The notes below the pieces were generated by a model. That model had not been told where the DNA came from. It did no database searches and saw nothing but the letters and a program-made list of their open reading frames with translations. A program made the position numbers and the translations under genes. A DNA stretch of 55,033 bases from Sulfurimonas sp. Lineage in GTDB: Bacteria; Campylobacterota; Campylobacteria; Campylobacterales; Sulfurimonadaceae. Below are positions 1 through 55,033 of this stretch, piece by piece. Position 1 is the stretch's first letter, and each line of letters begins with the position of its first letter. Location: the NCBI GenBank assembly GCA_013791885.1, contig VMSZ01000018.1, forward strand, positions 1 to 55,033, in the 5' to 3' direction.

Positions 1-2
1 AC

Positions 3-752
3 GGCTTGAAGGCAGAATGTAACTGGAAACTTCATAGAACAAATGAAGCCCTGAAAATACTCAAAGAGTCTATTGCCAAGTTTCCACAAGAATATGATTT
101 CTACAAACAGCGTTTTAACTATCTTGTAACTTTAAAGCTCTATCAAAGTGCATTAAGTGATGCCAACATTTATTTGCTTCATGCAAATCCAAATGAAAAA
201 ACAACACTTGCGTTTATAGCAACACTCAGAAAAAGCGGTGAGATTGACAAAGCGATTGCTTTGGCAGAAAATGCAAACTTGCAATTTCCAGACAGCGCAC
301 AGGTGACAGTTATGCTCGCACACCTTTATTTGGATAAAGAGATGATTCAAGCAGCTGCTGATTTGTTTGATCAGGCTTCTATTGAAGATTTTAAATATAC
401 GCAAGAAGCTGCAGAGATGATGAGAAGAGCAAAAGAGTTCATAACCGCTCTGTACAAAAACTCTCAGATGCTCGACACAAAAGAAAAACTCAAACAAAGA
501 ATTGCGATTTACCTCGAATATGAAGCGTATGAGAGAGTTGTTGTAAGTCAAAAAGCAATTTACAGAACAGGTCTGATTGAAGATGAGAGCATCCGTTATG
601 CTTTAGCGTTTTCTTATTACAAGGTGGGTGATTTTGCAGCCTCTGAAAAAGAGTTAAACAAACTTACCCAATCAGACCTATTTCAAAAAGCAACGGAGAT
701 TAGAAAGAACATGCAAAAATGTATCAATAACTATTGGGAGTGTGATCTATGA
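3..752 (+). CDS. TPR-repeat protein, 5' end outside the window
   Basis: The reading frame is open to the window edge, so the gene probably begins upstream; the TTG at position 6 is only the first possible start seen. About 248 residues are visible, almost all helical, with TPR-like helix pairs such as the one near residues 197-220 (RYALAFSYYKVGDFAASEKE). TPR proteins are scaffolds for protein-protein contacts; no catalytic motif is seen. Its stop overlaps the start of the TonB-dependent receptor by ATGA, so the two are translationally coupled and probably act together at the envelope. Whether it is periplasmic cannot be judged, because the N-terminus is missing. Confidence 0.75.
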   Translation, partial: GLKAECNWKLHRTNEALKILKESIAKFPQEYDFYKQRFNYLVTLKLYQSALSDANIYLLHANPNEKTTLAFIATLRKSGEIDKAIALAENANLQFPDSAQVTVMLAHLYLDKEMIQAAADLFDQASIEDFKYTQEAAEMMRRAKEFITALYKNSQMLDTKEKLKQRIAIYLEYEAYERVVVSQKAIYRTGLIEDESIRYALAFSYYKVGDFAASEKELNKLTQSDLFQKATEIRKNMQKCINNYWECDL

Positions 753-3700
753 GAATAGTTTTATTTTTACTGGCATTTAGTCTCTCTTTGCTCGCAGCCG
801 GCAAAGGTGATTTATCTTTTTATCTTTTAAAAGACGGAAAGCCTCTTGCAAAACAAGAAATAATTATTTATGCAAAAGATGCTTCAACTTCGGCAGATAA
901 AGCCTTCGGATACACTAAGTTTGCTCAGGAGATGACTGATGCGGACGGTAGCTTATACACTGAACTGCCTGCCGGTTCCTACCAACTCCAAGTCGTAGCA
1001 AAAGAGAATGGAGAGCTTCAGGCTTATGTCAAAAAGTTTTTTGTTATTGAAGAAAACAAAGAGTCTCAAATCATTGTATCTTTGAAAAAAGATAATACTT
1101 TGGCCTTTGAAGACCTTGAAGTTCCGGCAACTGGAGCTATTGTAAACAAAGTTGCACTCAAGCAGGAAATGGGTGACATACAAATCAGCCTTCTCTCCTC
1201 TGAGAACCAAAAGCCGATACAAAACGCAAGAGTATTTGTTAAGGGAATGAATCTTGACGTAAAAACAGATGCTAAAGGGAATCTTTTACTCAGCCTGCCT
1301 GCAGGTGAGCAGACTCTCTCAATCATTCATAGCGAATTTAGTTCTCAAACCATTAAAGTTAACGTCACGGCAAACGATGTCTCGACGAAATTTGTTGAAC
1401 TCTCTCCCGCCTCTATGGAAATGGACGAATTTATAGTTCTCGCTCCGCAAGTAGAAGGAAGTGTTGCTTCACTTGTTGCTGAAAAGAAAAACGCAAGTGC
1501 CATTGCGGATATTCTAGGCTCTGAAGAGATGTCAAAAAAAGGCGACTCAAACGCAGCCGCAGCGCTTAAAAGGGTTTCCGGGGTGACTCTGGTAGATGGT
1601 AAAAATGTCTATGTTCGTGGACTTGGTGAGCGTTATGCAAATGTGGAGCTTAACTCTATGCCTCTCCCATCTCCAGATCCTTACAAAAGGGTTGTACCTT
1701 TGGACATCTTTCCTGCAAGTGTTATCGGGAGCTTAAAAGTTCAAAAAACTTATTCTGCGGATTTACCTGGTAACTTTGGCGGTGGTTACATCGACCTTAG
1801 AACCAAAGAAGATGTCTCTGAAGATTTCGTCAAACTGACTCTTGCTACAAAAGCGCATGACTCGGCCCTTGATGGTACAGAGGGGAACTACTACAACGGC
1901 GGTTCTATGGACTACCTTGGTATAGATGACGGAAGCAGAAGACTTCCTTCAAATGTACTCAATGCCGGGAGAGTGGTTGTTGGCGAGAAAAAACCCTCTT
2001 TCACTCCGTATGGAACAAACTTTACCAAACTTGAACTTTGGGGTATGACAAAAGATATGGCACTACGTTCTGTGGATACGCATAAAGATGGCGTTCCACT
2101 TGGAAAAAAAGTAGCCATAGAAATCGGCAAAAAAATAGAGATAAATGCCGACAATACCATCAGTGCACTTGCGAGCTATTCGTATGACCAAGACCATAAA
2201 CACATCACAGAAGAATTTTACGGTTATGATATGGATGGACAAGGTGTAATCTCCGATGAGCCAGAATCTTATGGAACAAACGACAGAACTTACTCAAACT
2301 ATAAACAAAACGCCATGTTAAATCTTGGTTACAATCATGCAGATGTATTTAAACTCAAATACACTTCGCTTTTTGTTTTAGATACACTCGAGAAAACACG
2401 TGTTACCGACGGTGTTATCGGTTCCAACCAGGATTTGCAAAAACTTTACTCTCTTGATTGGGAAGAAAAAACACTTTTTGCAAATCAGGTTACCGGACTT
2501 TGGAAGCATAAACTTCTCGCTGACGCACAATTCAACTTTGGCTTACAATGGAGTGTTGCAGAGTTAAACCAGCCGGGCAATGTAAAATATGAGTATATTG
2601 ACTACACAGGAACCGGAGACCATTACCAGCTTAAAACCGTATCAGCACAGAACCTTCTTCAACATGAGATTACAACGAATGATGATGTTAAAAGTTTTTA
2701 CGCTAATGAAGTTGCGGATGTTCCTATGCTCAGCGACGAAGACAAAGTGGAAGTGGGTGTAACATACACAACAAAAACGCGTGAATCTCGTTCAAACAAG
2801 TTCTATCTTAAAGCACAAAACCCGACAAATATCTCTTATGCGGATTCACAAGAGAGTGTTGACTTTATCATGGACAAATATGTCACAGAGGAAGTTTCAA
2901 ACTATGAGACTTCTACATTTTTAGTTAAGCCGCTCTTTAATCCGTCTGATTATTATGATGCAGACTTTGTTGAAAAAGGGCTCTATGTAAAAACACTCAT
3001 TAACCCGACAGATGCTTTTGAAATAAGTCTAGGTGCCCGAAAAGCGCAACTCAATCAAGTGCTTCATGAGTATGTCATCAACCCTGCAACTAACCTTGTA
3101 GTTATACGTGACAACGAGCTGGAAATCGACAAATGGCTTCCAAACGTAGATATGAGATATAAATTCACAGACGATGACCAGTTGCGTTTTGGTTACTCCA
3201 TCACTTATATCTATCCTGACTTTAGAGAGTTCTCAAGTTCTGGATATTTTCACCCTGATGAGGCTGCGACAGTTATTGGTAATCCTAACTTAACGCACAC
3301 AGACCTTACAAACTATGACTTAAGATTCGAGCACTATTTCTCGCCTACGGAAGGTTTTTCAACAGCTGTTTTTTATAAAACGCTTGCGAATCCTATTGAG
3401 GATGTTTCTCGTCCTTCTACCTCTTTGCCTATCTACTCTTATGAAAATACAGAGTCGGCGTCACTTATCGGAGTAGAATTAGAGGCTTCTAAAAAATTGG
3501 ATTTTATCAATGATGAGCTTGAGAATTTTTACACATCTGCCAACTTTACTTACACAAAGTCGGATGTAAGCTTGTCAGAGACACAGCAAGAGCAATTCAC
3601 AACAAATCATAGAGAGCTTCAGGGTCTCTCTCCAATTGTTATAAACGCAAACCTCGGTTATGACAATACCGATGGCAGAATACTCAATTTAGCCTACAAC

Positions 3701-3946
3701 TATATGTCAAGAAGAATTAGAAAAGTCGGTCTTAAAAACGGCGTTCAAGAGTACCCGGACCAGTATGAACTTCCTCCGCACTTGCTTGACTTCACATGGC
3801 AAGAGAATATCATGGAAGGCATGGATGTTAAGTTTAAAGCACGCAATATTACAGACGGAGAAGTAGTCTGGGAAGAAGGCGATAACATTACTAAAAGATA
3901 TAAAATCGGAAGATCTTACGAACTTTCACTCAGCTACAAATACTAA
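749..3946 (+). CDS. TonB-dependent outer-membrane receptor with N-terminal carboxypeptidase-regulatory-like domains
   Basis: This is a large (1065 aa) outer-membrane receptor for TonB-energised uptake. A signal peptide covers about residues 1-17. Two beta-sandwich regions like carboxypeptidase regulatory domains follow (about 20-110 and 140-220). A TonB-box-like stretch (MDEFIVLAP) precedes the plug domain at about 245-355, which contains VYVRGLGERY and NFGGGYIDLRTK. The rest is a beta-barrel ending in YELSLSYKY, with a terminal aromatic residue as expected for Bam-dependent folding. It overlaps the upstream TPR gene by 4 bp. The substrate cannot be read from the sequence. Its position beside the Pho-type regulator and porin hints at a phosphorus source, but this is inference. 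Confidence 0.9.
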   Translation: MRIVLFLLAFSLSLLAAGKGDLSFYLLKDGKPLAKQEIIIYAKDASTSADKAFGYTKFAQEMTDADGSLYTELPAGSYQLQVVAKENGELQAYVKKFFVIEENKESQIIVSLKKDNTLAFEDLEVPATGAIVNKVALKQEMGDIQISLLSSENQKPIQNARVFVKGMNLDVKTDAKGNLLLSLPAGEQTLSIIHSEFSSQTIKVNVTANDVSTKFVELSPASMEMDEFIVLAPQVEGSVASLVAEKKNASAIADILGSEEMSKKGDSNAAAALKRVSGVTLVDGKNVYVRGLGERYANVELNSMPLPSPDPYKRVVPLDIFPASVIGSLKVQKTYSADLPGNFGGGYIDLRTKEDVSEDFVKLTLATKAHDSALDGTEGNYYNGGSMDYLGIDDGSRRLPSNVLNAGRVVVGEKKPSFTPYGTNFTKLELWGMTKDMALRSVDTHKDGVPLGKKVAIEIGKKIEINADNTISALASYSYDQDHKHITEEFYGYDMDGQGVISDEPESYGTNDRTYSNYKQNAMLNLGYNHADVFKLKYTSLFVLDTLEKTRVTDGVIGSNQDLQKLYSLDWEEKTLFANQVTGLWKHKLLADAQFNFGLQWSVAELNQPGNVKYEYIDYTGTGDHYQLKTVSAQNLLQHEITTNDDVKSFYANEVADVPMLSDEDKVEVGVTYTTKTRESRSNKFYLKAQNPTNISYADSQESVDFIMDKYVTEEVSNYETSTFLVKPLFNPSDYYDADFVEKGLYVKTLINPTDAFEISLGARKAQLNQVLHEYVINPATNLVVIRDNELEIDKWLPNVDMRYKFTDDDQLRFGYSITYIYPDFREFSSSGYFHPDEAATVIGNPNLTHTDLTNYDLRFEHYFSPTEGFSTAVFYKTLANPIEDVSRPSTSLPIYSYENTESASLIGVELEASKKLDFINDELENFYTSANFTYTKSDVSLSETQQEQFTTNHRELQGLSPIVINANLGYDNTDGRILNLAYNYMSRRIRKVGLKNGVQEYPDQYELPPHLLDFTWQENIMEGMDVKFKARNITDGEVVWEEGDNITKRYKIGRSYELSLSYKY

Positions 3947-3965
3947 ACTCTCTTAAATTGCAGAA

Positions 3966-4005
3966 TGGTTACCAAAGTGCTTCTTTTTGGCACTTTCTGT
4001 AACCA
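3966..4005. terminator. Imperfect stem-loop after the TonB receptor gene
   Basis: TGGTTAC (3966-3972) pairs with GTAACCA (3999-4005), and AAAGTGC (3974-3980) with GCACTTT (3990-3996). There is no good T-run after it, so termination is possible but not certain. Its 3' arm overlaps the TGTAAC half-site of the regulator promoter. Confidence 0.45.
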
Positions 4006-4030
4006 TAATGATATACAAATCCTATAAAAT
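3998..4030 (+). promoter_or_regulatory. Putative Pho box and -10 of the PhoB-like regulator gene
   Basis: TGTAAC (3998-4003), 5 bp, a degenerate second half TGATAT (4009-4014), 10 bp, then TAAAAT (4025-4030) as -10. The spacing is identical to that of the porin, pstS and pstC promoters. It suggests autoregulation of the regulator. The second half-site is weak. Confidence 0.5.
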
Positions 4031-4059
4031 ACCTCAAACTAATCTTGGAGTCACACCTC

Positions 4060-4740
4060 ATGAAAGAGCTTATACTTGTTGTCGAAGACAATCCTGATAT
4101 TCTTGAACTTTTAGAATATAACCTGCTCTCAGCCGGCTATGAAACCTTGGGATTTTTAAATACTAAAAATGTCAAACAAGCCTTATCAGAAGAAAAAATT
4201 GACCTAATCATCATGGACAGAACACTTCCCGACATTGAAGGAAGTCTTTTTATTGAGATGCTCAGAAGCAAAGACATAGATACACCCGTTATATTTCTCT
4301 CCGGAAAAAACAGTGTTGAAGAGATTAAAGACGGTTTTTTAAAAGGTGCGGATGACTACATCACCAAGCCTTTTGACATAGGCGAGTTAATCCTTCGTGT
4401 CAAAGCTGTTTTAAAAAGATATAAAAATGATTCAAAAAATTCACTGGAGATTTTAAAGTATAGAGACATTCATTTAGATTTAAATCTTCACTCTGTAACC
4501 ATTGACAACAGAGATGCGAATCTCACTAAACTTGAGACTTCCCTTTTACAAGTCATGATTTTAAACAAAGGCAAAGTCCTAGACAGAGAGTTCTTGCTCA
4601 AAAACATCTGGAGCGACCCAAGTAATATTCATGAAAAAACAGTGAATGTAGCCATCAAAAGATTAAAAGAAAAAATAGACCCGCTTAGAGATAAAGAGTA
4701 CATTAGAACAATCAGAGGCGTTGGGTATCTTCTTCCATAA
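4060..4740 (+). CDS. OmpR/PhoB-family response regulator, probable phosphate regulator
   Basis: A 226-aa DNA-binding response regulator. The receiver domain (about 1-118) has acidic pocket E9/D10, phospho-acceptor D53 (MDRTLPD) and K103 (YITKPFD). The winged-helix output domain (about 130-226) ends in the typical YIRTIRGVGYLLP. The ATG at 4060 is chosen because GGAG (4047-4050) sits 9 bases upstream; the in-frame TTG at 4045 lies within this ribosome-binding region. The promoter carries a candidate Pho box, and the neighbours downstream are phosphate genes, so a PhoB/PhosR-like role is likely. No cognate histidine kinase is next to it in this window. Confidence 0.85.
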   Translation: MKELILVVEDNPDILELLEYNLLSAGYETLGFLNTKNVKQALSEEKIDLIIMDRTLPDIEGSLFIEMLRSKDIDTPVIFLSGKNSVEEIKDGFLKGADDYITKPFDIGELILRVKAVLKRYKNDSKNSLEILKYRDIHLDLNLHSVTIDNRDANLTKLETSLLQVMILNKGKVLDREFLLKNIWSDPSNIHEKTVNVAIKRLKEKIDPLRDKEYIRTIRGVGYLLP

Positions 4741-4817
4741 AATTTTCAATAAACGAAGTTTTATGGTGTCAGGAAGATTTAGGAGAGAAATGAATTTGAA
4801 TGTGTTTGTTTCTTAAG

Positions 4818-4844
4818 TTTCTATGCCCAAAGCGGGCATAGAAA
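4818..4844. terminator. Bidirectional terminator between regulator and porin genes
   Basis: An 11-bp perfect stem, TTTCTATGCCC / GGGCATAGAAA, with a 5-base loop. On the plus strand an A5T5 run follows (4842-4851). It lies between two convergent genes, so it probably serves both. Confidence 0.7.
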
Positions 4845-4849
4845 AATTT

Positions 4850-6139
4850 TTACCACTTAACTTCTGTAGTTAGCATGTAAACATCTTTTGATTGTCCAGT
4901 ATCGCCATCATTTGCATTTTGCTCAGTGATGAATTTTCCTGAACCGATAAAAGTTACATTTTTGTTCATTTTGTATGCTAAAGCTGCGATCACTTTGCTA
5001 CCGTCTGCATAGACTGATGTATCACCAGTAACTGCTGCTACTGTATCTATTGTATAATTGTCATATCTACCAATTACTGTCCAATCTTTTACTGGTCGGT
5101 ACTCACCATTAATTGACCAAACTTTATACTCTTTACCGCTATCAGCAGCTTCGTTTTGTGCCTTATCTTCAGCTATAGCATATTGTGCTGCTATTAAGAA
5201 TTCCGGTTGGTTATAGACAGCGTGAAGACCATAGAATGTACGGTCATACTCTTTAGCTCCATCAATTTCTACTGTATCATCTTTGTGGTTTTTAGAAACT
5301 AAACCATACGTTGAGATGTTCGCATATGTAGCTTTTGTACGGTCATTTTTACCAACTTTTTTACCGCTTCCAAGTAGGTGACCTGTTAAACGCCACTCAA
5401 GAGAAATATCTCCCCCATTTTCCTGATTTGCAGCAGCTTTGTCAGCATGGTAACCTTCGCCGTTAAACATACCGATTTCTGAACTGAAAGAGTCTGTTTT
5501 AGTTTTTAGGTTAAATCCAAGGTCAGCAGAGTTTACAAGGTCAACACCTGCTTCAGTTGCAGTTCCTTTTTCCTCAAGCATAACTTTGTTGAATGAACGG
5601 TAATGCCAAGCATTGTGCTCTTCGTAATCTATCCATGGACGGTGAACGATACCGACTTCTACACCAGTAAATGGAAGAACTTCATCTAAATAGAGATAAG
5701 CATATTTTGCATAGATATTTGCATAAGATGTTTTTGATGCAAGTTCTTTTGTTGTATCCATTGTTACACGAAAATAATCTTTATCATTAAAGAATGCTTT
5801 TACTTGAACATAGTTACGACGTGCTTCAAAACCAGCAGATCTTCCTGCATAAGCCGCAACATCATCTCCTAGGGGAACTGTTACTTTACTGTCCGCATCT
5901 GCGCCTGCAGCCGTAGTCTCTGGATTAGCAACCGTATAACCAAAATAGTGCGTACCGCTAAATTCTAATTTAACTCCTTTTATAAATACTGGAGTCTCTT
6001 TATTTTCAATAGCAATACGATCTGGTGCAGAAGTAGTAAATACCTGTCCATTCTCGTCTACATAAAACTGCTGTGCAGCACTGAGGCTAGTTGCGCCAAC
6101 CGCTAAAGCAGCGATTGTAGATAAAACGATTCTTCTCAT
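4850..6139 (-). CDS. Outer-membrane porin, likely phosphate-starvation induced
   Basis: A 429-aa protein with a clear signal peptide (about 1-21, cleavage near LSAAQQ), then alternating strands rich in aromatic residues and a C-terminal TTEVKW with terminal Trp, as in outer-membrane barrels. The middle (YVQVKAFFNDKDYFRVTMD; IVHRPWIDYEEH) resembles porins of the OprO/OprP-like or generic Campylobacterota type. The promoter has a good TGTAAT-N5-TGTAAC box and a -10 at the common spacing, and pstS lies immediately upstream on the same strand. A role in phosphate passage across the outer membrane is inferred from this context; selectivity cannot be read from the sequence. Confidence 0.8.
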   Translation of the reverse strand: MRRIVLSTIAALAVGATSLSAAQQFYVDENGQVFTTSAPDRIAIENKETPVFIKGVKLEFSGTHYFGYTVANPETTAAGADADSKVTVPLGDDVAAYAGRSAGFEARRNYVQVKAFFNDKDYFRVTMDTTKELASKTSYANIYAKYAYLYLDEVLPFTGVEVGIVHRPWIDYEEHNAWHYRSFNKVMLEEKGTATEAGVDLVNSADLGFNLKTKTDSFSSEIGMFNGEGYHADKAAANQENGGDISLEWRLTGHLLGSGKKVGKNDRTKATYANISTYGLVSKNHKDDTVEIDGAKEYDRTFYGLHAVYNQPEFLIAAQYAIAEDKAQNEAADSGKEYKVWSINGEYRPVKDWTVIGRYDNYTIDTVAAVTGDTSVYADGSKVIAALAYKMNKNVTFIGSGKFITEQNANDGDTGQSKDVYMLTTEVKW

Positions 6140-6168
6140 TTTTTATTTCCTTGTTTTTTATTGACAGT

Positions 6169-6201
6169 ATTTTAAAGCAGCTTGGTTACATTATGATTAC
6201 A
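6169..6201 (-). promoter_or_regulatory. Putative Pho box and -10 of the porin gene
   Basis: On the minus strand: TGTAAT (6201-6196), 5 bp, TGTAAC (6190-6185), 10 bp, TAAAAT (6174-6169). The direct repeat has an 11-bp period, the geometry of a PhoB site that replaces the -35 element. Confidence 0.7.
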
Positions 6202-6242
6202 AAACGTGAGGCATAGAATTTAGAGAATATGTAGTATTAACG

Positions 6243-6277
6243 AAAAAAAGCCCAGATACTAAAAGTACCTGGGCTTT
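6243..6277 (-). terminator. Rho-independent terminator of pstS
   Basis: A stem of AAAGCCCAG against CTGGGCTTT with one internal mismatch and an inner TAC/GTA pair. On the minus strand it is followed by a T7 run (A-run 6243-6249 on plus). It lies about 50 bp downstream of the pstS stop. Confidence 0.8.
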
Positions 6278-6329
6278 GAGGAAAGAATGGATGATTAATT
6301 AAAAACTTGGGAGCAACTCATAGGAGTAA

Positions 6330-7334
6330 CTATTTAATGTTAGCTGCCCAGTACTCTCTAATCATGTTTTTAGTATCTTCAGGAAGAGCGATGTAGCCTA
6401 ACTTTTTAGCAGCTTCGTCACCGTTTTTGAATGCGTAGTCATAAAACGCGATTACTTTTTTGTTCATTTCGCCGCCTTCTCTAGGAAGAAGAATGAATGT
6501 TGCCGCAACGATTGGGTAAGAAGTGTCACCTTGCTGTAATGCTAAAACAGAGTGAAAGTGTTTCTCTTTTGTCCAAGTTGCATATTTTGCAGCAGCTTTG
6601 AAGTTTTCTTCCGTTGCTTTTACCCATTTACCGCTTGCTGTTTTAAGAACCGCAGCTGAAAGATTGTTTTTGTCTTTGTAAGCGCTTTCGATGTAACCGA
6701 TTGAATATGGAGTTTGTTTTACTAAGTTAGCAACACCCTCATTTCCTTTTCCGCCTATACCAGTTGCCCAGTCAACAGTTTTACCAGTACCATATGTGTT
6801 TTTCCAGCTCTCTGAACTTCCACTTAGGTAGTATGTAAAGTTAAAAGTAGTACCTGACCCGTCTGAACGGTGAACAACAATAATTTTTTGGTTTGGAAGA
6901 TTTACACCTGCATTGTCAGCAACAATTTTTGCATCATTCCACATAGTGATTTTACCGGCAAAAATGTCAGCAACATTTTCATTGCTAAGATTTAGTGTCT
7001 CATCAGCAATACCGTCTACGTTAAACGCAACAACAATCGAACCGATAACTGCCGGGAATTGAAATAAATTGTCTTTTGCAAGTTTTAATGTATTTAACGC
7101 CTCATCAGTTGCACCAAAATCTACGATACGTTGAGAGATTTGTTTAATACCGCCACCTGAACCGATTGACTGGTAGTTCACTTTATTTTTTGTATCTTTT
7201 TGGTAGTTATATGCCCAATCATAATAAAGTGGAGCAGGAAATGATGCACCCGCACCGTTTATTTTATCGGCAGCGAATGAAGAAGTGATAGTTACAGCGG
7301 CAACTAAAGCTATAGAAGCAATTTTTTTGAACAT
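6330..7334 (-). CDS. pstS: Phosphate ABC transporter periplasmic binding protein PstS
   Basis: A 334-aa periplasmic phosphate-binding protein with a signal peptide to about residue 21 (SSFAADK). Family ligand motifs are present: INGAGASFPAPLYYDW at the N-terminus, QSIGSGGGIKQ, FGATDE and VHRSDGSGTTF. It delivers Pi to PstCAB, encoded about 6 kb away on the other strand, so the usual pstSCAB order is broken here. It has its own promoter with a Pho-box repeat, and a strong terminator follows. It sits directly downstream of the polyphosphate kinase operon, with an 84-bp gap holding the promoter. Confidence 0.97.
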   Translation of the reverse strand: MFKKIASIALVAAVTITSSFAADKINGAGASFPAPLYYDWAYNYQKDTKNKVNYQSIGSGGGIKQISQRIVDFGATDEALNTLKLAKDNLFQFPAVIGSIVVAFNVDGIADETLNLSNENVADIFAGKITMWNDAKIVADNAGVNLPNQKIIVVHRSDGSGTTFNFTYYLSGSSESWKNTYGTGKTVDWATGIGGKGNEGVANLVKQTPYSIGYIESAYKDKNNLSAAVLKTASGKWVKATEENFKAAAKYATWTKEKHFHSVLALQQGDTSYPIVAATFILLPREGGEMNKKVIAFYDYAFKNGDEAAKKLGYIALPEDTKNMIREYWAANIK

Positions 7335-7368
7335 AGTTTTCGTCCTTTGGATTATTTAAGATGCCGAA

Positions 7369-7401
7369 AGTATAAATCTTAAATGTTACAAAAGGATTAC
7401 G
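7369..7401 (-). promoter_or_regulatory. Putative Pho box and -10 of pstS
   Basis: On the minus strand: CGTAAT (7401-7396), 5 bp, TGTAAC (7390-7385), 10 bp, TATACT (7374-7369). One base of the first half-site differs from TGTAAT. Spacing matches the pstC and porin promoters exactly. Confidence 0.7.
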
Positions 7402-7418
7402 AAACTATCTACCGGACA

Positions 7419-8318
7419 TCAGCCCTCTTTGACTGAAAATTTCAAATTTTTCTCCATCTCTATCGCCTCATCGCGTCCAAATACAATAATCTCTTTATCA
7501 ACTTGTATCTTTTTTGCATCTATTTTATTCGGATAGTCTACATAGTTAAGTATATGTTTCATTGCGTTTATACGCGCTTTTTTCTTATCGTCACTTTTGA
7601 CAATCGTCCATGGTGCAGCTTCAGTATGCGTTGCACTAAGCATCATAAACTTTGCAAGAGTATACTCATCCCAAAGTCTTTGCGACTCTTTATCTACCGG
7701 GGAAAGTTTATACTGTTTGAGCGGATCTGTCTCACGGGCTTTAAACCTCGCTGCTTGTTCTTTCTTAGAGACTGAGAAGTAAAACTTAAAGATTTTAATA
7801 TCCTCATCAACTATCATATCTTCAAACTCAGGAGCATCTTTTAAAAACTTGTGATGCTGTCTCTCCGTACAAAAACCCATAACCGGTTCAACCATAGCTC
7901 TGTTATACCAGCTTCTGTCAAAGATAACAATCTCGCCTCCGGCAGGAAGATGCTCTACATATCTTTGAAAGTACCACTGTGTTCTCTCTTTGTCGCTCGG
8001 TTTTTCAAGAGCCACGACTCTCGCACCCCTAGGATTGAGATGTTCGGTAATGCGTTTGATGGTTCCGCCCTTGCCGGCTGCATCACGCCCTTCAAATATC
8101 ATCAAAATTTTCAGCCCTTGGTCTTTTACATGGTTTTGAAATTTCAAAAGTTCTACCTGAAGTTTAGCCAGTTCTTTTTCATATTCAATATTTTCTTCTT
8201 TGACCCAAATTCTAATCTTACCCTCGTGCTTGTCAGACTTTTCTTTTTTTTCTACTCTTGCTTTCTTTTCTTTTTTTTCTACTTTTTCTTCTACTGGTGT
8301 CTCTTTAACTTTTTTCAT
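7419..8318 (-). CDS. ppk2: Polyphosphate kinase 2 family protein (downstream copy)
   Basis: A 299-aa PPK2 enzyme, which moves phosphate between polyphosphate and nucleotides. The core has Walker A FEGRDAAGKGGTIKR, the lid/Walker B region VIFDRSWYNRAMVEPVMGF, and the downstream RFKARETDPLKQYKLSP. The first about 40 residues are an added Lys/Glu-rich tail (KKEKKARVEKKEKSD) outside the catalytic core. It is the last gene of a minus-strand operon and follows a second PPK2 gene after 20 bp. The two copies differ well outside the motifs, so they are paralogues rather than a recent tandem duplication. Nucleotide preference (NMP or NDP) cannot be assigned by eye. Confidence 0.93.
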   Translation of the reverse strand: MKKVKETPVEEKVEKKEKKARVEKKEKSDKHEGKIRIWVKEENIEYEKELAKLQVELLKFQNHVKDQGLKILMIFEGRDAAGKGGTIKRITEHLNPRGARVVALEKPSDKERTQWYFQRYVEHLPAGGEIVIFDRSWYNRAMVEPVMGFCTERQHHKFLKDAPEFEDMIVDEDIKIFKFYFSVSKKEQAARFKARETDPLKQYKLSPVDKESQRLWDEYTLAKFMMLSATHTEAAPWTIVKSDDKKKARINAMKHILNYVDYPNKIDAKKIQVDKEIIVFGRDEAIEMEKNLKFSVKEG

Positions 8319-8338
8319 CTTTAGCCTTTATATTTGTA

Positions 8339-9235
8339 TTAATTGATAAACTTGCCGCTGCGTGCTATCTGTGCGTCCATAATCTCAATTTCTCTGGAAC
8401 CTGAAATCACAACCTGTGCATCAAGTGCATAATTGAGATGCTCATCTCTACCTTCATAATCAACAGAATTGAGGATAACTTTCATGGCCTCAAGTCTTGC
8501 TTTGTGTTTGTCGTTTGAGCGAATCACTTTCCAAGGAGCACTATGAGAGTGCGTTTGCTTAATCATGTTGTACTTCGTATTTGTAAAATCATCCCATCGC
8601 TCTTGAGCTTGCATATCTATCTCGCTGAGTTTCCATTGTCTGAGAGGGTCACTTTTACGTCTTTCAAATCTTCTCGCCTGCTCATCTTTTGTAACACTAA
8701 AGTAGAGTTTTATAAGAATTATTCCCTGTCTTGTCAAATCGTTCTCAAAGCCTTGAACACCGTTCATAAAATCTTTGTACTCTTTTTCTGTACAAAAGTT
8801 AAAAACATGCTCAACCATCGCTCTGTTATACCAACTTCTGTCAAAAAGTACTATCTCTCCGGCTCTTGGAAAATGCTGGATGTATTTTTGGTAAAACCAC
8901 TGCGTTTTTTGCTCTTCTGTCGGTTTGCCAAGGGCAACAATACGGTAGTGTTTCTCATCCATATAACGTGTAACCCTTCGAATTGTTCCGCCTTTTCCCG
9001 CAGCATCACGCCCTTCAAAAAGAATGATCATTTTCTGGTGGCTGTTTTCAAGATATTTCTGAAGTTTAATCAGCTCCGCCTGATAAGGCTTTAACTGCTG
9101 TTCATTATCTCTCTTTTGCTCTGCTTTATTTTTTGATTTTTTATCCGCTTTTGTTTTTTTATAATAATGAATAAGCTCATCAAGAGAAATCATATTCCCC
9201 TCTATTTCAAATATATCTTTATCGTGTTTCTTCAT
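8339..9235 (-). CDS. ppk2: Polyphosphate kinase 2 family protein (upstream copy)
   Basis: A 298-aa PPK2 paralogue with Walker A LFEGRDAAGKGGTIRR, VLFDRSWYNRAMVEHVFNF and RFERRKSDPLRQWKLSEID. The N-terminal about 50 residues are charged (KKTKADKKSKNKAEQKRD) before the core begins. Its ATG directly follows the stop of the Lys-rich 87-aa gene, and the second PPK2 follows 20 bp after its own stop. Two PPK2 enzymes in one operon with Pi transporters suggest storage and reuse of imported phosphate as polyphosphate. The division of labour between the copies is unknown. Confidence 0.93.
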   Translation of the reverse strand: MKKHDKDIFEIEGNMISLDELIHYYKKTKADKKSKNKAEQKRDNEQQLKPYQAELIKLQKYLENSHQKMIILFEGRDAAGKGGTIRRVTRYMDEKHYRIVALGKPTEEQKTQWFYQKYIQHFPRAGEIVLFDRSWYNRAMVEHVFNFCTEKEYKDFMNGVQGFENDLTRQGIILIKLYFSVTKDEQARRFERRKSDPLRQWKLSEIDMQAQERWDDFTNTKYNMIKQTHSHSAPWKVIRSNDKHKARLEAMKVILNSVDYEGRDEHLNYALDAQVVISGSREIEIMDAQIARSGKFIN

Positions 9236-9499
9236 TTATTTTTCCTTTCTTTTTTTTGCATAGAGTTTGTAAAGTATAGCCTTGCCTTTTTTTATCTCTA
9301 GAGAGACAATTTCCAAATCCTCTTTCAACTCTTTTTTTACTTTTTTTTCTAATTCAAGTTCGAGTTGCTTTTTAAGTGTCTGCTTGCGTTTATTAAGTTG
9401 TTGCAGCAGCCCTTTGACAGACTTTTTTTTACCTTCCGCTTCAAAATTTTCCAAGTTTAAAAATTTTTTTACGCTTTTAATAAATTTTTTAACACCCAT
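9236..9499 (-). CDS. Small lysine-rich coiled-coil protein of the polyphosphate operon
   Basis: I do not recognise a family. The protein has 87 residues, of which about 26 are lysine, with long helical stretches (LQQLNKRKQTLKKQLELELE) and no signal peptide or membrane segment. Its ATG overlaps the stop of the Na/Pi cotransporter (TAATG), and its stop abuts the PPK2 start, so it is translated within the operon. The high positive charge could suit binding to polyphosphate or nucleic acid; this is inference only. The strand and overlaps support it as a real gene. Confidence 0.7.
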   Translation of the reverse strand: MGVKKFIKSVKKFLNLENFEAEGKKKSVKGLLQQLNKRKQTLKKQLELELEKKVKKELKEDLEIVSLEIKKGKAILYKLYAKKRKEK

Positions 9500-11298
9500 T
9501 ATCTCTCCTTTGTAAGTATTTCACTAATGTCGTCCTGGTTAAAAGAGATCTCTTCCCCTACCTCACTCATTAAGAACATTCTCTGTGCCATGGATATGAG
9601 ATTTGAACTTATGTCATAAGCGTACGCTGTATCATTCATTAAAGAAGTTGCCATCTCATTGCTTATGAGAGAATTTCTAATAAGATTATCCAGAGTTCCG
9701 TTTGCAAGAATATCATATTTTTCCGTATGTACTTTGGCTTTTGAGAGAAGGGTGAGTCTTACATCCACTTCTTGCGCATTGGCTACAATATCCAAATCTC
9801 TCAAAAGCTCGGCTAAGTCTTTTGTTATCTTATCATACTGCTCTTTGATATGCACATTGCTGCTTTTGGTATATTTGACAAGGTTCTTTTGTAAATGTTT
9901 TGTATCTTTGACCGCTTCGACTAAGTCTCGATTAGCAAGCTTTAACTTATATAAAACCTCTATGTCGTTTGGTGACATATTTGCCTGCGCCTTTGTAGCA
10001 AAATCTATGATTTCACCGTAAATACCTTTTATCTTTTTGTTGTAATACTCATCTATATTTATAGGTTCATGTGCATACGCATCATGAATCACCTCATCAA
10101 GCGGCATGGATGAGAAAATATTGTGGCGTTTTAAGTTCAAACCGTGAATAATAATTTCCATTGCGTTTTCATACAAATGTCTTGTCTCACTCACGATTGA
10201 AGCCATAGACGTTGAAGGAAGTTCCAATGCTGAGTTATTAAGAAATCTGGCACTTTCAAACCCTGCGTTTGATTTTGTAGTGTCTTCTTTAAATATTCTA
10301 TGTAAAAAATTCACAAGTTTGTCTACAAAAGGAAGGAACATTAACACTCCCATGATTTTAAATAAACTGTCAAAAACTGCAAGTTTAAGTGTGTGATTAT
10401 CACTTGCTATGCCTATGGCGTCGCTGATGATATCAACTGTATACATAATTTGGTTTATGAGAATAATGGCAACAAACGCAGTTACAAGATTAAAAATAAG
10501 ATGCGCACCTGCAAGTCTTTTCCCATCTATGTTTGAACTCAGAGAACCAATGACTGCAGTAATAGTCGTACCGATATTTGCACCGATTGTAAGTGCTAAA
10601 GCATTTTCATACGTTATTTGATGCACAGACAGAGCTGCCAAGATGAGTACGATAGTAGCATGTGAAGATTGCATCACAACCGTCGCCAACAAACCGATAC
10701 CTATGAAAATCAATAAGCCTTTGAAACCATCGACGGCAAAGCTTGACAAGTCAATACTTGCCTTAAATGCTTCGAAACCGTCTTTCATATAATGAATACC
10801 CAAAAATAAGAATCCTAACCCGGCTAGAACATATCCTATGCCTTTGAGTGATTTTGTTTTTTGAAAAATCAAAATAATTCCAAACGCAAGCATTGGCATA
10901 GCATACGATGCAATATTTACTTTGAGTCCGAAACCGGCCATAAGCCATGCGCCCGTTGTCGTTCCTATGTTCGCCCCAAGGATTATTCCCACACCCTGTG
11001 TCAAGCCAATCAGTCCGGCACCTATAAACGAAATAGTTAAAACAGAAACCAGAGAACTTGACTGCATAATTGCGGTGGCAACAAATCCAAAGCTTATACT
11101 CTTAGAGAGTTTATCCGTAGACTTTTGCAGTATTTTTTCGAGTGTCCCTCCAGAAAAAGCTTTAAAACCTTCTTCAAGAGTTAACATACCAAACAAAAAG
11201 ATGGCAACACCCGCTGCAATCTCCTTAAAATCTGGACTTATCCAAAAGCCATAGGCTAAAAGAATTAAAATTGTAGGTAGTAATATTTTTCTTAGCAT
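9499..11298 (-). CDS. Na+/phosphate cotransporter with C-terminal PhoU-like domain
   Basis: A 599-aa inner-membrane protein of the NptA/YjbB (Na_Pi_cotrans) family. It shows the inverted-repeat signature: QSSSLVSVLTISFIGAG with GANIGTTTGAW in the first half (about 80-120), and QSSHATIVLILAALS with GANIGTTITAVIGS in the second half (about 210-250). The hydrophobic region ends near 325, and the C-terminal about 250 residues are a helical PhoU-like domain. Members carry Na+-coupled Pi across the inner membrane, in some species as exporters. Start and stop overlap the flanking genes by one base (TAATG), so it is a coupled operon member between the PiT transporter and the Lys-rich protein. Confidence 0.93.
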   Translation of the reverse strand: MLRKILLPTILILLAYGFWISPDFKEIAAGVAIFLFGMLTLEEGFKAFSGGTLEKILQKSTDKLSKSISFGFVATAIMQSSSLVSVLTISFIGAGLIGLTQGVGIILGANIGTTTGAWLMAGFGLKVNIASYAMPMLAFGIILIFQKTKSLKGIGYVLAGLGFLFLGIHYMKDGFEAFKASIDLSSFAVDGFKGLLIFIGIGLLATVVMQSSHATIVLILAALSVHQITYENALALTIGANIGTTITAVIGSLSSNIDGKRLAGAHLIFNLVTAFVAIILINQIMYTVDIISDAIGIASDNHTLKLAVFDSLFKIMGVLMFLPFVDKLVNFLHRIFKEDTTKSNAGFESARFLNNSALELPSTSMASIVSETRHLYENAMEIIIHGLNLKRHNIFSSMPLDEVIHDAYAHEPINIDEYYNKKIKGIYGEIIDFATKAQANMSPNDIEVLYKLKLANRDLVEAVKDTKHLQKNLVKYTKSSNVHIKEQYDKITKDLAELLRDLDIVANAQEVDVRLTLLSKAKVHTEKYDILANGTLDNLIRNSLISNEMATSLMNDTAYAYDISSNLISMAQRMFLMSEVGEEISFNQDDISEILTKER

Positions 11299-12929
11299 TA
11301 AAGCACGATTCCTTTAATCATAAAAAATATCAATGCAGCCAAAAGTGCTGCCGCTGGAACAGTTATTATCCAAGCTGCAACAATCTTTTTCACGGCATCA
11401 CGTTTCACATATTTTACTTTTTCAGCAGATTTAAGTTGTTTTTTAGCATCTTTGATGACTTCTTCTTCCAAATCTATCATCTTATAAAGTTCGACTATTC
11501 GCATATAATCTTCTTTGTTCTTTTCTTCTTTTGCTTCTAAAGTTTTTAGCTCATTTTTATATGCTTTTAAAACTCTTTTTTCATCATGTAAAGTAAGCTG
11601 TTCATGAACAACAACCTCTTTGACATCTTTTGCATCAAGATACTCTCTTAAAAAACCGACACCGAAGATTCCTCCGATGGCGATATGGGTAGAACTCACA
11701 GGAAGACCCAGTTGAGAAGCAATAATAACAGTGATTGAAGCAGCCATAGCAACTGAAAAGGCTCTCATCTGGTCAAGTTCCGTAATCTCGCCGCCGACTG
11801 TTTTGATAAGTTTTGGCCCATAAAGCGCAAGTCCGAGCGCGATACCGAGTGCACCCACAGCCATAACCCAAAATGGAATTCCGGCTTTACCCGAGACGCC
11901 CCCTGTCAGTACAGCATCATTAATAGCAGCCAAAGGCCCGATAGCATTTGCCACATCATTTGCACCATGAGCAAAACTTAAAAGTGCGGCTGCAAAAATA
12001 AGCGGCACGGTAAAAAGCAGGTTCACACCTTCTCTGCTGTTTTCTATTTGTATCGCTCTGAGTGCAACAGTTTTTTTCACGAAAAAATATACTACGCCCG
12101 CAACAATTAAACCAAAAATGGCCGCTACTATAAAGGAAGGTTTTTTCTCATCCGGAAGAAAGACTAAAACATCAACAATCGAAGGCCAAAGATTTTTAAG
12201 ACCCTTCAATGTCAAATATGTAACAAACGCCCAAGACATAATAGCTACAAAGACAGGTACCCATATCTTTGCCGCAGCAATTTTGTCTGCTCTATAGACC
12301 ATCGTTTTTTTTATGGCAAACAAAAACGCAGCCGCTATTATCCCACCTAAAAGCGGTGAAATAATCCATGATGCGACAATGGAACCCATCGTCCCCCAAG
12401 CTACAATTGAGAATCCCGCAGCCGCAATCCCAGCACCCATAACACCCCCGACTATGGAATGTGTTGTCGAGACCGGTGCTTTCATGGCAGTCGCAAAGTT
12501 AAGCCACAAAGCCGCTGCTAAAAGTGCCGCCATCATAGCCCAAATAAAAGGATCAACATTGCCGCCAAAAGCATTAATGTCAATAATCCCGTTTTTGATT
12601 GTTTTGACAACATCTCCACCTGCGATAAATGCACCGCCTGCTTCAAAAATAGCGGCAATTACTATCGCACCACCCATCGTAAGCGCTTTTGAACCAACCG
12701 CCGGACCTACATTGTTGGCAACGTCATTTGCCCCAATATTCATCGCCATGTAAGCTCCAAAAAGTGCCGCTATCGCCAAAAATATGTTATTTGGTATACC
12801 GCCTGAGCTTAAAAAGCTGTAAACAAGCACCGCTACCATAAAAAACAGTGCAAAACCAAGCCGCATAAAATCAACACCGCTACTTTTTAAGGCTTCTTTT
12901 TGCAATTTTTTTACTGTATTAATTTCCAT
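11298..12929 (-). CDS. pit: PiT-family inorganic phosphate transporter
   Basis: A 543-aa low-affinity Pi permease of the PiT/PHO4 family. Both copies of the signature are present: NIGANDVANNVGPAVGSKALT (split at about residues 64-84) and AHGANDVANAIGPLAAI (about 320-336). Many transmembrane helices flank a cytoplasmic Lys/Glu-rich helical insert at about 435-500. It is the first gene of the minus-strand operon that ends with two PPK2 genes, and it diverges from pstC across a 227-bp gap. A GGGAG ribosome-binding site lies before the ATG. No convincing TGTAA-type Pho box is seen on the minus strand, so the operon may be controlled differently from pst. Confidence 0.95.
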   Translation of the reverse strand: MEINTVKKLQKEALKSSGVDFMRLGFALFFMVAVLVYSFLSSGGIPNNIFLAIAALFGAYMAMNIGANDVANNVGPAVGSKALTMGGAIVIAAIFEAGGAFIAGGDVVKTIKNGIIDINAFGGNVDPFIWAMMAALLAAALWLNFATAMKAPVSTTHSIVGGVMGAGIAAAGFSIVAWGTMGSIVASWIISPLLGGIIAAAFLFAIKKTMVYRADKIAAAKIWVPVFVAIMSWAFVTYLTLKGLKNLWPSIVDVLVFLPDEKKPSFIVAAIFGLIVAGVVYFFVKKTVALRAIQIENSREGVNLLFTVPLIFAAALLSFAHGANDVANAIGPLAAINDAVLTGGVSGKAGIPFWVMAVGALGIALGLALYGPKLIKTVGGEITELDQMRAFSVAMAASITVIIASQLGLPVSSTHIAIGGIFGVGFLREYLDAKDVKEVVVHEQLTLHDEKRVLKAYKNELKTLEAKEEKNKEDYMRIVELYKMIDLEEEVIKDAKKQLKSAEKVKYVKRDAVKKIVAAWIITVPAAALLAALIFFMIKGIVL

Positions 12930-13089
12930 AATACTCCCTTTTTCTATAAAAATTTAACATAATCGAGATGACACAAACTGAAGGATTGCAAAGAATGAAA
13001 CACCAAGCCATATTCTCAAGTATATTCCTGCCGAACTTAATATTTTATTTAAATCTCTACAAGTTATGAAAAGATTTGCAAGGTGTGTT

Positions 13090-13122
13090 TGTAATAATTA
13101 TGTAACCAAACTTTTTTATACT
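13090..13122 (+). promoter_or_regulatory. Putative Pho box and -10 of pstCAB-phoU
   Basis: TGTAAT (13090-13095), 5 bp, TGTAAC (13101-13106), 10 bp, TATACT (13117-13122). This is the best copy of the shared architecture. The transcript start would fall about 25-30 bp before the TTG start of pstC. Confidence 0.75.
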
Positions 13123-13156
13123 GTCATACAAAAAAATTGCAAAGGAACCCGAACAA

Positions 13157-14017
13157 TTGAACCTTATACTCGATAAAATTTTTGCTCATACGACGAAGTT
13201 CATCGCGCTTGGCGTTTTACTCATTGTTGCCTGGATTTTCACCGAACTTTTTCAGCAGTCACTTGTATCAATTCAGTCTTCAGGATTTGATTTTGTTACC
13301 CAAACAAAATGGGCGCCAAACTTAGAAAAATTTGGGGCACTTCCGGCTATTTACGGCTCTGTCGTTTCAACATTTTTAGCGATGGTTTTGGCAGTTCCCG
13401 TAGCAATCGGTGTTGCCATCTTTTTGAGTGAATTGGCTCCCGCAAAACTCAAATCACCTGTCGGTGTTTCTATTGAGCTTCTTGCAGCTATTCCCTCAGT
13501 CATCTACGGTATGTGGGGACTTTTTTACTTCGTGCCTATTATCCGTGATATCGTCGGCGGCGTCGGTATCAGTATGTTGAGTGCCGGAATAGTGCTCTCC
13601 ATTATGATATTACCTTTCATGGCCGCAGTTACTCGTGATGCCATGAACACGACTCCGGATATTTTAAAAGAGTCCGCGTACGCTCTTGGCGGAACAAAAT
13701 GGGATGTCATAAAAGATGTTGTCATGCCTTATGCCAAAGCAGGAATCATCGGTTCATTTATCTTGGCACTTGGCCGTGCCATCGGTGAGACTATGGCTGT
13801 TACCTTTGTTATGGGGAATGTGCATAAAATCTCTTTAGATCTGACACAGCCGGCAACATCTATTCCGGTTACTTTGGCAAACGAATTTAACGAGGCAGAT
13901 ACCGGTATTTACTACTCAAGCCTTTTTGAGCTGTCACTTTTATTGCTTGTCATTAGTTTTACTATTATCTCAATTGCGAAATTTTACTTCCTGAGAAGAA
14001 AAAGGCTTGGCGCATGA
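13157..14017 (+). CDS. pstC: Phosphate ABC transporter permease PstC
   Basis: A 286-aa inner-membrane permease of the high-affinity Pst system. About six transmembrane helices are visible. The ABC-permease EAA loop is at DILKESAYALGGTKWDVIKDVVMPYAKAG (split; about residues 170-198), followed by LALGRAIGETMAVTFVMGN, a strong PstC signature. The TTG at 13157 is taken as start because AAGGA lies at 13142-13146 and the next in-frame Met is deep in the protein. Its end overlaps pstA by 4 bp. A Pho-box promoter lies upstream. Confidence 0.96.
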   Translation: MNLILDKIFAHTTKFIALGVLLIVAWIFTELFQQSLVSIQSSGFDFVTQTKWAPNLEKFGALPAIYGSVVSTFLAMVLAVPVAIGVAIFLSELAPAKLKSPVGVSIELLAAIPSVIYGMWGLFYFVPIIRDIVGGVGISMLSAGIVLSIMILPFMAAVTRDAMNTTPDILKESAYALGGTKWDVIKDVVMPYAKAGIIGSFILALGRAIGETMAVTFVMGNVHKISLDLTQPATSIPVTLANEFNEADTGIYYSSLFELSLLLLVISFTIISIAKFYFLRRKRLGA

Positions 14018-14856
14018 CACATACAGAAAAAAGAATTCTTACAAATAAAATAGTTATGACACTTTCAACGCTTTCTGCAATGGTAGGTATGACATTTTTA
14101 TTTTGGATACTCGGCATACTTGTAATCAATGGCATCGATGCCCTTAACTGGACTATTTTTTCAGAAGCCGGAGCACCTCCAGGTTACGAAGAAAGCGGAC
14201 TGAAACATGCGCTTATTGGTCAGTTGATGATAGTTGGAGTAGCAACATTTGCCGGTGTTCCTCTGGGTATTTTAGCCGGAACTTATTTGAGCGAATATGG
14301 ACAACAATCTAAGCTCGCTGAGACAATTCGTGACATTTCGGACATCATGATGTCTGCTCCAAGTATCGTAATCGGTGCTTTTGTTTATGCCATTGTTGTT
14401 GCGCCCATGGGACATTTTAGCGGCTGGGCAGGTTCTGTTGCTTTAACGATAATTATGCTTCCGATTATTTTACGTACAACAGATGACATGCTCCAACTTG
14501 TTCCCTCAACTCTTCGTGAAGCTGCGTTTGCCCTTGGTGCTCCAAAGTACAAGGTTATTATGCAGGTCGTTTACAGAGGGGCAAAAGTTGGAATATTAAC
14601 AGGTGTTCTTTTAGGTGTTGCACGTGTTGCGGGAGAGACCGCACCGCTTCTATTTACATCGTTCAACGACAACTTTTTAAATACAGATATGAATCAGCCA
14701 ATGGCTTCACTCACAGTTACTATGTTTAACTACGCGACAAGCCCTTATGAAGATTGGCAAAAACTCGGATGGGCTGCTGCGTTTATACTCAGTATGTTTA
14801 TCTTGGGTCTTAACATCATAGCAAGAGTATTTTTAATGAAGAAAAAAGGAAAATAA
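14014..14856 (+). CDS. pstA: Phosphate ABC transporter permease PstA
   Basis: A 280-aa second permease of the Pst complex. It has about six transmembrane helices and the EAA loop [18 protein letters not shown], followed by [17 protein letters not shown], typical of PstA. It overlaps pstC by 4 bp (ATGA) and pstB by 1 bp (TAATG), which indicates translational coupling. It partners PstC to form the channel, driven by PstB and fed by PstS. Confidence 0.96.
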
Positions 14857-15641
14857 TGGCAACTATTACGCAAATACTGGAAGAAAAAGCACTTGAAGTA
14901 AAGAACTTTGAGTTTACCTATGCAGGTGCAGATGCTCCAAGCATTAAAAAACTCGATATGCCCATAGCAAAAAACTCTATTACGGCACTTATTGGACCCT
15001 CAGGATGTGGAAAAACAACGCTTCTTAGAAGTTTTAACCGTATTCATGATTTGTATCCAGGAAACAAATATGAGGGAGAAATACTCTTTAAAGATAGAAA
15101 TATTTTAACGCCTAAAGAAGACTTAATCAACCTCAGAATTAAAATAGGAATGATTTTTCAAAAGCCTACTGCATTTCCTATGAGTATTTACGATAATGTA
15201 GCGTATGGAATGAGACTTCAAGGCATTAAAAATAAAACGGAACTTGAGGGGCGTGTTGAAAAAGCTCTCACTGACGCTGCTATCTGGAAAGAGGTCAAAG
15301 ACAGACTCAAGCATGATGCGAACGGCCTCTCAGGCGGTCAGCAACAGCGTTTGTGTATTGCTCGTGCAATTGCCGTTGAACCTGAAGTTCTTCTCTTTGA
15401 TGAACCGACATCTGCCCTTGACCCTATTTCAACAGCAGGCATAGAAGAGCTTGTAGTTGAACTCAAAGAAAAAGTTTCTATCATTATAGTTACGCACAAC
15501 ATGCAGCAGGCTGCACGTGTTAGCGACTATACAGGTTTTATGTATTTAGGTGAGCTTATAGAGCTTGGTCGCACAGAAGAGATGTTTGTTACTCCAAGAG
15601 AGAAGCTTACAGAAGAGTATATAACCGGCAAATTTGGTTGA
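14856..15641 (+). CDS. pstB: Phosphate ABC transporter ATPase PstB
   Basis: A 261-aa ATPase with Walker [19 protein letters not shown] followed by the PstB-type IHDLYPG, Q-loop [23 protein letters not shown] signature [16 protein letters not shown], Walker [14 protein letters not shown] and H-loop IIVTHNM. These identify PstB rather than another importer ATPase. It sits between pstA (1-bp overlap) and phoU (11 bp to the preferred ATG). Confidence 0.97.
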
Positions 15642-15652
15642 TAAGGAAAACT

Positions 15653-16324
15653 ATGATAAGTAAATATGACTACAAAATAGATCAGGTAAGAGAGCAGATT
15701 GCTGCTCTTCTAAAAAATATAGTGGATGCAAGCCAGCTCTCGCTTAAGGCGTATGAAGAAAAGGATACAGAGAGTTTAAAAACTGTTCAAGAGATGCTTG
15801 GGAATGTTGCTGTTCAAGGTGATGTAATTGATAATGAAATTATAAAAACTTTCGCACTTTTTGGCCCTGAAGCAAAAGAACTGCGTTCACTTGTTGCTTA
15901 TTTAAAGATGACAAATGAACTTGTTCGTATTGGTGACGGTATCAAAAAATATGCAAGAAGAATGAAAGAGCATTTAAACAGTGAGTGTGATTTAACACCT
16001 CTCAACTCTACTATTATTCAGCTTCATAAAAGTACAGTGAACGCACTTGCATATATTTTAGAGTGTTTTACAAATCTCGATACTTGTAATATAGAAGAAT
16101 ATTATGCAAAAATCATGGTTGAAGAGAGTAAGAATGATGACCTTTTTTCCATCCTGGAAAAAGAGATTATGGGACTTATAATCATCGAGAGAGAACTTTC
16201 TATTGAATACGTAAAAGTTCTTGGAACACTCAGAAAACTTGAGCGTTCTTGTGATAGAAGTGTAAATATAGCAAACCTCATGATGTACGCAAAAAAAGGC
16301 GGACAACTGAGTCATTACAGTTAA
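15653..16324 (+). CDS. phoU: Phosphate signalling protein PhoU
   Basis: A 223-aa all-helical PhoU protein. In this family PhoU links Pst activity to the PhoR-type kinase and keeps the Pho regulon off when Pi is plentiful. Typical features include DVIDNEIIKTFALFGPEAKELR in the first three-helix repeat and GLIIIERELSIEYVKVLGTLRKLERSCDRSVNIA in the second (both given as key stretches, about 63-85 and 174-207). The start is set at ATG 15653 because AAGGA (15644-15647) precedes it; the in-frame TTG at 15638 lies inside the end of pstB. It is the last gene of pstCAB-phoU and is followed by a stem-loop. Confidence 0.9.
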   Translation: MISKYDYKIDQVREQIAALLKNIVDASQLSLKAYEEKDTESLKTVQEMLGNVAVQGDVIDNEIIKTFALFGPEAKELRSLVAYLKMTNELVRIGDGIKKYARRMKEHLNSECDLTPLNSTIIQLHKSTVNALAYILECFTNLDTCNIEEYYAKIMVEESKNDDLFSILEKEIMGLIIIERELSIEYVKVLGTLRKLERSCDRSVNIANLMMYAKKGGQLSHYS

Positions 16325-16344
16325 TTTCTCCACTATTTGAGTAA

Positions 16345-16371
16345 GCCTATAAATAAAGCAACTTTATAGGC
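16345..16371 (+). terminator. Stem-loop after phoU
   Basis: A nine-bp perfect stem GCCTATAAA / TTTATAGGC with a 9-base loop, extended weakly by GAG...CTC outside. The T-tail is poor, so it may terminate weakly or protect the 3' end of the transcript. Confidence 0.5.
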
Positions 16372-16531
16372 CTTTGCTCAATATTCACTCATAACAACGT
16401 CTTCACATCTACCTTTTCCCATTTACTTTATGAAACAAACATAGCAACTGATTATTTTTTAATCATTTGAAGGTACCTCTTTGAAAATAAATTAAGATAT
16501 ACTAACAGCACAATAAATTCAGGAGAAATAA

Positions 16532-17962
16532 ATGGGAAAATTTGTTAATAGTACAGAAGAATTTTTTACGTTTTGTGAAGAAAATGATGTTCAGTTTGTA
16601 GACTTTAGATTTACAGACATTAAGGGTACATGGCACCATGTTACTTACAGAATGAGTGCTGTAAACGCAGGTCAACTTGAAGGCGGCTTACCATTTGACG
16701 GTTCATCTGTAGACGCATGGCAACCAATAAACAAATCAGACATGCTACTTAAGCCTGATGTAGGTTCTGCGTTTTTAGATCCATTTACTGCTGATCCAAC
16801 CATAATAGTATTTTGTGATGTTTATGATATTTACAAGAACCAAGCGTATGAAAGATGTCCTCGTTCAATCGCAAAAGCGGCACTTAAGCACGCTGAGTCC
16901 TTAGGTATAGCTGATGCTGCTTACTTTGGACCTGAAAATGAATTTTTTGTATTTGATGATGTAAAATTCATCGACAATATCAACGAAGCGGGCTACAAAA
17001 TTGACACTGAAGAGGGTGGCTGGAACTCAAACACTGCTTATGCAGATGGCTACAACAATGCACACCGTCCAGGAACAAAGGGTGGTTACTTCCCGGTAGC
17101 TCCAACAGACAGTGCTGTAGATATGCGTGCTGAAATGATGATGATTATGGAACAAATCGGTCTTGAAGTTGTTCTTGGTCACCATGAAGTTGCTCAAGGT
17201 CAACACGAAATCGGTATCGTTTTCTCTGACATCATCGGTGCAGCTGACAATGTTCAAAAATACAAATATGTTGTAAAAATGGTAGCGCACCTTAACGGTA
17301 AAACTGCTACATTTATGCCAAAACCAATGTTTGGCGACAACGGTAACGGTATGCACGTTCACCAATCTTTATGGAAAGACGGTAAAAACCTTTTCTATAA
17401 ACAAGGTAATTATGCGAATATCTCTGAAATGGGTCTTAACTATGTTGGCGGTATCTTTAAACATGCTCGTTCGGTTGCTGCGTTTACTAACCCGACAACA
17501 AACTCATACAAAAGACTTTTACCAGGGTTTGAAGCTCCAAGCGTATTAACTTACTCTTCTCAAAACCGTTCTGCATCTTGCCGTATTCCTTATGGTGCCG
17601 GTGAAAAAGCAACTCGTATTGAAATGAGATTCCCGGATTCAACTGCTTGTCCTTACCTTGCGTTTGCTGTAATGATGATGGCTGGACTTGACGGTATTCA
17701 AAACAAAGAAATTCCAATCGGTCCAATGGATGAAGATTTATACGAACTTTCTTTAGATGAAATCCGTGAAAAAGGTATTCCTCAAATGCCACACACTTTA
17801 CGTGGTTCTCTAGAAGCACTTATTCGTGACAATGACTACCTTAAACCGGTATTTACTGATGAGTTCATTAATGCATACCAACACTACAGATTTGAGCGTG
17901 ACGTATGGCCAGACGAAGGTCGCCCAACTGCTTACGAGTTCAAAACTACGTACCAGTGCTAG
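16532..17962 (+). CDS. glnA: Glutamine synthetase type I
   Basis: A 476-aa cytoplasmic enzyme joining ammonia to glutamate with ATP. Motifs: substrate loop [12 protein letters not shown], metal ligands in [13 protein letters not shown] and [15 protein letters not shown] site [15 protein letters not shown], glutamate flap [17 protein letters not shown], and RNRS-like [10 protein letters not shown]. The region corresponding to the adenylylation loop keeps a tyrosine (DLYELS, near residue 410), so control by GlnE is possible. A good AGGAGA site lies before ATG 16532, with a TATACT-like -10 about 30 bp further up. It is monocistronic, with a terminator after the stop. Confidence 0.97.
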
Positions 17963-17980
17963 GCATTCTCGCTTAGTCAT

Positions 17981-18003
17981 TTTCTCCCACCTCGGTGGGA
18001 AAA
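17981..18003 (+). terminator. Terminator-like hairpin after glnA
   Basis: TCCCACC (17985-17991) pairs with GGTGGGA (17994-18000) around a 2-base loop, extended by TTT/AAA across a bulge. It lies 20 bp after the glnA stop. The T-tail is weak. Confidence 0.6.
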
Positions 18004-18097
18004 TCCCCAATTTTCATTCTAAATATACTTTTTTACAATAACTTTAGCCAAACAAACTATTTACTCTCTACTGAGATTTCTGTAATTATAAATTTGC

Positions 18098-18103
18098 TAT
18101 AAT
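18098..18103 (+). promoter_or_regulatory. Extended -10 element upstream of leuA
   Basis: TGCTATAAT ends at 18103, giving an extended -10. No clear -35 is seen. The leader to the leuA ATG is about 55 bp and includes AAAGGA as ribosome-binding site. Confidence 0.55.
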
Positions 18104-18162
18104 TGCGCCCAAGATAGTTATGTAAGAGTGTACTATCAAATTTCAAGTACAAAGGATTCATT

Positions 18163-19824
18163 ATGAATCAAATTAAACAAGGTAAGTATAGACCTTACCC
18201 ACAAATAGACTTGCCAAACAGACAATGGCCGAATAATACGATTACGCATGCTCCAAAATGGTGTAGTGTTGACCTAAGAGACGGGAATCAAGCTCTTATC
18301 AACCCTATGTCAATGCAGAAAAAACTTGAACTTTTTACACTCTTACTCAAACTCGGTTTCAAAGAAATAGAGGTTGGTTTTCCATCAGCTTCAAAAGTAG
18401 AATTTGACTTTTTACGCCGTCTTGTTGATGACAAACTAATCCCTGATGATGTCACCATTCAGGTTTTAGTTCAGGCAAGAGAGCACCTTATTGCCAAAAC
18501 TTTTGAAGCACTTGCAGGTGTTAAAAAAGCGACTGTTCACCTTTACAATTCAACTTCTGTTGCGCAGAGAAAAATAGTATTTGGCAAAGACAAAGAGGAA
18601 ATTATTGAACTTGCACTTGAGGGTGTTGACTTAGTTAAAAAGTACGAAAAACAACATGATGGAGAAATATTTTTAGAATATTCACCGGAGAGTTTTACAG
18701 GAACAGAACTTGAATATGCCGCGCAGATTTCAAATGCAGTAACAGCAAGATGGGGCATCAGCGATAAACGCAAGGTCATCATCAATCTTCCTGCAACTGT
18801 AGAAATGGCAACGCCAAATATTTATGCAGACCAGATAGAGTGGATGAGCAGACATTTGGACAACCGTGAAAATGTCATCATCTCAACGCACACGCATAAT
18901 GACAGAGGTACTTCCGTTGCTGCAACGGAACTCGCACTTTTAGCAGGGGCGGACAGAGTCGAGGGAACACTTTTAAGTAACGGCGAGAGAACCGGAAATG
19001 TGGACATTATTACTTTAGCGTTAAATATGTACACGCAAGGCGTAGACCCTGAGCTTGATTTTTCAGACATCAATGAAGTTTTGGATGTAGTTGAGAGATG
19101 TACGGAAATGCCGACGCATCCACGCCATCCTTATGTTGGAGAGCTTGTCTACACTGCGTTTTCAGGTTCACACCAAGATGCCATTAACAAAGGTTTAGCA
19201 TATCAAAAAGCAAAAGAAGACAACTTTTGGGAAGTTCCTTATTTGCCGATTGACCCTGTGGATGTCGGACGTACTTATGAAAGTATCATCCGCATCAACT
19301 CCCAGTCAGGCAAAGGCGGAGTGGCATATATTTTAGAGAAAAACTACGGCTACCAGCTTCCAAAAGCAATGCATCCGGAAGTCGGCCGTTTAGTTCAAGC
19401 TGTAAGTGATGAAAAAGGTAGAGAACTTGAAGCAAGTGAGATTTTAGATATATTTGAAGAAAATTACTTCAGAAATAAAGAACACATCACGCTTGTAGAT
19501 TTTACAGTCAACTCTCACAAACAGATTGCAAAATGCTCGTTGACATACATCTACAATGGGGAAGAAATTACAGCTGAGGGCGAAGGCAACGGTCCGATTG
19601 ACGCTTGTAAATGCGCGTTAATGAAAAACTATGCACATGATTTTTCTATAAGCTCTTACTCTGAGCACTCATGCGGAGACAAAAGCTCCGCAAAAGCGGT
19701 TGCCTATATGCAAATACACGCCAAAGACATTTTTTCATGCTTTGGTGTAGGAGAAGATACGGATATTGCTACTGCTTCTATAAAAGCACTATTCTGCGCA
19801 TTAAATAGAGCTTTTACTAATTAA
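18163..19824 (+). CDS. leuA: 2-isopropylmalate synthase, long (fungal/actinobacterial-type) form
   Basis: A 553-aa enzyme for the first step of leucine synthesis, joining acetyl-CoA and 2-oxoisovalerate. The N-terminus (KYRPYPQIDLPNRQWPNN) and VDLRDGNQALINPM are typical of the long LeuA type rather than the short bacterial form. Metal ligands are seen in STHTHNDRG, and the C-terminal leucine-sensing domain spans about 430-550. The enzyme should be feedback inhibited by leucine, as known for the family. It stands alone between glnA and an antiporter, not with leuBCD. Confidence 0.95.
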   Translation: MNQIKQGKYRPYPQIDLPNRQWPNNTITHAPKWCSVDLRDGNQALINPMSMQKKLELFTLLLKLGFKEIEVGFPSASKVEFDFLRRLVDDKLIPDDVTIQVLVQAREHLIAKTFEALAGVKKATVHLYNSTSVAQRKIVFGKDKEEIIELALEGVDLVKKYEKQHDGEIFLEYSPESFTGTELEYAAQISNAVTARWGISDKRKVIINLPATVEMATPNIYADQIEWMSRHLDNRENVIISTHTHNDRGTSVAATELALLAGADRVEGTLLSNGERTGNVDIITLALNMYTQGVDPELDFSDINEVLDVVERCTEMPTHPRHPYVGELVYTAFSGSHQDAINKGLAYQKAKEDNFWEVPYLPIDPVDVGRTYESIIRINSQSGKGGVAYILEKNYGYQLPKAMHPEVGRLVQAVSDEKGRELEASEILDIFEENYFRNKEHITLVDFTVNSHKQIAKCSLTYIYNGEEITAEGEGNGPIDACKCALMKNYAHDFSISSYSEHSCGDKSSAKAVAYMQIHAKDIFSCFGVGEDTDIATASIKALFCALNRAFTN

Positions 19825-19830
19825 TCTACG

Positions 19831-19852
19831 CCAAAGGAATAGATCCCTTTGG
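19831..19852 (+). terminator. Stem-loop after leuA
   Basis: A seven-bp perfect stem CCAAAGG / CCTTTGG with an 8-base loop. There is no T-run after it, so termination is uncertain. Confidence 0.45.
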
Positions 19853-19950
19853 CCTACGCCTCAGCTGCTGTGTCCAATAAAGTTTGAGCTGCTTTGTAGC
19901 TCAGAAATTGCTTCATTAAAACCTGCTGCATCTCTTCACATATATTTCGA

Positions 19951-19956
19951 TATAAT
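19951..19956 (+). promoter_or_regulatory. -10 element directly before the antiporter start (leaderless mRNA likely)
   Basis: TATAAT lies only five bases before ATG 19962. The -10 itself contains an in-frame stop (19953-19955), so no upstream start is available in this frame. Transcription would begin at or near the start codon. Confidence 0.5.
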
Positions 19957-19961
19957 TTAAA

Positions 19962-21617
19962 ATGTTGGAAATCTTTGTAATTATTCTCACCCTTATCTTA
20001 GTATCAAAAATCCTTGAAGAGGCTACAAAAATTCCTTTTGTACTCCTGATTATTGTCTTATCCTATGGGGCAAATCATCTATTTGATCTCTCTCTTTTGG
20101 GAGATAATTTTCAAAGTGTTATCTATATGATGTTGCCCATCATTCTTATCCCCGATATTTTGGGACTCTCAAGGTCTGAACTCAAAGAAAATTTTTCAAA
20201 TATCTTTTATCTTGCGTTTACTGCAGTACTTATCTCCATAGCCATAGCCGTTGGTATTACCTATACTTTAGACTCTGTTTACGATTTAACTATTTTTCAT
20301 CTGCTCATTCTTTTTACACCGCTTATGGCGACCGATGTAGTCTCAGTGAATGCCATCTTTTCAAGATTAAAAGTTCCCCAAACGCTCAAGCTTTTTGCTG
20401 AGGGAGAGTCTCTATTTAACGACATTACTGCCATGATTATCTTCTTCTTTATCGCGCTTCCAATTTTAAACGGGGAAGATATTTCTTTGCCTGCACTTGC
20501 AGGTGTTGTAAGCTATACGCTTGTACTCTCTGTTCTTATAGGCGCCGTAATCGGGCTTCTTGGCTATTACAGTTTTAAAATTTCAAAAAATAATTTTGAT
20601 GAATTTATCTCTATCTACATCATGGGAAGTCTTGCGTTTTTGCTCGCAGAAAAGATTCACCTCTCAGGCATTTTAGCTGTTGTTGTTTCACTGCTGCTCT
20701 TTAAGTATCTCTTCGACAAAGAGGGTCATTACAGAAAGAAAAACTACAACGCTATTCTCTCCTACCTCAACAAACAAAGCACCAACACCGAGTCTTTTAG
20801 AGCATACAAAAAAGAGGCTCACTACTTTGGTTTGTTTGCAAACGCAGTGATTTTCATCTCAATCGCCAACGTAATCAATCTTGATTTGCTATGGAAATAC
20901 AAACTCGAAATATTATATGTATTTCTACTTACAACCGTTATCCGCTACGCTCTTGTTGCAAGTTTCATTTTCTATAAAAAACTTCCTCTGCGTTGGGGGA
21001 ATATCCTCACACTCTCTGGTATGAAAGGCGGTTTAGCCCTCATTATGATAGTTTCACTAAGTCCTGACTTCATCTACAAAGAGATGTATCTTGCCGTTAC
21101 ACTTGGAGTTGTCATACTGTCAATCTTTCTCTACACTGCGTTTTTAATGAGCTATCTCTTCTTTGAAAAAGATGCCCTTATGATGGACATGGCGCAGGAG
21201 CATAATATCTCTTTTCATGACATCAACGACATTTTACAAAAAGAAGAAAAAAGCGGTGCCTATAACGAAATAATGTTTGAAGACTTTATTGAAAAAGAGA
21301 TAATCAGAACGCAAAGAGACGGTCACCAATTTTCTCTCGTATCTTTTGAAGCCCAAAATTCCACACTCAAAACTATTAATAATGAGCTTATTGGCAAAGG
21401 CGATTATTTTGGCAAAATTGATGAGAAGAACTATGCTGTTTTACTCACAAACTGCACGCTTAACGATGCTCTTGCCTTTAGTGAAAAACTTAAAAAATAC
21501 CTTCATTATGACCATATCGCCATAGCCGAGTATATGGCCGGAGATACGAAAGAGTTTATGCTGGAAAAATTGCATAAGGCCATGAAAGATAAGCAGGAAA
21601 TTGGTGTAGAAGTATAG
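19962..21617 (+). CDS. CPA1-type Na+/H+ antiporter with a C-terminal degenerate GGDEF-like domain
   Basis: A 551-aa inner-membrane cation/proton antiporter. The first about 395 residues hold about 12 helices with family motifs LFTPLMATDVVSVNAIF, LFAEGESLFNDITAMI (the FAEGESLFND motif of NhaP/CPA1) and LSGMKGGLALIM. The C-terminal about 120 residues (from FEDFIEKEIIRTQRDGHQFS) follow the order of a GGDEF domain: a variable first strand, a signature position reading GKIDEKNYAVLL, and a last helix LHKAMKDKQEIG. The GGDEF residues themselves are gone, so c-di-GMP synthesis is unlikely. No ribosome-binding site is visible, because a -10 element sits just before the ATG. Confidence 0.85.
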   Translation: MLEIFVIILTLILVSKILEEATKIPFVLLIIVLSYGANHLFDLSLLGDNFQSVIYMMLPIILIPDILGLSRSELKENFSNIFYLAFTAVLISIAIAVGITYTLDSVYDLTIFHLLILFTPLMATDVVSVNAIFSRLKVPQTLKLFAEGESLFNDITAMIIFFFIALPILNGEDISLPALAGVVSYTLVLSVLIGAVIGLLGYYSFKISKNNFDEFISIYIMGSLAFLLAEKIHLSGILAVVVSLLLFKYLFDKEGHYRKKNYNAILSYLNKQSTNTESFRAYKKEAHYFGLFANAVIFISIANVINLDLLWKYKLEILYVFLLTTVIRYALVASFIFYKKLPLRWGNILTLSGMKGGLALIMIVSLSPDFIYKEMYLAVTLGVVILSIFLYTAFLMSYLFFEKDALMMDMAQEHNISFHDINDILQKEEKSGAYNEIMFEDFIEKEIIRTQRDGHQFSLVSFEAQNSTLKTINNELIGKGDYFGKIDEKNYAVLLTNCTLNDALAFSEKLKKYLHYDHIAIAEYMAGDTKEFMLEKLHKAMKDKQEIGVEV

Positions 21618-21626
21618 TTTTGTTCT

Positions 21627-22808
21627 CTAAAACGCCAGACTCCACTTCAAATAAAACCTTTCATCGCAAGCTTTGAAATCTTTGTTCCTTGAGCTTTGCA
21701 ACATTGCTCCAAGCGTAAAGGAATTATAATTGTTAAGGGTGTAGGTGAGTGTTGGAGAGAGAAAATCCGACTCCTGTTCTCCAAAGCCTTTAATGTAAAT
21801 GAGCGAACCGTCCAAAAAAAGGTTGAAGCTGTAACTCACAGAGAGGGCTCCATAGTAGTTTGAACCCACAAGATTTGAGAGGATTTCGGAATTTCTGTTC
21901 AAAAGCATCTCTTCGTATGTAAAAGTTTTGGAGGTATAAAGCATCTCTGCTGTCAATGTTACGCCGTTTTCAAAACCATAATCAGCCCCTATAAGACCTT
22001 GAAAAAACTCTTTTTCATCTTCGGTAAAAACATTTTGCAGCACACTTTTTATAAACGCACCTTCACATCTCAGCTCTACTCCGGTATCTGCGAGGTTTCC
22101 TTCTATCTCATATCCCAACATCTTTGTATTCTCTGAACTGACAACATCCAAAGCCATATCTGCGAACTCAAAAAATGTTTTGTATCTAAACGCATACTTT
22201 AAACTTTCATCCTCTTTTTGACTCACAACCACACTCACATCAGACATCCCATCCAGGTGTCTTGTATATAAAACTCCGTAAATTCCAAAGGTCTCATCAC
22301 TCTCAAGTGCATAAATATTTTTTGGGTTGAAAGAGTTTGTAGGCGTCCAAATACGCCCTACTCCCATGGAAATATTTTGCAGACCTGCTACAACTCTATT
22401 CTTTTCGTCTTCATAGCCAGCGTAAAATCTGTAAATTTTTGCCGCAGCTGCACCGTTTTCATACTCTTTATAAGGTGACTGCGTTTTAAAAGGAGTGTCG
22501 GATTCTATTTGTTTGAGGAGCGCAAACTCGCTTGCGTTTATATACTCATTTCCAAAATAGTGAATCCCATCAGCAATGATGCTTATAAAAAAACCATCTT
22601 CTGCGTAGCTGCCGTCAAACCTTAGTCTGTCGTAATTGTATAGATAGCTCTCTTCGTTTTCTTGGATTTTACTGTTTTGTGAAATTGTGAAGTTACTGTT
22701 TTCTATTTTATAGTCAAACGCAGCACTCAAAGTATTTGGAAAAAATATAAACGCAGCTACAAAGCTAAAAATAACTCTGTTTTGCTTACATCTACTTCTT
22801 GAAAACAT
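21627..22808 (-). CDS. Predicted outer-membrane beta-barrel protein of the ABC export operon
   Basis: A 393-aa protein with a signal-like N-terminus (hydrophobic about 12-30, ending LSAAFDY). It is then rich in alternating beta-strands (SDVSVVVSQKEDESLKYAFRY is one region) and ends in YLKWSLAF with terminal Phe, which fits an outer-membrane barrel. I do not recognise a named family with certainty. Its start overlaps the ATPase stop by ATGA, so it is made with the LolCDE-like exporter and could be its outer-membrane partner or client. It is the last gene of the operon. Confidence 0.75.
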   Translation of the reverse strand: MFSRSRCKQNRVIFSFVAAFIFFPNTLSAAFDYKIENSNFTISQNSKIQENEESYLYNYDRLRFDGSYAEDGFFISIIADGIHYFGNEYINASEFALLKQIESDTPFKTQSPYKEYENGAAAAKIYRFYAGYEDEKNRVVAGLQNISMGVGRIWTPTNSFNPKNIYALESDETFGIYGVLYTRHLDGMSDVSVVVSQKEDESLKYAFRYKTFFEFADMALDVVSSENTKMLGYEIEGNLADTGVELRCEGAFIKSVLQNVFTEDEKEFFQGLIGADYGFENGVTLTAEMLYTSKTFTYEEMLLNRNSEILSNLVGSNYYGALSVSYSFNLFLDGSLIYIKGFGEQESDFLSPTLTYTLNNYNSFTLGAMLQSSRNKDFKACDERFYLKWSLAF

Positions 22809-23485
22809 CAGACAAGCATTCCGTCTTCAAGTCTGACTATTCGCCTTACACTCTCTTTTATCAACTCGTCATGAGAAGCGAAAACAACGCTTATGCCCTC
22901 TTTTTCATTGAGTTCGAGCATCATCTCTATAAGTGTCTGGGAGTTTTTGGAATCAAGGTTTGCAGTCGGTTCATCCGCTAAAATAATTTTTGGTTTAGAA
23001 GCAACCGCCCGCGCTACTGCCACACGTTGCTGCTGACCTCCACTGAGAGTATTTGGAAGAGATTGTAATTTATTGTCAATTTTTAAAAGTGAAGCCACTT
23101 CTTGTACTCTCTCTTTTATCTGCGCGTCGCTAAAACCTTGAAGCTTCATAATGAAACCGATGTTTTCTTCTACACTTAAAACAGGCACAAGATTATAGGC
23201 TTGAAATACAAAGCCCATTTTATTCAGTCGTATACGCGTTCGTTCTTTCTCATTGAGTAAACTTATCTCCAGCTCATCCAAGAAAATCTTACCGCTGTCT
23301 ATCGTATCTAAAGCACCTATTGCGTTTAAAAGGGTAGTCTTGCCACATCCGGAGGGACCGCTAAAGAGTGTAAACTCTCCATCTTCTATGATTAAGTTTA
23401 TGTCCACAAGAGCATGAACCTCACGTGGTTCATCCTTATAAAAGTATTTATTTACATTTTGCAGCCGTATCACTTTCATCTCCAA
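22808..23485 (-). CDS. LolD/MacB-type ABC transporter ATPase
   Basis: A 225-aa ATPase with Walker [22 protein letters not shown]-loop FVFQAYNLVPVLSVEENI, signature [16 protein letters not shown], Walker B IILADEPTANLDS and an H-loop in FASHDE. ADEPTANLDS is the hallmark of the LolD/MacB/FtsE group, whose permeases act by mechanotransmission rather than as channels. Its likely partners are the two FtsX-type permeases upstream on the same strand, separated by a small periplasmic gene. The stop overlaps the start of the outer-membrane protein. Confidence 0.93.
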   Translation of the reverse strand: MEMKVIRLQNVNKYFYKDEPREVHALVDINLIIEDGEFTLFSGPSGCGKTTLLNAIGALDTIDSGKIFLDELEISLLNEKERTRIRLNKMGFVFQAYNLVPVLSVEENIGFIMKLQGFSDAQIKERVQEVASLLKIDNKLQSLPNTLSGGQQQRVAVARAVASKPKIILADEPTANLDSKNSQTLIEMMLELNEKEGISVVFASHDELIKESVRRIVRLEDGMLV

Positions 23486-23592
23486 AATATTTCATTTATT
23501 TTAAATTGACACAGAGTATAACATGAAAGTTCTTAGCCAAATAGGTTTTATATCTGACTAAGTTTTTTGGGCAGAAGGTCACGAGGAAAAAA

Positions 23593-24042
23593 CTAAGAAA
23601 TTTTACTCAGTGCCTTTATATTTTTATTTTCTAAACTTATTTTGTGGATGTTCTCTAAATCTGCCTTCTCCAATGCAAGCTTATTGCTTTTGTGCACAAG
23701 AGAGAGTATCGTTTCATACGAACTTAAATCAACGCTTTTTCCATATAAAGCAGAGTTGCTAATATAAGAAATAATATCTTCCTGTTTGATTTCACGCATA
23801 TTTTCTAGAATATTTTGAGCCATTAAATCATTTGTATAAGCATCACCTTGCAGGGATTGTGAAACTTTTTTCTGGGCTACACTTTTCTCCAAGCCTCTTC
23901 TATGAAGATTTGAACTTACCATATTTGAGAGAGTATTGACTCTATTGGTATGACTGTTTTTAAGCGCTATACTTACGGGTGAAACCGAAGCAAATACCAT
24001 ATTTGTCAGAAGAACGGAAATAATAATAATTTTTTTATTCAT
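23593..24042 (-). CDS. Small exported protein of unknown function within the ABC operon
   Basis: A 149-aa protein with a signal peptide (about 1-18, VFASVSP) and a helical, polar mature part (SNLHRRGLEKSVAQKKVSQS). No family recognised. It lies between permease and ATPase genes on the same strand, with 85-bp and 107-bp gaps; these are larger than elsewhere in the operon, so it may have its own signals. An AAGGAG-like site precedes its ATG. A periplasmic accessory role is inferred from position. Confidence 0.65.
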   Translation of the reverse strand: MNKKIIIISVLLTNMVFASVSPVSIALKNSHTNRVNTLSNMVSSNLHRRGLEKSVAQKKVSQSLQGDAYTNDLMAQNILENMREIKQEDIISYISNSALYGKSVDLSSYETILSLVHKSNKLALEKADLENIHKISLENKNIKALSKIS

Positions 24043-24127
24043 ATGTAATCTCCTTTTAGTCTTACAAGTTTAATCAATCAAAGCTAATGAAATAAGAATA
24101 GAATTTTCGCGAAACAATAAATTGCAC

Positions 24128-25339
24128 TTATTTCTCAGCTTTTATAACCTCAATAGGATTGAGATTCTTTATTTTTCTCAGCGGTATGATGACACTTAAA
24201 ACCGAAGCACTCATAATGGCTAAAAATGTCGTTGTAAAGTAAGAAAGTTTAATCGTACCATAAATTATGGTCTCATAGCCCCAGCTCTGCAGCGCGTCCG
24301 CAAAAGCACTAAAATCAAGGCCATAGTCTCTGAGGTAAATAAGCAGTAAAAGTCCCAATAATGAACCGCTAAAAAAGCCAATAAGTCCGACAAAGATAGC
24401 TTCGAAATAGATTTGCAGCCGTATATATTTGTACTCCATTCCAACGGCGAGCATAATACCGAACTCACGGATCCTGTCCAATACAGAAACATACATAACG
24501 CCAAAAATTCCGACAAATACCACACTCATGATGATGAAAAAAGTTATGGAGTTAAAAATAACCATCATATCTTCCATCATCTGCATCATTGGCTGGAGTT
24601 CAAAAAAGCTTTTTACATCGAGGGTCGGATATTTTGTTTTTAAAATATTCAGGAGCTTTGCATCATCGCTTGCGATGGCTATTTGTGTTGCGTCCTTGGC
24701 GTCAACTCCCAAGAAAGCGAACATCTTTTTTTTGTCTATAAAAAGCGCATTATTGTCTAAGATTATGTTGCTTGTTTGAACAATTGCACTGATTTTTAAA
24801 GCAATAGAATTAATCTCGCCGCTGCTGTCCTGAGTAGAAAAAACCACTTTGGAACCTACGTTGACCTTGAGCGTTTTGGCAAGTTCTATTCCTATGATTG
24901 CGTTTTTATCTCCAAGAAGAAGCTCTCCTTCTTCTAAAAATTCGCTGAATTTTCCAAATGCCTCTTCATCATCCAGATCTATTCCCCGAGCCTGGGCAAA
25001 AGATGATTTTCTTGCAGTTGAGACAAGTCCATCAGCACTGAGGCGTAAAACAAGCGAGCGGATTTGAGGATTTTTTTGAAGTTCTTCTTCTATCTTGGCT
25101 GCGTTTTGTATACGAAATTTCAACTCTTTGTTGATTCTGTAATCTTTTGCAAAAATGCTGATATCGCCGCTGTCGCTGCGTTTATTTTTCTCAGCCATAT
25201 TTTGCGACATGCCATCATATAAACCTTCAATTCCAAGCATCATGCCCATGCTGATTGCTATCATAAGTACCACAAGCAAAGTCCGTACAGGTCTTACAAA
25301 TGAGTTTTTCCAAGCCATCTTGAGTATAAGCTTAAACAT
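24128..25339 (-). CDS. LolC/E-like (FtsX-type) ABC transporter permease
   Basis: A 403-aa permease with MacB/LolCE topology: one N-terminal helix (about 15-35), a periplasmic core of about 220 residues (SGDISIFAKDY to QPMMQMMEDM), then three helices at about 265-290, 315-345 and 365-390. The FtsX end motif is at KIKNLNPIEVIKAEK. It overlaps the preceding permease gene by 8 bp and is clearly its partner. With the LolD-like ATPase it should form a type VII ABC exporter moving lipoproteins or other cargo out of the inner-membrane outer leaflet. Confidence 0.9.
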   Translation of the reverse strand: MFKLILKMAWKNSFVRPVRTLLVVLMIAISMGMMLGIEGLYDGMSQNMAEKNKRSDSGDISIFAKDYRINKELKFRIQNAAKIEEELQKNPQIRSLVLRLSADGLVSTARKSSFAQARGIDLDDEEAFGKFSEFLEEGELLLGDKNAIIGIELAKTLKVNVGSKVVFSTQDSSGEINSIALKISAIVQTSNIILDNNALFIDKKKMFAFLGVDAKDATQIAIASDDAKLLNILKTKYPTLDVKSFFELQPMMQMMEDMMVIFNSITFFIIMSVVFVGIFGVMYVSVLDRIREFGIMLAVGMEYKYIRLQIYFEAIFVGLIGFFSGSLLGLLLLIYLRDYGLDFSAFADALQSWGYETIIYGTIKLSYFTTTFLAIMSASVLSVIIPLRKIKNLNPIEVIKAEK

Positions 25340-26162
25340 GTCTGCTTGCCTCTATGGGTTCGAAGGAGTTAATGTAAAAATACGGATATAAAATACTTAA
25401 AAAATTGAGCGCATAAATAAGCAAAACATTCCAGGCAATGGTAAAAAGAGAAAAATCAAAAGGTATCTCATCTGAAATAATCCCATAGTCCTTGTACATC
25501 TCTGCAATGCCTTCGATTACAATCGGATTTAAACTGTAGTAGTAGCAGATGGCGGCGGCAATGGGAGCTGCAAGAAAAATAGCAAAACTTGAAAGTATGA
25601 GTATCTCGTAAAATAGAAGATTAAATATATTTTCCGCGCCAAGACCGATACAGCGTAAAACGCCAAACTCTTTGATACGCGAACTCACATTAATAAAGCC
25701 GTAAATCATAATGACAAAAAAGATGACAATTAAAAACATCCCCAGGGAGATGTAGCCAAAGATATTGTCAACTTCCATCGCTTCGACCATAGTTTTCATT
25801 AGCGTTTTCCATGTGAGTGATTCGAGATTTTCATCACCCAGTACTTCAATTATTTTATTATTAATGGCATCAACATTTTCTAAATCATCCACTTTAACGG
25901 TTATATATGAAGCTTTGTTTTGCGAGAGCATAAGCGTATCAAAATAGCTTCTGCTGACAAAAGAGGTACTCAAATCAAATTCAAAAAGACCAGTTTTAAA
26001 AACACCGCAAAGTTTGAAGATATCTGCCGCAAAAGAGTTGTCACTCGCTCCGCCGACAAACGCAACTTCATCGCCGAGCTTCATTCCAAGCCGCTGGACT
26101 AAACCAGAACCCATGTAAAGACAATTTTCTGAGCTCTGTGACAAAAATTCACCCTCAATCAA
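25332..26162 (-). pseudogene. C-terminal part of a frameshifted FtsX-type ABC permease
   Basis: A 276-aa reading frame that begins inside the periplasmic domain (IEGEFLSQSSENCLYMGSGL) and carries the three C-terminal helices (about 137-160, 185-210, 240-265), ending SFEPIEASRHV. It has no N-terminal helix of its own. Read in this frame further upstream, it continues SISSIASSLIEGEF, the natural continuation of GIEPEKEK in the preceding frame. One missing A in the run at 26186-26190 or 26192-26196 would join both parts into a 408-aa permease, matching the 403-aa partner. The TTG at 26162 overlaps the preceding stop, so some coupled translation cannot be excluded. Confidence 0.8.
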
Positions 26163-26557
26163 AGATGAGGCAATAGAACTGATGCTTTTTCTTTTTCCGG
26201 TTCAATCCCCGCAATCATGGAAGCTGCAGAATTGTCATCTGTAGAGAGCAGACCGAAGGTCTCATAACGGGCAGTAAAAGCTTCCACGCCTTCAATATGA
26301 GAGAGTTTCTCTGTGATTGATTTCACCTCTTTTATAAGGTACTCATTTCCGCCGACATCACGATAATCTGTATGATAAATCTCAATAGCACCGGTATAGA
26401 TTTTGAGTGAATTTGCAAGCATCGCCTTGTGCGAACCGTCCTGCATGGAGACAAAAACGATAAAAAGCAGTGTAGAAAGAAAGGTTAAAATGACCGTTGC
26501 AATTGAGCGGCCTTTGTAAAAAAGAATGTTTTTAAACGCAAGAGAAAACATCGCCAA
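26159..26557 (-). pseudogene. N-terminal part of a frameshifted FtsX-type ABC permease
   Basis: A 132-aa frame with the N-terminal membrane helix (about 17-38, TVILTFLSTLLFIVFVSM) and the first part of the MacB-like periplasmic core, which stops abruptly after GIEPEKEKASVLLPHL. In this family GI-P-KE is followed by a segment that leads into EGE-L, which is found in the other frame immediately downstream. The first gene of the minus-strand ABC operon; ribosome-binding site AAGG before the ATG at 26557. Either the gene is broken in this strain, the assembly lost one base in an A-run, or there is slippage. Confidence 0.8.
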
Positions 26558-26574
26558 ACCTTACTTCAAGTTGT

Positions 26575-26594
26575 TTTATTTTACTCTTTGTTTT
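26575..26594 (+). repeat. 20-bp direct repeat, left copy
   Basis: TTTATTTTACTCTTTGTTTT, identical to 33089-33108. After a short indel the two copies stay alike for a further 16 bases (14 of 16 match from TTACTT). This copy lies between the ABC operon start and the beta-lactamase-fold gene. Confidence 0.85.
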
Positions 26595-26617
26595 CTTTGT
26601 CTGAGATTACTTGAATA

Positions 26618-26629
26618 TTATTCGAATAA
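26618..26629. promoter_or_regulatory. Small palindrome in the divergent promoter region
   Basis: TTATTCGAATAA is a perfect 12-bp palindrome about 35 bp above the -10 (TATAAT, 26666-26671) of the beta-lactamase-fold gene. It could be an operator; no binding protein can be named. Confidence 0.35.
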
Positions 26630-26665
26630 ATTATAAAGCATGTATATTTTGGAAAAAAAAAGAGA

Positions 26666-26671
26666 TATAAT
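26666..26671 (+). promoter_or_regulatory. -10 element of the hydrolase-sensor operon
   Basis: TATAAT, 26 bases before ATG 26698, with AAAAGG as ribosome-binding site between. It would drive the hydrolase, the binding proteins and the signalling genes, which are closely spaced. Confidence 0.55.
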
Positions 26672-26697
26672 ATAACACAATCACAAAAGGTTTTTCA

Positions 26698-28026
26698 ATG
26701 AAAAGATTTCAGACTATCTGCTTTTACGTAATGGCTGTTTTTATCTCTTCTGCTCTTGGCGCCGAGTACACGCCTGAAAAAGTTGGCTTATCCTCAGAAC
26801 GCCTAAAAAATATAGACACATTTATTGATCAATATATTGATGAAAAGAAGATAAAAGGTGCAGTTGTACTCATCGCCAGAAAAGGTAAGATAGCTTATTT
26901 TAAAGCTTCTGGGGATGCTGATATTGGTAAGCCAATGAAAAAAGATTCTATAATGAGAATCATGTCGATGTCTAAACCTATCACAAGTGTTGCGATCATG
27001 CAACTGTATGAGCAAGGTAAGTTTCTTCTCTCTGACCCTGTTTCAAAATATATTCCAGAATTTAAAAACCAAAAAGTTTTCACTCCTCTTCCTGAAGGCT
27101 CAGGCTTTGCTTACAAACTTGTTCCCCTAAAGCGTGAAGTGACTATACGTGATCTTTTAGCACATACTTCTGGTCTCATGTACATAGGTATTGCTGCAGG
27201 TGTGTACCCGAATGAAGCAGGTCGTAAAGATATGATCGAGATGTATAAAGAAGCTGAGATTAACGATGGATACTGTCGAACAGATGAAGAGATTGGAGAT
27301 ATGGTTAAACGACTTGCAAGACTTCCTTTAATGAAACAACCCGGAGAACAGTGGGAATATGCTCTTAACACTGATGTGCTTGGTTATTTAGTAGAAGTTG
27401 TCTCAGGTATGAAGTTTGACAAATATGTTACTGAGAATATTTTTAAACCTTTACAAATGAACGATACTTATTTTAATGTACCAAAAGAAAAGACTGCACG
27501 TGTTGCCCGTGTATTTAAAAGTGATTGGAAAGGAAGTCTGATAAGGACTACAGATGATGAAGTGCTGACTCAAGGGGAACTTGTGATGTGTCCTAATGAC
27601 GGATATAAAACATCAGGAACATATCTTTCAGGTGGCGGAGGCGTGCTCTCCACGGTTTATGATTATTTTCGATTTTCTCAAATGTTACTTAATGGCGGGA
27701 AACTAGATGGCACTCGAGTGCTCAGCAGAAAAACAGTTGAACTGATGACAGCTACAAACCATATTGGTGAGCATACTCCAGGCTTGTTGCATGATGAAGG
27801 TTGGAAATTTGGCCTTGGATTTGCTATCCAAAAAGACAGAGGACATAATGTTGATGCTGGTGATGTAGGTGCTTTCGAGTGGGCAGGTCTTTATTCTACC
27901 CGCTTTAGTGTAGATCCCAAAGAAGACAAAATTACAATTTTTATGTCTCAGACTACACCGTTTGATCACCACTTTGAATTGTGGGATAAATTACTGGTCC
28001 TTTCGGGCTCGGCAATCGAAGATTAA
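26698..28026 (+). CDS. Exported serine hydrolase of the beta-lactamase class C / esterase fold
   Basis: A 442-aa protein with a signal peptide (about 1-21, SSALGAEY). The catalytic SxxK motif is S90-M-S-K93 (IMSMSKPITSV), and the second motif Y-x-L-N appears in EYALNTDVLGYLVEVVSGM. This points to the broad class C beta-lactamase/DD-peptidase/EstB esterase family; substrate class cannot be told. It starts a plus-strand run: the first binding-protein gene begins 11 bp after its stop. A periplasmic hydrolase next to binding proteins and a kinase could generate or destroy a sensed ligand, which is inference. Confidence 0.88.
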   Translation: MKRFQTICFYVMAVFISSALGAEYTPEKVGLSSERLKNIDTFIDQYIDEKKIKGAVVLIARKGKIAYFKASGDADIGKPMKKDSIMRIMSMSKPITSVAIMQLYEQGKFLLSDPVSKYIPEFKNQKVFTPLPEGSGFAYKLVPLKREVTIRDLLAHTSGLMYIGIAAGVYPNEAGRKDMIEMYKEAEINDGYCRTDEEIGDMVKRLARLPLMKQPGEQWEYALNTDVLGYLVEVVSGMKFDKYVTENIFKPLQMNDTYFNVPKEKTARVARVFKSDWKGSLIRTTDDEVLTQGELVMCPNDGYKTSGTYLSGGGGVLSTVYDYFRFSQMLLNGGKLDGTRVLSRKTVELMTATNHIGEHTPGLLHDEGWKFGLGFAIQKDRGHNVDAGDVGAFEWAGLYSTRFSVDPKEDKITIFMSQTTPFDHHFELWDKLLVLSGSAIED

Positions 28027-28037
28027 GGATATATAAG

Positions 28038-28880
28038 ATGAAAAATATAATCATAAAACCGACGAAGCTTCTTGTTTTATTGATGTTCTTTTTGAGCGTA
28101 CCTCTTACAGCAACAGGACCGCGCGTCTCTTCCAATATTTTAAGTTTGGAAAAAAATGAGGTGTTTGCACTTGATCTTCCTCCTTTTATTTCAACTGAGG
28201 CAGACAAAAACGGAGCCTTGAGCGAGATAGTAAACGCGGTGTTTGCGGAAGAAAAAATCGAGAACAGCATAAGTATAATTCCCCTGCAGAGCATGATAAA
28301 ATACTATCTGACTCAAGATACGACCTTGGCGGTCATGGGACGCCATCTTGGAATAAGCAAAGAAGACAATAAATCACTTATGGAGATACCTCTTTACCTT
28401 TCAAATGAGTACTATCTCTATTATAAACCGCTCCATGCTAAAAATTTGGAATTTAATGGAAAACTTTCAAATCTCAAAGGGCTTAGATATGGTGCTTCGA
28501 GCGGAGAAGAGACTGCCGCCTACGAAAACGCACAGATTAAGGTTGAAAATGGCCGTACTCTTTCCCTGTTTAAAAAATTAAAAAAAGGCACTGTAGATTT
28601 TATCAGTATGCCGACACAGAGTGCTCAATGGATTTTGAAAAAAAACTTTGCACATGAGAGCAAGGATTTTGTGATGATGCAAGGCGGCAGCGGTTCTGTT
28701 TTTATTTCAATCTACTTCAATCTTAAGCATCCTGAGGGAAAAACACTTGCTGGGAGTTTTAAAAAAGGCTTGCAGAGTATTGTTACAAATGGAAAATATG
28801 CTTCCATCCTGGAAAAACATTTGAAAAATCCTGATGATGTCAAATTACAGCTAGAACAGATAAATAAATTTTTAAAATAG
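28038..28880 (+). CDS. Periplasmic solute-binding protein (SBP_bac_3-like), first of two
   Basis: A 280-aa protein with an N-terminal hydrophobic signal (about 9-25) and the two-lobed layout of family-3 binding proteins: FALDLPPFISTEADKNGAL at the start, a hinge near KLSNLKGLRYGASSGEETAAY, and a final YASILEKHL-type helix. No ABC permease or ATPase for it is near; instead a second binding protein and a histidine kinase follow within 8 bp and 2 bp. It may therefore serve as a ligand receptor for signalling rather than for import. Confidence 0.8.
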   Translation: MKNIIIKPTKLLVLLMFFLSVPLTATGPRVSSNILSLEKNEVFALDLPPFISTEADKNGALSEIVNAVFAEEKIENSISIIPLQSMIKYYLTQDTTLAVMGRHLGISKEDNKSLMEIPLYLSNEYYLYYKPLHAKNLEFNGKLSNLKGLRYGASSGEETAAYENAQIKVENGRTLSLFKKLKKGTVDFISMPTQSAQWILKKNFAHESKDFVMMQGGSGSVFISIYFNLKHPEGKTLAGSFKKGLQSIVTNGKYASILEKHLKNPDDVKLQLEQINKFLK

Positions 28881-28888
28881 GATATACG

Positions 28889-29719
28889 GTGCTTCAAATC
28901 ATTCTTGTAACATTCGCTCTCTTGTTTGGATTAGCTCTTAATGCCCAAAATTCGAACACGCTTTCTATTGTGCTAGAAGCAAATGAAGCTCCCCCTTTTT
29001 GGTCAAAAACATTAGCGCACAATGGTATGGGCGGCGAGATTATTTATGAAATATCAAAAGCTGCCGGTATCAATACAAGTATCGTGTTTAAACCTCTCTC
29101 CAGACTTATAGAAGATGACACCAATAATGACCTTGGAAATCCAGCTTTTTATATCGTCAATCAGGATTTTAAAGAGATTATCCCTATCGCGCTTTATTAT
29201 GCTTCCTTTTACTCTTATGCCAAAAATCATAAAAATGACGGAAACAGAAGTAAAGACTTCCAGATTACATCTTTCGACGAACTCAAAGGCAAAAAAATTG
29301 GTTTGCTTAAAGGTACGCTTATAGACCACTCCTATTTTGAAAACAAAGGCATCTTGTTTGAGCAGAGTTATTCACAGGAATCTCTTTTTAAAAAACTCCG
29401 ACTTGGCCGTCTTGACTATGTGATAGAGATCAACCTTGTAGCTCAAGAAGTTATCAAAAAACTTTACCCATCAGAGTTAGATAATTTCATCCATTCAAAT
29501 ATGAACACTTCTCATCCAATTGCTATTATGCTTGCCAACGAGCAGCCAAATGCTCACGAAATTGCAAAAAAATACAAAAAGGGTTTAGATGAGATTATTG
29601 CAAACGGCATCTACCGGAAAATAGTAGAAAAGTATTATTCTCAAGAACCTTTTCCTGAGAATTGGCTTGAAGATTTACAAAGATATACCCAGCTTTATAC
29701 ACTCCAAGAGGATGACTAA
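28889..29719 (+). CDS. Periplasmic solute-binding protein (SBP_bac_3-like), second of two
   Basis: A 276-aa protein starting at GTG 28889, with a signal peptide (about 1-19, GLALNAQN) and binding-protein lobes: VLEANEAPPFWSKTLAHNGM, the hinge-like FDELKGKKIGLLKGTLIDHS, and the C-terminal KGLDEIIANGIYRKIVEKYY. It is distantly similar in layout to the preceding protein, so the pair may come from an old duplication. The histidine kinase gene starts 2 bp after its stop, which strongly suggests a shared sensory role. Confidence 0.8.
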   Translation: MLQIILVTFALLFGLALNAQNSNTLSIVLEANEAPPFWSKTLAHNGMGGEIIYEISKAAGINTSIVFKPLSRLIEDDTNNDLGNPAFYIVNQDFKEIIPIALYYASFYSYAKNHKNDGNRSKDFQITSFDELKGKKIGLLKGTLIDHSYFENKGILFEQSYSQESLFKKLRLGRLDYVIEINLVAQEVIKKLYPSELDNFIHSNMNTSHPIAIMLANEQPNAHEIAKKYKKGLDEIIANGIYRKIVEKYYSQEPFPENWLEDLQRYTQLYTLQEDD

Positions 29720-29721
29720 CT

Positions 29722-31125
29722 ATGCATACACTCACCTATAGCAGCATCAGAGTAAAAATAATCTTCTTGCTTTTTATTGGAACGGCCTCTATTTCCAGCC
29801 TCTTTTCCTATTATAACCACTCCGTTAAAAAAGCATATATGACGCATGAATTGGAAAAAGATGTCGACAGAAAGATCACAAGACTTTCTCAAAACTTAGT
29901 CATACCCCTATGGGAAATAGATACGCAATGGATAGATATGATTGCCGATACCGAGATGCTCGACGAAGTAGTATCTGCCATGATTATCACAGGAGAAGAT
30001 AATCTTAAAATATGCAAAAAACGCAGTACAAATGAAGAGATAATCAACTTATGTGCGAGTGAAAAAGAAGAAACACCGTTTATTTCACGCTCTCTCAAAG
30101 TTTTACACGATGATAAAGAGATAGGAACTGTCACTGTACACATCTCCGACCATCAACTCAATAATGCACTTTTTGAAAACTTTATCTCTAACTTTGCCAT
30201 TACTTTGCTCATTATAATATTCCTGAGTATTGCTCTGTATTTGGCCTTGAATATTTATATTTTAAACCCGCTCAAAAAGATTCTCGATGTTGTTCAATCG
30301 GCTACAAATAATGATTACACCCAAAAAGTGGATATCAGACAAAATGATGAGATAGGTGAACTGGCTCATGGCTTTAATACCATGATAAACAGTATTTTAG
30401 ATAAGGAAGAGATGCTGATTTCTCAGTCCAGACAAGCTGCTATGGGAGAGATGATAAGTATGATAGCCCATCAATGGCGCCAGCCGATTACGGTCATTGC
30501 CATGGGTGCGAACAACCTGCTTATTAATGTCGAGTTAGAAAATTCAGATTCGGAAACTATTACAAACACTGCCAACAAAATACTTGAACAAACTGTTCAC
30601 CTTTCCAAAACTATAGATGATTTTAGAAACTTTTTCAGTCCGAACAAACACAAGGAACTTGTACTGGTCAATGATGTCATTGAAGAAAATTTTGAAGTTA
30701 TTGGGAAAAGTCTGGAAAATAACAATATCGCGTTAAAAAAAGAGTATAACAGCGCTACACCGATTTTCATTTATTCCAGAGAACTTATGCAAGTTTTTAT
30801 CAATATATTAAAAAATGCCAAAGAAGCTCTGGTTGAAAACAAAATCAAGAATCCAACTATCACTGTTTCTACCAAAGAGGACGTAAATAACGTGTACATA
30901 TCTATCTGTAATAACGGAACCACTATTCCTGGTGATATACTATTAAAAATATTTGACCCATACTTTACAACAAAAGATGAAAAAAATGGAACGGGTCTTG
31001 GTCTCTACATGAGTAAGACAATCGTTGAAAAACATCTGCATGGTTCCATAAATGCAGAAAATCAAAAAAACGGCGGAGTCTGTTTTAATATAACATTACC
31101 AAAAGAGACAGATACTAATGAATAA
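29722..31125 (+). CDS. Membrane sensor histidine kinase with HAMP domain
   Basis: A 467-aa kinase. TM1 is at about 10-30, a periplasmic domain of about 120 residues follows, TM2 is at about 157-180 (FAITLLIIIFLSIALYLAL), and the HAMP domain has the end motif NDEIGELAHGFNTMI. The H-box GEMISMIAHQWRQPITVIAM carries the phospho-histidine. The ATPase domain has N-box NILKNAKEAL, and G-boxes FDPYFTTKDEKNGTGLGLYM. The small periplasmic domain could receive one of the two co-encoded binding proteins. It overlaps the downstream REC gene by 8 bp. Confidence 0.93.
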   Translation: MHTLTYSSIRVKIIFLLFIGTASISSLFSYYNHSVKKAYMTHELEKDVDRKITRLSQNLVIPLWEIDTQWIDMIADTEMLDEVVSAMIITGEDNLKICKKRSTNEEIINLCASEKEETPFISRSLKVLHDDKEIGTVTVHISDHQLNNALFENFISNFAITLLIIIFLSIALYLALNIYILNPLKKILDVVQSATNNDYTQKVDIRQNDEIGELAHGFNTMINSILDKEEMLISQSRQAAMGEMISMIAHQWRQPITVIAMGANNLLINVELENSDSETITNTANKILEQTVHLSKTIDDFRNFFSPNKHKELVLVNDVIEENFEVIGKSLENNNIALKKEYNSATPIFIYSRELMQVFINILKNAKEALVENKIKNPTITVSTKEDVNNVYISICNNGTTIPGDILLKIFDPYFTTKDEKNGTGLGLYMSKTIVEKHLHGSINAENQKNGGVCFNITLPKETDTNE

Positions 31126-31546
31126 ATTACAACAGTTACAGAATGATTTGGCTACTGCTAGAGTGTTATATGTGGAAGACGAAGAGGAGGTCAGAATTAT
31201 GACTTTGACTTTTTTTAATAATATTTTTACACATGTTGACAGTGCAGCAAATGGGGAAGAGGGATTGGAACTTTTCAAAAAGAAGCCTTATGCTCTTGTT
31301 ATTACAGACTTAAATATGCCCAAGATAGACGGTCGCGAGATGTTAAAACAAATTAGAGAGTTAGATAAAGATACTGTTCTGATAATTATGACAGCTTCTG
31401 ACAGTAACATCGATGCTTCCGAGATTGTTTGTGATGCTTACATGAACAAACCTGTGAGATTTTTGGAATTTATTGAAACACTTGAACCCTTGAAAGAGAA
31501 AATATTACGCAAAGCGGCTAAATCTGAAACGAAGGAGCTCCCATGA
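31118..31546 (+). CDS. Single-domain response regulator (REC only)
   Basis: A 142-aa CheY-like receiver without an output domain. Acidic residues E20/D21, phospho-acceptor D64 (ITDLNMP), Thr in IMTAS and the conserved Lys in YMNKPVRF are all present. It overlaps both the kinase gene (8 bp) and the REC-HD-GYP gene (ATGA, 4 bp). It may act as a phosphate shuttle or sink between the kinase and the HD-GYP regulator. Confidence 0.92.
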   Translation: MNKLQQLQNDLATARVLYVEDEEEVRIMTLTFFNNIFTHVDSAANGEEGLELFKKKPYALVITDLNMPKIDGREMLKQIRELDKDTVLIIMTASDSNIDASEIVCDAYMNKPVRFLEFIETLEPLKEKILRKAAKSETKELP

Positions 31547-33069
31547 TAGAAACCCTTGTCTTGCAAAGTTTGACTAAAAGTATGAGTGTACTTTATGTTG
31601 AGGATGACAAAGATATTTTATTGGGAGTAGAGCAGTATCTCAAACATTTTTTTAATCGTGTAGACACTGCCCAAAACGGTCAGCTTGGATGGGAAAAATA
31701 TAACTCTGGAAACTATGACCTCGTTCTTACAGATATTTTAATGCCTGTGATGAATGGGCTTGAATTGAGTAAAAAAATACGTGAAGTAAATAAAGACCAA
31801 GAGATAATTATTGTTTCTGCGTACACAAACAGTGAATACTTTGTTGAGTCCATCAAAATTGGCATTAGCGGTTACATTATCAAGCCGATGGATTTAAACC
31901 AGATGAAAGAAGCTTTATATCGAAGTGTCACTAAAATCAATGCCCTAAAAGAGATGGAAAATTTTAAACAAAACCTTATTGAAAAAGTAGCGGAGCGCAC
32001 TACTGAACTGAAGCAATCTATGGAACATGAACGCCAGCTGCAATATGAGCGCATCGATAATTATGAAAAAACCATCTACTCATTTATTGAGATGGTAGAA
32101 CGCAGAGATTCTTACACTGCAGGACACTCCCAGCGTGTTGCTTCTTATGCTAAGATGATTGCGCAGGCAATGGGCTATGAAGCTGACGAATGTGAAAAAC
32201 TATATCAAGCTTCAATTTTGCACGATATTGGAAAAATTGCAACACCTGATGCTGTTTTGTTAAAGCCTGGGAAATTAAATCCTTTAGAGTATAAACTGAT
32301 TCAGGAGCATGTTGTAACCAGCTATCAACTTCTCAATCAAATACCTATGTACAAAGAATTGGCGGATATCGTTCAGTTTCATCATGAACGATATGATGGA
32401 AAAGGTTATCCAAACGGTCTCAAGGGTGATGAAATTCCTCCCCTAACCCGTATTATGATTTTGGCTGATGCATTTGATGCCATAACTACCAACCGTATTT
32501 ACAAAGGGAGAAAAAGCTTAGAAAATGCACTTATAGAGATTGATGCATTAAGAGGAGTGCAATTTCACTCAGACGTTGTTGATGCAGCATTAAAGGTATT
32601 GAAAGATGTCAAAATAGACGATAGAATTCATCAGCTTCCCATTACAGAGCTTGAAGAGGAGAGATTTGCTTATTTCTTTAAAGACTCACTCACCAATATA
32701 TACAACAAAAATTATCTTGAACTTATTTTAAATAGAAATCATGATGAAAAACTTTATCATTTCATATCTGCTGTTTTTATAGAGAATTTTTCGCAATATA
32801 ATGAAAGATTTAATTGGAAAGCCGGAGACAGCTTTCTCTGTGATGTTGCAGATTCTTTAAAACTGACGTATCCAAACAGCCTGGTCTTTCGTATTTATGG
32901 CGACGATTTTCTACTTTTAAGCAAGTCCCCTTTAGATATTGATATAAAAGTATTAGAAGCGCTACAAGGGGTAAAAGAGAGTGAGATTATATTTAATGTA
33001 AAGATGTACAATCTAGATCAAGACAATATCAATGATCTTCATGATCTTGAACTTCTACTGCTGAAGTAA
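31543..33069 (+). CDS. REC-HD-GYP response regulator with degenerate C-terminal GGDEF-like domain
   Basis: A 508-aa protein. REC domain: E20/D21/D22, D64 (LTDILMP) and K in YIIKPMD. A coiled-coil linker at about 140-180 leads to a full HD-GYP c-di-GMP phosphodiesterase: HSQRVASYAK, ILHDIGKIATPD, the HHERYDGKGYP motif and ILADAFDAITTNR. From about residue 385 a third region starts DSLTNIYNKNYLE, like the DxLTxLxNR entry of GGDEF domains, and the signature reads YGDDFLLLS, so it is a decayed GGDEF. The phosphodiesterase is probably controlled by the co-encoded kinase. Confidence 0.93.
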   Translation: MIETLVLQSLTKSMSVLYVEDDKDILLGVEQYLKHFFNRVDTAQNGQLGWEKYNSGNYDLVLTDILMPVMNGLELSKKIREVNKDQEIIIVSAYTNSEYFVESIKIGISGYIIKPMDLNQMKEALYRSVTKINALKEMENFKQNLIEKVAERTTELKQSMEHERQLQYERIDNYEKTIYSFIEMVERRDSYTAGHSQRVASYAKMIAQAMGYEADECEKLYQASILHDIGKIATPDAVLLKPGKLNPLEYKLIQEHVVTSYQLLNQIPMYKELADIVQFHHERYDGKGYPNGLKGDEIPPLTRIMILADAFDAITTNRIYKGRKSLENALIEIDALRGVQFHSDVVDAALKVLKDVKIDDRIHQLPITELEEERFAYFFKDSLTNIYNKNYLELILNRNHDEKLYHFISAVFIENFSQYNERFNWKAGDSFLCDVADSLKLTYPNSLVFRIYGDDFLLLSKSPLDIDIKVLEALQGVKESEIIFNVKMYNLDQDNINDLHDLELLLLK

Positions 33070-33088
33070 TCAATGTTCTAAATTCTGC

Positions 33089-33108
33089 TTTATTTTACTC
33101 TTTGTTTT
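33089..33108 (+). repeat. 20-bp direct repeat, right copy
   Basis: TTTATTTTACTCTTTGTTTT, identical to 26575-26594 and in the same orientation. It lies 19 bp after the stop of the REC-HD-GYP gene, in the 210-bp gap before the soluble kinase gene. A TATAAT for that kinase lies at 33257-33262; nothing else is recognised in the gap. Confidence 0.85.
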
Positions 33109-33279
33109 GGGTTACTTTAATTTTATTTATTTTGTGATTAATTATATGAACATTTCTAAAAACAGATAAAAATATCAACTTTATATGAGTTCTTTTAATT
33201 TTGTCATAACAGCTCTTTTATCTAAAAATATTTCTTTGATTAGAGTTATCATTCGCTATAATAAGCCAATCTTAAATAA

Positions 33280-34194
33280 GTGAAACAAATGCAAGAAGAT
33301 GCAAATCAAAAAATAATCGATGAAATTGTTGCACTTTCAAAGCTCTCAAATCCCAGGCTGAGAGAACAAACATTAAAGCTTATAGAAATATATCATCAGC
33401 AAAAAAAGAAGCAGGAAAAAGAGCAGCAGCGACATCGTAAAATGCTTCAGGTGCTCGATAAACGCGACAGCGCCATTTACGAAGCCAACACCAAAAAAGA
33501 TAAACTCCTCAAGCAGCAATCTAAAATGGCCTCTATGGGTGAGATGATGGACGCGGTCGCACACCAATGGAGACAGCCGCTCAATTCCATCAGCATGCTC
33601 AACGATATGCTTGTCGATGACTTTAAAAATTCTCTGGTAGATAAAGCATATATTGACGATATGACACAAACTGTTCATTCACAAATAGAGCATATGGTCA
33701 GTACACTCAATGAGTTTCGAACTTTTTTCAGACCTTCAAAAGACAGCTGTGATTTTTCCATCAGACAATGTATTTTTAGCGTTGAAATACTTATGAAAGA
33801 TGAACTTATAAAAAACAATGTCAATGTTCACGTAAACATAGATGAAGAGATAATTATCCATGGTCAAATCAATGAGTTTAAACACCTCTTTTTAAATCTT
33901 TTAAGCAACTCCATAGATGCCTATAATGAGAAACAAATTCAAACCCGAAATATCCATATCAGGGCTTTCCCTAAAGAAGATGCAATTCACATAGAATTTG
34001 AAGATGATGCTCTTGGAATTCCGGACAATATCATCAAAGATATTTTTAAACCAAATGTTACGACCAAAGAAGACGGAAAAGGTACGGGAATTGGACTCTA
34101 TATGAGCTCACAAATCGTACAAAAACATAACGGCGTTTTAAGAGTTCACAATGCTAACAATGGCGCTATCTTCACTATCTACATAAAAAAATAA
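33280..34194 (+). CDS. Soluble histidine kinase with N-terminal coiled coil
   Basis: A 304-aa kinase with no membrane segment. A highly charged helix at about 25-75 (QQKKKQEKEQQRHRKML) probably forms a coiled coil. The H-box is GEMMDAVAHQWRQPLNSISM, the N-box NLLSNSIDAYNEK, and the G2 region KEDGKGTGIGLYMSSQI. The start is uncertain: GTG 33280 or ATG 33289, neither with a good ribosome-binding site. There is no receiver gene directly after it; the REC-HD-GYP gene 210 bp upstream is a possible partner. It converges on the LolA-like gene. Confidence 0.88.
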   Translation: MKQMQEDANQKIIDEIVALSKLSNPRLREQTLKLIEIYHQQKKKQEKEQQRHRKMLQVLDKRDSAIYEANTKKDKLLKQQSKMASMGEMMDAVAHQWRQPLNSISMLNDMLVDDFKNSLVDKAYIDDMTQTVHSQIEHMVSTLNEFRTFFRPSKDSCDFSIRQCIFSVEILMKDELIKNNVNVHVNIDEEIIIHGQINEFKHLFLNLLSNSIDAYNEKQIQTRNIHIRAFPKEDAIHIEFEDDALGIPDNIIKDIFKPNVTTKEDGKGTGIGLYMSSQIVQKHNGVLRVHNANNGAIFTIYIKK

Positions 34195-34204
34195 AGACAT
34201 TTCA

Positions 34205-34933
34205 CTATCTTGAATAGCGCTTCAAAGCACTTTTTGTAAAATACTCGTCAGATATTTTACTGTCGTAGACTATTTCATTCAAAAATATCTCTGTGTAGTT
34301 TTGCGGTTTCTCGAGGGAACTGACTTTCCAGTACGTTGGAATGAAGTACTTTCCAAACTGCTTTACATCCTCGTAGATGAAAAATCTCACCTCTTTGTCC
34401 TCTTCATCATAAAAAACATCTTTGATTGGGGTGTAGTTTGTGGTGTCTATGTTTGTGATTATTTTACCCCACACGACGGCCGCGTTTTCTTTTGGAATGA
34501 GCTCAAGGGTAGTGATATTGCCCTCTTTTTTGAGGATTTTCGCGTCATAGTCATCCACAATGGAGCTCTGCTTTACCATGTCATCATTGGTAATGTCGCT
34601 TCCCATCCAGTTTTGCAGCATCATTGAAGGCGGGATTTTTATGACTCTCTCGATTTTGGGAACGTATTGCCACATTTGATTGTCTAAACTCAAGAAGGTA
34701 ATACCTCTGTCTTTGGGCGGATAGAGGATTTTAGTGAAACTTTTCTTATCTCCCTGCGAGTAACTTTCTATTTCCATACTTCGTTCATGGGAAGAAGAGA
34801 CAACTTTCATACTCATTTTGAGGTAGATGTCTTCACCACGCATATTTTGGTCAAGTTTTTTGATGATGTCATCAGCCTCATTAGCCAGCAGAAGTGCAGT
34901 AAAAGTAAAAAAAATGAAGAAAATTCTTCGCAT
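34205..34933 (-). CDS. LolA-like outer-membrane lipoprotein-sorting family protein
   Basis: A 242-aa periplasmic protein with a signal peptide (about 1-17, ALLLANEA). The body matches the LolA-like family often paired with FtsX-type permeases: YSQGDKKSFTKILYPPKDRG, LDNQMWQYVPKIERVIKIPP and MLQNWMGSDITNDDMV are highly typical. The fold is a half-open barrel that shields a hydrophobic cargo. Its natural partners, the LolCDE-like permeases and ATPase, lie 7.6 kb away on the same strand with a block of plus-strand signalling genes between. It is convergent with the soluble kinase gene. Confidence 0.88.
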   Translation of the reverse strand: MRRIFFIFFTFTALLLANEADDIIKKLDQNMRGEDIYLKMSMKVVSSSHERSMEIESYSQGDKKSFTKILYPPKDRGITFLSLDNQMWQYVPKIERVIKIPPSMMLQNWMGSDITNDDMVKQSSIVDDYDAKILKKEGNITTLELIPKENAAVVWGKIITNIDTTNYTPIKDVFYDEEDKEVRFFIYEDVKQFGKYFIPTYWKVSSLEKPQNYTEIFLNEIVYDSKISDEYFTKSALKRYSR

Positions 34934-34966
34934 TTAGACTCCTTTTTCTGCGCTATTGTAACGTAT

Positions 34967-36250
34967 TTATCTTTGCGGTCTGCCTGCGTTTGGCTTCTGA
35001 GAGGTTCTTGGTCTGTTAGAAGGTCTGCCACCACCGCCGGCACCTTTTGGTTTCGCAGCTCCGCCACGATTTCCACCGCGGTTACCGCCCATACTTACAG
35101 GTACGGCTTTGATGCTCGGGTCTGGTTTAAAACCTTTAAGTGCGATTTTTTGTATATCTTTTTTTATCAGTTTTTCTATATTTGCCAAAAATTCATGCTC
35201 ATCCACACACACCAAAGAGATAGCCTCGCCTTCATTTCCTGCACGACCTGTTCTACCGATACGGTGAACATAATCTTCGCTGACATTTGGAAGTTCAAAG
35301 TTTACAACATGAGGGAGCTGGTCAATGTCAATTCCGCGAGCCGCGATGTCTGTTGCAACTAAAACGCGGACTTCCCCTTTTTTAAAGTCATCAAGTGCTT
35401 TTGTTCTTGCGTTTTGGCTTTTGTTTCCGTGAATGGCTGCTGAAGTGATGCCGTCTTTTTCAAGCTGAGCACTCAGACGATTTGCTCCATGTTTTGTTCT
35501 TGTAAAAACTAAAACCTGTTGCCACTTGCCTTCATTTATAAGATGTGTTAACAATTCACGTTTTCTTTCACAATCAACAAGATAAATTGTCTGCTTTACA
35601 ATCTCGCTCGAAATATTTGCACGGGCAACTTCTATGAGTGTCGGTGCGTTTAGAAGTCTGTCAGAGAGTTTTTTAATCTCATCTGAGTAAGTCGCAGAAA
35701 ATAGAAGATTTTGTCTTTGTTTTGGAAGAATTGCCAAAATCTTTTTAATGTCATTTATAAAGCCCATATCGAGCATTCTGTCCGCTTCATCAAGAATGAG
35801 AAAACTCACATGAGAGAGGTCTATCGTTTTTTGAGATAAGTGGTCTAAAAGTCTACCCGGAGTAGCAATAACAATATCTACACCGTTTTTAAGTTTTGTA
35901 ATTTGAGGGTTAATTTTCACCCCTCCAAAAATAACGGTTGATTTAAATGGAAGATGCTTGCCGTAGAGCTCAACACTCTCGCCAACCTGTGCTGCAAGCT
36001 CGCGTGTAGGCGTAAGTATTAGTGCCTTTACATGATGCCCTTTTGTAGGTTTTGCTCTATGAAGCAATTCAAGCATTGGAAGTGTAAAACCGGCGGTTTT
36101 ACCTGTTCCTGTCTGTGCGCCCGCTAAAACATCTTTTTTTTCTAAAATAACAGGAATAGCCTGTTTCTGAATGGGCGTTGGTTTATCATAACCCTGTTCT
36201 TTAATTGCTTTTAACAGCTCTTTGGATAATCCTAAAGTTTCAAATGACAT
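34967..36250 (-). CDS. rhlE: DEAD-box RNA helicase, RhlE-like
   Basis: A 427-aa ATP-dependent RNA helicase. Q-motif [14 protein letters not shown], motif [11 protein letters not shown], Ia [40 protein letters not shown] and [10 protein letters not shown] are all intact. The C-terminal about 55 residues are a Gly/Arg/Pro-rich tail ([21 protein letters not shown]) for RNA contact. The start is set at ATG 36250 (MSFETLGLS), with GGAAA just upstream; the longer frame from 36286 adds 12 unlikely residues. It is divergent from the RecA2-like repeat protein across about 100 bp. Confidence 0.93.
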
Positions 36251-36305
36251 AAATTTCCTAATCTTAATATTTCTCCATAATAGCATAATTTATGCCTATA
36301 TGAGA

Positions 36306-36311
36306 TATAAT
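36306..36311 (+). promoter_or_regulatory. -10 element of the RecA2-like repeat protein gene
   Basis: TATAAT in the divergent gap between the helicase and the repeat protein, about 38 bp before ATG 36350. AGGA stands 6-9 bases before the ATG as ribosome-binding site. Confidence 0.5.
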
Positions 36312-36349
36312 TTCAACATATTTTAAATCCCTCCATCTTAGGACTCCTC

Positions 36350-37432
36350 ATGCCAGCAAAAGCCATCACTCTAAAATCAAACAATCACCGTATTTACCAA
36401 TGTTTTGAGAACAAAAAAAAGCAACTTTTAAGTGAGCTTATAGAGCAAAACAAAAATCTTGATATTCTCGTTGCAACGTCTAAAAACGCAAAGGGGCTTA
36501 AAGAGATTCATCCGGATGTTAAGATTTTGAGCGATGAAGAGCTTGCAGAACTCCCGGAGCTAAAATGCGAATATCTCATTAACTACGATTTAGCACAAAC
36601 GCCGCAAGATTACCTCAGCAGAGTTGCCAGAGCTTCGCAGCAATCTGTTGCCATTGTAGACATTGCAGAGCAAAAATTTCTTTATCCGATTGAGACAACT
36701 CTTGGCCGCGTCATCAAGCAAGAAGCTTTACCTGGTTATGGATATGTGACAAAAAAAGACATCATAAACGCAAAGAAAAAAGAAGAACTGCGCGAGATGA
36801 GAAAAAAAGAGGCTGAGAAAAAAGAAGAAAAAGGCGGTCGTGATTTCAAGCCTAAGAAAAGCGATAAAGAAAAACGCGAGTTCAGAGCTAAAAAAGAAGA
36901 TGGCGAGAAACGTGAATACAAACCAAGAAATGCTGAGGGCGAAAAACGCGAGTTCAGACCTAAGACAAATGACAGTGAGAAACGCGAATATAAACCAAAA
37001 AGTTTTGATGACAAAAAGCGTGACTTTAAGCCAAAAAGAGAAGATGGCGAAAAGCGTGAATATAAACCAAAAAGTGCAGACGACAAAAAACACGAATTCA
37101 AACCAAAAAGTGCAGACGGTGAAAAACGTGAGTATAAACCAAGAGCAATAGAAGGCGAAAAGCGTGACTTTAAACCTAAAACGAACGATGGTGAGAAGCG
37201 TGAATATAAGCCAAGAAACGCAGAGGGTGACAAAAAAAATGATGCTTGGGCAAAGAAGAAAAAAGCTTCCAGTAAATTTCTAGGTTATGATGAAACAGGC
37301 AAAGCAAAATTCACAGGAAAAAGCGGCGAGAGAAACCACCGTTATGACGGCTCCAAAAAAGAGGTTTTTGATGCTCCTAAAAAACCGCCAAGAGCTATTA
37401 ACATAAAAGCGCGTAAACCCGAAGAAAAATAA
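36350..37432 (+). CDS. Degenerate helicase RecA2 domain fused to basic 12-residue repeats
   Basis: A 360-aa protein without a recognised name. Residues about 10-135 align in order with domain 2 of the divergent DEAD-box helicase: IYQCFENKKKQLLSELIEQ against [19 protein letters not shown], and LINYDLAQTPQDYLSRVARAS against [21 protein letters not shown]. Motif V is missing, and motif [10 protein letters not shown] is replaced by SRVARASQ, so no ATPase activity is expected. Residues about 163-297 are eleven repeats of the type GEKREYKPK-x3. The tail has KFLGYDETGKAKFTG. It probably binds RNA and may assist the neighbouring helicase, which is inference. Confidence 0.8.
   Translation: MPAKAITLKSNNHRIYQCFENKKKQLLSELIEQNKNLDILVATSKNAKGLKEIHPDVKILSDEELAELPELKCEYLINYDLAQTPQDYLSRVARASQQSVAIVDIAEQKFLYPIETTLGRVIKQEALPGYGYVTKKDIINAKKKEELREMRKKEAEKKEEKGGRDFKPKKSDKEKREFRAKKEDGEKREYKPRNAEGEKREFRPKTNDSEKREYKPKSFDDKKRDFKPKREDGEKREYKPKSADDKKHEFKPKSADGEKREYKPRAIEGEKRDFKPKTNDGEKREYKPRNAEGDKKNDAWAKKKKASSKFLGYDETGKAKFTGKSGERNHRYDGSKKEVFDAPKKPPRAINIKARKPEEK
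36838..37236 (+). repeat. In-frame tandem repeat of 36 bp (12 residues), about 11 units
   Basis: The units encode (G/D)(E/K)KR(E/D)(Y/F)KP(K/R) plus three variable residues such as NAE, TND, SAD. DNA-level identity is high between some units (for example those reading GEKREYKPRNAE), which suggests expansion by slippage or recombination; the unit number may vary between strains. Confidence 0.88.
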
Positions 37433-37462
37433 TTTTTTAACGCTTTGCTAACAGTTCTGTAT

Positions 37463-37468
37463 TATAAT
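37463..37468 (+). promoter_or_regulatory. -10 element directly before the response-regulator start (leaderless mRNA likely)
   Basis: TATAAT ends five bases before ATG 37474, the same geometry as at the antiporter gene (19951-19956). No Shine-Dalgarno sequence fits. Confidence 0.45.
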
Positions 37469-37473
37469 TGAGT

Positions 37474-38106
37474 ATGAAAAAAAATATACTCCTTTTAGAA
37501 GATGATGTTCTGTTGGCACAAACACTTCAAGAACTCCTTGAGATGGAGGGTTATGCTGTGACTCTCGCTCTTCGAGGTGATGAAGCGATTGATTTGAGTT
37601 ATGACAATAAATATGATTTATATATTTTTGACATCAATGTCCCTGACATTACGGGTTTAGATTTACTTAAATCGCTCAGAGAAGCGGATGATAAAACTCC
37701 GACGATTTTTATAAGCGCTCTTGTAGATATGCAGTCTATTTCAAAAGCCTTTGAAGTCGGTGCAGAAGATTACATCAAAAAACCTTTCTTTCCTGAAGAA
37801 CTTCTCATTCGTGTCAATGCAAAACTAGCACTCAAAACATCAAAAATACTCTATAAAGATTTAGAATACGACCCGAAAACAAAAACGCTCAAAAAAGATT
37901 CCCACATTCTCTCTTTGGGTGAAGTTCAAGAAAAACTACTAAACGTTTTTTTAACAAACAGGGGTCAAGTCATCGACAAAGAGATACTTTTGGATTGCCT
38001 TGAAAAACCATCTCCTACAGCGCTGAGAGTTGCTATTACAAAACTCAAACAAACGACAGGGATAGATATTAAAAATCTCAGAGGCATAGGCTATACCATT
38101 GAATAA
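37474..38106 (+). CDS. OmpR-family response regulator
   Basis: A 210-aa regulator. Receiver: E9/D10/D11, phospho-acceptor D53 (IFDINVPD), Lys in YIKKPFF. The winged-helix domain at about 118-210 ends LRGIGYTIE. Start ATG 37474 is preferred over TTG 37468, because the TTG overlaps the -10 TATAAT. The stop overlaps the start of the kinase gene by 8 bp, so the two form a two-component pair. The following small Met/Gln-rich protein and barrel protein may be targets. Confidence 0.9.
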   Translation: MKKNILLLEDDVLLAQTLQELLEMEGYAVTLALRGDEAIDLSYDNKYDLYIFDINVPDITGLDLLKSLREADDKTPTIFISALVDMQSISKAFEVGAEDYIKKPFFPEELLIRVNAKLALKTSKILYKDLEYDPKTKTLKKDSHILSLGEVQEKLLNVFLTNRGQVIDKEILLDCLEKPSPTALRVAITKLKQTTGIDIKNLRGIGYTIE

Positions 38107-39148
38107 AGTAGAAATAGAATCTTTTTTAAAAAGTTTTTTACTCTTTTTTTTATCTCTTGGCTCATTGCTTATAGCACTCTTTATTATTGACCATGAGAAA
38201 GAGACCCATTTGCTTGATGAAAAGCTGTTAACGCAGATGAGAGTCTGCAGTTTTGATTTAAAATGTACAAAATTTGATATAAATTTTATAGAGAAAGATT
38301 CACAAGAACTTTATAAGCTCTACAAAGATGTAACAGGGCTAAAAAGTTATTACTCAATTCCGAAATCTGAAATATACATTATGCAGCTTTCACTCGATGC
38401 CAAAAAATATAAAGCTGAACTGGAGAAAATACAAAACAAAGCAATAATGCATTTTTTTGTTATCTTAGGCATACTCTTTTTCCTCTCTATTCTCTTTTCA
38501 ATTTACGCTCTTCATCCTCTTCGCAATGCACTAATACTGACCCATGAGTTTATTAAAGACATTCTTCATGACATCAACACTCCATTGTCTTCGCTGCGTT
38601 TAAACAGTTCCATGCTGAAAAAAGAGTTTGGCGAGAACACAAAAATAGCGAGAATAGAACAAAGCGTCCAAAACATAATCGATCTGCAACAACATCTTCG
38701 CGCTTATCTGCAAAACCACTCCATGCAAAAAGAGGAGTTGGAACTGGATTTACTTATCAAAGAACGCATCGCTCTAATTAAAAACAGTTATCCTGACATC
38801 AAATTTACCTTAGACATAAGCAATATAAGAATTCTTACCTCTAAGGATACTTTCAATAGAATTATTGATAATATTCTGGTAAACGCAGCCAAATACAACA
38901 AAAGAAATGGAGTCGTTCATATATTTTACAGTGATGAGGATCTTCATATAGAAGATAGTGGCAAGGGCATAAAAAACCCTAAAAAAGTCTTTGAAAGATT
39001 TTACAAAGAGCAAGAAAGAGGTATTGGTATCGGTTTACATATAGTAAAAAAATTATGCGATGAGTCAGGCATAAAAATAAGCTTAGAAAGTGAACTCAAT
39101 AAAGGCACTACCTTTACACTCAATCTCTCTGAGCTAATAGTTCACTAA
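38099..39148 (+). CDS. Sensor histidine kinase, partner of the OmpR-type regulator
   Basis: A 349-aa membrane kinase. TM1 is at about 11-28, a short periplasmic domain of about 85 residues follows, and TM2 is at about 116-138. The phospho-acceptor box is FIKDILHDINTPLSSLRLN, the N-box IIDNILVNAAKYN, and the ATP lid is short: DSGKGIKNPKKVFERFYKEQ and GIGIGLHIVKKLC. No HAMP domain is evident. It starts at TTG 38099 inside the end of the regulator gene. The signal is unknown. Confidence 0.9.
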   Translation: MNKVEIESFLKSFLLFFLSLGSLLIALFIIDHEKETHLLDEKLLTQMRVCSFDLKCTKFDINFIEKDSQELYKLYKDVTGLKSYYSIPKSEIYIMQLSLDAKKYKAELEKIQNKAIMHFFVILGILFFLSILFSIYALHPLRNALILTHEFIKDILHDINTPLSSLRLNSSMLKKEFGENTKIARIEQSVQNIIDLQQHLRAYLQNHSMQKEELELDLLIKERIALIKNSYPDIKFTLDISNIRILTSKDTFNRIIDNILVNAAKYNKRNGVVHIFYSDEDLHIEDSGKGIKNPKKVFERFYKEQERGIGIGLHIVKKLCDESGIKISLESELNKGTTFTLNLSELIVH

Positions 39149-39196
39149 CATTTTTATGCCAAGATTGCGGCATCAAAACACAATAAAGGATTTAAA

Positions 39197-39580
39197 ATGA
39201 AAACATTCAAGGTAATGGGTACGATGATGCTTTTGGGAGCTTTAACTTTAACTGTTGCAGACGATGCTATCGACGCTCAGATTAGTGAAATAAACGCTGC
39301 TTCTTCAGAGAAAAAAGTGCAGTTGATGAATCAGTTTAAGCTGAAATTATCTACACTTACAGCGCAAGAGAGAGCTGAGGCTATATCAAAACTGCAAGTT
39401 CAGACACGCACTCAAGTAAGAGAGAAAAACCGTGTTAACCAGACTGAACAAACGGAGAATATGAAAAGATCTGAGCAGATGCAACAACACCAAATGATGA
39501 ACCAGTCTATGCAACAAAACATAGGAGCGGCTTCTGGTGGAAGTGCAAACACTCCGAATATGCCTATGGGCAAACACTAA
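39197..39580 (+). CDS. Small exported Met/Gln-rich protein of unknown function
   Basis: A 127-aa protein with a signal-like N-terminus (about 1-21, LTLTVADDA), a helical middle (KLSTLTAQERAEAISKLQVQ) and a C-terminal stretch dense in Met, Gln and His (MQQHQMMNQSMQQN, ending MPMGKH). The layout recalls periplasmic CpxP/Spy-like or copper-binding proteins, but no family can be named. It lies 48 bp after the kinase gene with a clear AAAGGA site. Metal binding is only a suggestion from composition. Confidence 0.7.
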   Translation: MKTFKVMGTMMLLGALTLTVADDAIDAQISEINAASSEKKVQLMNQFKLKLSTLTAQERAEAISKLQVQTRTQVREKNRVNQTEQTENMKRSEQMQQHQMMNQSMQQNIGAASGGSANTPNMPMGKH

Positions 39581-39584
39581 ATTC

Positions 39585-39608
39585 TAGTATCGCATTTTTG
39601 CGGTACTA
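39585..39608 (+). terminator. Short imperfect stem-loop between small exported protein and barrel gene
   Basis: TAGTA-CGC pairs with GCG-TACTA around an ATTTTT loop, with one mismatch. It may be an attenuating or processing hairpin; there is no T-tail. Confidence 0.35.
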
Positions 39609-39623
39609 AACAGGGGGATATCC

Positions 39624-40442
39624 ATGAAAAAAATAATTCTTTCTCTTTTAACTGTCGCATCTGCGACTCTTTTTGCAATTGACAGCGATTTAGACGGTGT
39701 TGATGACAGCAGAGATTTATGTCCAAACACTTCCATGAGCGAATTAGTGAGTCCAACCGGATGCACCATACAAACGCTTGGAACACAGCACCATTTTGAC
39801 ATTATTTACGGTCTTAATTTTTACCAGACAAATTACACAACGCTTGAAGAAGCAGATACCATCTCGCAAACTATTCAACTTGATTACTATTACAACAAAT
39901 TTTCACTTCAACTCAACACTTCTTACTATAATTCAGACAGTAAAACCTACGATAATAGCGGAATGAATGACACTTTTGTCGGTGCATACTATATGCTTGA
40001 CTCACTTAAAAACACAAGTATACGTCTTGGCGCGGGTCTTATCTTTCCAACATATGACACAGAGTTCAATAACAACAATACAGACTATGTTGCTTCCGTG
40101 AACATCAGCCATACTATCAAAGATATCAATCTTTTTGGCGGCTACAGCTATACCATTGTTAACGACGATAACGTTAAATCCGGTACTTCATCCATTAGAT
40201 ACCAAAACGTTAATGCTATCAGCCTGGGCGCAGGTATTTATTTGAACGATAAGCTTTATACCAGTCTTGCGTACAGCTCAAATGACAGTATGTATAAAAA
40301 CGTCGAAGATATAGAAACAGCGTCATTCTATGCGTTTTACACCATAGACTCAAACTGGTTTACTACTTTTAATTATGCTTACGGATTAAGTAACAGCGCG
40401 AGCGATAATGCTCTTTCATTGCGGGTGGGTTATTATTTCTAA
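39624..40442 (+). CDS. Predicted outer-membrane beta-barrel with N-terminal calcium-binding-type repeat
   Basis: A 272-aa protein with a signal peptide (about 1-18). Just after it comes DSDLDGVDDSRDLCPNT, a thrombospondin type 3-like Ca2+-binding segment, with C at two sites. The rest is regular beta-strands (SISLG, TSLAYSS-type) ending LSLRVGYYF with terminal Phe, as for outer-membrane barrels. It lies 43 bp after the Met/Gln-rich gene on the same strand, in a possible four-gene unit with the two-component pair. Its function is unknown. Confidence 0.75.
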   Translation: MKKIILSLLTVASATLFAIDSDLDGVDDSRDLCPNTSMSELVSPTGCTIQTLGTQHHFDIIYGLNFYQTNYTTLEEADTISQTIQLDYYYNKFSLQLNTSYYNSDSKTYDNSGMNDTFVGAYYMLDSLKNTSIRLGAGLIFPTYDTEFNNNNTDYVASVNISHTIKDINLFGGYSYTIVNDDNVKSGTSSIRYQNVNAISLGAGIYLNDKLYTSLAYSSNDSMYKNVEDIETASFYAFYTIDSNWFTTFNYAYGLSNSASDNALSLRVGYYF

Positions 40443-40466
40443 ATCGTAAATATTACGATTTAGAAA
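40436..40466. terminator. Bidirectional terminator overlapping two stop codons
   Basis: A perfect 14-bp stem TTTCTAAATCGTAA / TTACGATTTAGAAA with a 3-base loop. The stem contains the stop of the barrel gene (40440-40442) and that of the PBP1A gene (40460-40462), so both convergent transcripts end in one hairpin. Confidence 0.75.
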
Positions 40467-42475
40467 AGCAGTTCTTCTTGAGGGTGAGAGACAGTCTCTT
40501 GTCTTGGAGGTTTAGAGATATCTGAAAAATACTCTTTTCTTCCTCCAATTTCTACTTCTATAATTCCTTCAGGCTGTTCAAACTTTCTCGGTATTTGCGG
40601 GTAAAGAACAAGCAGTTTTTCATAGTATTTGGCAAATGCAGGTCCGGCTATTCTTCCTCCCGTCTCTTTTCTATGCATAGGAGAGTTATCATCATTTCCA
40701 AACCAAACAACAGTTTCTATACTTGGAGAGAAGCCGACAAACCAGCCATCGACATTATTATTCGTCGTCCCTGTTTTACCGGCTATTTCAATGCCGTTTA
40801 CTCTTGCATTCCTTCCTGTCCCGCGCTCAACAACATCTTGTAAAATAGTTGTTAAAATGTATGCCTGAGTCGGCTTTGTCACCTCTGTCGTTGTCTGCGT
40901 TTTTTCATAAAGAGTATTGGAATTTTTTTCTATTGTGCTTATAAGGTTCGTCTCTACTTGTACACCTGCGTTTGAGAAAGATGTGTAGTATTTTGCAAGT
41001 TCTAAAGGTGACATTGAAAGAGTTCCTAAAGATATCGAAAGGTCATTTGGCATATCTTTAATATTGAACTTTTTAAATTCCTGTATAAGCTGACTCAAGC
41101 CTATCTCATTCACAAGATTAATAGTTGCCAGGTTATTTGAATGTGTAAGGGCTTCTCTTAAACTAATAAGACCGTTATAGCCGCCAGAGTAGTTCTTAGG
41201 TTGCCACTTTTTTTCTTCTCCGTTTTGTTTATACGTATAGGTCTGAGCAATATCAACAAGTTCAGAAGCTCCTGAGTACCCAAGATTGAGGGCTACCTGG
41301 TAGATAAAAGGTTTAAAGGAGGAGCCCGGTTGGCGTTTTCCCTGAGTTGCACGGTTAAACTGGCTTTTTTCATAGTCAACACTTCCTATAAGTGCCAAAA
41401 CATCTCCTGTTTGTGAGTCTATGCTTACCATCGCCCCATTTAAACGTGTCCCATTTGTATCGTCTGTTCCACCGACATCTTCCTCATCGTTTGCAGGTTT
41501 GTAAGAACCATAACGAATTCCCTGTTTTGCATATTCTTGGAGTCTTTTGATAGAAGCATCATAAGCATATTTAAGAGACTCGCGGGCAGCTTCTTGAAGT
41601 CTTAAGTCAATAGTTGTATGAACCTCATAACCGCCTGTTTTAAAATCTTCTATTCCCATGTCACGCATAATTCTTGCAACTTCATCAACAACAAAAGGAG
41701 CCTTGTTCTGCGTCAGCGTATCATCATAAACTATAGGATTTTCATTTAAAGAGTTATTGTATGTATTCTCGTCTATCCATCCAAGTGCATACATGCGGGA
41801 GATAACCCTGTTGGCTCTTCCCATAGAAATATCGTAATTTTTAGTTGGAGCATAAGTGCTTGGCGCCTTTGGAAGCCCCACTAAAATCGCCATTTCTTTG
41901 AGTGTTAAGTTATTGAGTTCTTTATGGAAATAACCATCCGCCGCTGTTTTAATCCCATAATAGCCATGCCCAAAATATATCTCATTGAGATATCTCTCAA
42001 GAATCTCTTCTTTTGAAAGAGCAAGCTCAAGCCTCATAGAGTAGATAAGCTCTTTTATTTTTCTTGAAATCTTTTTTTCACGGGTTAAGAGTTTGTTTTT
42101 AACCAGCTGTTGGGTTATTGTACTCGCACCTTCAACCATTTTTCCGGCTTTGATATCTTTAATAATCGCACGAAAAATTGCATCCAAATTCACTCCGGGA
42201 TGCTCAAAAAATGTTGTATCTTCTATGGCTAAAAGTGCTTCCACGGCTCTTGGCGGTATTTCATTAAAAGAAGCATAATATCTATGCTTCTCATCAAAAA
42301 TATTGGCAATTTTTTCGCCATTTCTATCATACACCCTGCTTGACATCGCCGGTTTATACTCAACAAGCTCCGATATGTCAAACTCATAATTTACAAGATA
42401 ATACATAATTGCTGCAAATGGTGCTATAAATCCAAGGATTAAAAGTGTAAAAAATGTTTTTGTGACTATCTTCAT
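40460..42475 (-). CDS. mrcA: Penicillin-binding protein 1A (bifunctional peptidoglycan synthase)
   Basis: A 671-aa protein with an N-terminal anchor (about 7-28). The glycosyltransferase (GT51) domain has AIEDTTFFEHPGVNLDAI, ASTITQQLVKN and RKIKELIYSMRLE. The transpeptidase has SxxK in QPGSSFKPF, SxN in THSNNLA and KTG in IAGKTGTTNN. It polymerises and crosslinks peptidoglycan in the periplasm. Its ATG overlaps the end of the upstream ABC ATPase gene by 4 bp. The size is normal for class A PBPs of Campylobacterota. Confidence 0.96.
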   Translation of the reverse strand: MKIVTKTFFTLLILGFIAPFAAIMYYLVNYEFDISELVEYKPAMSSRVYDRNGEKIANIFDEKHRYYASFNEIPPRAVEALLAIEDTTFFEHPGVNLDAIFRAIIKDIKAGKMVEGASTITQQLVKNKLLTREKKISRKIKELIYSMRLELALSKEEILERYLNEIYFGHGYYGIKTAADGYFHKELNNLTLKEMAILVGLPKAPSTYAPTKNYDISMGRANRVISRMYALGWIDENTYNNSLNENPIVYDDTLTQNKAPFVVDEVARIMRDMGIEDFKTGGYEVHTTIDLRLQEAARESLKYAYDASIKRLQEYAKQGIRYGSYKPANDEEDVGGTDDTNGTRLNGAMVSIDSQTGDVLALIGSVDYEKSQFNRATQGKRQPGSSFKPFIYQVALNLGYSGASELVDIAQTYTYKQNGEEKKWQPKNYSGGYNGLISLREALTHSNNLATINLVNEIGLSQLIQEFKKFNIKDMPNDLSISLGTLSMSPLELAKYYTSFSNAGVQVETNLISTIEKNSNTLYEKTQTTTEVTKPTQAYILTTILQDVVERGTGRNARVNGIEIAGKTGTTNNNVDGWFVGFSPSIETVVWFGNDDNSPMHRKETGGRIAGPAFAKYYEKLLVLYPQIPRKFEQPEGIIEVEIGGRKEYFSDISKPPRQETVSHPQEELLF

Positions 42476-43161
42476 TGTCTAAATTTCCTATTGGCAAAAT
42501 TTGCCTCTATTAATGTTTTTGTATATTCTTGCAACGGCGAGACGAGTGTATCTTTTAAAATACCTTGCTCGACTATCCGTCCATCTTTTATAACACAGAT
42601 ATCTTCACAAAGAAGCGCCGCCGAGTTCATATCATGCGTTACAAATAAAATCTTAAATCCAAACTCTTTTTGAAGTTCTTGTAACAGTTCTAAAATCAAA
42701 ATCCTGTTTTGCGGGTCAAGTGCCGTTGTCGGTTCATCCAGCAGAAGAAGCTTCGGCTTTGACTCAAGCGCCATTGCCAAAACAACCCGCTGAAGCTGTC
42801 CGCCTGAGAGTTCTGGAGCAAATCTCTCCAAAAGTTCTGCGTCAAGTCCTACTTGAGAAAAAAGTTTTTTTACTTCATTCGTCTCTACAAAAAATTGTTT
42901 TTTTATTTTTGTCATGGGTGAAAGTGCCGTGAAAGGGTTTTGCGGCACTAATGCAACACTTTTTCCAGCCACTAACTCAAAATCAGCCTTAAACTCAAAA
43001 TCACATTCCATACTGCTCGGAAGCATAGACAAAAGAGCTTTAAGCGTTAAACTTTTCCCGCTGCCGCTCTGTCCAACAAGGGCCAAAGAGGAGTTTATAC
43101 TAAAACTTATGTCAACTAAAGTTTCTTCTTCAAGCTTTATATGGAGTTTTGAGACATTCAT
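42472..43161 (-). CDS. Orphan ABC transporter ATPase, oligopeptide/nickel-importer type
   Basis: A 229-aa ATPase: Walker A LVGQSGSGKSLTLKALLSML, Q-loop LVPQNPFTALSPMTKI, signature LSGGQLQRVVLAMAL, Walker B LLLLDEPTTALDP, H-loop LFVTHDM. QNPFTALSPM and LSGGQLQR are typical of the Opp/Dpp/Nik D-type subunits. It is slightly short for that group, and no permease or binding protein lies nearby. It is tightly packed between bioF and the PBP1A gene, so it may be a stand-alone remnant or serve a system elsewhere. Confidence 0.88.
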   Translation of the reverse strand: MNVSKLHIKLEEETLVDISFSINSSLALVGQSGSGKSLTLKALLSMLPSSMECDFEFKADFELVAGKSVALVPQNPFTALSPMTKIKKQFFVETNEVKKLFSQVGLDAELLERFAPELSGGQLQRVVLAMALESKPKLLLLDEPTTALDPQNRILILELLQELQKEFGFKILFVTHDMNSAALLCEDICVIKDGRIVEQGILKDTLVSPLQEYTKTLIEANFANRKFRQ

Positions 43162-43166
43162 GAAGC

Positions 43167-44264
43167 TTATTTTATCACAAATGTAGCTATTTTATCGCAC
43201 ACTAAACGCAGCTCATCTTCGCTTTGACCCACTCTTGCAATGATTCTCAAAATTGCTTTCTCCACTGTCGGCTGACGGATAGCTCCAATAGCAAAACCCT
43301 CAGCGCGAAGTTCCTCTTTTATCTGCATTACTTGCTTATTGTCATCAATAACTACGGGAAGGATTAAAGCCCTCATCGTTAAACCGAGTATTTCATATAC
43401 TATCTCTTGGCGTTTTTGTATCTCTTTTTTAAGCAGTTCTTTGTTTTGTATCATATATTTAAGAGCGTTATGCGCCAATAAAGTGTCATATAAAGAAAGA
43501 GCCGTCGCGTAAATAATCGGTTTCGCCCGGTTAACAAGATATTCAACTATGTGATTTGAAGCTAAAATATACGCGCCAAAACTTCCATACGCCTTTCCAA
43601 GTGTTCCCATTTTTATGTGATTTGACTCTACTTTTATCTCATAATAATCGAAAATTCCCATCAAATTTTTGCCTATGACTCCACTGCTGTGCGCCTCATC
43701 GACTATAAGCAGAGTGTCGCTGCGTTTGCATATTTCGAAGACTTCTTTTGGACATAAATCTCCGTCCATGGAGTAAACACCCTCAACTGCGACTATCTTG
43801 CGTTTAGCTTTTGATTGAGCTAATAATTCACTAAGCTCTTGCATATTATTGTGTTTAAAAAACACGACATCCATATCGCCTATGTTTGATGCCAAAACGC
43901 CTGAGGCATGGTACTTTTCATCCATAAAAAGCGTGTCGCCCCGTCGCACAAGCGCTTCAACAAGTGCAATATTAGCATTAAAACCGCTGCCCAAAATGAC
44001 TGCATCTTCAAAACCGTTTGCCTCGCACAAAGCATCTTCAAAGTCTTTGTGAATCTGATGGTAGCCATTGACTAAAAGCGAAGCTTTCGAACTATGAAGC
44101 GGAAGTTTTGAAAGTGCTTCACAGGTTTGTTCGTGCAAAAGTTTATTATGGGAGAGTCCAAGGTAGTCATTTGAAGCGAAGTCTAAAAGTGTAGTATCTA
44201 CAACTTCTCTACTTCTGTACCTGCCGGCTTTTTTCAGAGCTCTGAGCTCATTTTCATACAGCAT
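43167..44264 (-). CDS. bioF: 8-amino-7-oxononanoate synthase-like PLP enzyme
   Basis: A 365-aa alpha-oxoamine synthase, most likely BioF of biotin synthesis (pimeloyl thioester plus alanine). Motifs: FASNDYLGLSHN, ILGSGFNANIA, VDEAHSSGVIG, and the PLP lysine in MGTLGKAYGSFGAYILAS. Starting at ATG 44264 gives MLYENEL; a TTG one codon earlier is possible. It overlaps the maf stop, and the gene order maf-bioF-ABC ATPase-PBP1A suggests one transcript. KBL (threonine pathway) is a related alternative but less likely. Confidence 0.88.
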   Translation of the reverse strand: MLYENELRALKKAGRYRSREVVDTTLLDFASNDYLGLSHNKLLHEQTCEALSKLPLHSSKASLLVNGYHQIHKDFEDALCEANGFEDAVILGSGFNANIALVEALVRRGDTLFMDEKYHASGVLASNIGDMDVVFFKHNNMQELSELLAQSKAKRKIVAVEGVYSMDGDLCPKEVFEICKRSDTLLIVDEAHSSGVIGKNLMGIFDYYEIKVESNHIKMGTLGKAYGSFGAYILASNHIVEYLVNRAKPIIYATALSLYDTLLAHNALKYMIQNKELLKKEIQKRQEIVYEILGLTMRALILPVVIDDNKQVMQIKEELRAEGFAIGAIRQPTVEKAILRIIARVGQSEDELRLVCDKIATFVIK

Positions 44265-44805
44265 CAAATGCCTTCAAAACTTCCACGCAAAGCCCCATTG
44301 CCGTACTTTCATAACCGCGAACTTCTTTGATGTACGATTTGCAAAAGCCCTCAACCATACAAGCTCCGGCTTTGCCTCTCCACTCTCCGCTATCTAAATA
44401 ACGTTCTAAATCATCCATATTAAAATTCTCAAAAAGATAGTCCGTTTGGGAAATATCTATAATCTTTTTCTCTTTAGAGTGGTAAATCATACAAGTGATG
44501 ATAGAGGTGATATTGCCGCTTTGTGTCATGAGAATATTTCTCGCATCATCGACACATTTTGCTTTACGAAGGATTTGGTTTTGGGAAGTCACGACCGTGT
44601 CTGCAACTAAAAGCGGGTAATCTGAGAAACCGAAAGCTTTGAGGTTCGCTTCATATTTTCCAAGCGTTGCCTGGTACACAAAATTTTTCGGGCTTGAAGC
44701 GATAACGCCGTCTTCATCAAAATCCACACTCTCTTGAATAAACGCAATGCCTGCGTTTGTCAAAAGCATAGAGCGTGTCTCTGAAGAAGAAGCTAGTCTT
44801 AGCAC
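44254..44805 (-). CDS. maf: Maf family nucleotide pyrophosphatase
   Basis: A 183-aa protein of the Maf/Ham1-like fold, known to hydrolyse non-canonical nucleotides (house-cleaning). Motifs: LRLASSSETRSMLL at the N-terminus, DFDEDGV, LVADTVV, and GKAGACMVEGFCKSYIKEV, which matches the family region GKAGAY-IQG. It overlaps bioF downstream and touches the small membrane-protein gene upstream by one base. Size is normal. Confidence 0.9.
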   Translation of the reverse strand: MLRLASSSETRSMLLTNAGIAFIQESVDFDEDGVIASSPKNFVYQATLGKYEANLKAFGFSDYPLLVADTVVTSQNQILRKAKCVDDARNILMTQSGNITSIITCMIYHSKEKKIIDISQTDYLFENFNMDDLERYLDSGEWRGKAGACMVEGFCKSYIKEVRGYESTAMGLCVEVLKAFDAV

Positions 44806-45287
44806 TAGAGACTACTTGAGAGTGTTGCACCTAAAAAGATAGCGATAACGCCAAGAGCGATGTTGAGAGGCACCATATATTTGCCAATGAGTTCAAGCGA
44901 AAATTTTGCACCGACCATATTACCCTCGTTTAAAAGTCTCACAGCACGGTTGCGTCTTAAAATCATTACAAAAAGATTGACTGCCATAAACGCCCAAATG
45001 CCCTCTTTTGCATGTCCAAGTGCCGAAAACTCAGTTTGAGAAAGACCGTAACCTTTTATCATTATGACCGCCGTCACAAGCAAAATAACCACAAATGGAA
45101 CTACAATTGTAAAAAGTCCCTTCAGCGCATGAGCCACACGTTCCATTCTGTGTGCAGGTGATTCTATCTGCATAAAAGAAGGATGCGCCGCATAACGCAT
45201 AGCAATCATCCCGCCAACCCAGACAACAGCCGAGATGACGTGAAGAAATACAATGTAAGCTTTATATTCTGCGAAAAACTCTTGCAT
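44805..45287 (-). CDS. Small four-helix membrane protein, CopD-like
   Basis: A 160-aa integral membrane protein with about four helices (10-30, 52-75, 90-108, 130-155). VFLHVISAVVWVGGMIAMRY recalls the CopD/YphA-like family, where conserved His and Trp lie in the first helix. Function unknown. Both ends overlap the neighbouring genes by one base (alaS upstream, maf downstream), so it is a coupled operon member. Confidence 0.75.
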   Translation of the reverse strand: MQEFFAEYKAYIVFLHVISAVVWVGGMIAMRYAAHPSFMQIESPAHRMERVAHALKGLFTIVVPFVVILLVTAVIMIKGYGLSQTEFSALGHAKEGIWAFMAVNLFVMILRRNRAVRLLNEGNMVGAKFSLELIGKYMVPLNIALGVIAIFLGATLSSSL

Positions 45288-47836
45288 TAGCCTAGAATCC
45301 CCGTAATGTAAGCAAGTGAAGCCTCTTTGGCTTCTGGAAGTTTGCTTGCGTCTTTTCCGCCTGCTTGAGCGAAGTCCGGACGACCGCCGCCACCGCCGCC
45401 AAGAATCGGAGCAATGTTTTTAATCCACTCTCCGGCTTTTGCATCTGCGCCTTTAACACCGGCTGCGATAAGAACTTTGTCCCCTTTTACCTGAAAAAGC
45501 ATGGCACAAAGTTTTTCATTTTGGTTTTTAAGCTCATCTATTTTTTCTTTAATGTCACCGTTGAGTAACTCTTCAACAACAACAGCAACGCCATTGATAT
45601 CATTCGTTTTAATCTCGACTTTAACACTCTCTTGCGTTTCTTTGAGTTCAGATTTGAGCTCAGCAACATTTGCTTTGAGTCTTGCGATGCCCGCTAAGAG
45701 GTCTAAGTTTTTCACCTCAGCCTGAGCTTCATGAATCAATTCTCTCTGCGTTTTGAAGTAGTTATACGCTGCGTTTCCACACACTGCTTCAATACGTCTT
45801 ACACCCGCACTTACACCACTTTCTTTAGCGATAATAAAAGAGCCGATGTTTGCCGTGTTGCTGACATGCACACCGCCACAAAACTCTATGGAAGCATCCG
45901 CAAAACTGACAACGCGAACTTCATCACCGTATTTCTCGCCAAATTGTGCTTTTGCACCGCTTTTCTTTGCGTTTTCTATACTCATAACTTCTGTTTTTGT
46001 AGGAAGCGCGCGCATAATTTCATAATTTACACGTTGCTCTATCTCTGCTAATTCTTCAGCACTGACAGCTTTTGGATGAGAGAAGTCAAAACGCAGACGG
46101 TTTGCTTCAACAAGTGAGCCTGCCTGAGAAATATGCTCGCCTAAAACATCAAAAAGCACTGCATGCAACAGGTGTGTTGCAGAGTGGTGTTTAGTAATCT
46201 CACCGCGAGAAATATCTACATTACAAGAAACTGCATCACCGACATTTAGTTCTTTGCTCACTTCAAGCTCAGACATATTCAAACCAAAAAATTTCTTTGT
46301 ATCGTGTACGCTTGCAAAACCTTCAAGTTCTCCGCTGTCTCCGCACTGTCCACCGCTTTCAGCATAAAATGGTGTCTCTTCTAAAAGAACCCATCCTTTT
46401 GAACCTGCGGGAAGCTTCTGGGCTGTTTTAAAGTTCTCATCTAAAAGTGCTAAAATTTTTGTTGTGTGGCTTGTTTTCTCGTAGCCTACGAAACTGTTCT
46501 CACCGAAGTTTTCTAAAAGAGATTTAAAATCCCCATGAGTCGCTTCGTCTCCGCTTCCTTTCCAAGCCGCTTTTGCACGTGTACGCTGCTCAAGCATCAG
46601 CTCTTCAAATTTCGCCGTGTCGAGTGCAAGATTATGACTTTTGAGCATATCTTCCGTTAAGTCAAGAGGGAAACCGAAAGTATCGTAAAGTTTAAACGCA
46701 ACCTCACCTGAGAAAATCTCTTTCGTATTTTTCAACTCTTCTTCAAAAAGTTCTATTCCAGATGCAATAGTTTTGAAAAATCTTGCTTCTTCGAGTTCTA
46801 TCTGCTCTTTAACAATCTCAGATTTTGCACTCAAATAGTCATACTCTTTGCCCATAATACCCACAACTATATCTACAAGTTTGAACATAAACGGCTCACG
46901 AAACCCAAGTAAATAACCGTGACGAACTGCACGGCGAAGAATACGGCGTAAAACATACCCGCGTCCTTCGTTTGAAAAGTTTGTGCCCTGTGCTAAAAGA
47001 AAAAGTGAAGTTCTGATGTGGTCGGCAATAACACGGTAAGAAGCACCCGTTGCATACGTATACTCTTTACCTATAAGCTCTTGCACTTTGTTGATAATCG
47101 GCATAAACAATGAGGAACCGTAGTTACTTGTCTGTCCCTCTTTAATGGCAACAACACGCTCTAAGCCCATACCTGTGTCAATAGAAGGTTTTGGAAGCGG
47201 TTTCATTGAACCGTCTGCACTGCGTTCATACTGCATAAATACAAGGTTCCAGATCTCTAAAAATCTGTCACCGTCGCCGCCCATGTAATCTTCCGGTCCG
47301 CTGAAGTTCTCTGCACCCTGGTCATAAAAAATCTCAGAACATGGTCCACATGGTCCTGTGTCGCCCATCTGCCAGAAGTTGTCTTTATCGCCAAGACGCA
47401 TAATGCGTTCTTTGCTTACATGCTTCAACCACAGATTTTCAGCTTCATCATCACTCTCATGAACCGTCACCCAAAGTTTCTCTTTTGGCAGTTTTATAAC
47501 TTCAGTGATAAATTCCCAAGCATAGTCAATCGCATCTTCTTTGAAATAATTACCAAAACTAAAGTTCCCTAGCATTTCAAAAAATGTGTGGTGGCGCGCT
47601 GTATGACCGACATTTTCTAAGTCGTTGTGCTTTCCGCCGGCTCTTAGACATGTTTGGCATGAGGTAGCACGAGGATTATGCGGAGCAGGAATCTCTCCTG
47701 TAAAAATCGATTTAAAAGGAACCATCCCGGCATTGTTAAACAACAGTGACGCGTCGTCGGGAACTAGAGGAGCCGAAGCTACTCTCTCGTGGTTTTTTGA
47801 TTCAAAAAATTTTAAAAATTCTTCTCTAATATCCAT
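45287..47836 (-). CDS. alaS: Alanyl-tRNA synthetase
   Basis: An 849-aa enzyme that charges tRNA-Ala. Catalytic domain: [53 protein letters not shown]. Editing domain: [12 protein letters not shown] and the zinc-binding [17 protein letters not shown]-terminal oligomerisation region ends with the Gly-rich [15 protein letters not shown] motif. Length is normal. A -10 (TATAAT on the minus strand, 47871-47866) lies about 30 bp upstream. It heads the run alaS-membrane protein-maf-bioF-ABC ATPase-PBP1A. Confidence 0.97.
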
Positions 47837-47865
47837 AAAATACTTCTCGCATATAAAATTGCGCG

Positions 47866-47871
47866 ATTATA
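47866..47871 (-). promoter_or_regulatory. -10 element of alaS
   Basis: On the minus strand the sequence reads GGGTATAATCG, a consensus -10, about 30 bases before the alaS ATG. No clear -35 is seen. Confidence 0.5.
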
Positions 47872-47924
47872 CCCTAAAAAGGCTCTAGAGGACTTTAAAA
47901 GCTAACTATTTACAAAGAAGTGAG

Positions 47925-47930
47925 TATAAT
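47925..47930 (+). promoter_or_regulatory. -10 element of the CorA-type transporter gene
   Basis: GAGTATAATTT, about 25 bases before ATG 47956. Because it lies inside the longer frame from GTG 47920, it also argues for the downstream start. Confidence 0.5.
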
Positions 47931-47955
47931 TTTTCAGCAAAAGAAAAGGTCTCAA

Positions 47956-48750
47956 ATGCAAAATGTAGAAAATATTCTCGACGAACTCCATCTTAAAGAT
48001 TTACAAAACGATAAACACCCTTCTTATTTTGACATCAACGACGGCTACAATATGTTTATTATAAGGTTGCCTATTTTTGAAGATAAACTGCGATTCCAGT
48101 CTTTTGGTTTTATCTTTACAAAACATACGAGCTACTTCTATAACATTGAGGAAAAAACATTTCAAAAATTCAATAATCGCTTTCGAGAGCCTTACGAGTT
48201 TATCAACACTCACATTAACGATTTTATGAAAAACTTCATCAAGTACCAAGAGACTATCCAGGAGATGGAAGAGTTACTCTACTCAGACCATGATACAAAA
48301 GATTTTATGAGTACCTGGTTTGGACTAAAACGCGACATTACGAGAGTGGAAAGTGTTTTAGAAAAAGCACTCTATGCTATGACTGATTTTATAGAACATT
48401 ATGAAATCGATGCTACAAACGAAGGCTTTTTGGTCAACAATTATGCCGATTTGCATGAGCATCTTGAACGAAGCAAACACTCCTCAACTTTGCAACTGAG
48501 CAAACTCGACTATATTTACAACTTTTACAACACAAGAACCAATGAGCGCATGAACCGCCTCATTTACATTCTCACTATTATCTCCGCTGTCTTTTTACCG
48601 CTGAATCTTCTGGTTGGATTTTTTGGAATGAATACAACGGATCTTCCCTTTACCGCAGAGGCAAATGGGACCAAAAATGTCATCATGACGATGACGGTAG
48701 TTTTTATCATCTCGTCTATTGTTGTTTTGTTTTGGAAAAAAAAGGCTTAA
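47956..48750 (+). CDS. corA: CorA-family divalent metal transporter
   Basis: A 264-aa inner-membrane Mg2+/Co2+/Ni2+ channel-type transporter. A long cytoplasmic helical part precedes two C-terminal helices (about 203-225 and 238-260) with the GMN selectivity motif in VGFFGMNTTDLPF. It is shorter at the N-terminus than classical CorA (about 315 aa), as seen in some Campylobacterota copies. The start is ATG 47956 with AAAAGG before it; the upstream GTG 47920 would place the promoter within the gene. Confidence 0.9.
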   Translation: MQNVENILDELHLKDLQNDKHPSYFDINDGYNMFIIRLPIFEDKLRFQSFGFIFTKHTSYFYNIEEKTFQKFNNRFREPYEFINTHINDFMKNFIKYQETIQEMEELLYSDHDTKDFMSTWFGLKRDITRVESVLEKALYAMTDFIEHYEIDATNEGFLVNNYADLHEHLERSKHSSTLQLSKLDYIYNFYNTRTNERMNRLIYILTIISAVFLPLNLLVGFFGMNTTDLPFTAEANGTKNVIMTMTVVFIISSIVVLFWKKKA

Positions 48751-48761
48751 TGCCTTTTTTT
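48736..48761. terminator. Bidirectional terminator between corA and the diguanylate cyclase gene
   Basis: An A8-GGC / GCC-T7 hairpin with a 5-base loop, giving T-runs for both strands. It covers the corA stop (48748-48750) and reaches the stop of the convergent gene (48760-48762). Confidence 0.8.
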
Positions 48762-50283
48762 ACATTGAAGTTATTCGATTACGCCCGTCATTTTTTGATT
48801 TATACAGTGCCTTGTCCGCTCGCTTTATACAATCTTCCAATGTCTCATCCCTTATAAATTGGGATATTCCGCAGGAAATTGTCATCTTTAACTCTAATTC
48901 ATCTGCAAATGAATGATTTTCAATTCTCAAACGAATTTTTTCCATCACGACATGTGCATTTCTTTCATCTGTTAACATAAGTATCACAAATTCTTCCCCG
49001 CCATATCTCGCCACCATATCTGCCTCGCGAAGAGATGTATTCAATATATGAGCAACAGAGTACAAGACTTCATCTCCGACTTGATGGCCATGCGTATCAT
49101 TTACTCTCTTAAAAAAATCAATATCCACCATTACTATAGAGACATGACGACGATATTTTTGTGATTTTTCTATCTCTTCTTCTGCCAGTTTGAAAAAATG
49201 CTTTCTGTTAAAAATTTTAGTAAGACCATCATACTGCAGCTCATGTTTGAGTGTTTTACGATATAAAATCCCCTGGTATATTGCGACCATGACTAAGACC
49301 AACAAAAATGTAATAACACTCATAACTATTTTAAAATTATTCAGTATCGTTTTTATAGTATTTGAATCTGTATACGAAACCAGATAAGCTACGGCTTGGT
49401 CGCCTCTTATATTGTTTATAGGCAAAAAGGCGACAATACGGACTTTGTCCTCTACTTCCTTGTAAATTGCAAACTGTTTTTTGGTAGCAATTTTTTCATT
49501 TACAAGTTCTCTGAGAGGTGTTATAATTTTTACACCGCTCTCTAACAATACGCTGTGATTGACATGGTCAGATAAACTGAACATATAATCTTCATGCTCA
49601 ATACTATTTTCATACGGTTCTATGACATTTCTTTGCCATTCAGTAGTTTTAAATACCTTTTTGTTGACTATAAAATGCGTGTGAATATTATTCGCCCGCA
49701 TCGTATAATTTTGTAAAATAGTGGATGAAAAAGCAATATCAACACAGCCTATATATTTTCCATCATGATAAAGCGGATATACATGTCTGTATGCATGTGA
49801 TGTTTTTCCTTCCTCAAAGCCGCTTACATGATTTTTTTCTTTATTTACGAGTTCAACGCTATATCTTACTCCCCGTAAGTCATCTCCAAATTTCTCAGCT
49901 TTGTGCATGCGTACGAAACTTGTAGAGTTAGGTAAAATAAACTGAACATACATCACATCAAGGAATGTGAGTTTTTCATATTCTGCTTTATAGTAATCAT
50001 ACAACTCACCATAAAGCTTTCCATCAACATCTTCTTTCTTGGACGCCTTTTCTAGAATCTCTAAAAGTTTTGTATCGTTTTGTATAGAAATGTAAGCTGT
50101 ATGCGCTATAACACTAAATCTATCCAGACCTTGCTGATAACTTATATCTAAATGTTCTAATTGCTCTGATAAAGCTGCGTCAATTTGATTTTTTTTGTCA
50201 TAAGAGATTACGAAATATAAGACACAGAGCAGAAGTGTAAATGTCACCGTTAACCATAACAATACTTTCACTGAATACTTCAA
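48760..50283 (-). CDS. Membrane diguanylate cyclase with large periplasmic sensor domain
   Basis: A 507-aa protein. TM1 is at about 8-27 and TM2 at about 300-325, with about 265 periplasmic residues of mixed alpha/beta type between (a dCache/CHASE-like sensor is likely). The GGDEF domain starts at DGLTKIFNRKHF. The active site reads RYGGEEFVILM, and the inhibitory I-site RxxD is present as READ, five residues before. It should make c-di-GMP with product inhibition. A ModA-like binding protein is encoded 9 bp upstream on the same strand, which may supply its signal. Confidence 0.92.
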   Translation of the reverse strand: MKYSVKVLLWLTVTFTLLLCVLYFVISYDKKNQIDAALSEQLEHLDISYQQGLDRFSVIAHTAYISIQNDTKLLEILEKASKKEDVDGKLYGELYDYYKAEYEKLTFLDVMYVQFILPNSTSFVRMHKAEKFGDDLRGVRYSVELVNKEKNHVSGFEEGKTSHAYRHVYPLYHDGKYIGCVDIAFSSTILQNYTMRANNIHTHFIVNKKVFKTTEWQRNVIEPYENSIEHEDYMFSLSDHVNHSVLLESGVKIITPLRELVNEKIATKKQFAIYKEVEDKVRIVAFLPINNIRGDQAVAYLVSYTDSNTIKTILNNFKIVMSVITFLLVLVMVAIYQGILYRKTLKHELQYDGLTKIFNRKHFFKLAEEEIEKSQKYRRHVSIVMVDIDFFKRVNDTHGHQVGDEVLYSVAHILNTSLREADMVARYGGEEFVILMLTDERNAHVVMEKIRLRIENHSFADELELKMTISCGISQFIRDETLEDCIKRADKALYKSKNDGRNRITSM

Positions 50284-50292
50284 CTTACCATC

Positions 50293-51066
50293 CTATTTAT
50301 AACCATACTCTTTGTAAATTGCCTTACCCTCTTCAGAAAATATAAAATCTACAAATTTAACGGCATTAGAATTTTTTACCCCTGTATGGGACATAACTAA
50401 TCCTTGGCGTATCGGAGCGTAAAGAGAGGGATCTATTTCAATCCAATTTACACCTTCGACTTTATAACCTGCAGGTAACGAATGAAGTGCAGATTTTGAC
50501 AAGAAACCTGCATCATCATACCAAACAACATTTGTAATTACTGTAGAAATATCGCTTGAGTACCTTATCTTGCTTGCAACTGCTTCAAACAGATTTGAAT
50601 TCTGCAGCGTTTCTATGGAAGCTTTCCCATAGGGTGCTGTTTGATGATTTGCGATAGTGATATTTTTGATTTTTTTGTCTTTTAAAATTTCAAGTTTTCT
50701 CTGATGCAGCGTTTTATCTGCTGGAACAAATAAAATGAGAACTCCACGGGCATATTCTCTTGGCATTGCAGCTGCTTTTGCCGATTTGAATATCATTTGA
50801 GGGTGTTCCATATCTGCAGCTAAAAACAGATCATAACTCGCACCTTCAAAGATATCAGCTGCCAAATCTCCCGTTGCACCATACTTCACAATTAATTTGG
50901 CCTCTGGATGTTTCATATAAAACCTCTCCATCAAAACAGGAAAAACGAATTTATTATTCCCTGACGCAAAGATAATTGCGGGACTTTTAGACAAAACGCC
51001 TACTTGATTTGCACTCACAACAGATGCAAATAAAATTAAAAGAAAAGCGGAAAAACACCTCTTCAA
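50293..51066 (-). CDS. modA: ModA-like periplasmic binding protein (molybdate/oxyanion type)
   Basis: A 257-aa protein with a signal peptide (about 1-19, SVVSANQ). It matches ModA-family organisation: SPAIIFASGNNKFVFPVLME, KYGATGDLAADIFEGASYDLFLAADMEHP (split), and ANHQTAPYGKASIETL, a ModA hallmark. Many ModA-like proteins bind molybdate or tungstate, but others have different ligands. No modB or modC gene is near; instead a diguanylate cyclase follows after 9 bp. It may therefore act in sensing. The gene diverges from the 79-aa protein gene. Confidence 0.85.
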   Translation of the reverse strand: MKRCFSAFLLILFASVVSANQVGVLSKSPAIIFASGNNKFVFPVLMERFYMKHPEAKLIVKYGATGDLAADIFEGASYDLFLAADMEHPQMIFKSAKAAAMPREYARGVLILFVPADKTLHQRKLEILKDKKIKNITIANHQTAPYGKASIETLQNSNLFEAVASKIRYSSDISTVITNVVWYDDAGFLSKSALHSLPAGYKVEGVNWIEIDPSLYAPIRQGLVMSHTGVKNSNAVKFVDFIFSEEGKAIYKEYGYK

Positions 51067-51150
51067 TTCTAACTCCTCTCTTTAAAGTATTAAAGTTTTC
51101 AATGTATATTTCTCATTGTACTTGTAAATTGCTAAAATTTTATACAGTTT

Positions 51151-51183
51151 TGTAACCTTTTGGAGATTTTTCTGTATTATACT
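51151..51183 (+). promoter_or_regulatory. Promoter of the 79-aa gene with a possible half Pho box
   Basis: TATACT (51178-51183) is a good -10. TGTAAC (51151-51156) lies exactly 21 bp upstream, the position of the distal half-site in the Pho-type promoters of this window, but the proximal half reads GGAGAT and does not match. Confidence 0.3.
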
Positions 51184-51207
51184 TACTGAACTTATTAACA
51201 GAGAGAA

Positions 51208-51447
51208 ATGAAAATGCACGAGAGAGAGTTTACTATTTATGCGAACAATCCTGAGTTAGAGTTTTTTTGTGATTTAGATGATATATGTGCGAAAAGCATA
51301 TGTGAAAACGAACTGGAGATTCCACAGGAATGCATCAGGAAAATAGAGTGTTTTGAGGATGCTTTTAAAATTTATCTCACACCCTCACGAAAGTATTACA
51401 GAGATGACTGGTATGTCAACCTCTGCCGTTTGGAATATGTGAGTTAA
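51208..51447 (+). CDS. Small acidic protein of unknown function
   Basis: A 79-aa protein without signal peptide or membrane segment. It is acidic and has five cysteines (CDLDDICAKSICENE; IECFED; NLCRLE). No family recognised. Support comes from a good -10, a GAGAGA-type ribosome-binding site just before the ATG, and a frame that fills the gap up to the convergent DUF523 gene. The stop codons of the two genes overlap. Confidence 0.6.
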   Translation: MKMHEREFTIYANNPELEFFCDLDDICAKSICENELEIPQECIRKIECFEDAFKIYLTPSRKYYRDDWYVNLCRLEYVS

Positions 51448-51884
51448 AAGTCCGACTCGCTTTCTATTTTTAGCGGAGCGTAGTGTTTTTCAAACATTGA
51501 AGCAGCTATACCGTTCCCCATTTTTTGCGGCTCTTTTTTTTCATTTAAAACAGGTGTTGTCCCATAGCCGCAACTTGGACTCTTCGACTTCAAAACAATT
51601 CTGTCTGCGTTTGGGTTTGCTCGTATAAACGCAGCAATCTCCTCCCTAAGAAGCTCTGTCACATCTTTGTTTGTCTCATGAGTAATAATTCTGTTCTCGC
51701 CATTAACGTCAACAACATCTATACGTTCTCTGGGTGTTCCAAAAAGCGGAGCTTCAGGGCAAAAAGGAATAATCTCATAGTCACTAAACGCAGTTACTAC
51801 TGCGTTTAGCATTTTTGTTTCTCCGTCATAACGGCAGTATTCACCAAGTATGCAGGCAGAAATAATAACTTTTTTCTTTTGCAT
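51444..51884 (-). CDS. DUF523 family protein
   Basis: A 146-aa protein with the DUF523 pattern: SACILGEYCRYDGETK near the N-terminus, PFCPEAPLFGTPRERIDV and LKSKSPSCGYG. Conserved Cys (C11, C17 and those in FCPE and SCG) suggest a metal or Fe-S site. The family has no firm function. Its start directly follows the stop of the aldehyde dehydrogenase gene, so the two are cotranscribed. The end overlaps the convergent 79-aa gene by 4 bp. Confidence 0.88.
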   Translation of the reverse strand: MQKKKVIISACILGEYCRYDGETKMLNAVVTAFSDYEIIPFCPEAPLFGTPRERIDVVDVNGENRIITHETNKDVTELLREEIAAFIRANPNADRIVLKSKSPSCGYGTTPVLNEKKEPQKMGNGIAASMFEKHYAPLKIESESDF

Positions 51885-53300
51885 TTAGCAGATAATAACC
51901 GACTTTATTTCAGTCATCTCTTCAATGGCAAATTTTGGTCCCTCACGACCTACTCCGCTAAGTTTCACCCCGCCATAAGGCTGAATATCAAAACGCAGTG
52001 TCGGCATGTCGTTTATAACAATACCACCCGCGTCAAGCTCGTAAATCGCTCTTTGAGTGAGTTTCAAGTCATTTGTAAAAATTGAAAACTGCAAACCGTA
52101 CGGAGAGTTATTCATGCGAGGAAACGCATCATCGAACGAGTCCACTTTTACAAGCGAAACAATAGGTGCGAAAACTTCTTCACAGACAATAGCCATATCA
52201 TCTCTAACATTTGCCATAACACAAGGGTAAAACATTCTCCCCTCTCTGTGAGGCGGTAAAAGTGGCACGGCACCCTCTTCTATGGCACTCTCAACCCAGC
52301 CCATAGCCCGCACTGCGGCCTCATCATCTATAAGCGGCCCCATAAAAGTATCGTCCGCGTAAGGTGAACCGACTACAAGTTTTCTTGTAGCCTCTGCCAT
52401 TTTTTGCGCAAAATTATCGTAAATATCTTTATGCACGTAGATACGCTGAAGTGAAATACAAACTTGTCCAGAATTTACAAAAGCCCCTAACGCACAACGT
52501 TCAGCGGCCAAATCCAAATCTGCACTCGTATCTATAAAAGTCGCTGCGTTTCCGCCAAGCTCCAAACTTACTTTTTTAATCCCTGCGTTTTTGGTGATGA
52601 TATTTCCAACCGGAACGGAGCCCGTAAAACTGATTACACGGGGAATATCACTTGTTATTAAAGCGCTTCCAACCTCAGCATCGCCATACACAACACTTAG
52701 CGCGTCAGGAATTGCATACTCACTCTCAATGAAAAGCTTTGCAAATTTATAAGCAGTCAAAGGCGCTTCGGGGGTCGGCTTGAGAACCACTGCGTTTCCT
52801 GCAACAAGTGCAGGTGCCAGTTTATGCGCCACAAGGTTAAGCGGAAAATTAAACGGAGTAATTGCCACAACAACGCCGGCCGGTACACGTGAGAAAAACG
52901 CAGTTGTTTTTTTGCCGCTGTTCATGGCGTCTGTGTTAATAGTTTCGCCGTGCATCGTCCGCATCGTCTCAGCAGAGAGCGTTACCGTCTCTATGCATCG
53001 CTCCACTTCCACTCTTGCAAACGCAATAGGTTTGCCGACTTCATCGGTAATAGTTTTTGCAATATCCTCTTTTTGTTCACGAAGTTTTGCAGCAACATCC
53101 AAAAGCCAATTACATCTTTGTGCAAGCGTGGAAGCTTTTGCTGCTACTGTTGCGTTTTGAGCAATTTTTAGAGCTTGTTTTGCCATCTCAGCACTGCAGA
53201 TAGGTGCACGAGAAACTACTTCACCACTGAAAGGGCTTATTCTTTCAGTAAAATTTTCAGCTGTGGTTGCAGTTGAGCCAAGAAATATTTTTGCATCCAT
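51885..53300 (-). CDS. NAD(P)+-dependent aldehyde dehydrogenase
   Basis: A 471-aa ALDH superfamily enzyme. Motifs: ITPFNFPLNLVAHKLAPAL, the cofactor Gly motif FTGSVPVG, catalytic Glu in VSLELGGNAA, and catalytic Cys in NSGQVCISLQR. MPTLRFDIQPYGGVKLSGVGREG near the C-terminus recalls non-phosphorylating glyceraldehyde-3-phosphate or lactaldehyde dehydrogenase-like members; the substrate cannot be fixed. The start is ATG 53300 because TTGGAGAA stands just before it as ribosome-binding site; the TTG at 53312 is part of that site. Confidence 0.92.
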   Translation of the reverse strand: MDAKIFLGSTATTAENFTERISPFSGEVVSRAPICSAEMAKQALKIAQNATVAAKASTLAQRCNWLLDVAAKLREQKEDIAKTITDEVGKPIAFARVEVERCIETVTLSAETMRTMHGETINTDAMNSGKKTTAFFSRVPAGVVVAITPFNFPLNLVAHKLAPALVAGNAVVLKPTPEAPLTAYKFAKLFIESEYAIPDALSVVYGDAEVGSALITSDIPRVISFTGSVPVGNIITKNAGIKKVSLELGGNAATFIDTSADLDLAAERCALGAFVNSGQVCISLQRIYVHKDIYDNFAQKMAEATRKLVVGSPYADDTFMGPLIDDEAAVRAMGWVESAIEEGAVPLLPPHREGRMFYPCVMANVRDDMAIVCEEVFAPIVSLVKVDSFDDAFPRMNNSPYGLQFSIFTNDLKLTQRAIYELDAGGIVINDMPTLRFDIQPYGGVKLSGVGREGPKFAIEEMTEIKSVIIC

Positions 53301-53336
53301 AAAATTCTCCAAAAATTTCTATTTATCTAGTTTTCT

Positions 53337-53416
53337 CGAAAAGTTTACTTTTCGTAGCTTTAGGGGTTGTAGGGAGATTTCTCCCTGCCACTAAAACGGA
53401 CGCGTTCGTTTTAGTG
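53337..53416. repeat. Three consecutive perfect hairpins
   Basis: Hairpin 1: CGAAAAG / CTTTTCG (53337-53354). Hairpin 2: AGGGAG / CTCCCT (53371-53386). Hairpin 3: CACTAAAACG / CGTTTTAGTG (53389-53416) with an ACGCGT palindrome in its loop. They fill the gap between the AEC transporter stop and the ALDH start. At least one may end the transporter transcript. Confidence 0.7.
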
Positions 53417-53471
53417 CGTAACATCGGTAAGAATTATAACATTCTGAGACTGTAACTGCAGTACTTTTCTC

Positions 53472-54368
53472 CTAGAAGAGCAGATATAAAAATCCTGTTG
53501 TTACGAATGAAACCAAAATTCCATATCCTACTATCGAAGAGCTAAGCCTTGGAGCTAATCCAGCCATGGAAGCTAAAACGCCGGCTGTTATCATCGGAGC
53601 CATTCCAGCTTCAAGAATGGAAACCTGAGCAAAGAGCCCGTGAAAATCAAAAATCTCACAGATTATAATCGCGACAAGTGGGGCAAAAATAAGTTTGACA
53701 AAAAGAGCCGCACCAAAAGGCTTGAAGTCATCTTTAGGCAAGCGAAACTGCAGTTGCAAACCAACAGCTACGAGAGCAAGCGGGACTATAGTAGCAGAAA
53801 GAGAACTAAGAGTAGATGTTATTGCCGGATGAAACTCTCTACCAATAAGAAAAAACGCAAGCAACAAAGCCATAAACGGAGGAAAGGTTAAAAGCTTTCT
53901 TGTGATGAGCTTGAAATCGAGTTTATGTTCACTTGAATAGTATGAAGCCACGAAAGTCCCATAAATTGTAAATGCCAAAAAAGTTCCAAGCTGATCGTAA
54001 ACTAAAACATAGGCTATTGCATCGGCACCCAAATATGCGTTTACTATAGGAATACCCAAAAAAGAGCTGTTGGTCAAAACACCGACAAGCATCAAAGCAC
54101 CCGTAATCTCTTTAGAAAAATGCATCATCTTGGAGATGAAAAGAACTGCAAGTGCAGAGAAAAACATAACAATCCAAGCAATAAACGCAGGATAGAGCAT
54201 CTCCATTGAAAAGCTTATTTTTGGCACTTGCAAAAGGATAATCGCAGGAAAAGAGATGTAGATAACAAACTGATTGAGTGTTGTAGCTGCATCTTTAGAG
54301 AATATATTTGCCTTTTGAATAAGATATCCGGCAAATATTGAGACAAAAATAAGTAAAAAATTTTCCAT
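53472..54368 (-). CDS. AEC-family (auxin efflux carrier-like) permease
   Basis: A 298-aa membrane protein with about ten helices in two five-helix halves. Typical family stretches are YISFPAIILLQVPKI in helix 2 and LVGVLTNSSFLGIPIVNAYLG, where N and P in the crossing helix are conserved. Bacterial members carry malate, malonate or other carboxylates; the substrate is not evident here. It lies 10 bp downstream of yraN on the same strand. Confidence 0.88.
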   Translation of the reverse strand: MENFLLIFVSIFAGYLIQKANIFSKDAATTLNQFVIYISFPAIILLQVPKISFSMEMLYPAFIAWIVMFFSALAVLFISKMMHFSKEITGALMLVGVLTNSSFLGIPIVNAYLGADAIAYVLVYDQLGTFLAFTIYGTFVASYYSSEHKLDFKLITRKLLTFPPFMALLLAFFLIGREFHPAITSTLSSLSATIVPLALVAVGLQLQFRLPKDDFKPFGAALFVKLIFAPLVAIIICEIFDFHGLFAQVSILEAGMAPMITAGVLASMAGLAPRLSSSIVGYGILVSFVTTGFLYLLF

Positions 54369-54378
54369 AAAAACTAGC

Positions 54379-54708
54379 CTAAAGTGTTATATTTTCAAGA
54401 TGCCACAGTTTCTTTGGCGTGACGATTAGGGCATCATACATATAATCCAGAGTAATCGCATTTTTTTTCATATACACATCGCCCGTTTTGATTAAACGCG
54501 AAAGTTTTTTTGGCGTCACATTTTGTACCGCAAGTTCATACTCAAGTGCGCTTTTGACTTCAATAAAATGTAGAACTTCTTCTTTTATGGCGATAATATC
54601 TATCTCTCCAAAACGCGAGTAAAAATTTCTCTCAAGAATTGTGAAACCTTCTTCAAAAATGTATTCGCAGGCTCTCTCTTCGGCTATATTACCTTTAGCT
54701 CTGCTCAT
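54379..54708 (-). CDS. YraN/UPF0102 family nuclease-fold protein
   Basis: A 109-aa protein with the restriction-endonuclease-like pattern of YraN: GNIAEERACEYIFEEGF, ILERNFYSRFGEIDIIAI and HFIEVKSA (catalytic-type E, D, ExK). The exact role of the family is unclear; a link to recombination or Holliday junctions has been suggested. The start at ATG 54708 (MSRAKGN) is preferred, with GGAAG upstream; the longer frame from 54762 adds 18 residues unlike the family. Confidence 0.9.
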   Translation of the reverse strand: MSRAKGNIAEERACEYIFEEGFTILERNFYSRFGEIDIIAIKEEVLHFIEVKSALEYELAVQNVTPKKLSRLIKTGDVYMKKNAITLDYMYDALIVTPKKLWHLENITL

Positions 54709-54842
54709 ATTTATACTTCCATATTTCTTGATATTTTTATTCCTGAATACTAATTTTATCAAGAATAACTTTTACTTTAGAGAATTAATGAATATTTTTA
54801 ATTATCTCTTAAATTTTTAACGCTATTTATTTGAAATTCCTA

Positions 54843-54848
54843 TATAAT
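54843..54848 (+). promoter_or_regulatory. -10 element of the last, partial gene
   Basis: TATAAT about 26 bases before GTG 54875; AGGA (54865-54868) follows as ribosome-binding site. Confidence 0.5.
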
Positions 54849-54874
54849 TCGCTTTATTTTTTATAGGACATATA

Positions 54875-55033
54875 GTGAAATCAATTTTAGCAGCTTTACT
54901 ACTCGCCTCTCTCCTCCAAATATTCCTGTGGGTCAACAATGTCAATAAAATTGTATCCCCTCCCGATGCTGAAAACATCATTAAGTCTCTTTCCTATGCA
55001 CCGTATAAAAATGCAGACAAAACTATGCTCAGC
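54875..55033 (+). CDS. Start of an envelope protein, cut by the window end (possible GH17-type glucan enzyme)
   Basis: 53 residues are visible from GTG 54875, with AGGA six bases upstream. The N-terminus is a membrane anchor or signal (ILAALLLASLLQIFLWV). The following SLSYAPYKNADKTM resembles the first strand of family 17 glycoside hydrolase/glucosyltransferase proteins (FAPYR pattern), often fused to GT2 synthases. With so little sequence this is a weak guess. The gene continues beyond the window. Confidence 0.5.
   Translation, partial: MKSILAALLLASLLQIFLWVNNVNKIVSPPDAENIIKSLSYAPYKNADKTMLS

Follow-up and report, generated by a model that had tools for sequence, protein, structure and literature searches.

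Gene content of the locus

The window, that is, the whole stretch of DNA analysed (55,033 nucleotides from Sulfurimonas sp.), belongs to a draft genome of 2.52 Mb in 75 contigs. In this window a lolA-like gene and permease 1 of an ABC operon, all on the minus strand, are separated by 7.6 kb of DNA in which seven ORFs sit on the plus strand (Table 1). An earlier note on this DNA had described the lolA-like gene and the operon as split by seven signalling genes. The split itself was borne out, whereas signalling does not describe all seven genes: the first encodes a serine hydrolase, and the products of the second and third are binding-protein-like. The limits given for the insert in Table 1 were set on the left by a 38-bp match to the corresponding spacer of the genome G050 (see below) and on the right by the lolA stop. 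An 8-bp direct match, CTTGAATA, was spotted by eye at the outer ends of the insert (26610-26617 and 34209-34216). As a trace of a duplication it is only suggestive, since a duplication would mean that the ancestral lolA had lacked its usual stop.

Table 1. Features of the lolA-like/export operon locus and of the DNA between its two parts
Feature	Position	Strand	Remarks
lolA-like gene, first of the ancestral operon	34205..34933	-	PF17131 LolA_like, E 6e-46
Permease 1	25332..26557	-	split by a one-base frameshift near 26185
Permease 2 (FtsX/MacB type)	24128..25339	-	
149-aa gene without known family	23593..24042	-	inside the operon in the window
ABC ATPase	22808..23485	-	
393-aa operon protein	21627..22808	-	no assigned family
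20-bp repeat, copy 1	26575..26594	-	native element upstream of permease 1
20-bp repeat, copy 2	33089..33108	-	exact; join of module and soluble kinase
Whole insert	26613..34204	.	7.6 kb; ends inferred
Secreted serine hydrolase, beta-lactamase-like family	26698..28026	+	PF00144, E 2e-66
Periplasmic binding protein 1	28038..28880	+	type II binding-protein fold
Periplasmic binding protein 2	28889..29719	+	weak SBP_bac_3 match, alignment
HAMP histidine kinase	29722..31125	+	
Single-domain response regulator	31118..31546	+	PF00072
Response regulator with HD-GYP and weakly matching GGDEF domain	31543..33069	+	
Soluble histidine kinase	33280..34194	+	HisKA and HATPase_c

The export operon

The operon occupies 21627-26557 on the minus strand. 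Its permease 1 consists of two ORFs (26159-26557 and 25332-26162) that match consecutive in-frame parts of the permease of the relatives, in which there is no frameshift. The single missing base lies beside short A runs, and the frameshift may be genuine or come from a sequencing error.

The operon had been called LolCDE-like, a name that fits its layout but not the NCBIfam equivalog cut-offs for LolCE and LolD, which were missed by far. For LolCE (TIGR02212) the scores were 78.0 and 63.8 bits, the latter from the split fragment, against a cut-off of 362.45, and for LolD (TIGR02211) the ATPase scored 182.2 bits against 307.75. Like LolCDE with LolA, the operon of the relatives comprises a putative carrier of LolA-like type, together with an ATPase and two permeases of the FtsX type. 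It differs in that the predicted carrier belongs to the family LolA_like, that the scores lie below the LolCE and LolD cut-offs, and that the additional 393-aa gene is part of the operon.

Gene order in related genomes

The gene order was compared in 135 genomes, which, going by their named members, represent the genus Sulfurimonas. Matches to lolA were found in 84 of them at E<=0.001; about 37 of these, the window included, are orthologues with at least 56% identity, and apart from fragments and three closer copies at 47-50%, the remaining matches are LolA-like paralogues of distant relationship. Of the 135 genomes, 36 have permease 2, and all places with this gene, minus the window and a fragment in G081, gave 35 operon loci from 34 non-window genomes. 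In 34 loci, lolA and permease 1 stand in line on one strand; they adjoin each other in 31 of these, with a gap of -7 to 54 nt, and are interrupted in three (743 nt in G131, 1153 nt in G059 and 3236 nt in G057). In G031 lolA lies about 19 kb from the operon on the opposite strand. Three of the 34 loci are distant copies, found in G109, in G133 and, as a second copy, in G110; outside the 34 are six genomes with a lolA orthologue or fragment and no permease 2 match (G028, G046, G052, G061, G071 and G125) and G081 with its permease fragment.

In a tree of four concatenated operon proteins, the window is sister to G110 (support 1.000), and both fall into a clade with G050, G031 and G131 (support 0.998). 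The boundary between lolA and permease 1 is uninterrupted in G110 as well as in G050. Beyond lolA, G110 carries a DEAD helicase and the counterparts of the genes at 36350, 37468 and 38099, and beyond the operon it carries leuA, all in the order of the window. The uninterrupted lolA-like/permease pair, which the earlier note had suggested looking for, is thus present in 31 of the 34 loci, including the sister genome, and no other locus examined holds this block between the two genes. The later acquisition favoured in that note is supported by this gene order. Since the sister genome G110 is uninterrupted with both flanks in place, we concluded that the split in the window is derived; the block came in and lolA stayed. 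We are confident that the block was inserted later, at the lolA-like/permease 1 boundary of an ancestral export operon, and that it consists of two parts. Because no empty-site strain nearer than G110 (lolA 81% identical to that of the window) was found, the exact ends of the insert and the number of events can only be inferred.

The uninterrupted site in relatives and the patchy distribution of the inserted genes (see below) are both features of a horizontally acquired insertion. As regards marks of an integrative element, there is no integrase or transposase gene among the seven genes of the block, no tRNA was found in the window, and there is no clean target-site duplication. With no integrase, transposase or clean duplication of the target present, entry would most likely have been by recombination of imported DNA. 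As an insertion the block represents an ordinary gene-transfer event, though a well resolved one. PMC3847290 describes very low synteny through reshuffling in Epsilonproteobacteria, which fits the neighbourhood at this locus.

A rare, probably sensory module and a separate kinase gene

The first six genes of the insert form a module that is seldom found. Within the 135 genomes, the hydrolase occurs in 5 and binding protein 1 likewise in 5. Binding protein 1 was absent from all 346 further genomes sampled evenly across the phylum, a sample that evidently lacks the four other carriers, whose named records are Sulfurimonas sp., Campylobacterales or Helicobacteraceae. G106 has all six module genes collinear, plus an extra regulator, and G123, G132 and G067 have five of them collinear with the RR-HD-GYP gene divergent; in none of these four genomes does the module adjoin lolA. 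Mariprofundus sp. KV encodes a related core in the same order, made up of a hydrolase, a pair of binding proteins and a hybrid kinase; the window and Mariprofundus have a rare sensory cassette in common. A search of plasmids gave no match for binding protein 1 and, for the hydrolase, only relatives below 60% identity in 20 records. The hydrolase of the window is 84% identical to that of G106 and 67% identical to that of G123, whereas for binding protein 1 the values are 37% and 58%, respectively. Judged by these identities the module is a mosaic, and its distribution is that of a rare, patchily spread sensory cassette. In the literature searched, mostly outside subscription journals, nothing was found on this module.

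Binding protein 1, the only module protein covered by a fold model, has no Pfam match; its AlphaFold model (mean pLDDT 80.7) was matched by Foldseek to an arginine-binding protein with an E value of 9e-15. A type II binding-protein fold is thus encoded beside a membrane histidine kinase and no transporter genes are present, as is characteristic of binding-protein-dependent two-component systems. Since the periplasmic recognition parts occur without any transporter, the kinase is most likely the recipient of what the binding proteins recognise, and the hydrolase beside them suggests ligand processing; these assignments, like that of the output below, are based on protein families and gene order. 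In such a pathway the secreted serine hydrolase would make or destroy a ligand, the two binding proteins would carry it, and the membrane kinase would read it, the output being phosphorylation of the receiver protein and of the predicted cyclic di-GMP phosphodiesterase (RR-HD-GYP); the response regulator and the RR-HD-GYP protein would both have cyclic di-GMP as their target. ChvE-VirA, LuxPQ and TorT-TorS are two-component systems in which a periplasmic binding protein acts as co-sensor. The module resembles them in encoding binding proteins beside a membrane histidine kinase without transporter genes, and differs from them in having two binding proteins and a secreted serine hydrolase and in its output via a response regulator and an HD-GYP protein.

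The seventh gene, encoding the soluble histidine kinase, has a different distribution. It was found in 56 of the 135 genomes at E<=1e-60, and in all nine non-window loci checked (L092-L100) it adjoins leuA. We concluded that it is a genus-typical neighbour of leuA and a separate part of the insert, not a member of the six-gene module. The tree of the kinase is too poorly resolved to place the copy of the window, and the 171 bp upstream of the gene, searched against the genome itself, matched only themselves.

It might be argued that the module and the soluble kinase were already neighbours in a donor and were transferred from it in one piece of 7.6 kb, as both are found at one junction and the entire stretch is poor in a heptamer that is common in the rest of the window (see below). 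However, their distributions differ (5 against 56 of the 135 genomes), they do not occur together in G106, G123, G132 or G067, and copy 2 of the 20-bp repeat stands between them. A single event is therefore possible but rather unlikely, and we prefer to regard the kinase gene as a separate gene that would have ended up at the same junction as the module.

The 20-bp repeat

The earlier note had drawn attention to a 20-bp direct repeat around six of the genes. This repeat was confirmed as exact and unique to these two places in the 2.52-Mb genome (reversed control, 0). Exact copies among the 135 genomes are confined to the window (two), G050 (one) and G131 (one), and all of them lie upstream of permease 1, with the exception of copy 2 of the window. 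Variants are present at the same place in G031 (4 mismatches) and G057 (2 mismatches). G110 does not have the element, so it was either lost there or gained more than once. Matches with one mismatch occur elsewhere at 6 places in 6 genomes, in unrelated contexts (reversed control, 2).

In G050 the spacer between lolA and permease 1 is 57 nt long and holds a single copy of the element. Positions 26575-26612 of the window are 92% identical to this spacer over 38 bp, a match that reaches the lolA stop of G050. Copy 1 and the 18 bp beyond it are therefore native spacer, and the insert starts at about 26613. This finding excludes a simple target-site duplication, as the 18 native bp lie past copy 1 on the module side and a duplication would have put them beside copy 2. 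The similarity of the flanks of copy 2 to the spacer is weak, with shuffle fractions of 0.044 to 0.46 on the lolA side, and we read copy 2 as filler or a duplicated scrap at the join of the module and the kinase gene.

A TAAAAT hexamer lies within the element, all 20 positions of which are the same in genomes where permease 2 shares 71-75% identity with that of the window. For these reasons the element is likely to be a promoter or a regulator site. Permease 1 would then have retained its own conserved upstream element, probably its promoter, and the split operon would probably be transcribed in two parts, with lolA expressed from a promoter of its own and permease 1 from the conserved element, except that the frameshift may have disabled the exporter.

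Another explanation is that the element is an attachment site at which defence or signalling cassettes integrate site-specifically, like integron or integrase cargo. Two direct copies flank six genes, the empty site of G050 has a single copy, and an interruption was seen in 4 of the 5 loci with the element, compared with 1 of 31 (Fisher P 4e-4), an association weakened by the relatedness of the carriers, which largely belong to one clade. Against this, the element is not found as an exact copy anywhere else in the 135 genomes, where only the scattered one-mismatch matches occur, and a mobile site was rejected on this ground; moreover, the block has no recombinase, and native spacer runs past copy 1 on the module side. 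An attachment site is thus improbable, and we retain the likely promoter or regulator role.

The split could also have arisen if the lolA-like gene had moved off from the operon and no block had moved in, as the distant lolA of G031 might suggest, but in G110 lolA keeps its outer neighbours, from the DEAD helicase onwards, and leuA still lies on the far side of the operon; with both flanks thus undisturbed, a move of lolA is very hard to credit. Still less credible is an assembly artefact at one junction, which the 75-contig draft and the apparent frameshift beside the insert might bring to mind, as native sequence runs directly into the insert at both junctions, from copy 1 and its flank at one and from the end of lolA at the other. 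Moreover, most assemblies would not be misled by a repeat of only 20 bp, and its collapse would add no foreign genes.

Composition and the heptamer TGCGTTT

The composition of the insert was compared with a background of 60 contigs (894 kb of the 2.52 Mb, partly masked and with no contig represented beyond its first 20 kb). The GC content of the insert is ordinary (17th percentile), as are its tetranucleotides (42% of the windows deviate more) and the codon use of its genes (11th to 58th percentile). The difference in composition that the earlier note had proposed to look for was thus not seen in any of these three measures, and they were rejected as evidence for acquisition; only the heptamer differs. 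This null result weighs little against an insertion, since most known relatives of the module come from within the genus, so that its composition need not differ. The gene that stood out in codon use was the lolA-like gene itself.

Going by the rest of the window, 12.5 copies of TGCGTTT would be expected in 26613-34204, where only 2 occur (at 28526 and 30019; Poisson P 3e-4). The depletion across the block noted previously was thereby confirmed, with two copies in place of the "about once" given; the rate in the window, given as about 1.3 per kb, is 1.45 per kb (80 copies in 55 kb), and over 949 kb of the genome it is 1.33 per kb (1263 copies). Two or fewer copies were found in 2.9% of 962 overlapping genome windows of the size of the insert. 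Since a second stretch of 4.9 kb in the window is free of the heptamer, depletion alone is no proof of acquisition.

In the genome, TGCGTTT is about 6-fold above the second-order expectation and 1.15-fold above the fifth-order expectation, the latter excess being small because hexamers of the word are enriched too. It is about equally frequent on the two strands (638/625), and within contigs no bias towards either strand reached significance (chi-square 59.9, 51 d.f.). Its single-base variants are mostly unenriched, GGCGTTT being at 2.4-fold. The word is denser in coding than in non-coding DNA (1.39 against 0.89 per kb), with a frame preference. Neisseria uptake words form terminator pairs, whereas no excess of inverted pairs was found for TGCGTTT. 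The 9-mer CTGCGTTTA is present in at least 50 copies in 30 of the 135 genomes, most of the others being near the reversed-word control; there are 664 copies in the genome of the window, 782 in G086, 721 in G109 and 519 in G110. None of the 23 heptamers in the 17-kb locus of G110 falls in its 4.4-kb insert, where 8 would be expected by arithmetic, and the insertions of the window and of G110 both appear as gaps in the repeat. The homologues of the module in the other carriers hold 0, 0, 0, 1 and 0 heptamers, but the carrier genomes are not rich in the word.

TGCGTTT is a short word over-represented on both strands and lineage-specific, as uptake sequences are. On these word counts we tentatively suggest that it (approximately [CT]TGCGTTT[AGT]) might be a DNA-uptake-sequence-like repeat of a minority of lineages in this genus, in which foreign inserts are visible as gaps, and that the organism's own DNA may be marked by it. 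The genome encodes a protein of the ComEC family, which is consistent with competence but no proof of it. Alternatives are a chromosome-organising word or a Chi-like one, the balance between strands speaking against Chi. According to a review (PMC2734928), uptake sequences are absent from recently acquired genes, and the gonococcal genetic island holds about 10% of their usual density. The insert resembles the island as described there in that acquired DNA forms a gap in a species-specific repeated word, and differs from it in that the block has no integration site such as dif and the uptake role of TGCGTTT is putative.

The literature searched, again mostly outside subscription journals, yielded nothing on the heptamer and no uptake-sequence system in Campylobacterota; if the suggestion is right, it would be such a system, and if TGCGTTT guides uptake, the sorting of own from foreign DNA in these bacteria becomes testable. 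The wider value of the observation is that the block and the independent insert of G110 are both poor in a six-fold over-represented heptamer that only some lineages of the genus have in abundance.

Other insertions in the operon

The interruptions of the lolA/permease 1 boundary in the three other genomes are made up of different genes. MazE/MazF-type genes lie there in G131 and a GGDEF protein gene in G059, while the boundary of G057 holds AbiEii and DUF6088 genes, transposase-like and HsdR-like fragments and a second start of permease 1. The junction of a conserved export operon has thus taken unrelated cargo at least four times. Inserts were also found at other boundaries, between permease 2 and the ATPase in G110 and G049 and after the ATPase in G013 and G064, and none between the overlapping permeases in the loci compared. 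In the comparison of these loci, the 149-aa gene was inside the operon in G110, in G049 and in the window.

Apparent mosaic structure of the module and the TGCGTTT repeat

The serine hydrolase of G106, a genome of the same genus, shares 84% identity with that of the window, whereas the adjoining binding protein shares only 37%; because of this disparity, the six-gene sensory module looks like a recombinant mosaic. Genome-wide, the heptamer TGCGTTT is 6-fold over-represented, equally on both strands, and its abundance is restricted to 30 of the 135 genomes of the genus. Acquired inserts appear as gaps in its distribution. We regard TGCGTTT as a candidate uptake-sequence-like repeat. The window contains one more stretch without the heptamer, 4.9 kb long.

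Features of the export operon and its surroundings

A frameshift of one base near 26185, beside short A runs, disrupts permease 1; it is absent from the relatives and is either a true mutation or a sequencing error. Codon use in the region has one outlier, the lolA-like gene (GC3 0.48, top of 662 genes), which is nonetheless the ancestral gene at the locus. At the lolA-like gene/permease 1 junction that holds the window's insert, another relative, G057, carries AbiEii/DUF6088 genes with a copy of the permease 1 start on either side, accompanied by transposase-like and HsdR-like fragments.

Between permease 2 and the ATPase lies a 149-aa gene of no known family, found in that place, among the compared loci, in the window, its sister G110 and G049; in G110 it occurs together with an insert of 4.4 kb that carries NucS_C-like and HD-domain genes. 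A Na+/H+ exchanger gene separates leuA from the operon in the window and in none of the compared loci.

Coordinates of the features in the window and in loci of two relatives
Feature	Source	Position
Na+/H+ exchanger gene	window	19962-21617
149-aa gene	window	23593-24042
Permease 1	window	25332-26557
lolA-like gene	window	34205-34933
Second heptamer-free stretch	window	46694-51606
AbiEii/DUF6088 region	G057	L062:7921-11023
Serine hydrolase	G106	L082:9854-11104

Follow-up and report, generated by a model that had tools for sequence, protein, structure and literature searches.

A degenerate RecA2-only protein with a charged repeat tail, encoded beside rhlE in Sulfurimonas, as a plausible RNA-binding partner of RhlE

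What is the role of a protein that resembles half of a helicase core, has lost the motifs of catalysis, and is encoded beside a complete helicase? The question is raised by an open reading frame (ORF) at positions 36350–37432 (plus strand, 360 aa) of the window, by which we mean the whole 55,033-nucleotide stretch of Sulfurimonas sp. DNA analysed here; its neighbour, at 34967–36250 on the minus strand, is rhlE, which encodes a DEAD-box helicase. An earlier note, made from the sequence alone, had placed the ORF at these coordinates, which our analysis reproduces, and had described its product as a former helicase domain, now catalytically dead, that aligns with RecA2, lacks motif V, carries SRVARASQ as motif VI, and is fused to eleven basic repeats next to an intact helicase.

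Domain annotation offers little help with the full ORF, which has no match at all in Pfam, the DEAD domain included, an example of how proteins of this sort can escape annotation by domain models. The N-terminal part alone gives a sub-threshold match to Helicase_C (E 0.06), while the NCBIfam RhlE model matches the N-terminus with an E-value of 8.7e-7. A profile built from 21 aligned orthologues (A1) retrieved 47 matches from the PDB, all of them DEAD-box helicases (best E 1.4e-6), and hhalign aligned the family profile with the RecA2 domain of RhlE over 122 columns (E 2e-15). An AlphaFold model of residues 1–154 has a mean pLDDT of 78.5; in the full-length prediction the RecA2-like domain is mostly above 90, and the model comprises a single RecA-like domain with predicted disorder after it. 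The best structural match of the model in VIA-align is RecA2 of Bacillus YxiN (2hjv_B; Z 15.2, 1.7 Å, 118 residues), and the best 50 Foldseek matches are almost all DEAD-box proteins. Relative to the RecA2 (Helicase_C) domains of RhlE, DbpA/YxiN and CshA, the predicted fold and the order of its elements are the same, with the motif IV region, an NYDLP segment, Y88 and R91 of motif VI, and the C-terminal IE helix in register. Homology of the N-terminus to DEAD-box RecA2 is thus well supported by profile and predicted fold, as the earlier note had suggested and had proposed to check by structure prediction.

Within the RecA2-like domain (residues 1–134; 36350–36751, plus strand), a remnant of motif IV is followed, in the hhalign alignment, by a deletion of approximately 26 residues before the NYDLP strand, with which motifs IVa and V are gone; in the A1 profile, motif V (ATDxAARGxD) is deleted or replaced. 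The remnant of motif VI, SRVARASQQ (36617–36643, plus strand), reads SRVARAS and contains an additional 5-residue deletion, so that the earlier description of motifs V and VI stands. R91, corresponding to the first arginine of HRxGRxGR, is the sole invariant motif VI arginine in the family, and the pattern with both arginine fingers is not found. RecA1, with motifs Q, I (Walker A) and II (DEAD), is absent from the protein as judged by Pfam and by the full-length model, and the loss of catalytic motifs is common to the 21 aligned orthologues. With motifs IVa and V and the whole of RecA1 missing and motif VI degenerate, the chain is not expected to have ATPase activity or, in contrast to bacterial DEAD-box helicases, to engage ATP or RNA through canonical contacts. 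With a predicted helicase fold and lost catalytic motifs, the protein has the features of a probable pseudohelicase, albeit one that comprises half of the helicase core only, and the reading of a catalytically dead former helicase domain is supported by profile, fold and motif evidence alike.

The full-length prediction joins this domain to the tail through a linker modelled as a long helix (residues 135–161; 36752–36832, plus strand). It is followed by exactly eleven 12-aa repeats of the EKREYKPRNAEG type (36833–37228, plus strand), predicted to be disordered and detected by TRF at periods of 36, 72 and 144 nt. While the number of units in the earlier note was right, "basic" requires moderation, as the units are polyampholytes with a net charge of 0 to +3 each, weakly basic and nearly charge-balanced, and the eleven-unit array is not conserved: orthologue tails are shorter or have expanded independently, spanning 74 to 220 residues, and every one of the 21 carries a net charge between +11 and +28. 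What remains constant is the net positive charge, usually a 25-residue cassette, and an IKxRK-like C-terminal end, seen here as RxIxIKxRKP (37391–37429, plus strand) by orthologue comparison. The cassette, FLGxDExGKAxFxGKSGERNHRxDG (37277–37351, plus strand; also written with S at the x of FxGK), is predicted to form a small beta-hairpin, the exception in a tail otherwise of low pLDDT and predicted disorder. It is nearly invariant, is present in 52 of the 76 named loci as well as in three genomes that belong to other genera, and was seen only inside this protein family. No significant match to it was obtained in Pfam, NCBIfam, PHROGs or the PDB, and we rejected the reading of it as a known domain. 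Separate tail expansions occur in relatives, for example KKEFKPRDDKREFKPRDD in L105 and, in genus g21, GDKKPY. Near-perfect charged arrays of seemingly independent origin are seen in L105:6001-6987 (KKEFKPRDDKREFKPRDD) and L149:6277-7506 (GDKKPYGDKKPY), and such independent arrays suggest that selection acts on composition rather than on sequence. We infer that the tail may bind RNA. In the closest relative fetched, a run of N lies inside the repeat array (L002:1000-1974).

In the family containing Sulfurimonas, whose members oxidise sulfur, orthologues were found in 73 of 81 genomes, and in none of the sampled Campylobacterota outside that family; the named loci are mostly from Sulfurimonas. 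In the phylum-wide search the weakest orthologue scored approximately 1e-30, as against approximately 1e-12 for true helicases. The domain is under purifying selection, with dN/dS between 0.05 and 0.13 in five pairs, so a function has been retained; no stops interrupt the orthologues among the matches listed. The protein evolves much faster than RhlE, with identities to the window's protein of 33–67% as compared with 79–94%. In a tree that carries a long-branch warning, the family, the RecA2 domains of helicases, and a second family of stand-alone RecA2 proteins termed REC2 form three separate supported groups. Because of these groups, and with that warning in mind, the data do not show the protein to be derived by copying of the neighbouring rhlE, and recent duplication of the adjacent gene appears unlikely.

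The adjacent helicase is intact, as the earlier note had it, and its score against the NCBIfam RhlE model is 665 bits, under the model's cut-off of 743; by sequence we consider it a good RhlE. Its true start is probably MSFETLG at 36250 rather than 36286, where the ORF list begins, since the predicted −10 element of the gene (36277–36282) lies inside the longer ORF. A 191-aa ORF at 34787–35362 (plus strand), antisense to rhlE and its neighbour, is probably a mechanical shadow ORF.

Synteny, the other check that the earlier note had named, supports the pairing: rhlE is divergently adjacent to the gene in 51 of 70 evaluable named loci. Of the outer flanks, the gene that follows downstream in the window is retained in 4 of 60 loci and the one on the far side of rhlE in 2 of 67. 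With a RecA-like fold predicted and a helicase gene close by in most relatives, both outcomes named in the note as speaking against its reading failed to appear. Across the 81 genomes, 70 have both genes, 6 have neither and 5 are discordant (Fisher p 7e-6, a value that ignores shared ancestry and therefore overstates the case). The six genomes with neither include three small ones, and independent co-losses may number only a few. The discordant genomes are G156, G002 and G193, which have the protein without this rhlE, and G092 and G420, which have rhlE without the protein; because they exist, the partnership is not obligate. The two genes lie 10–12 kb apart in genus g22 and one g77 genome, and both are present but unlinked throughout genus g21. 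We also considered whether an RhlE tail had moved in trans, and rejected this idea as the RhlE open-frame lengths in genomes lacking the protein (437 and 455) fall within the range of those that have it.

We propose, with moderate confidence, that the protein is a pseudohelicase derived from a DEAD-box protein and assists RhlE as an accessory that binds RNA without catalytic activity of its own. What the computations show is a RecA2-homologous domain with the matching predicted fold and without its catalytic motifs, kept under purifying selection, in a gene that is linked to rhlE, co-occurs with it and shares with it the conserved, promoter-like divergent arrangement described below. In such a mechanism, protein-protein docking would be the task of the RecA2-like fold, which would contact RhlE or the ribonucleoprotein on which RhlE works, and the tail, rich in lysine, arginine and aromatic residues, would hold RNA nearby. 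The protein may touch RhlE physically, and its effect would presumably be stimulation rather than inhibition. An RNA-binding partner that regulates RhlE is plausible; linkage and co-occurrence are circumstantial, and the weakly basic, nearly charge-balanced repeats count against it. More tentatively, a stand-alone RecA2 domain may have become a dedicated, dead partner of RhlE whose fast-evolving repeat tail and cassette recruit RNA or the ribosome.

The strongest alternative, possible if rather unlikely, is that the protein is an independent RNA-binding or ribosome-assembly factor in which the RecA2 fold is a mere scaffold, its link to rhlE reflecting a shared setting of RNA metabolism, such as cold, without direct contact. 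Such independence would account for the discordant genomes and the unlinked genera, for a rate of evolution so different from that of RhlE, and for the family-specific tail cassette, which suggests a partner of the protein's own. It sits poorly with a linkage to rhlE that is far better kept than that of the outer neighbours tested, and with the joint absence of both genes from six genomes.

The region between the two genes contains further conserved elements. A predicted extended −10 element of rhlE, TGCTATTAT on the minus strand, occupies 36277–36285, and its TAGCAT is conserved in 100% of 66 distinct linked intergenic regions. These regions share CATAATAGCATAATTTATGC, followed at a fixed offset in 55 of the 66 by TATAAT, which in the window is the predicted −10 element of the RecA2-like gene (36306–36311, plus strand; offset 30 from the core). 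Between the two −10 elements lies a near-palindrome, GCATAATTTATGC (36283–36295, no strand assigned), and the genome contains a single exact copy of the 17-mer around it. Ahead of the start codon, AGGA (36340–36343, plus strand) is the likely ribosome-binding site from sequence, and it recurs in most intergenic regions between the two genes. The conserved core is probably mostly rhlE's own predicted promoter, and not proof of shared regulation, because its rhlE half is degraded in loci where the genes are separate (2–5 mismatches in 12). The forward −10 element is retained in many of these unlinked loci, and TATAAT lies approximately 30–45 nt upstream of the RecA2-like gene in several; as it persists while the core decays, we rejected a shared operator at the palindromic core, which is better taken as the −10 element of rhlE. 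We also rejected a bidirectional promoter of the symmetric, 18-bp kind (PMC10268837) because the predicted starts are too far apart, and for the same reason the arrangement is best described as putative back-to-back overlapping promoters.

Competition between these promoters enters a second alternative, which we judge unlikely, namely that the protein is a negative regulator or decoy whose inactive RecA2 domain takes up a surface or an RNA required by RhlE, with the two genes competing for expression. The predicted −10 elements are approximately 29 bp apart, implying overlapping polymerase footprints, and a protein need not be a helicase to inhibit a DEAD-box protein, as RraA demonstrates (PMC3814787). 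However, the protein has lost those RecA2 motifs by which helicases contact RNA and ATP, so it could not compete through canonical RecA2-RNA contacts.

Epsilonproteobacteria possess RNase J and lack RNase E/G, and H. pylori forms a degradosome of RNase J and a helicase (PMC5874925). Against this background, the long, charged and predictedly disordered tail could be imagined as the scaffold of an RNase J-based degradosome, in the role of the RNA-binding scaffold of RNase E. We consider this quite improbable, as the protein family is absent from the other sampled Campylobacterota, which also lack RNase E according to PMC5874925. A decaying pseudogene or recently truncated helicase, for which the missing motifs might speak, is the least credible of all and is refuted by the family's conservation, by a dN/dS of about 0.1, by the lack of stops among the orthologous matches listed, and by the age of its separate clade.

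Returning to an accessory of RhlE, few pseudohelicases have been proposed, and the named cases are Utp25 and PriA of Deinococcus radiodurans (PMC9539457). Utp25/Def of the SSU processome is, like the present protein, DEAD-box-derived with lost motifs, and a helicase cofactor role has been proposed for it (PMC9539457), but it is eukaryotic and keeps both RecA domains, whereas the protein described here is bacterial and consists of RecA2 only. D. radiodurans PriA is likewise a bacterial helicase relative without helicase activity (PMC9539457), but it belongs to another helicase family and acts on DNA. E. coli RraA offers a functional comparison, in that it binds DEAD-box proteins and modulates their ATPase activity without being a helicase itself (PMC3814787); unlike the present protein, this regulator of DEAD-box proteins and RNase E is a ring-shaped trimer that is not derived from a helicase. 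A limited literature search found no bacterial RecA2-only pseudohelicase, and the literature on RhlE in Sulfurimonas and on inactive RecA2-only helicases yielded nothing on this family. If true, the proposed reading would describe a type of cofactor system, derived from a helicase, that this search did not turn up for bacteria. Were the partnership real, it would show half an enzyme put to new use as a regulator of the family it came from, and would offer, in bacteria without RNase E, a cofactor of a DEAD-box protein that can be tested.

The REC2 family noted in the tree is a second set of stand-alone, degenerate RecA2 proteins (approximately 180–250 aa) from the same bacteria, with ITTDKILQSLEL at motif V and motif VI lost. 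Members occur in the window's own genome (G000:C8; L026:2768-3307, minus strand), in L028, L029, L030, L138 and L142-L148, and, outside the family containing Sulfurimonas, in G375. They share with the rhlE-linked protein the RecA2-only architecture, degenerate motifs V and VI and a basic C-terminus, but they retain the IVa region and the full domain length, lack a long tail and form a separate clade. The neighbours of REC2 genes vary, and we rejected a helicase-linked system for this family; another DEAD-box gene lies within a few kb in two of the loci (L138 and L146).
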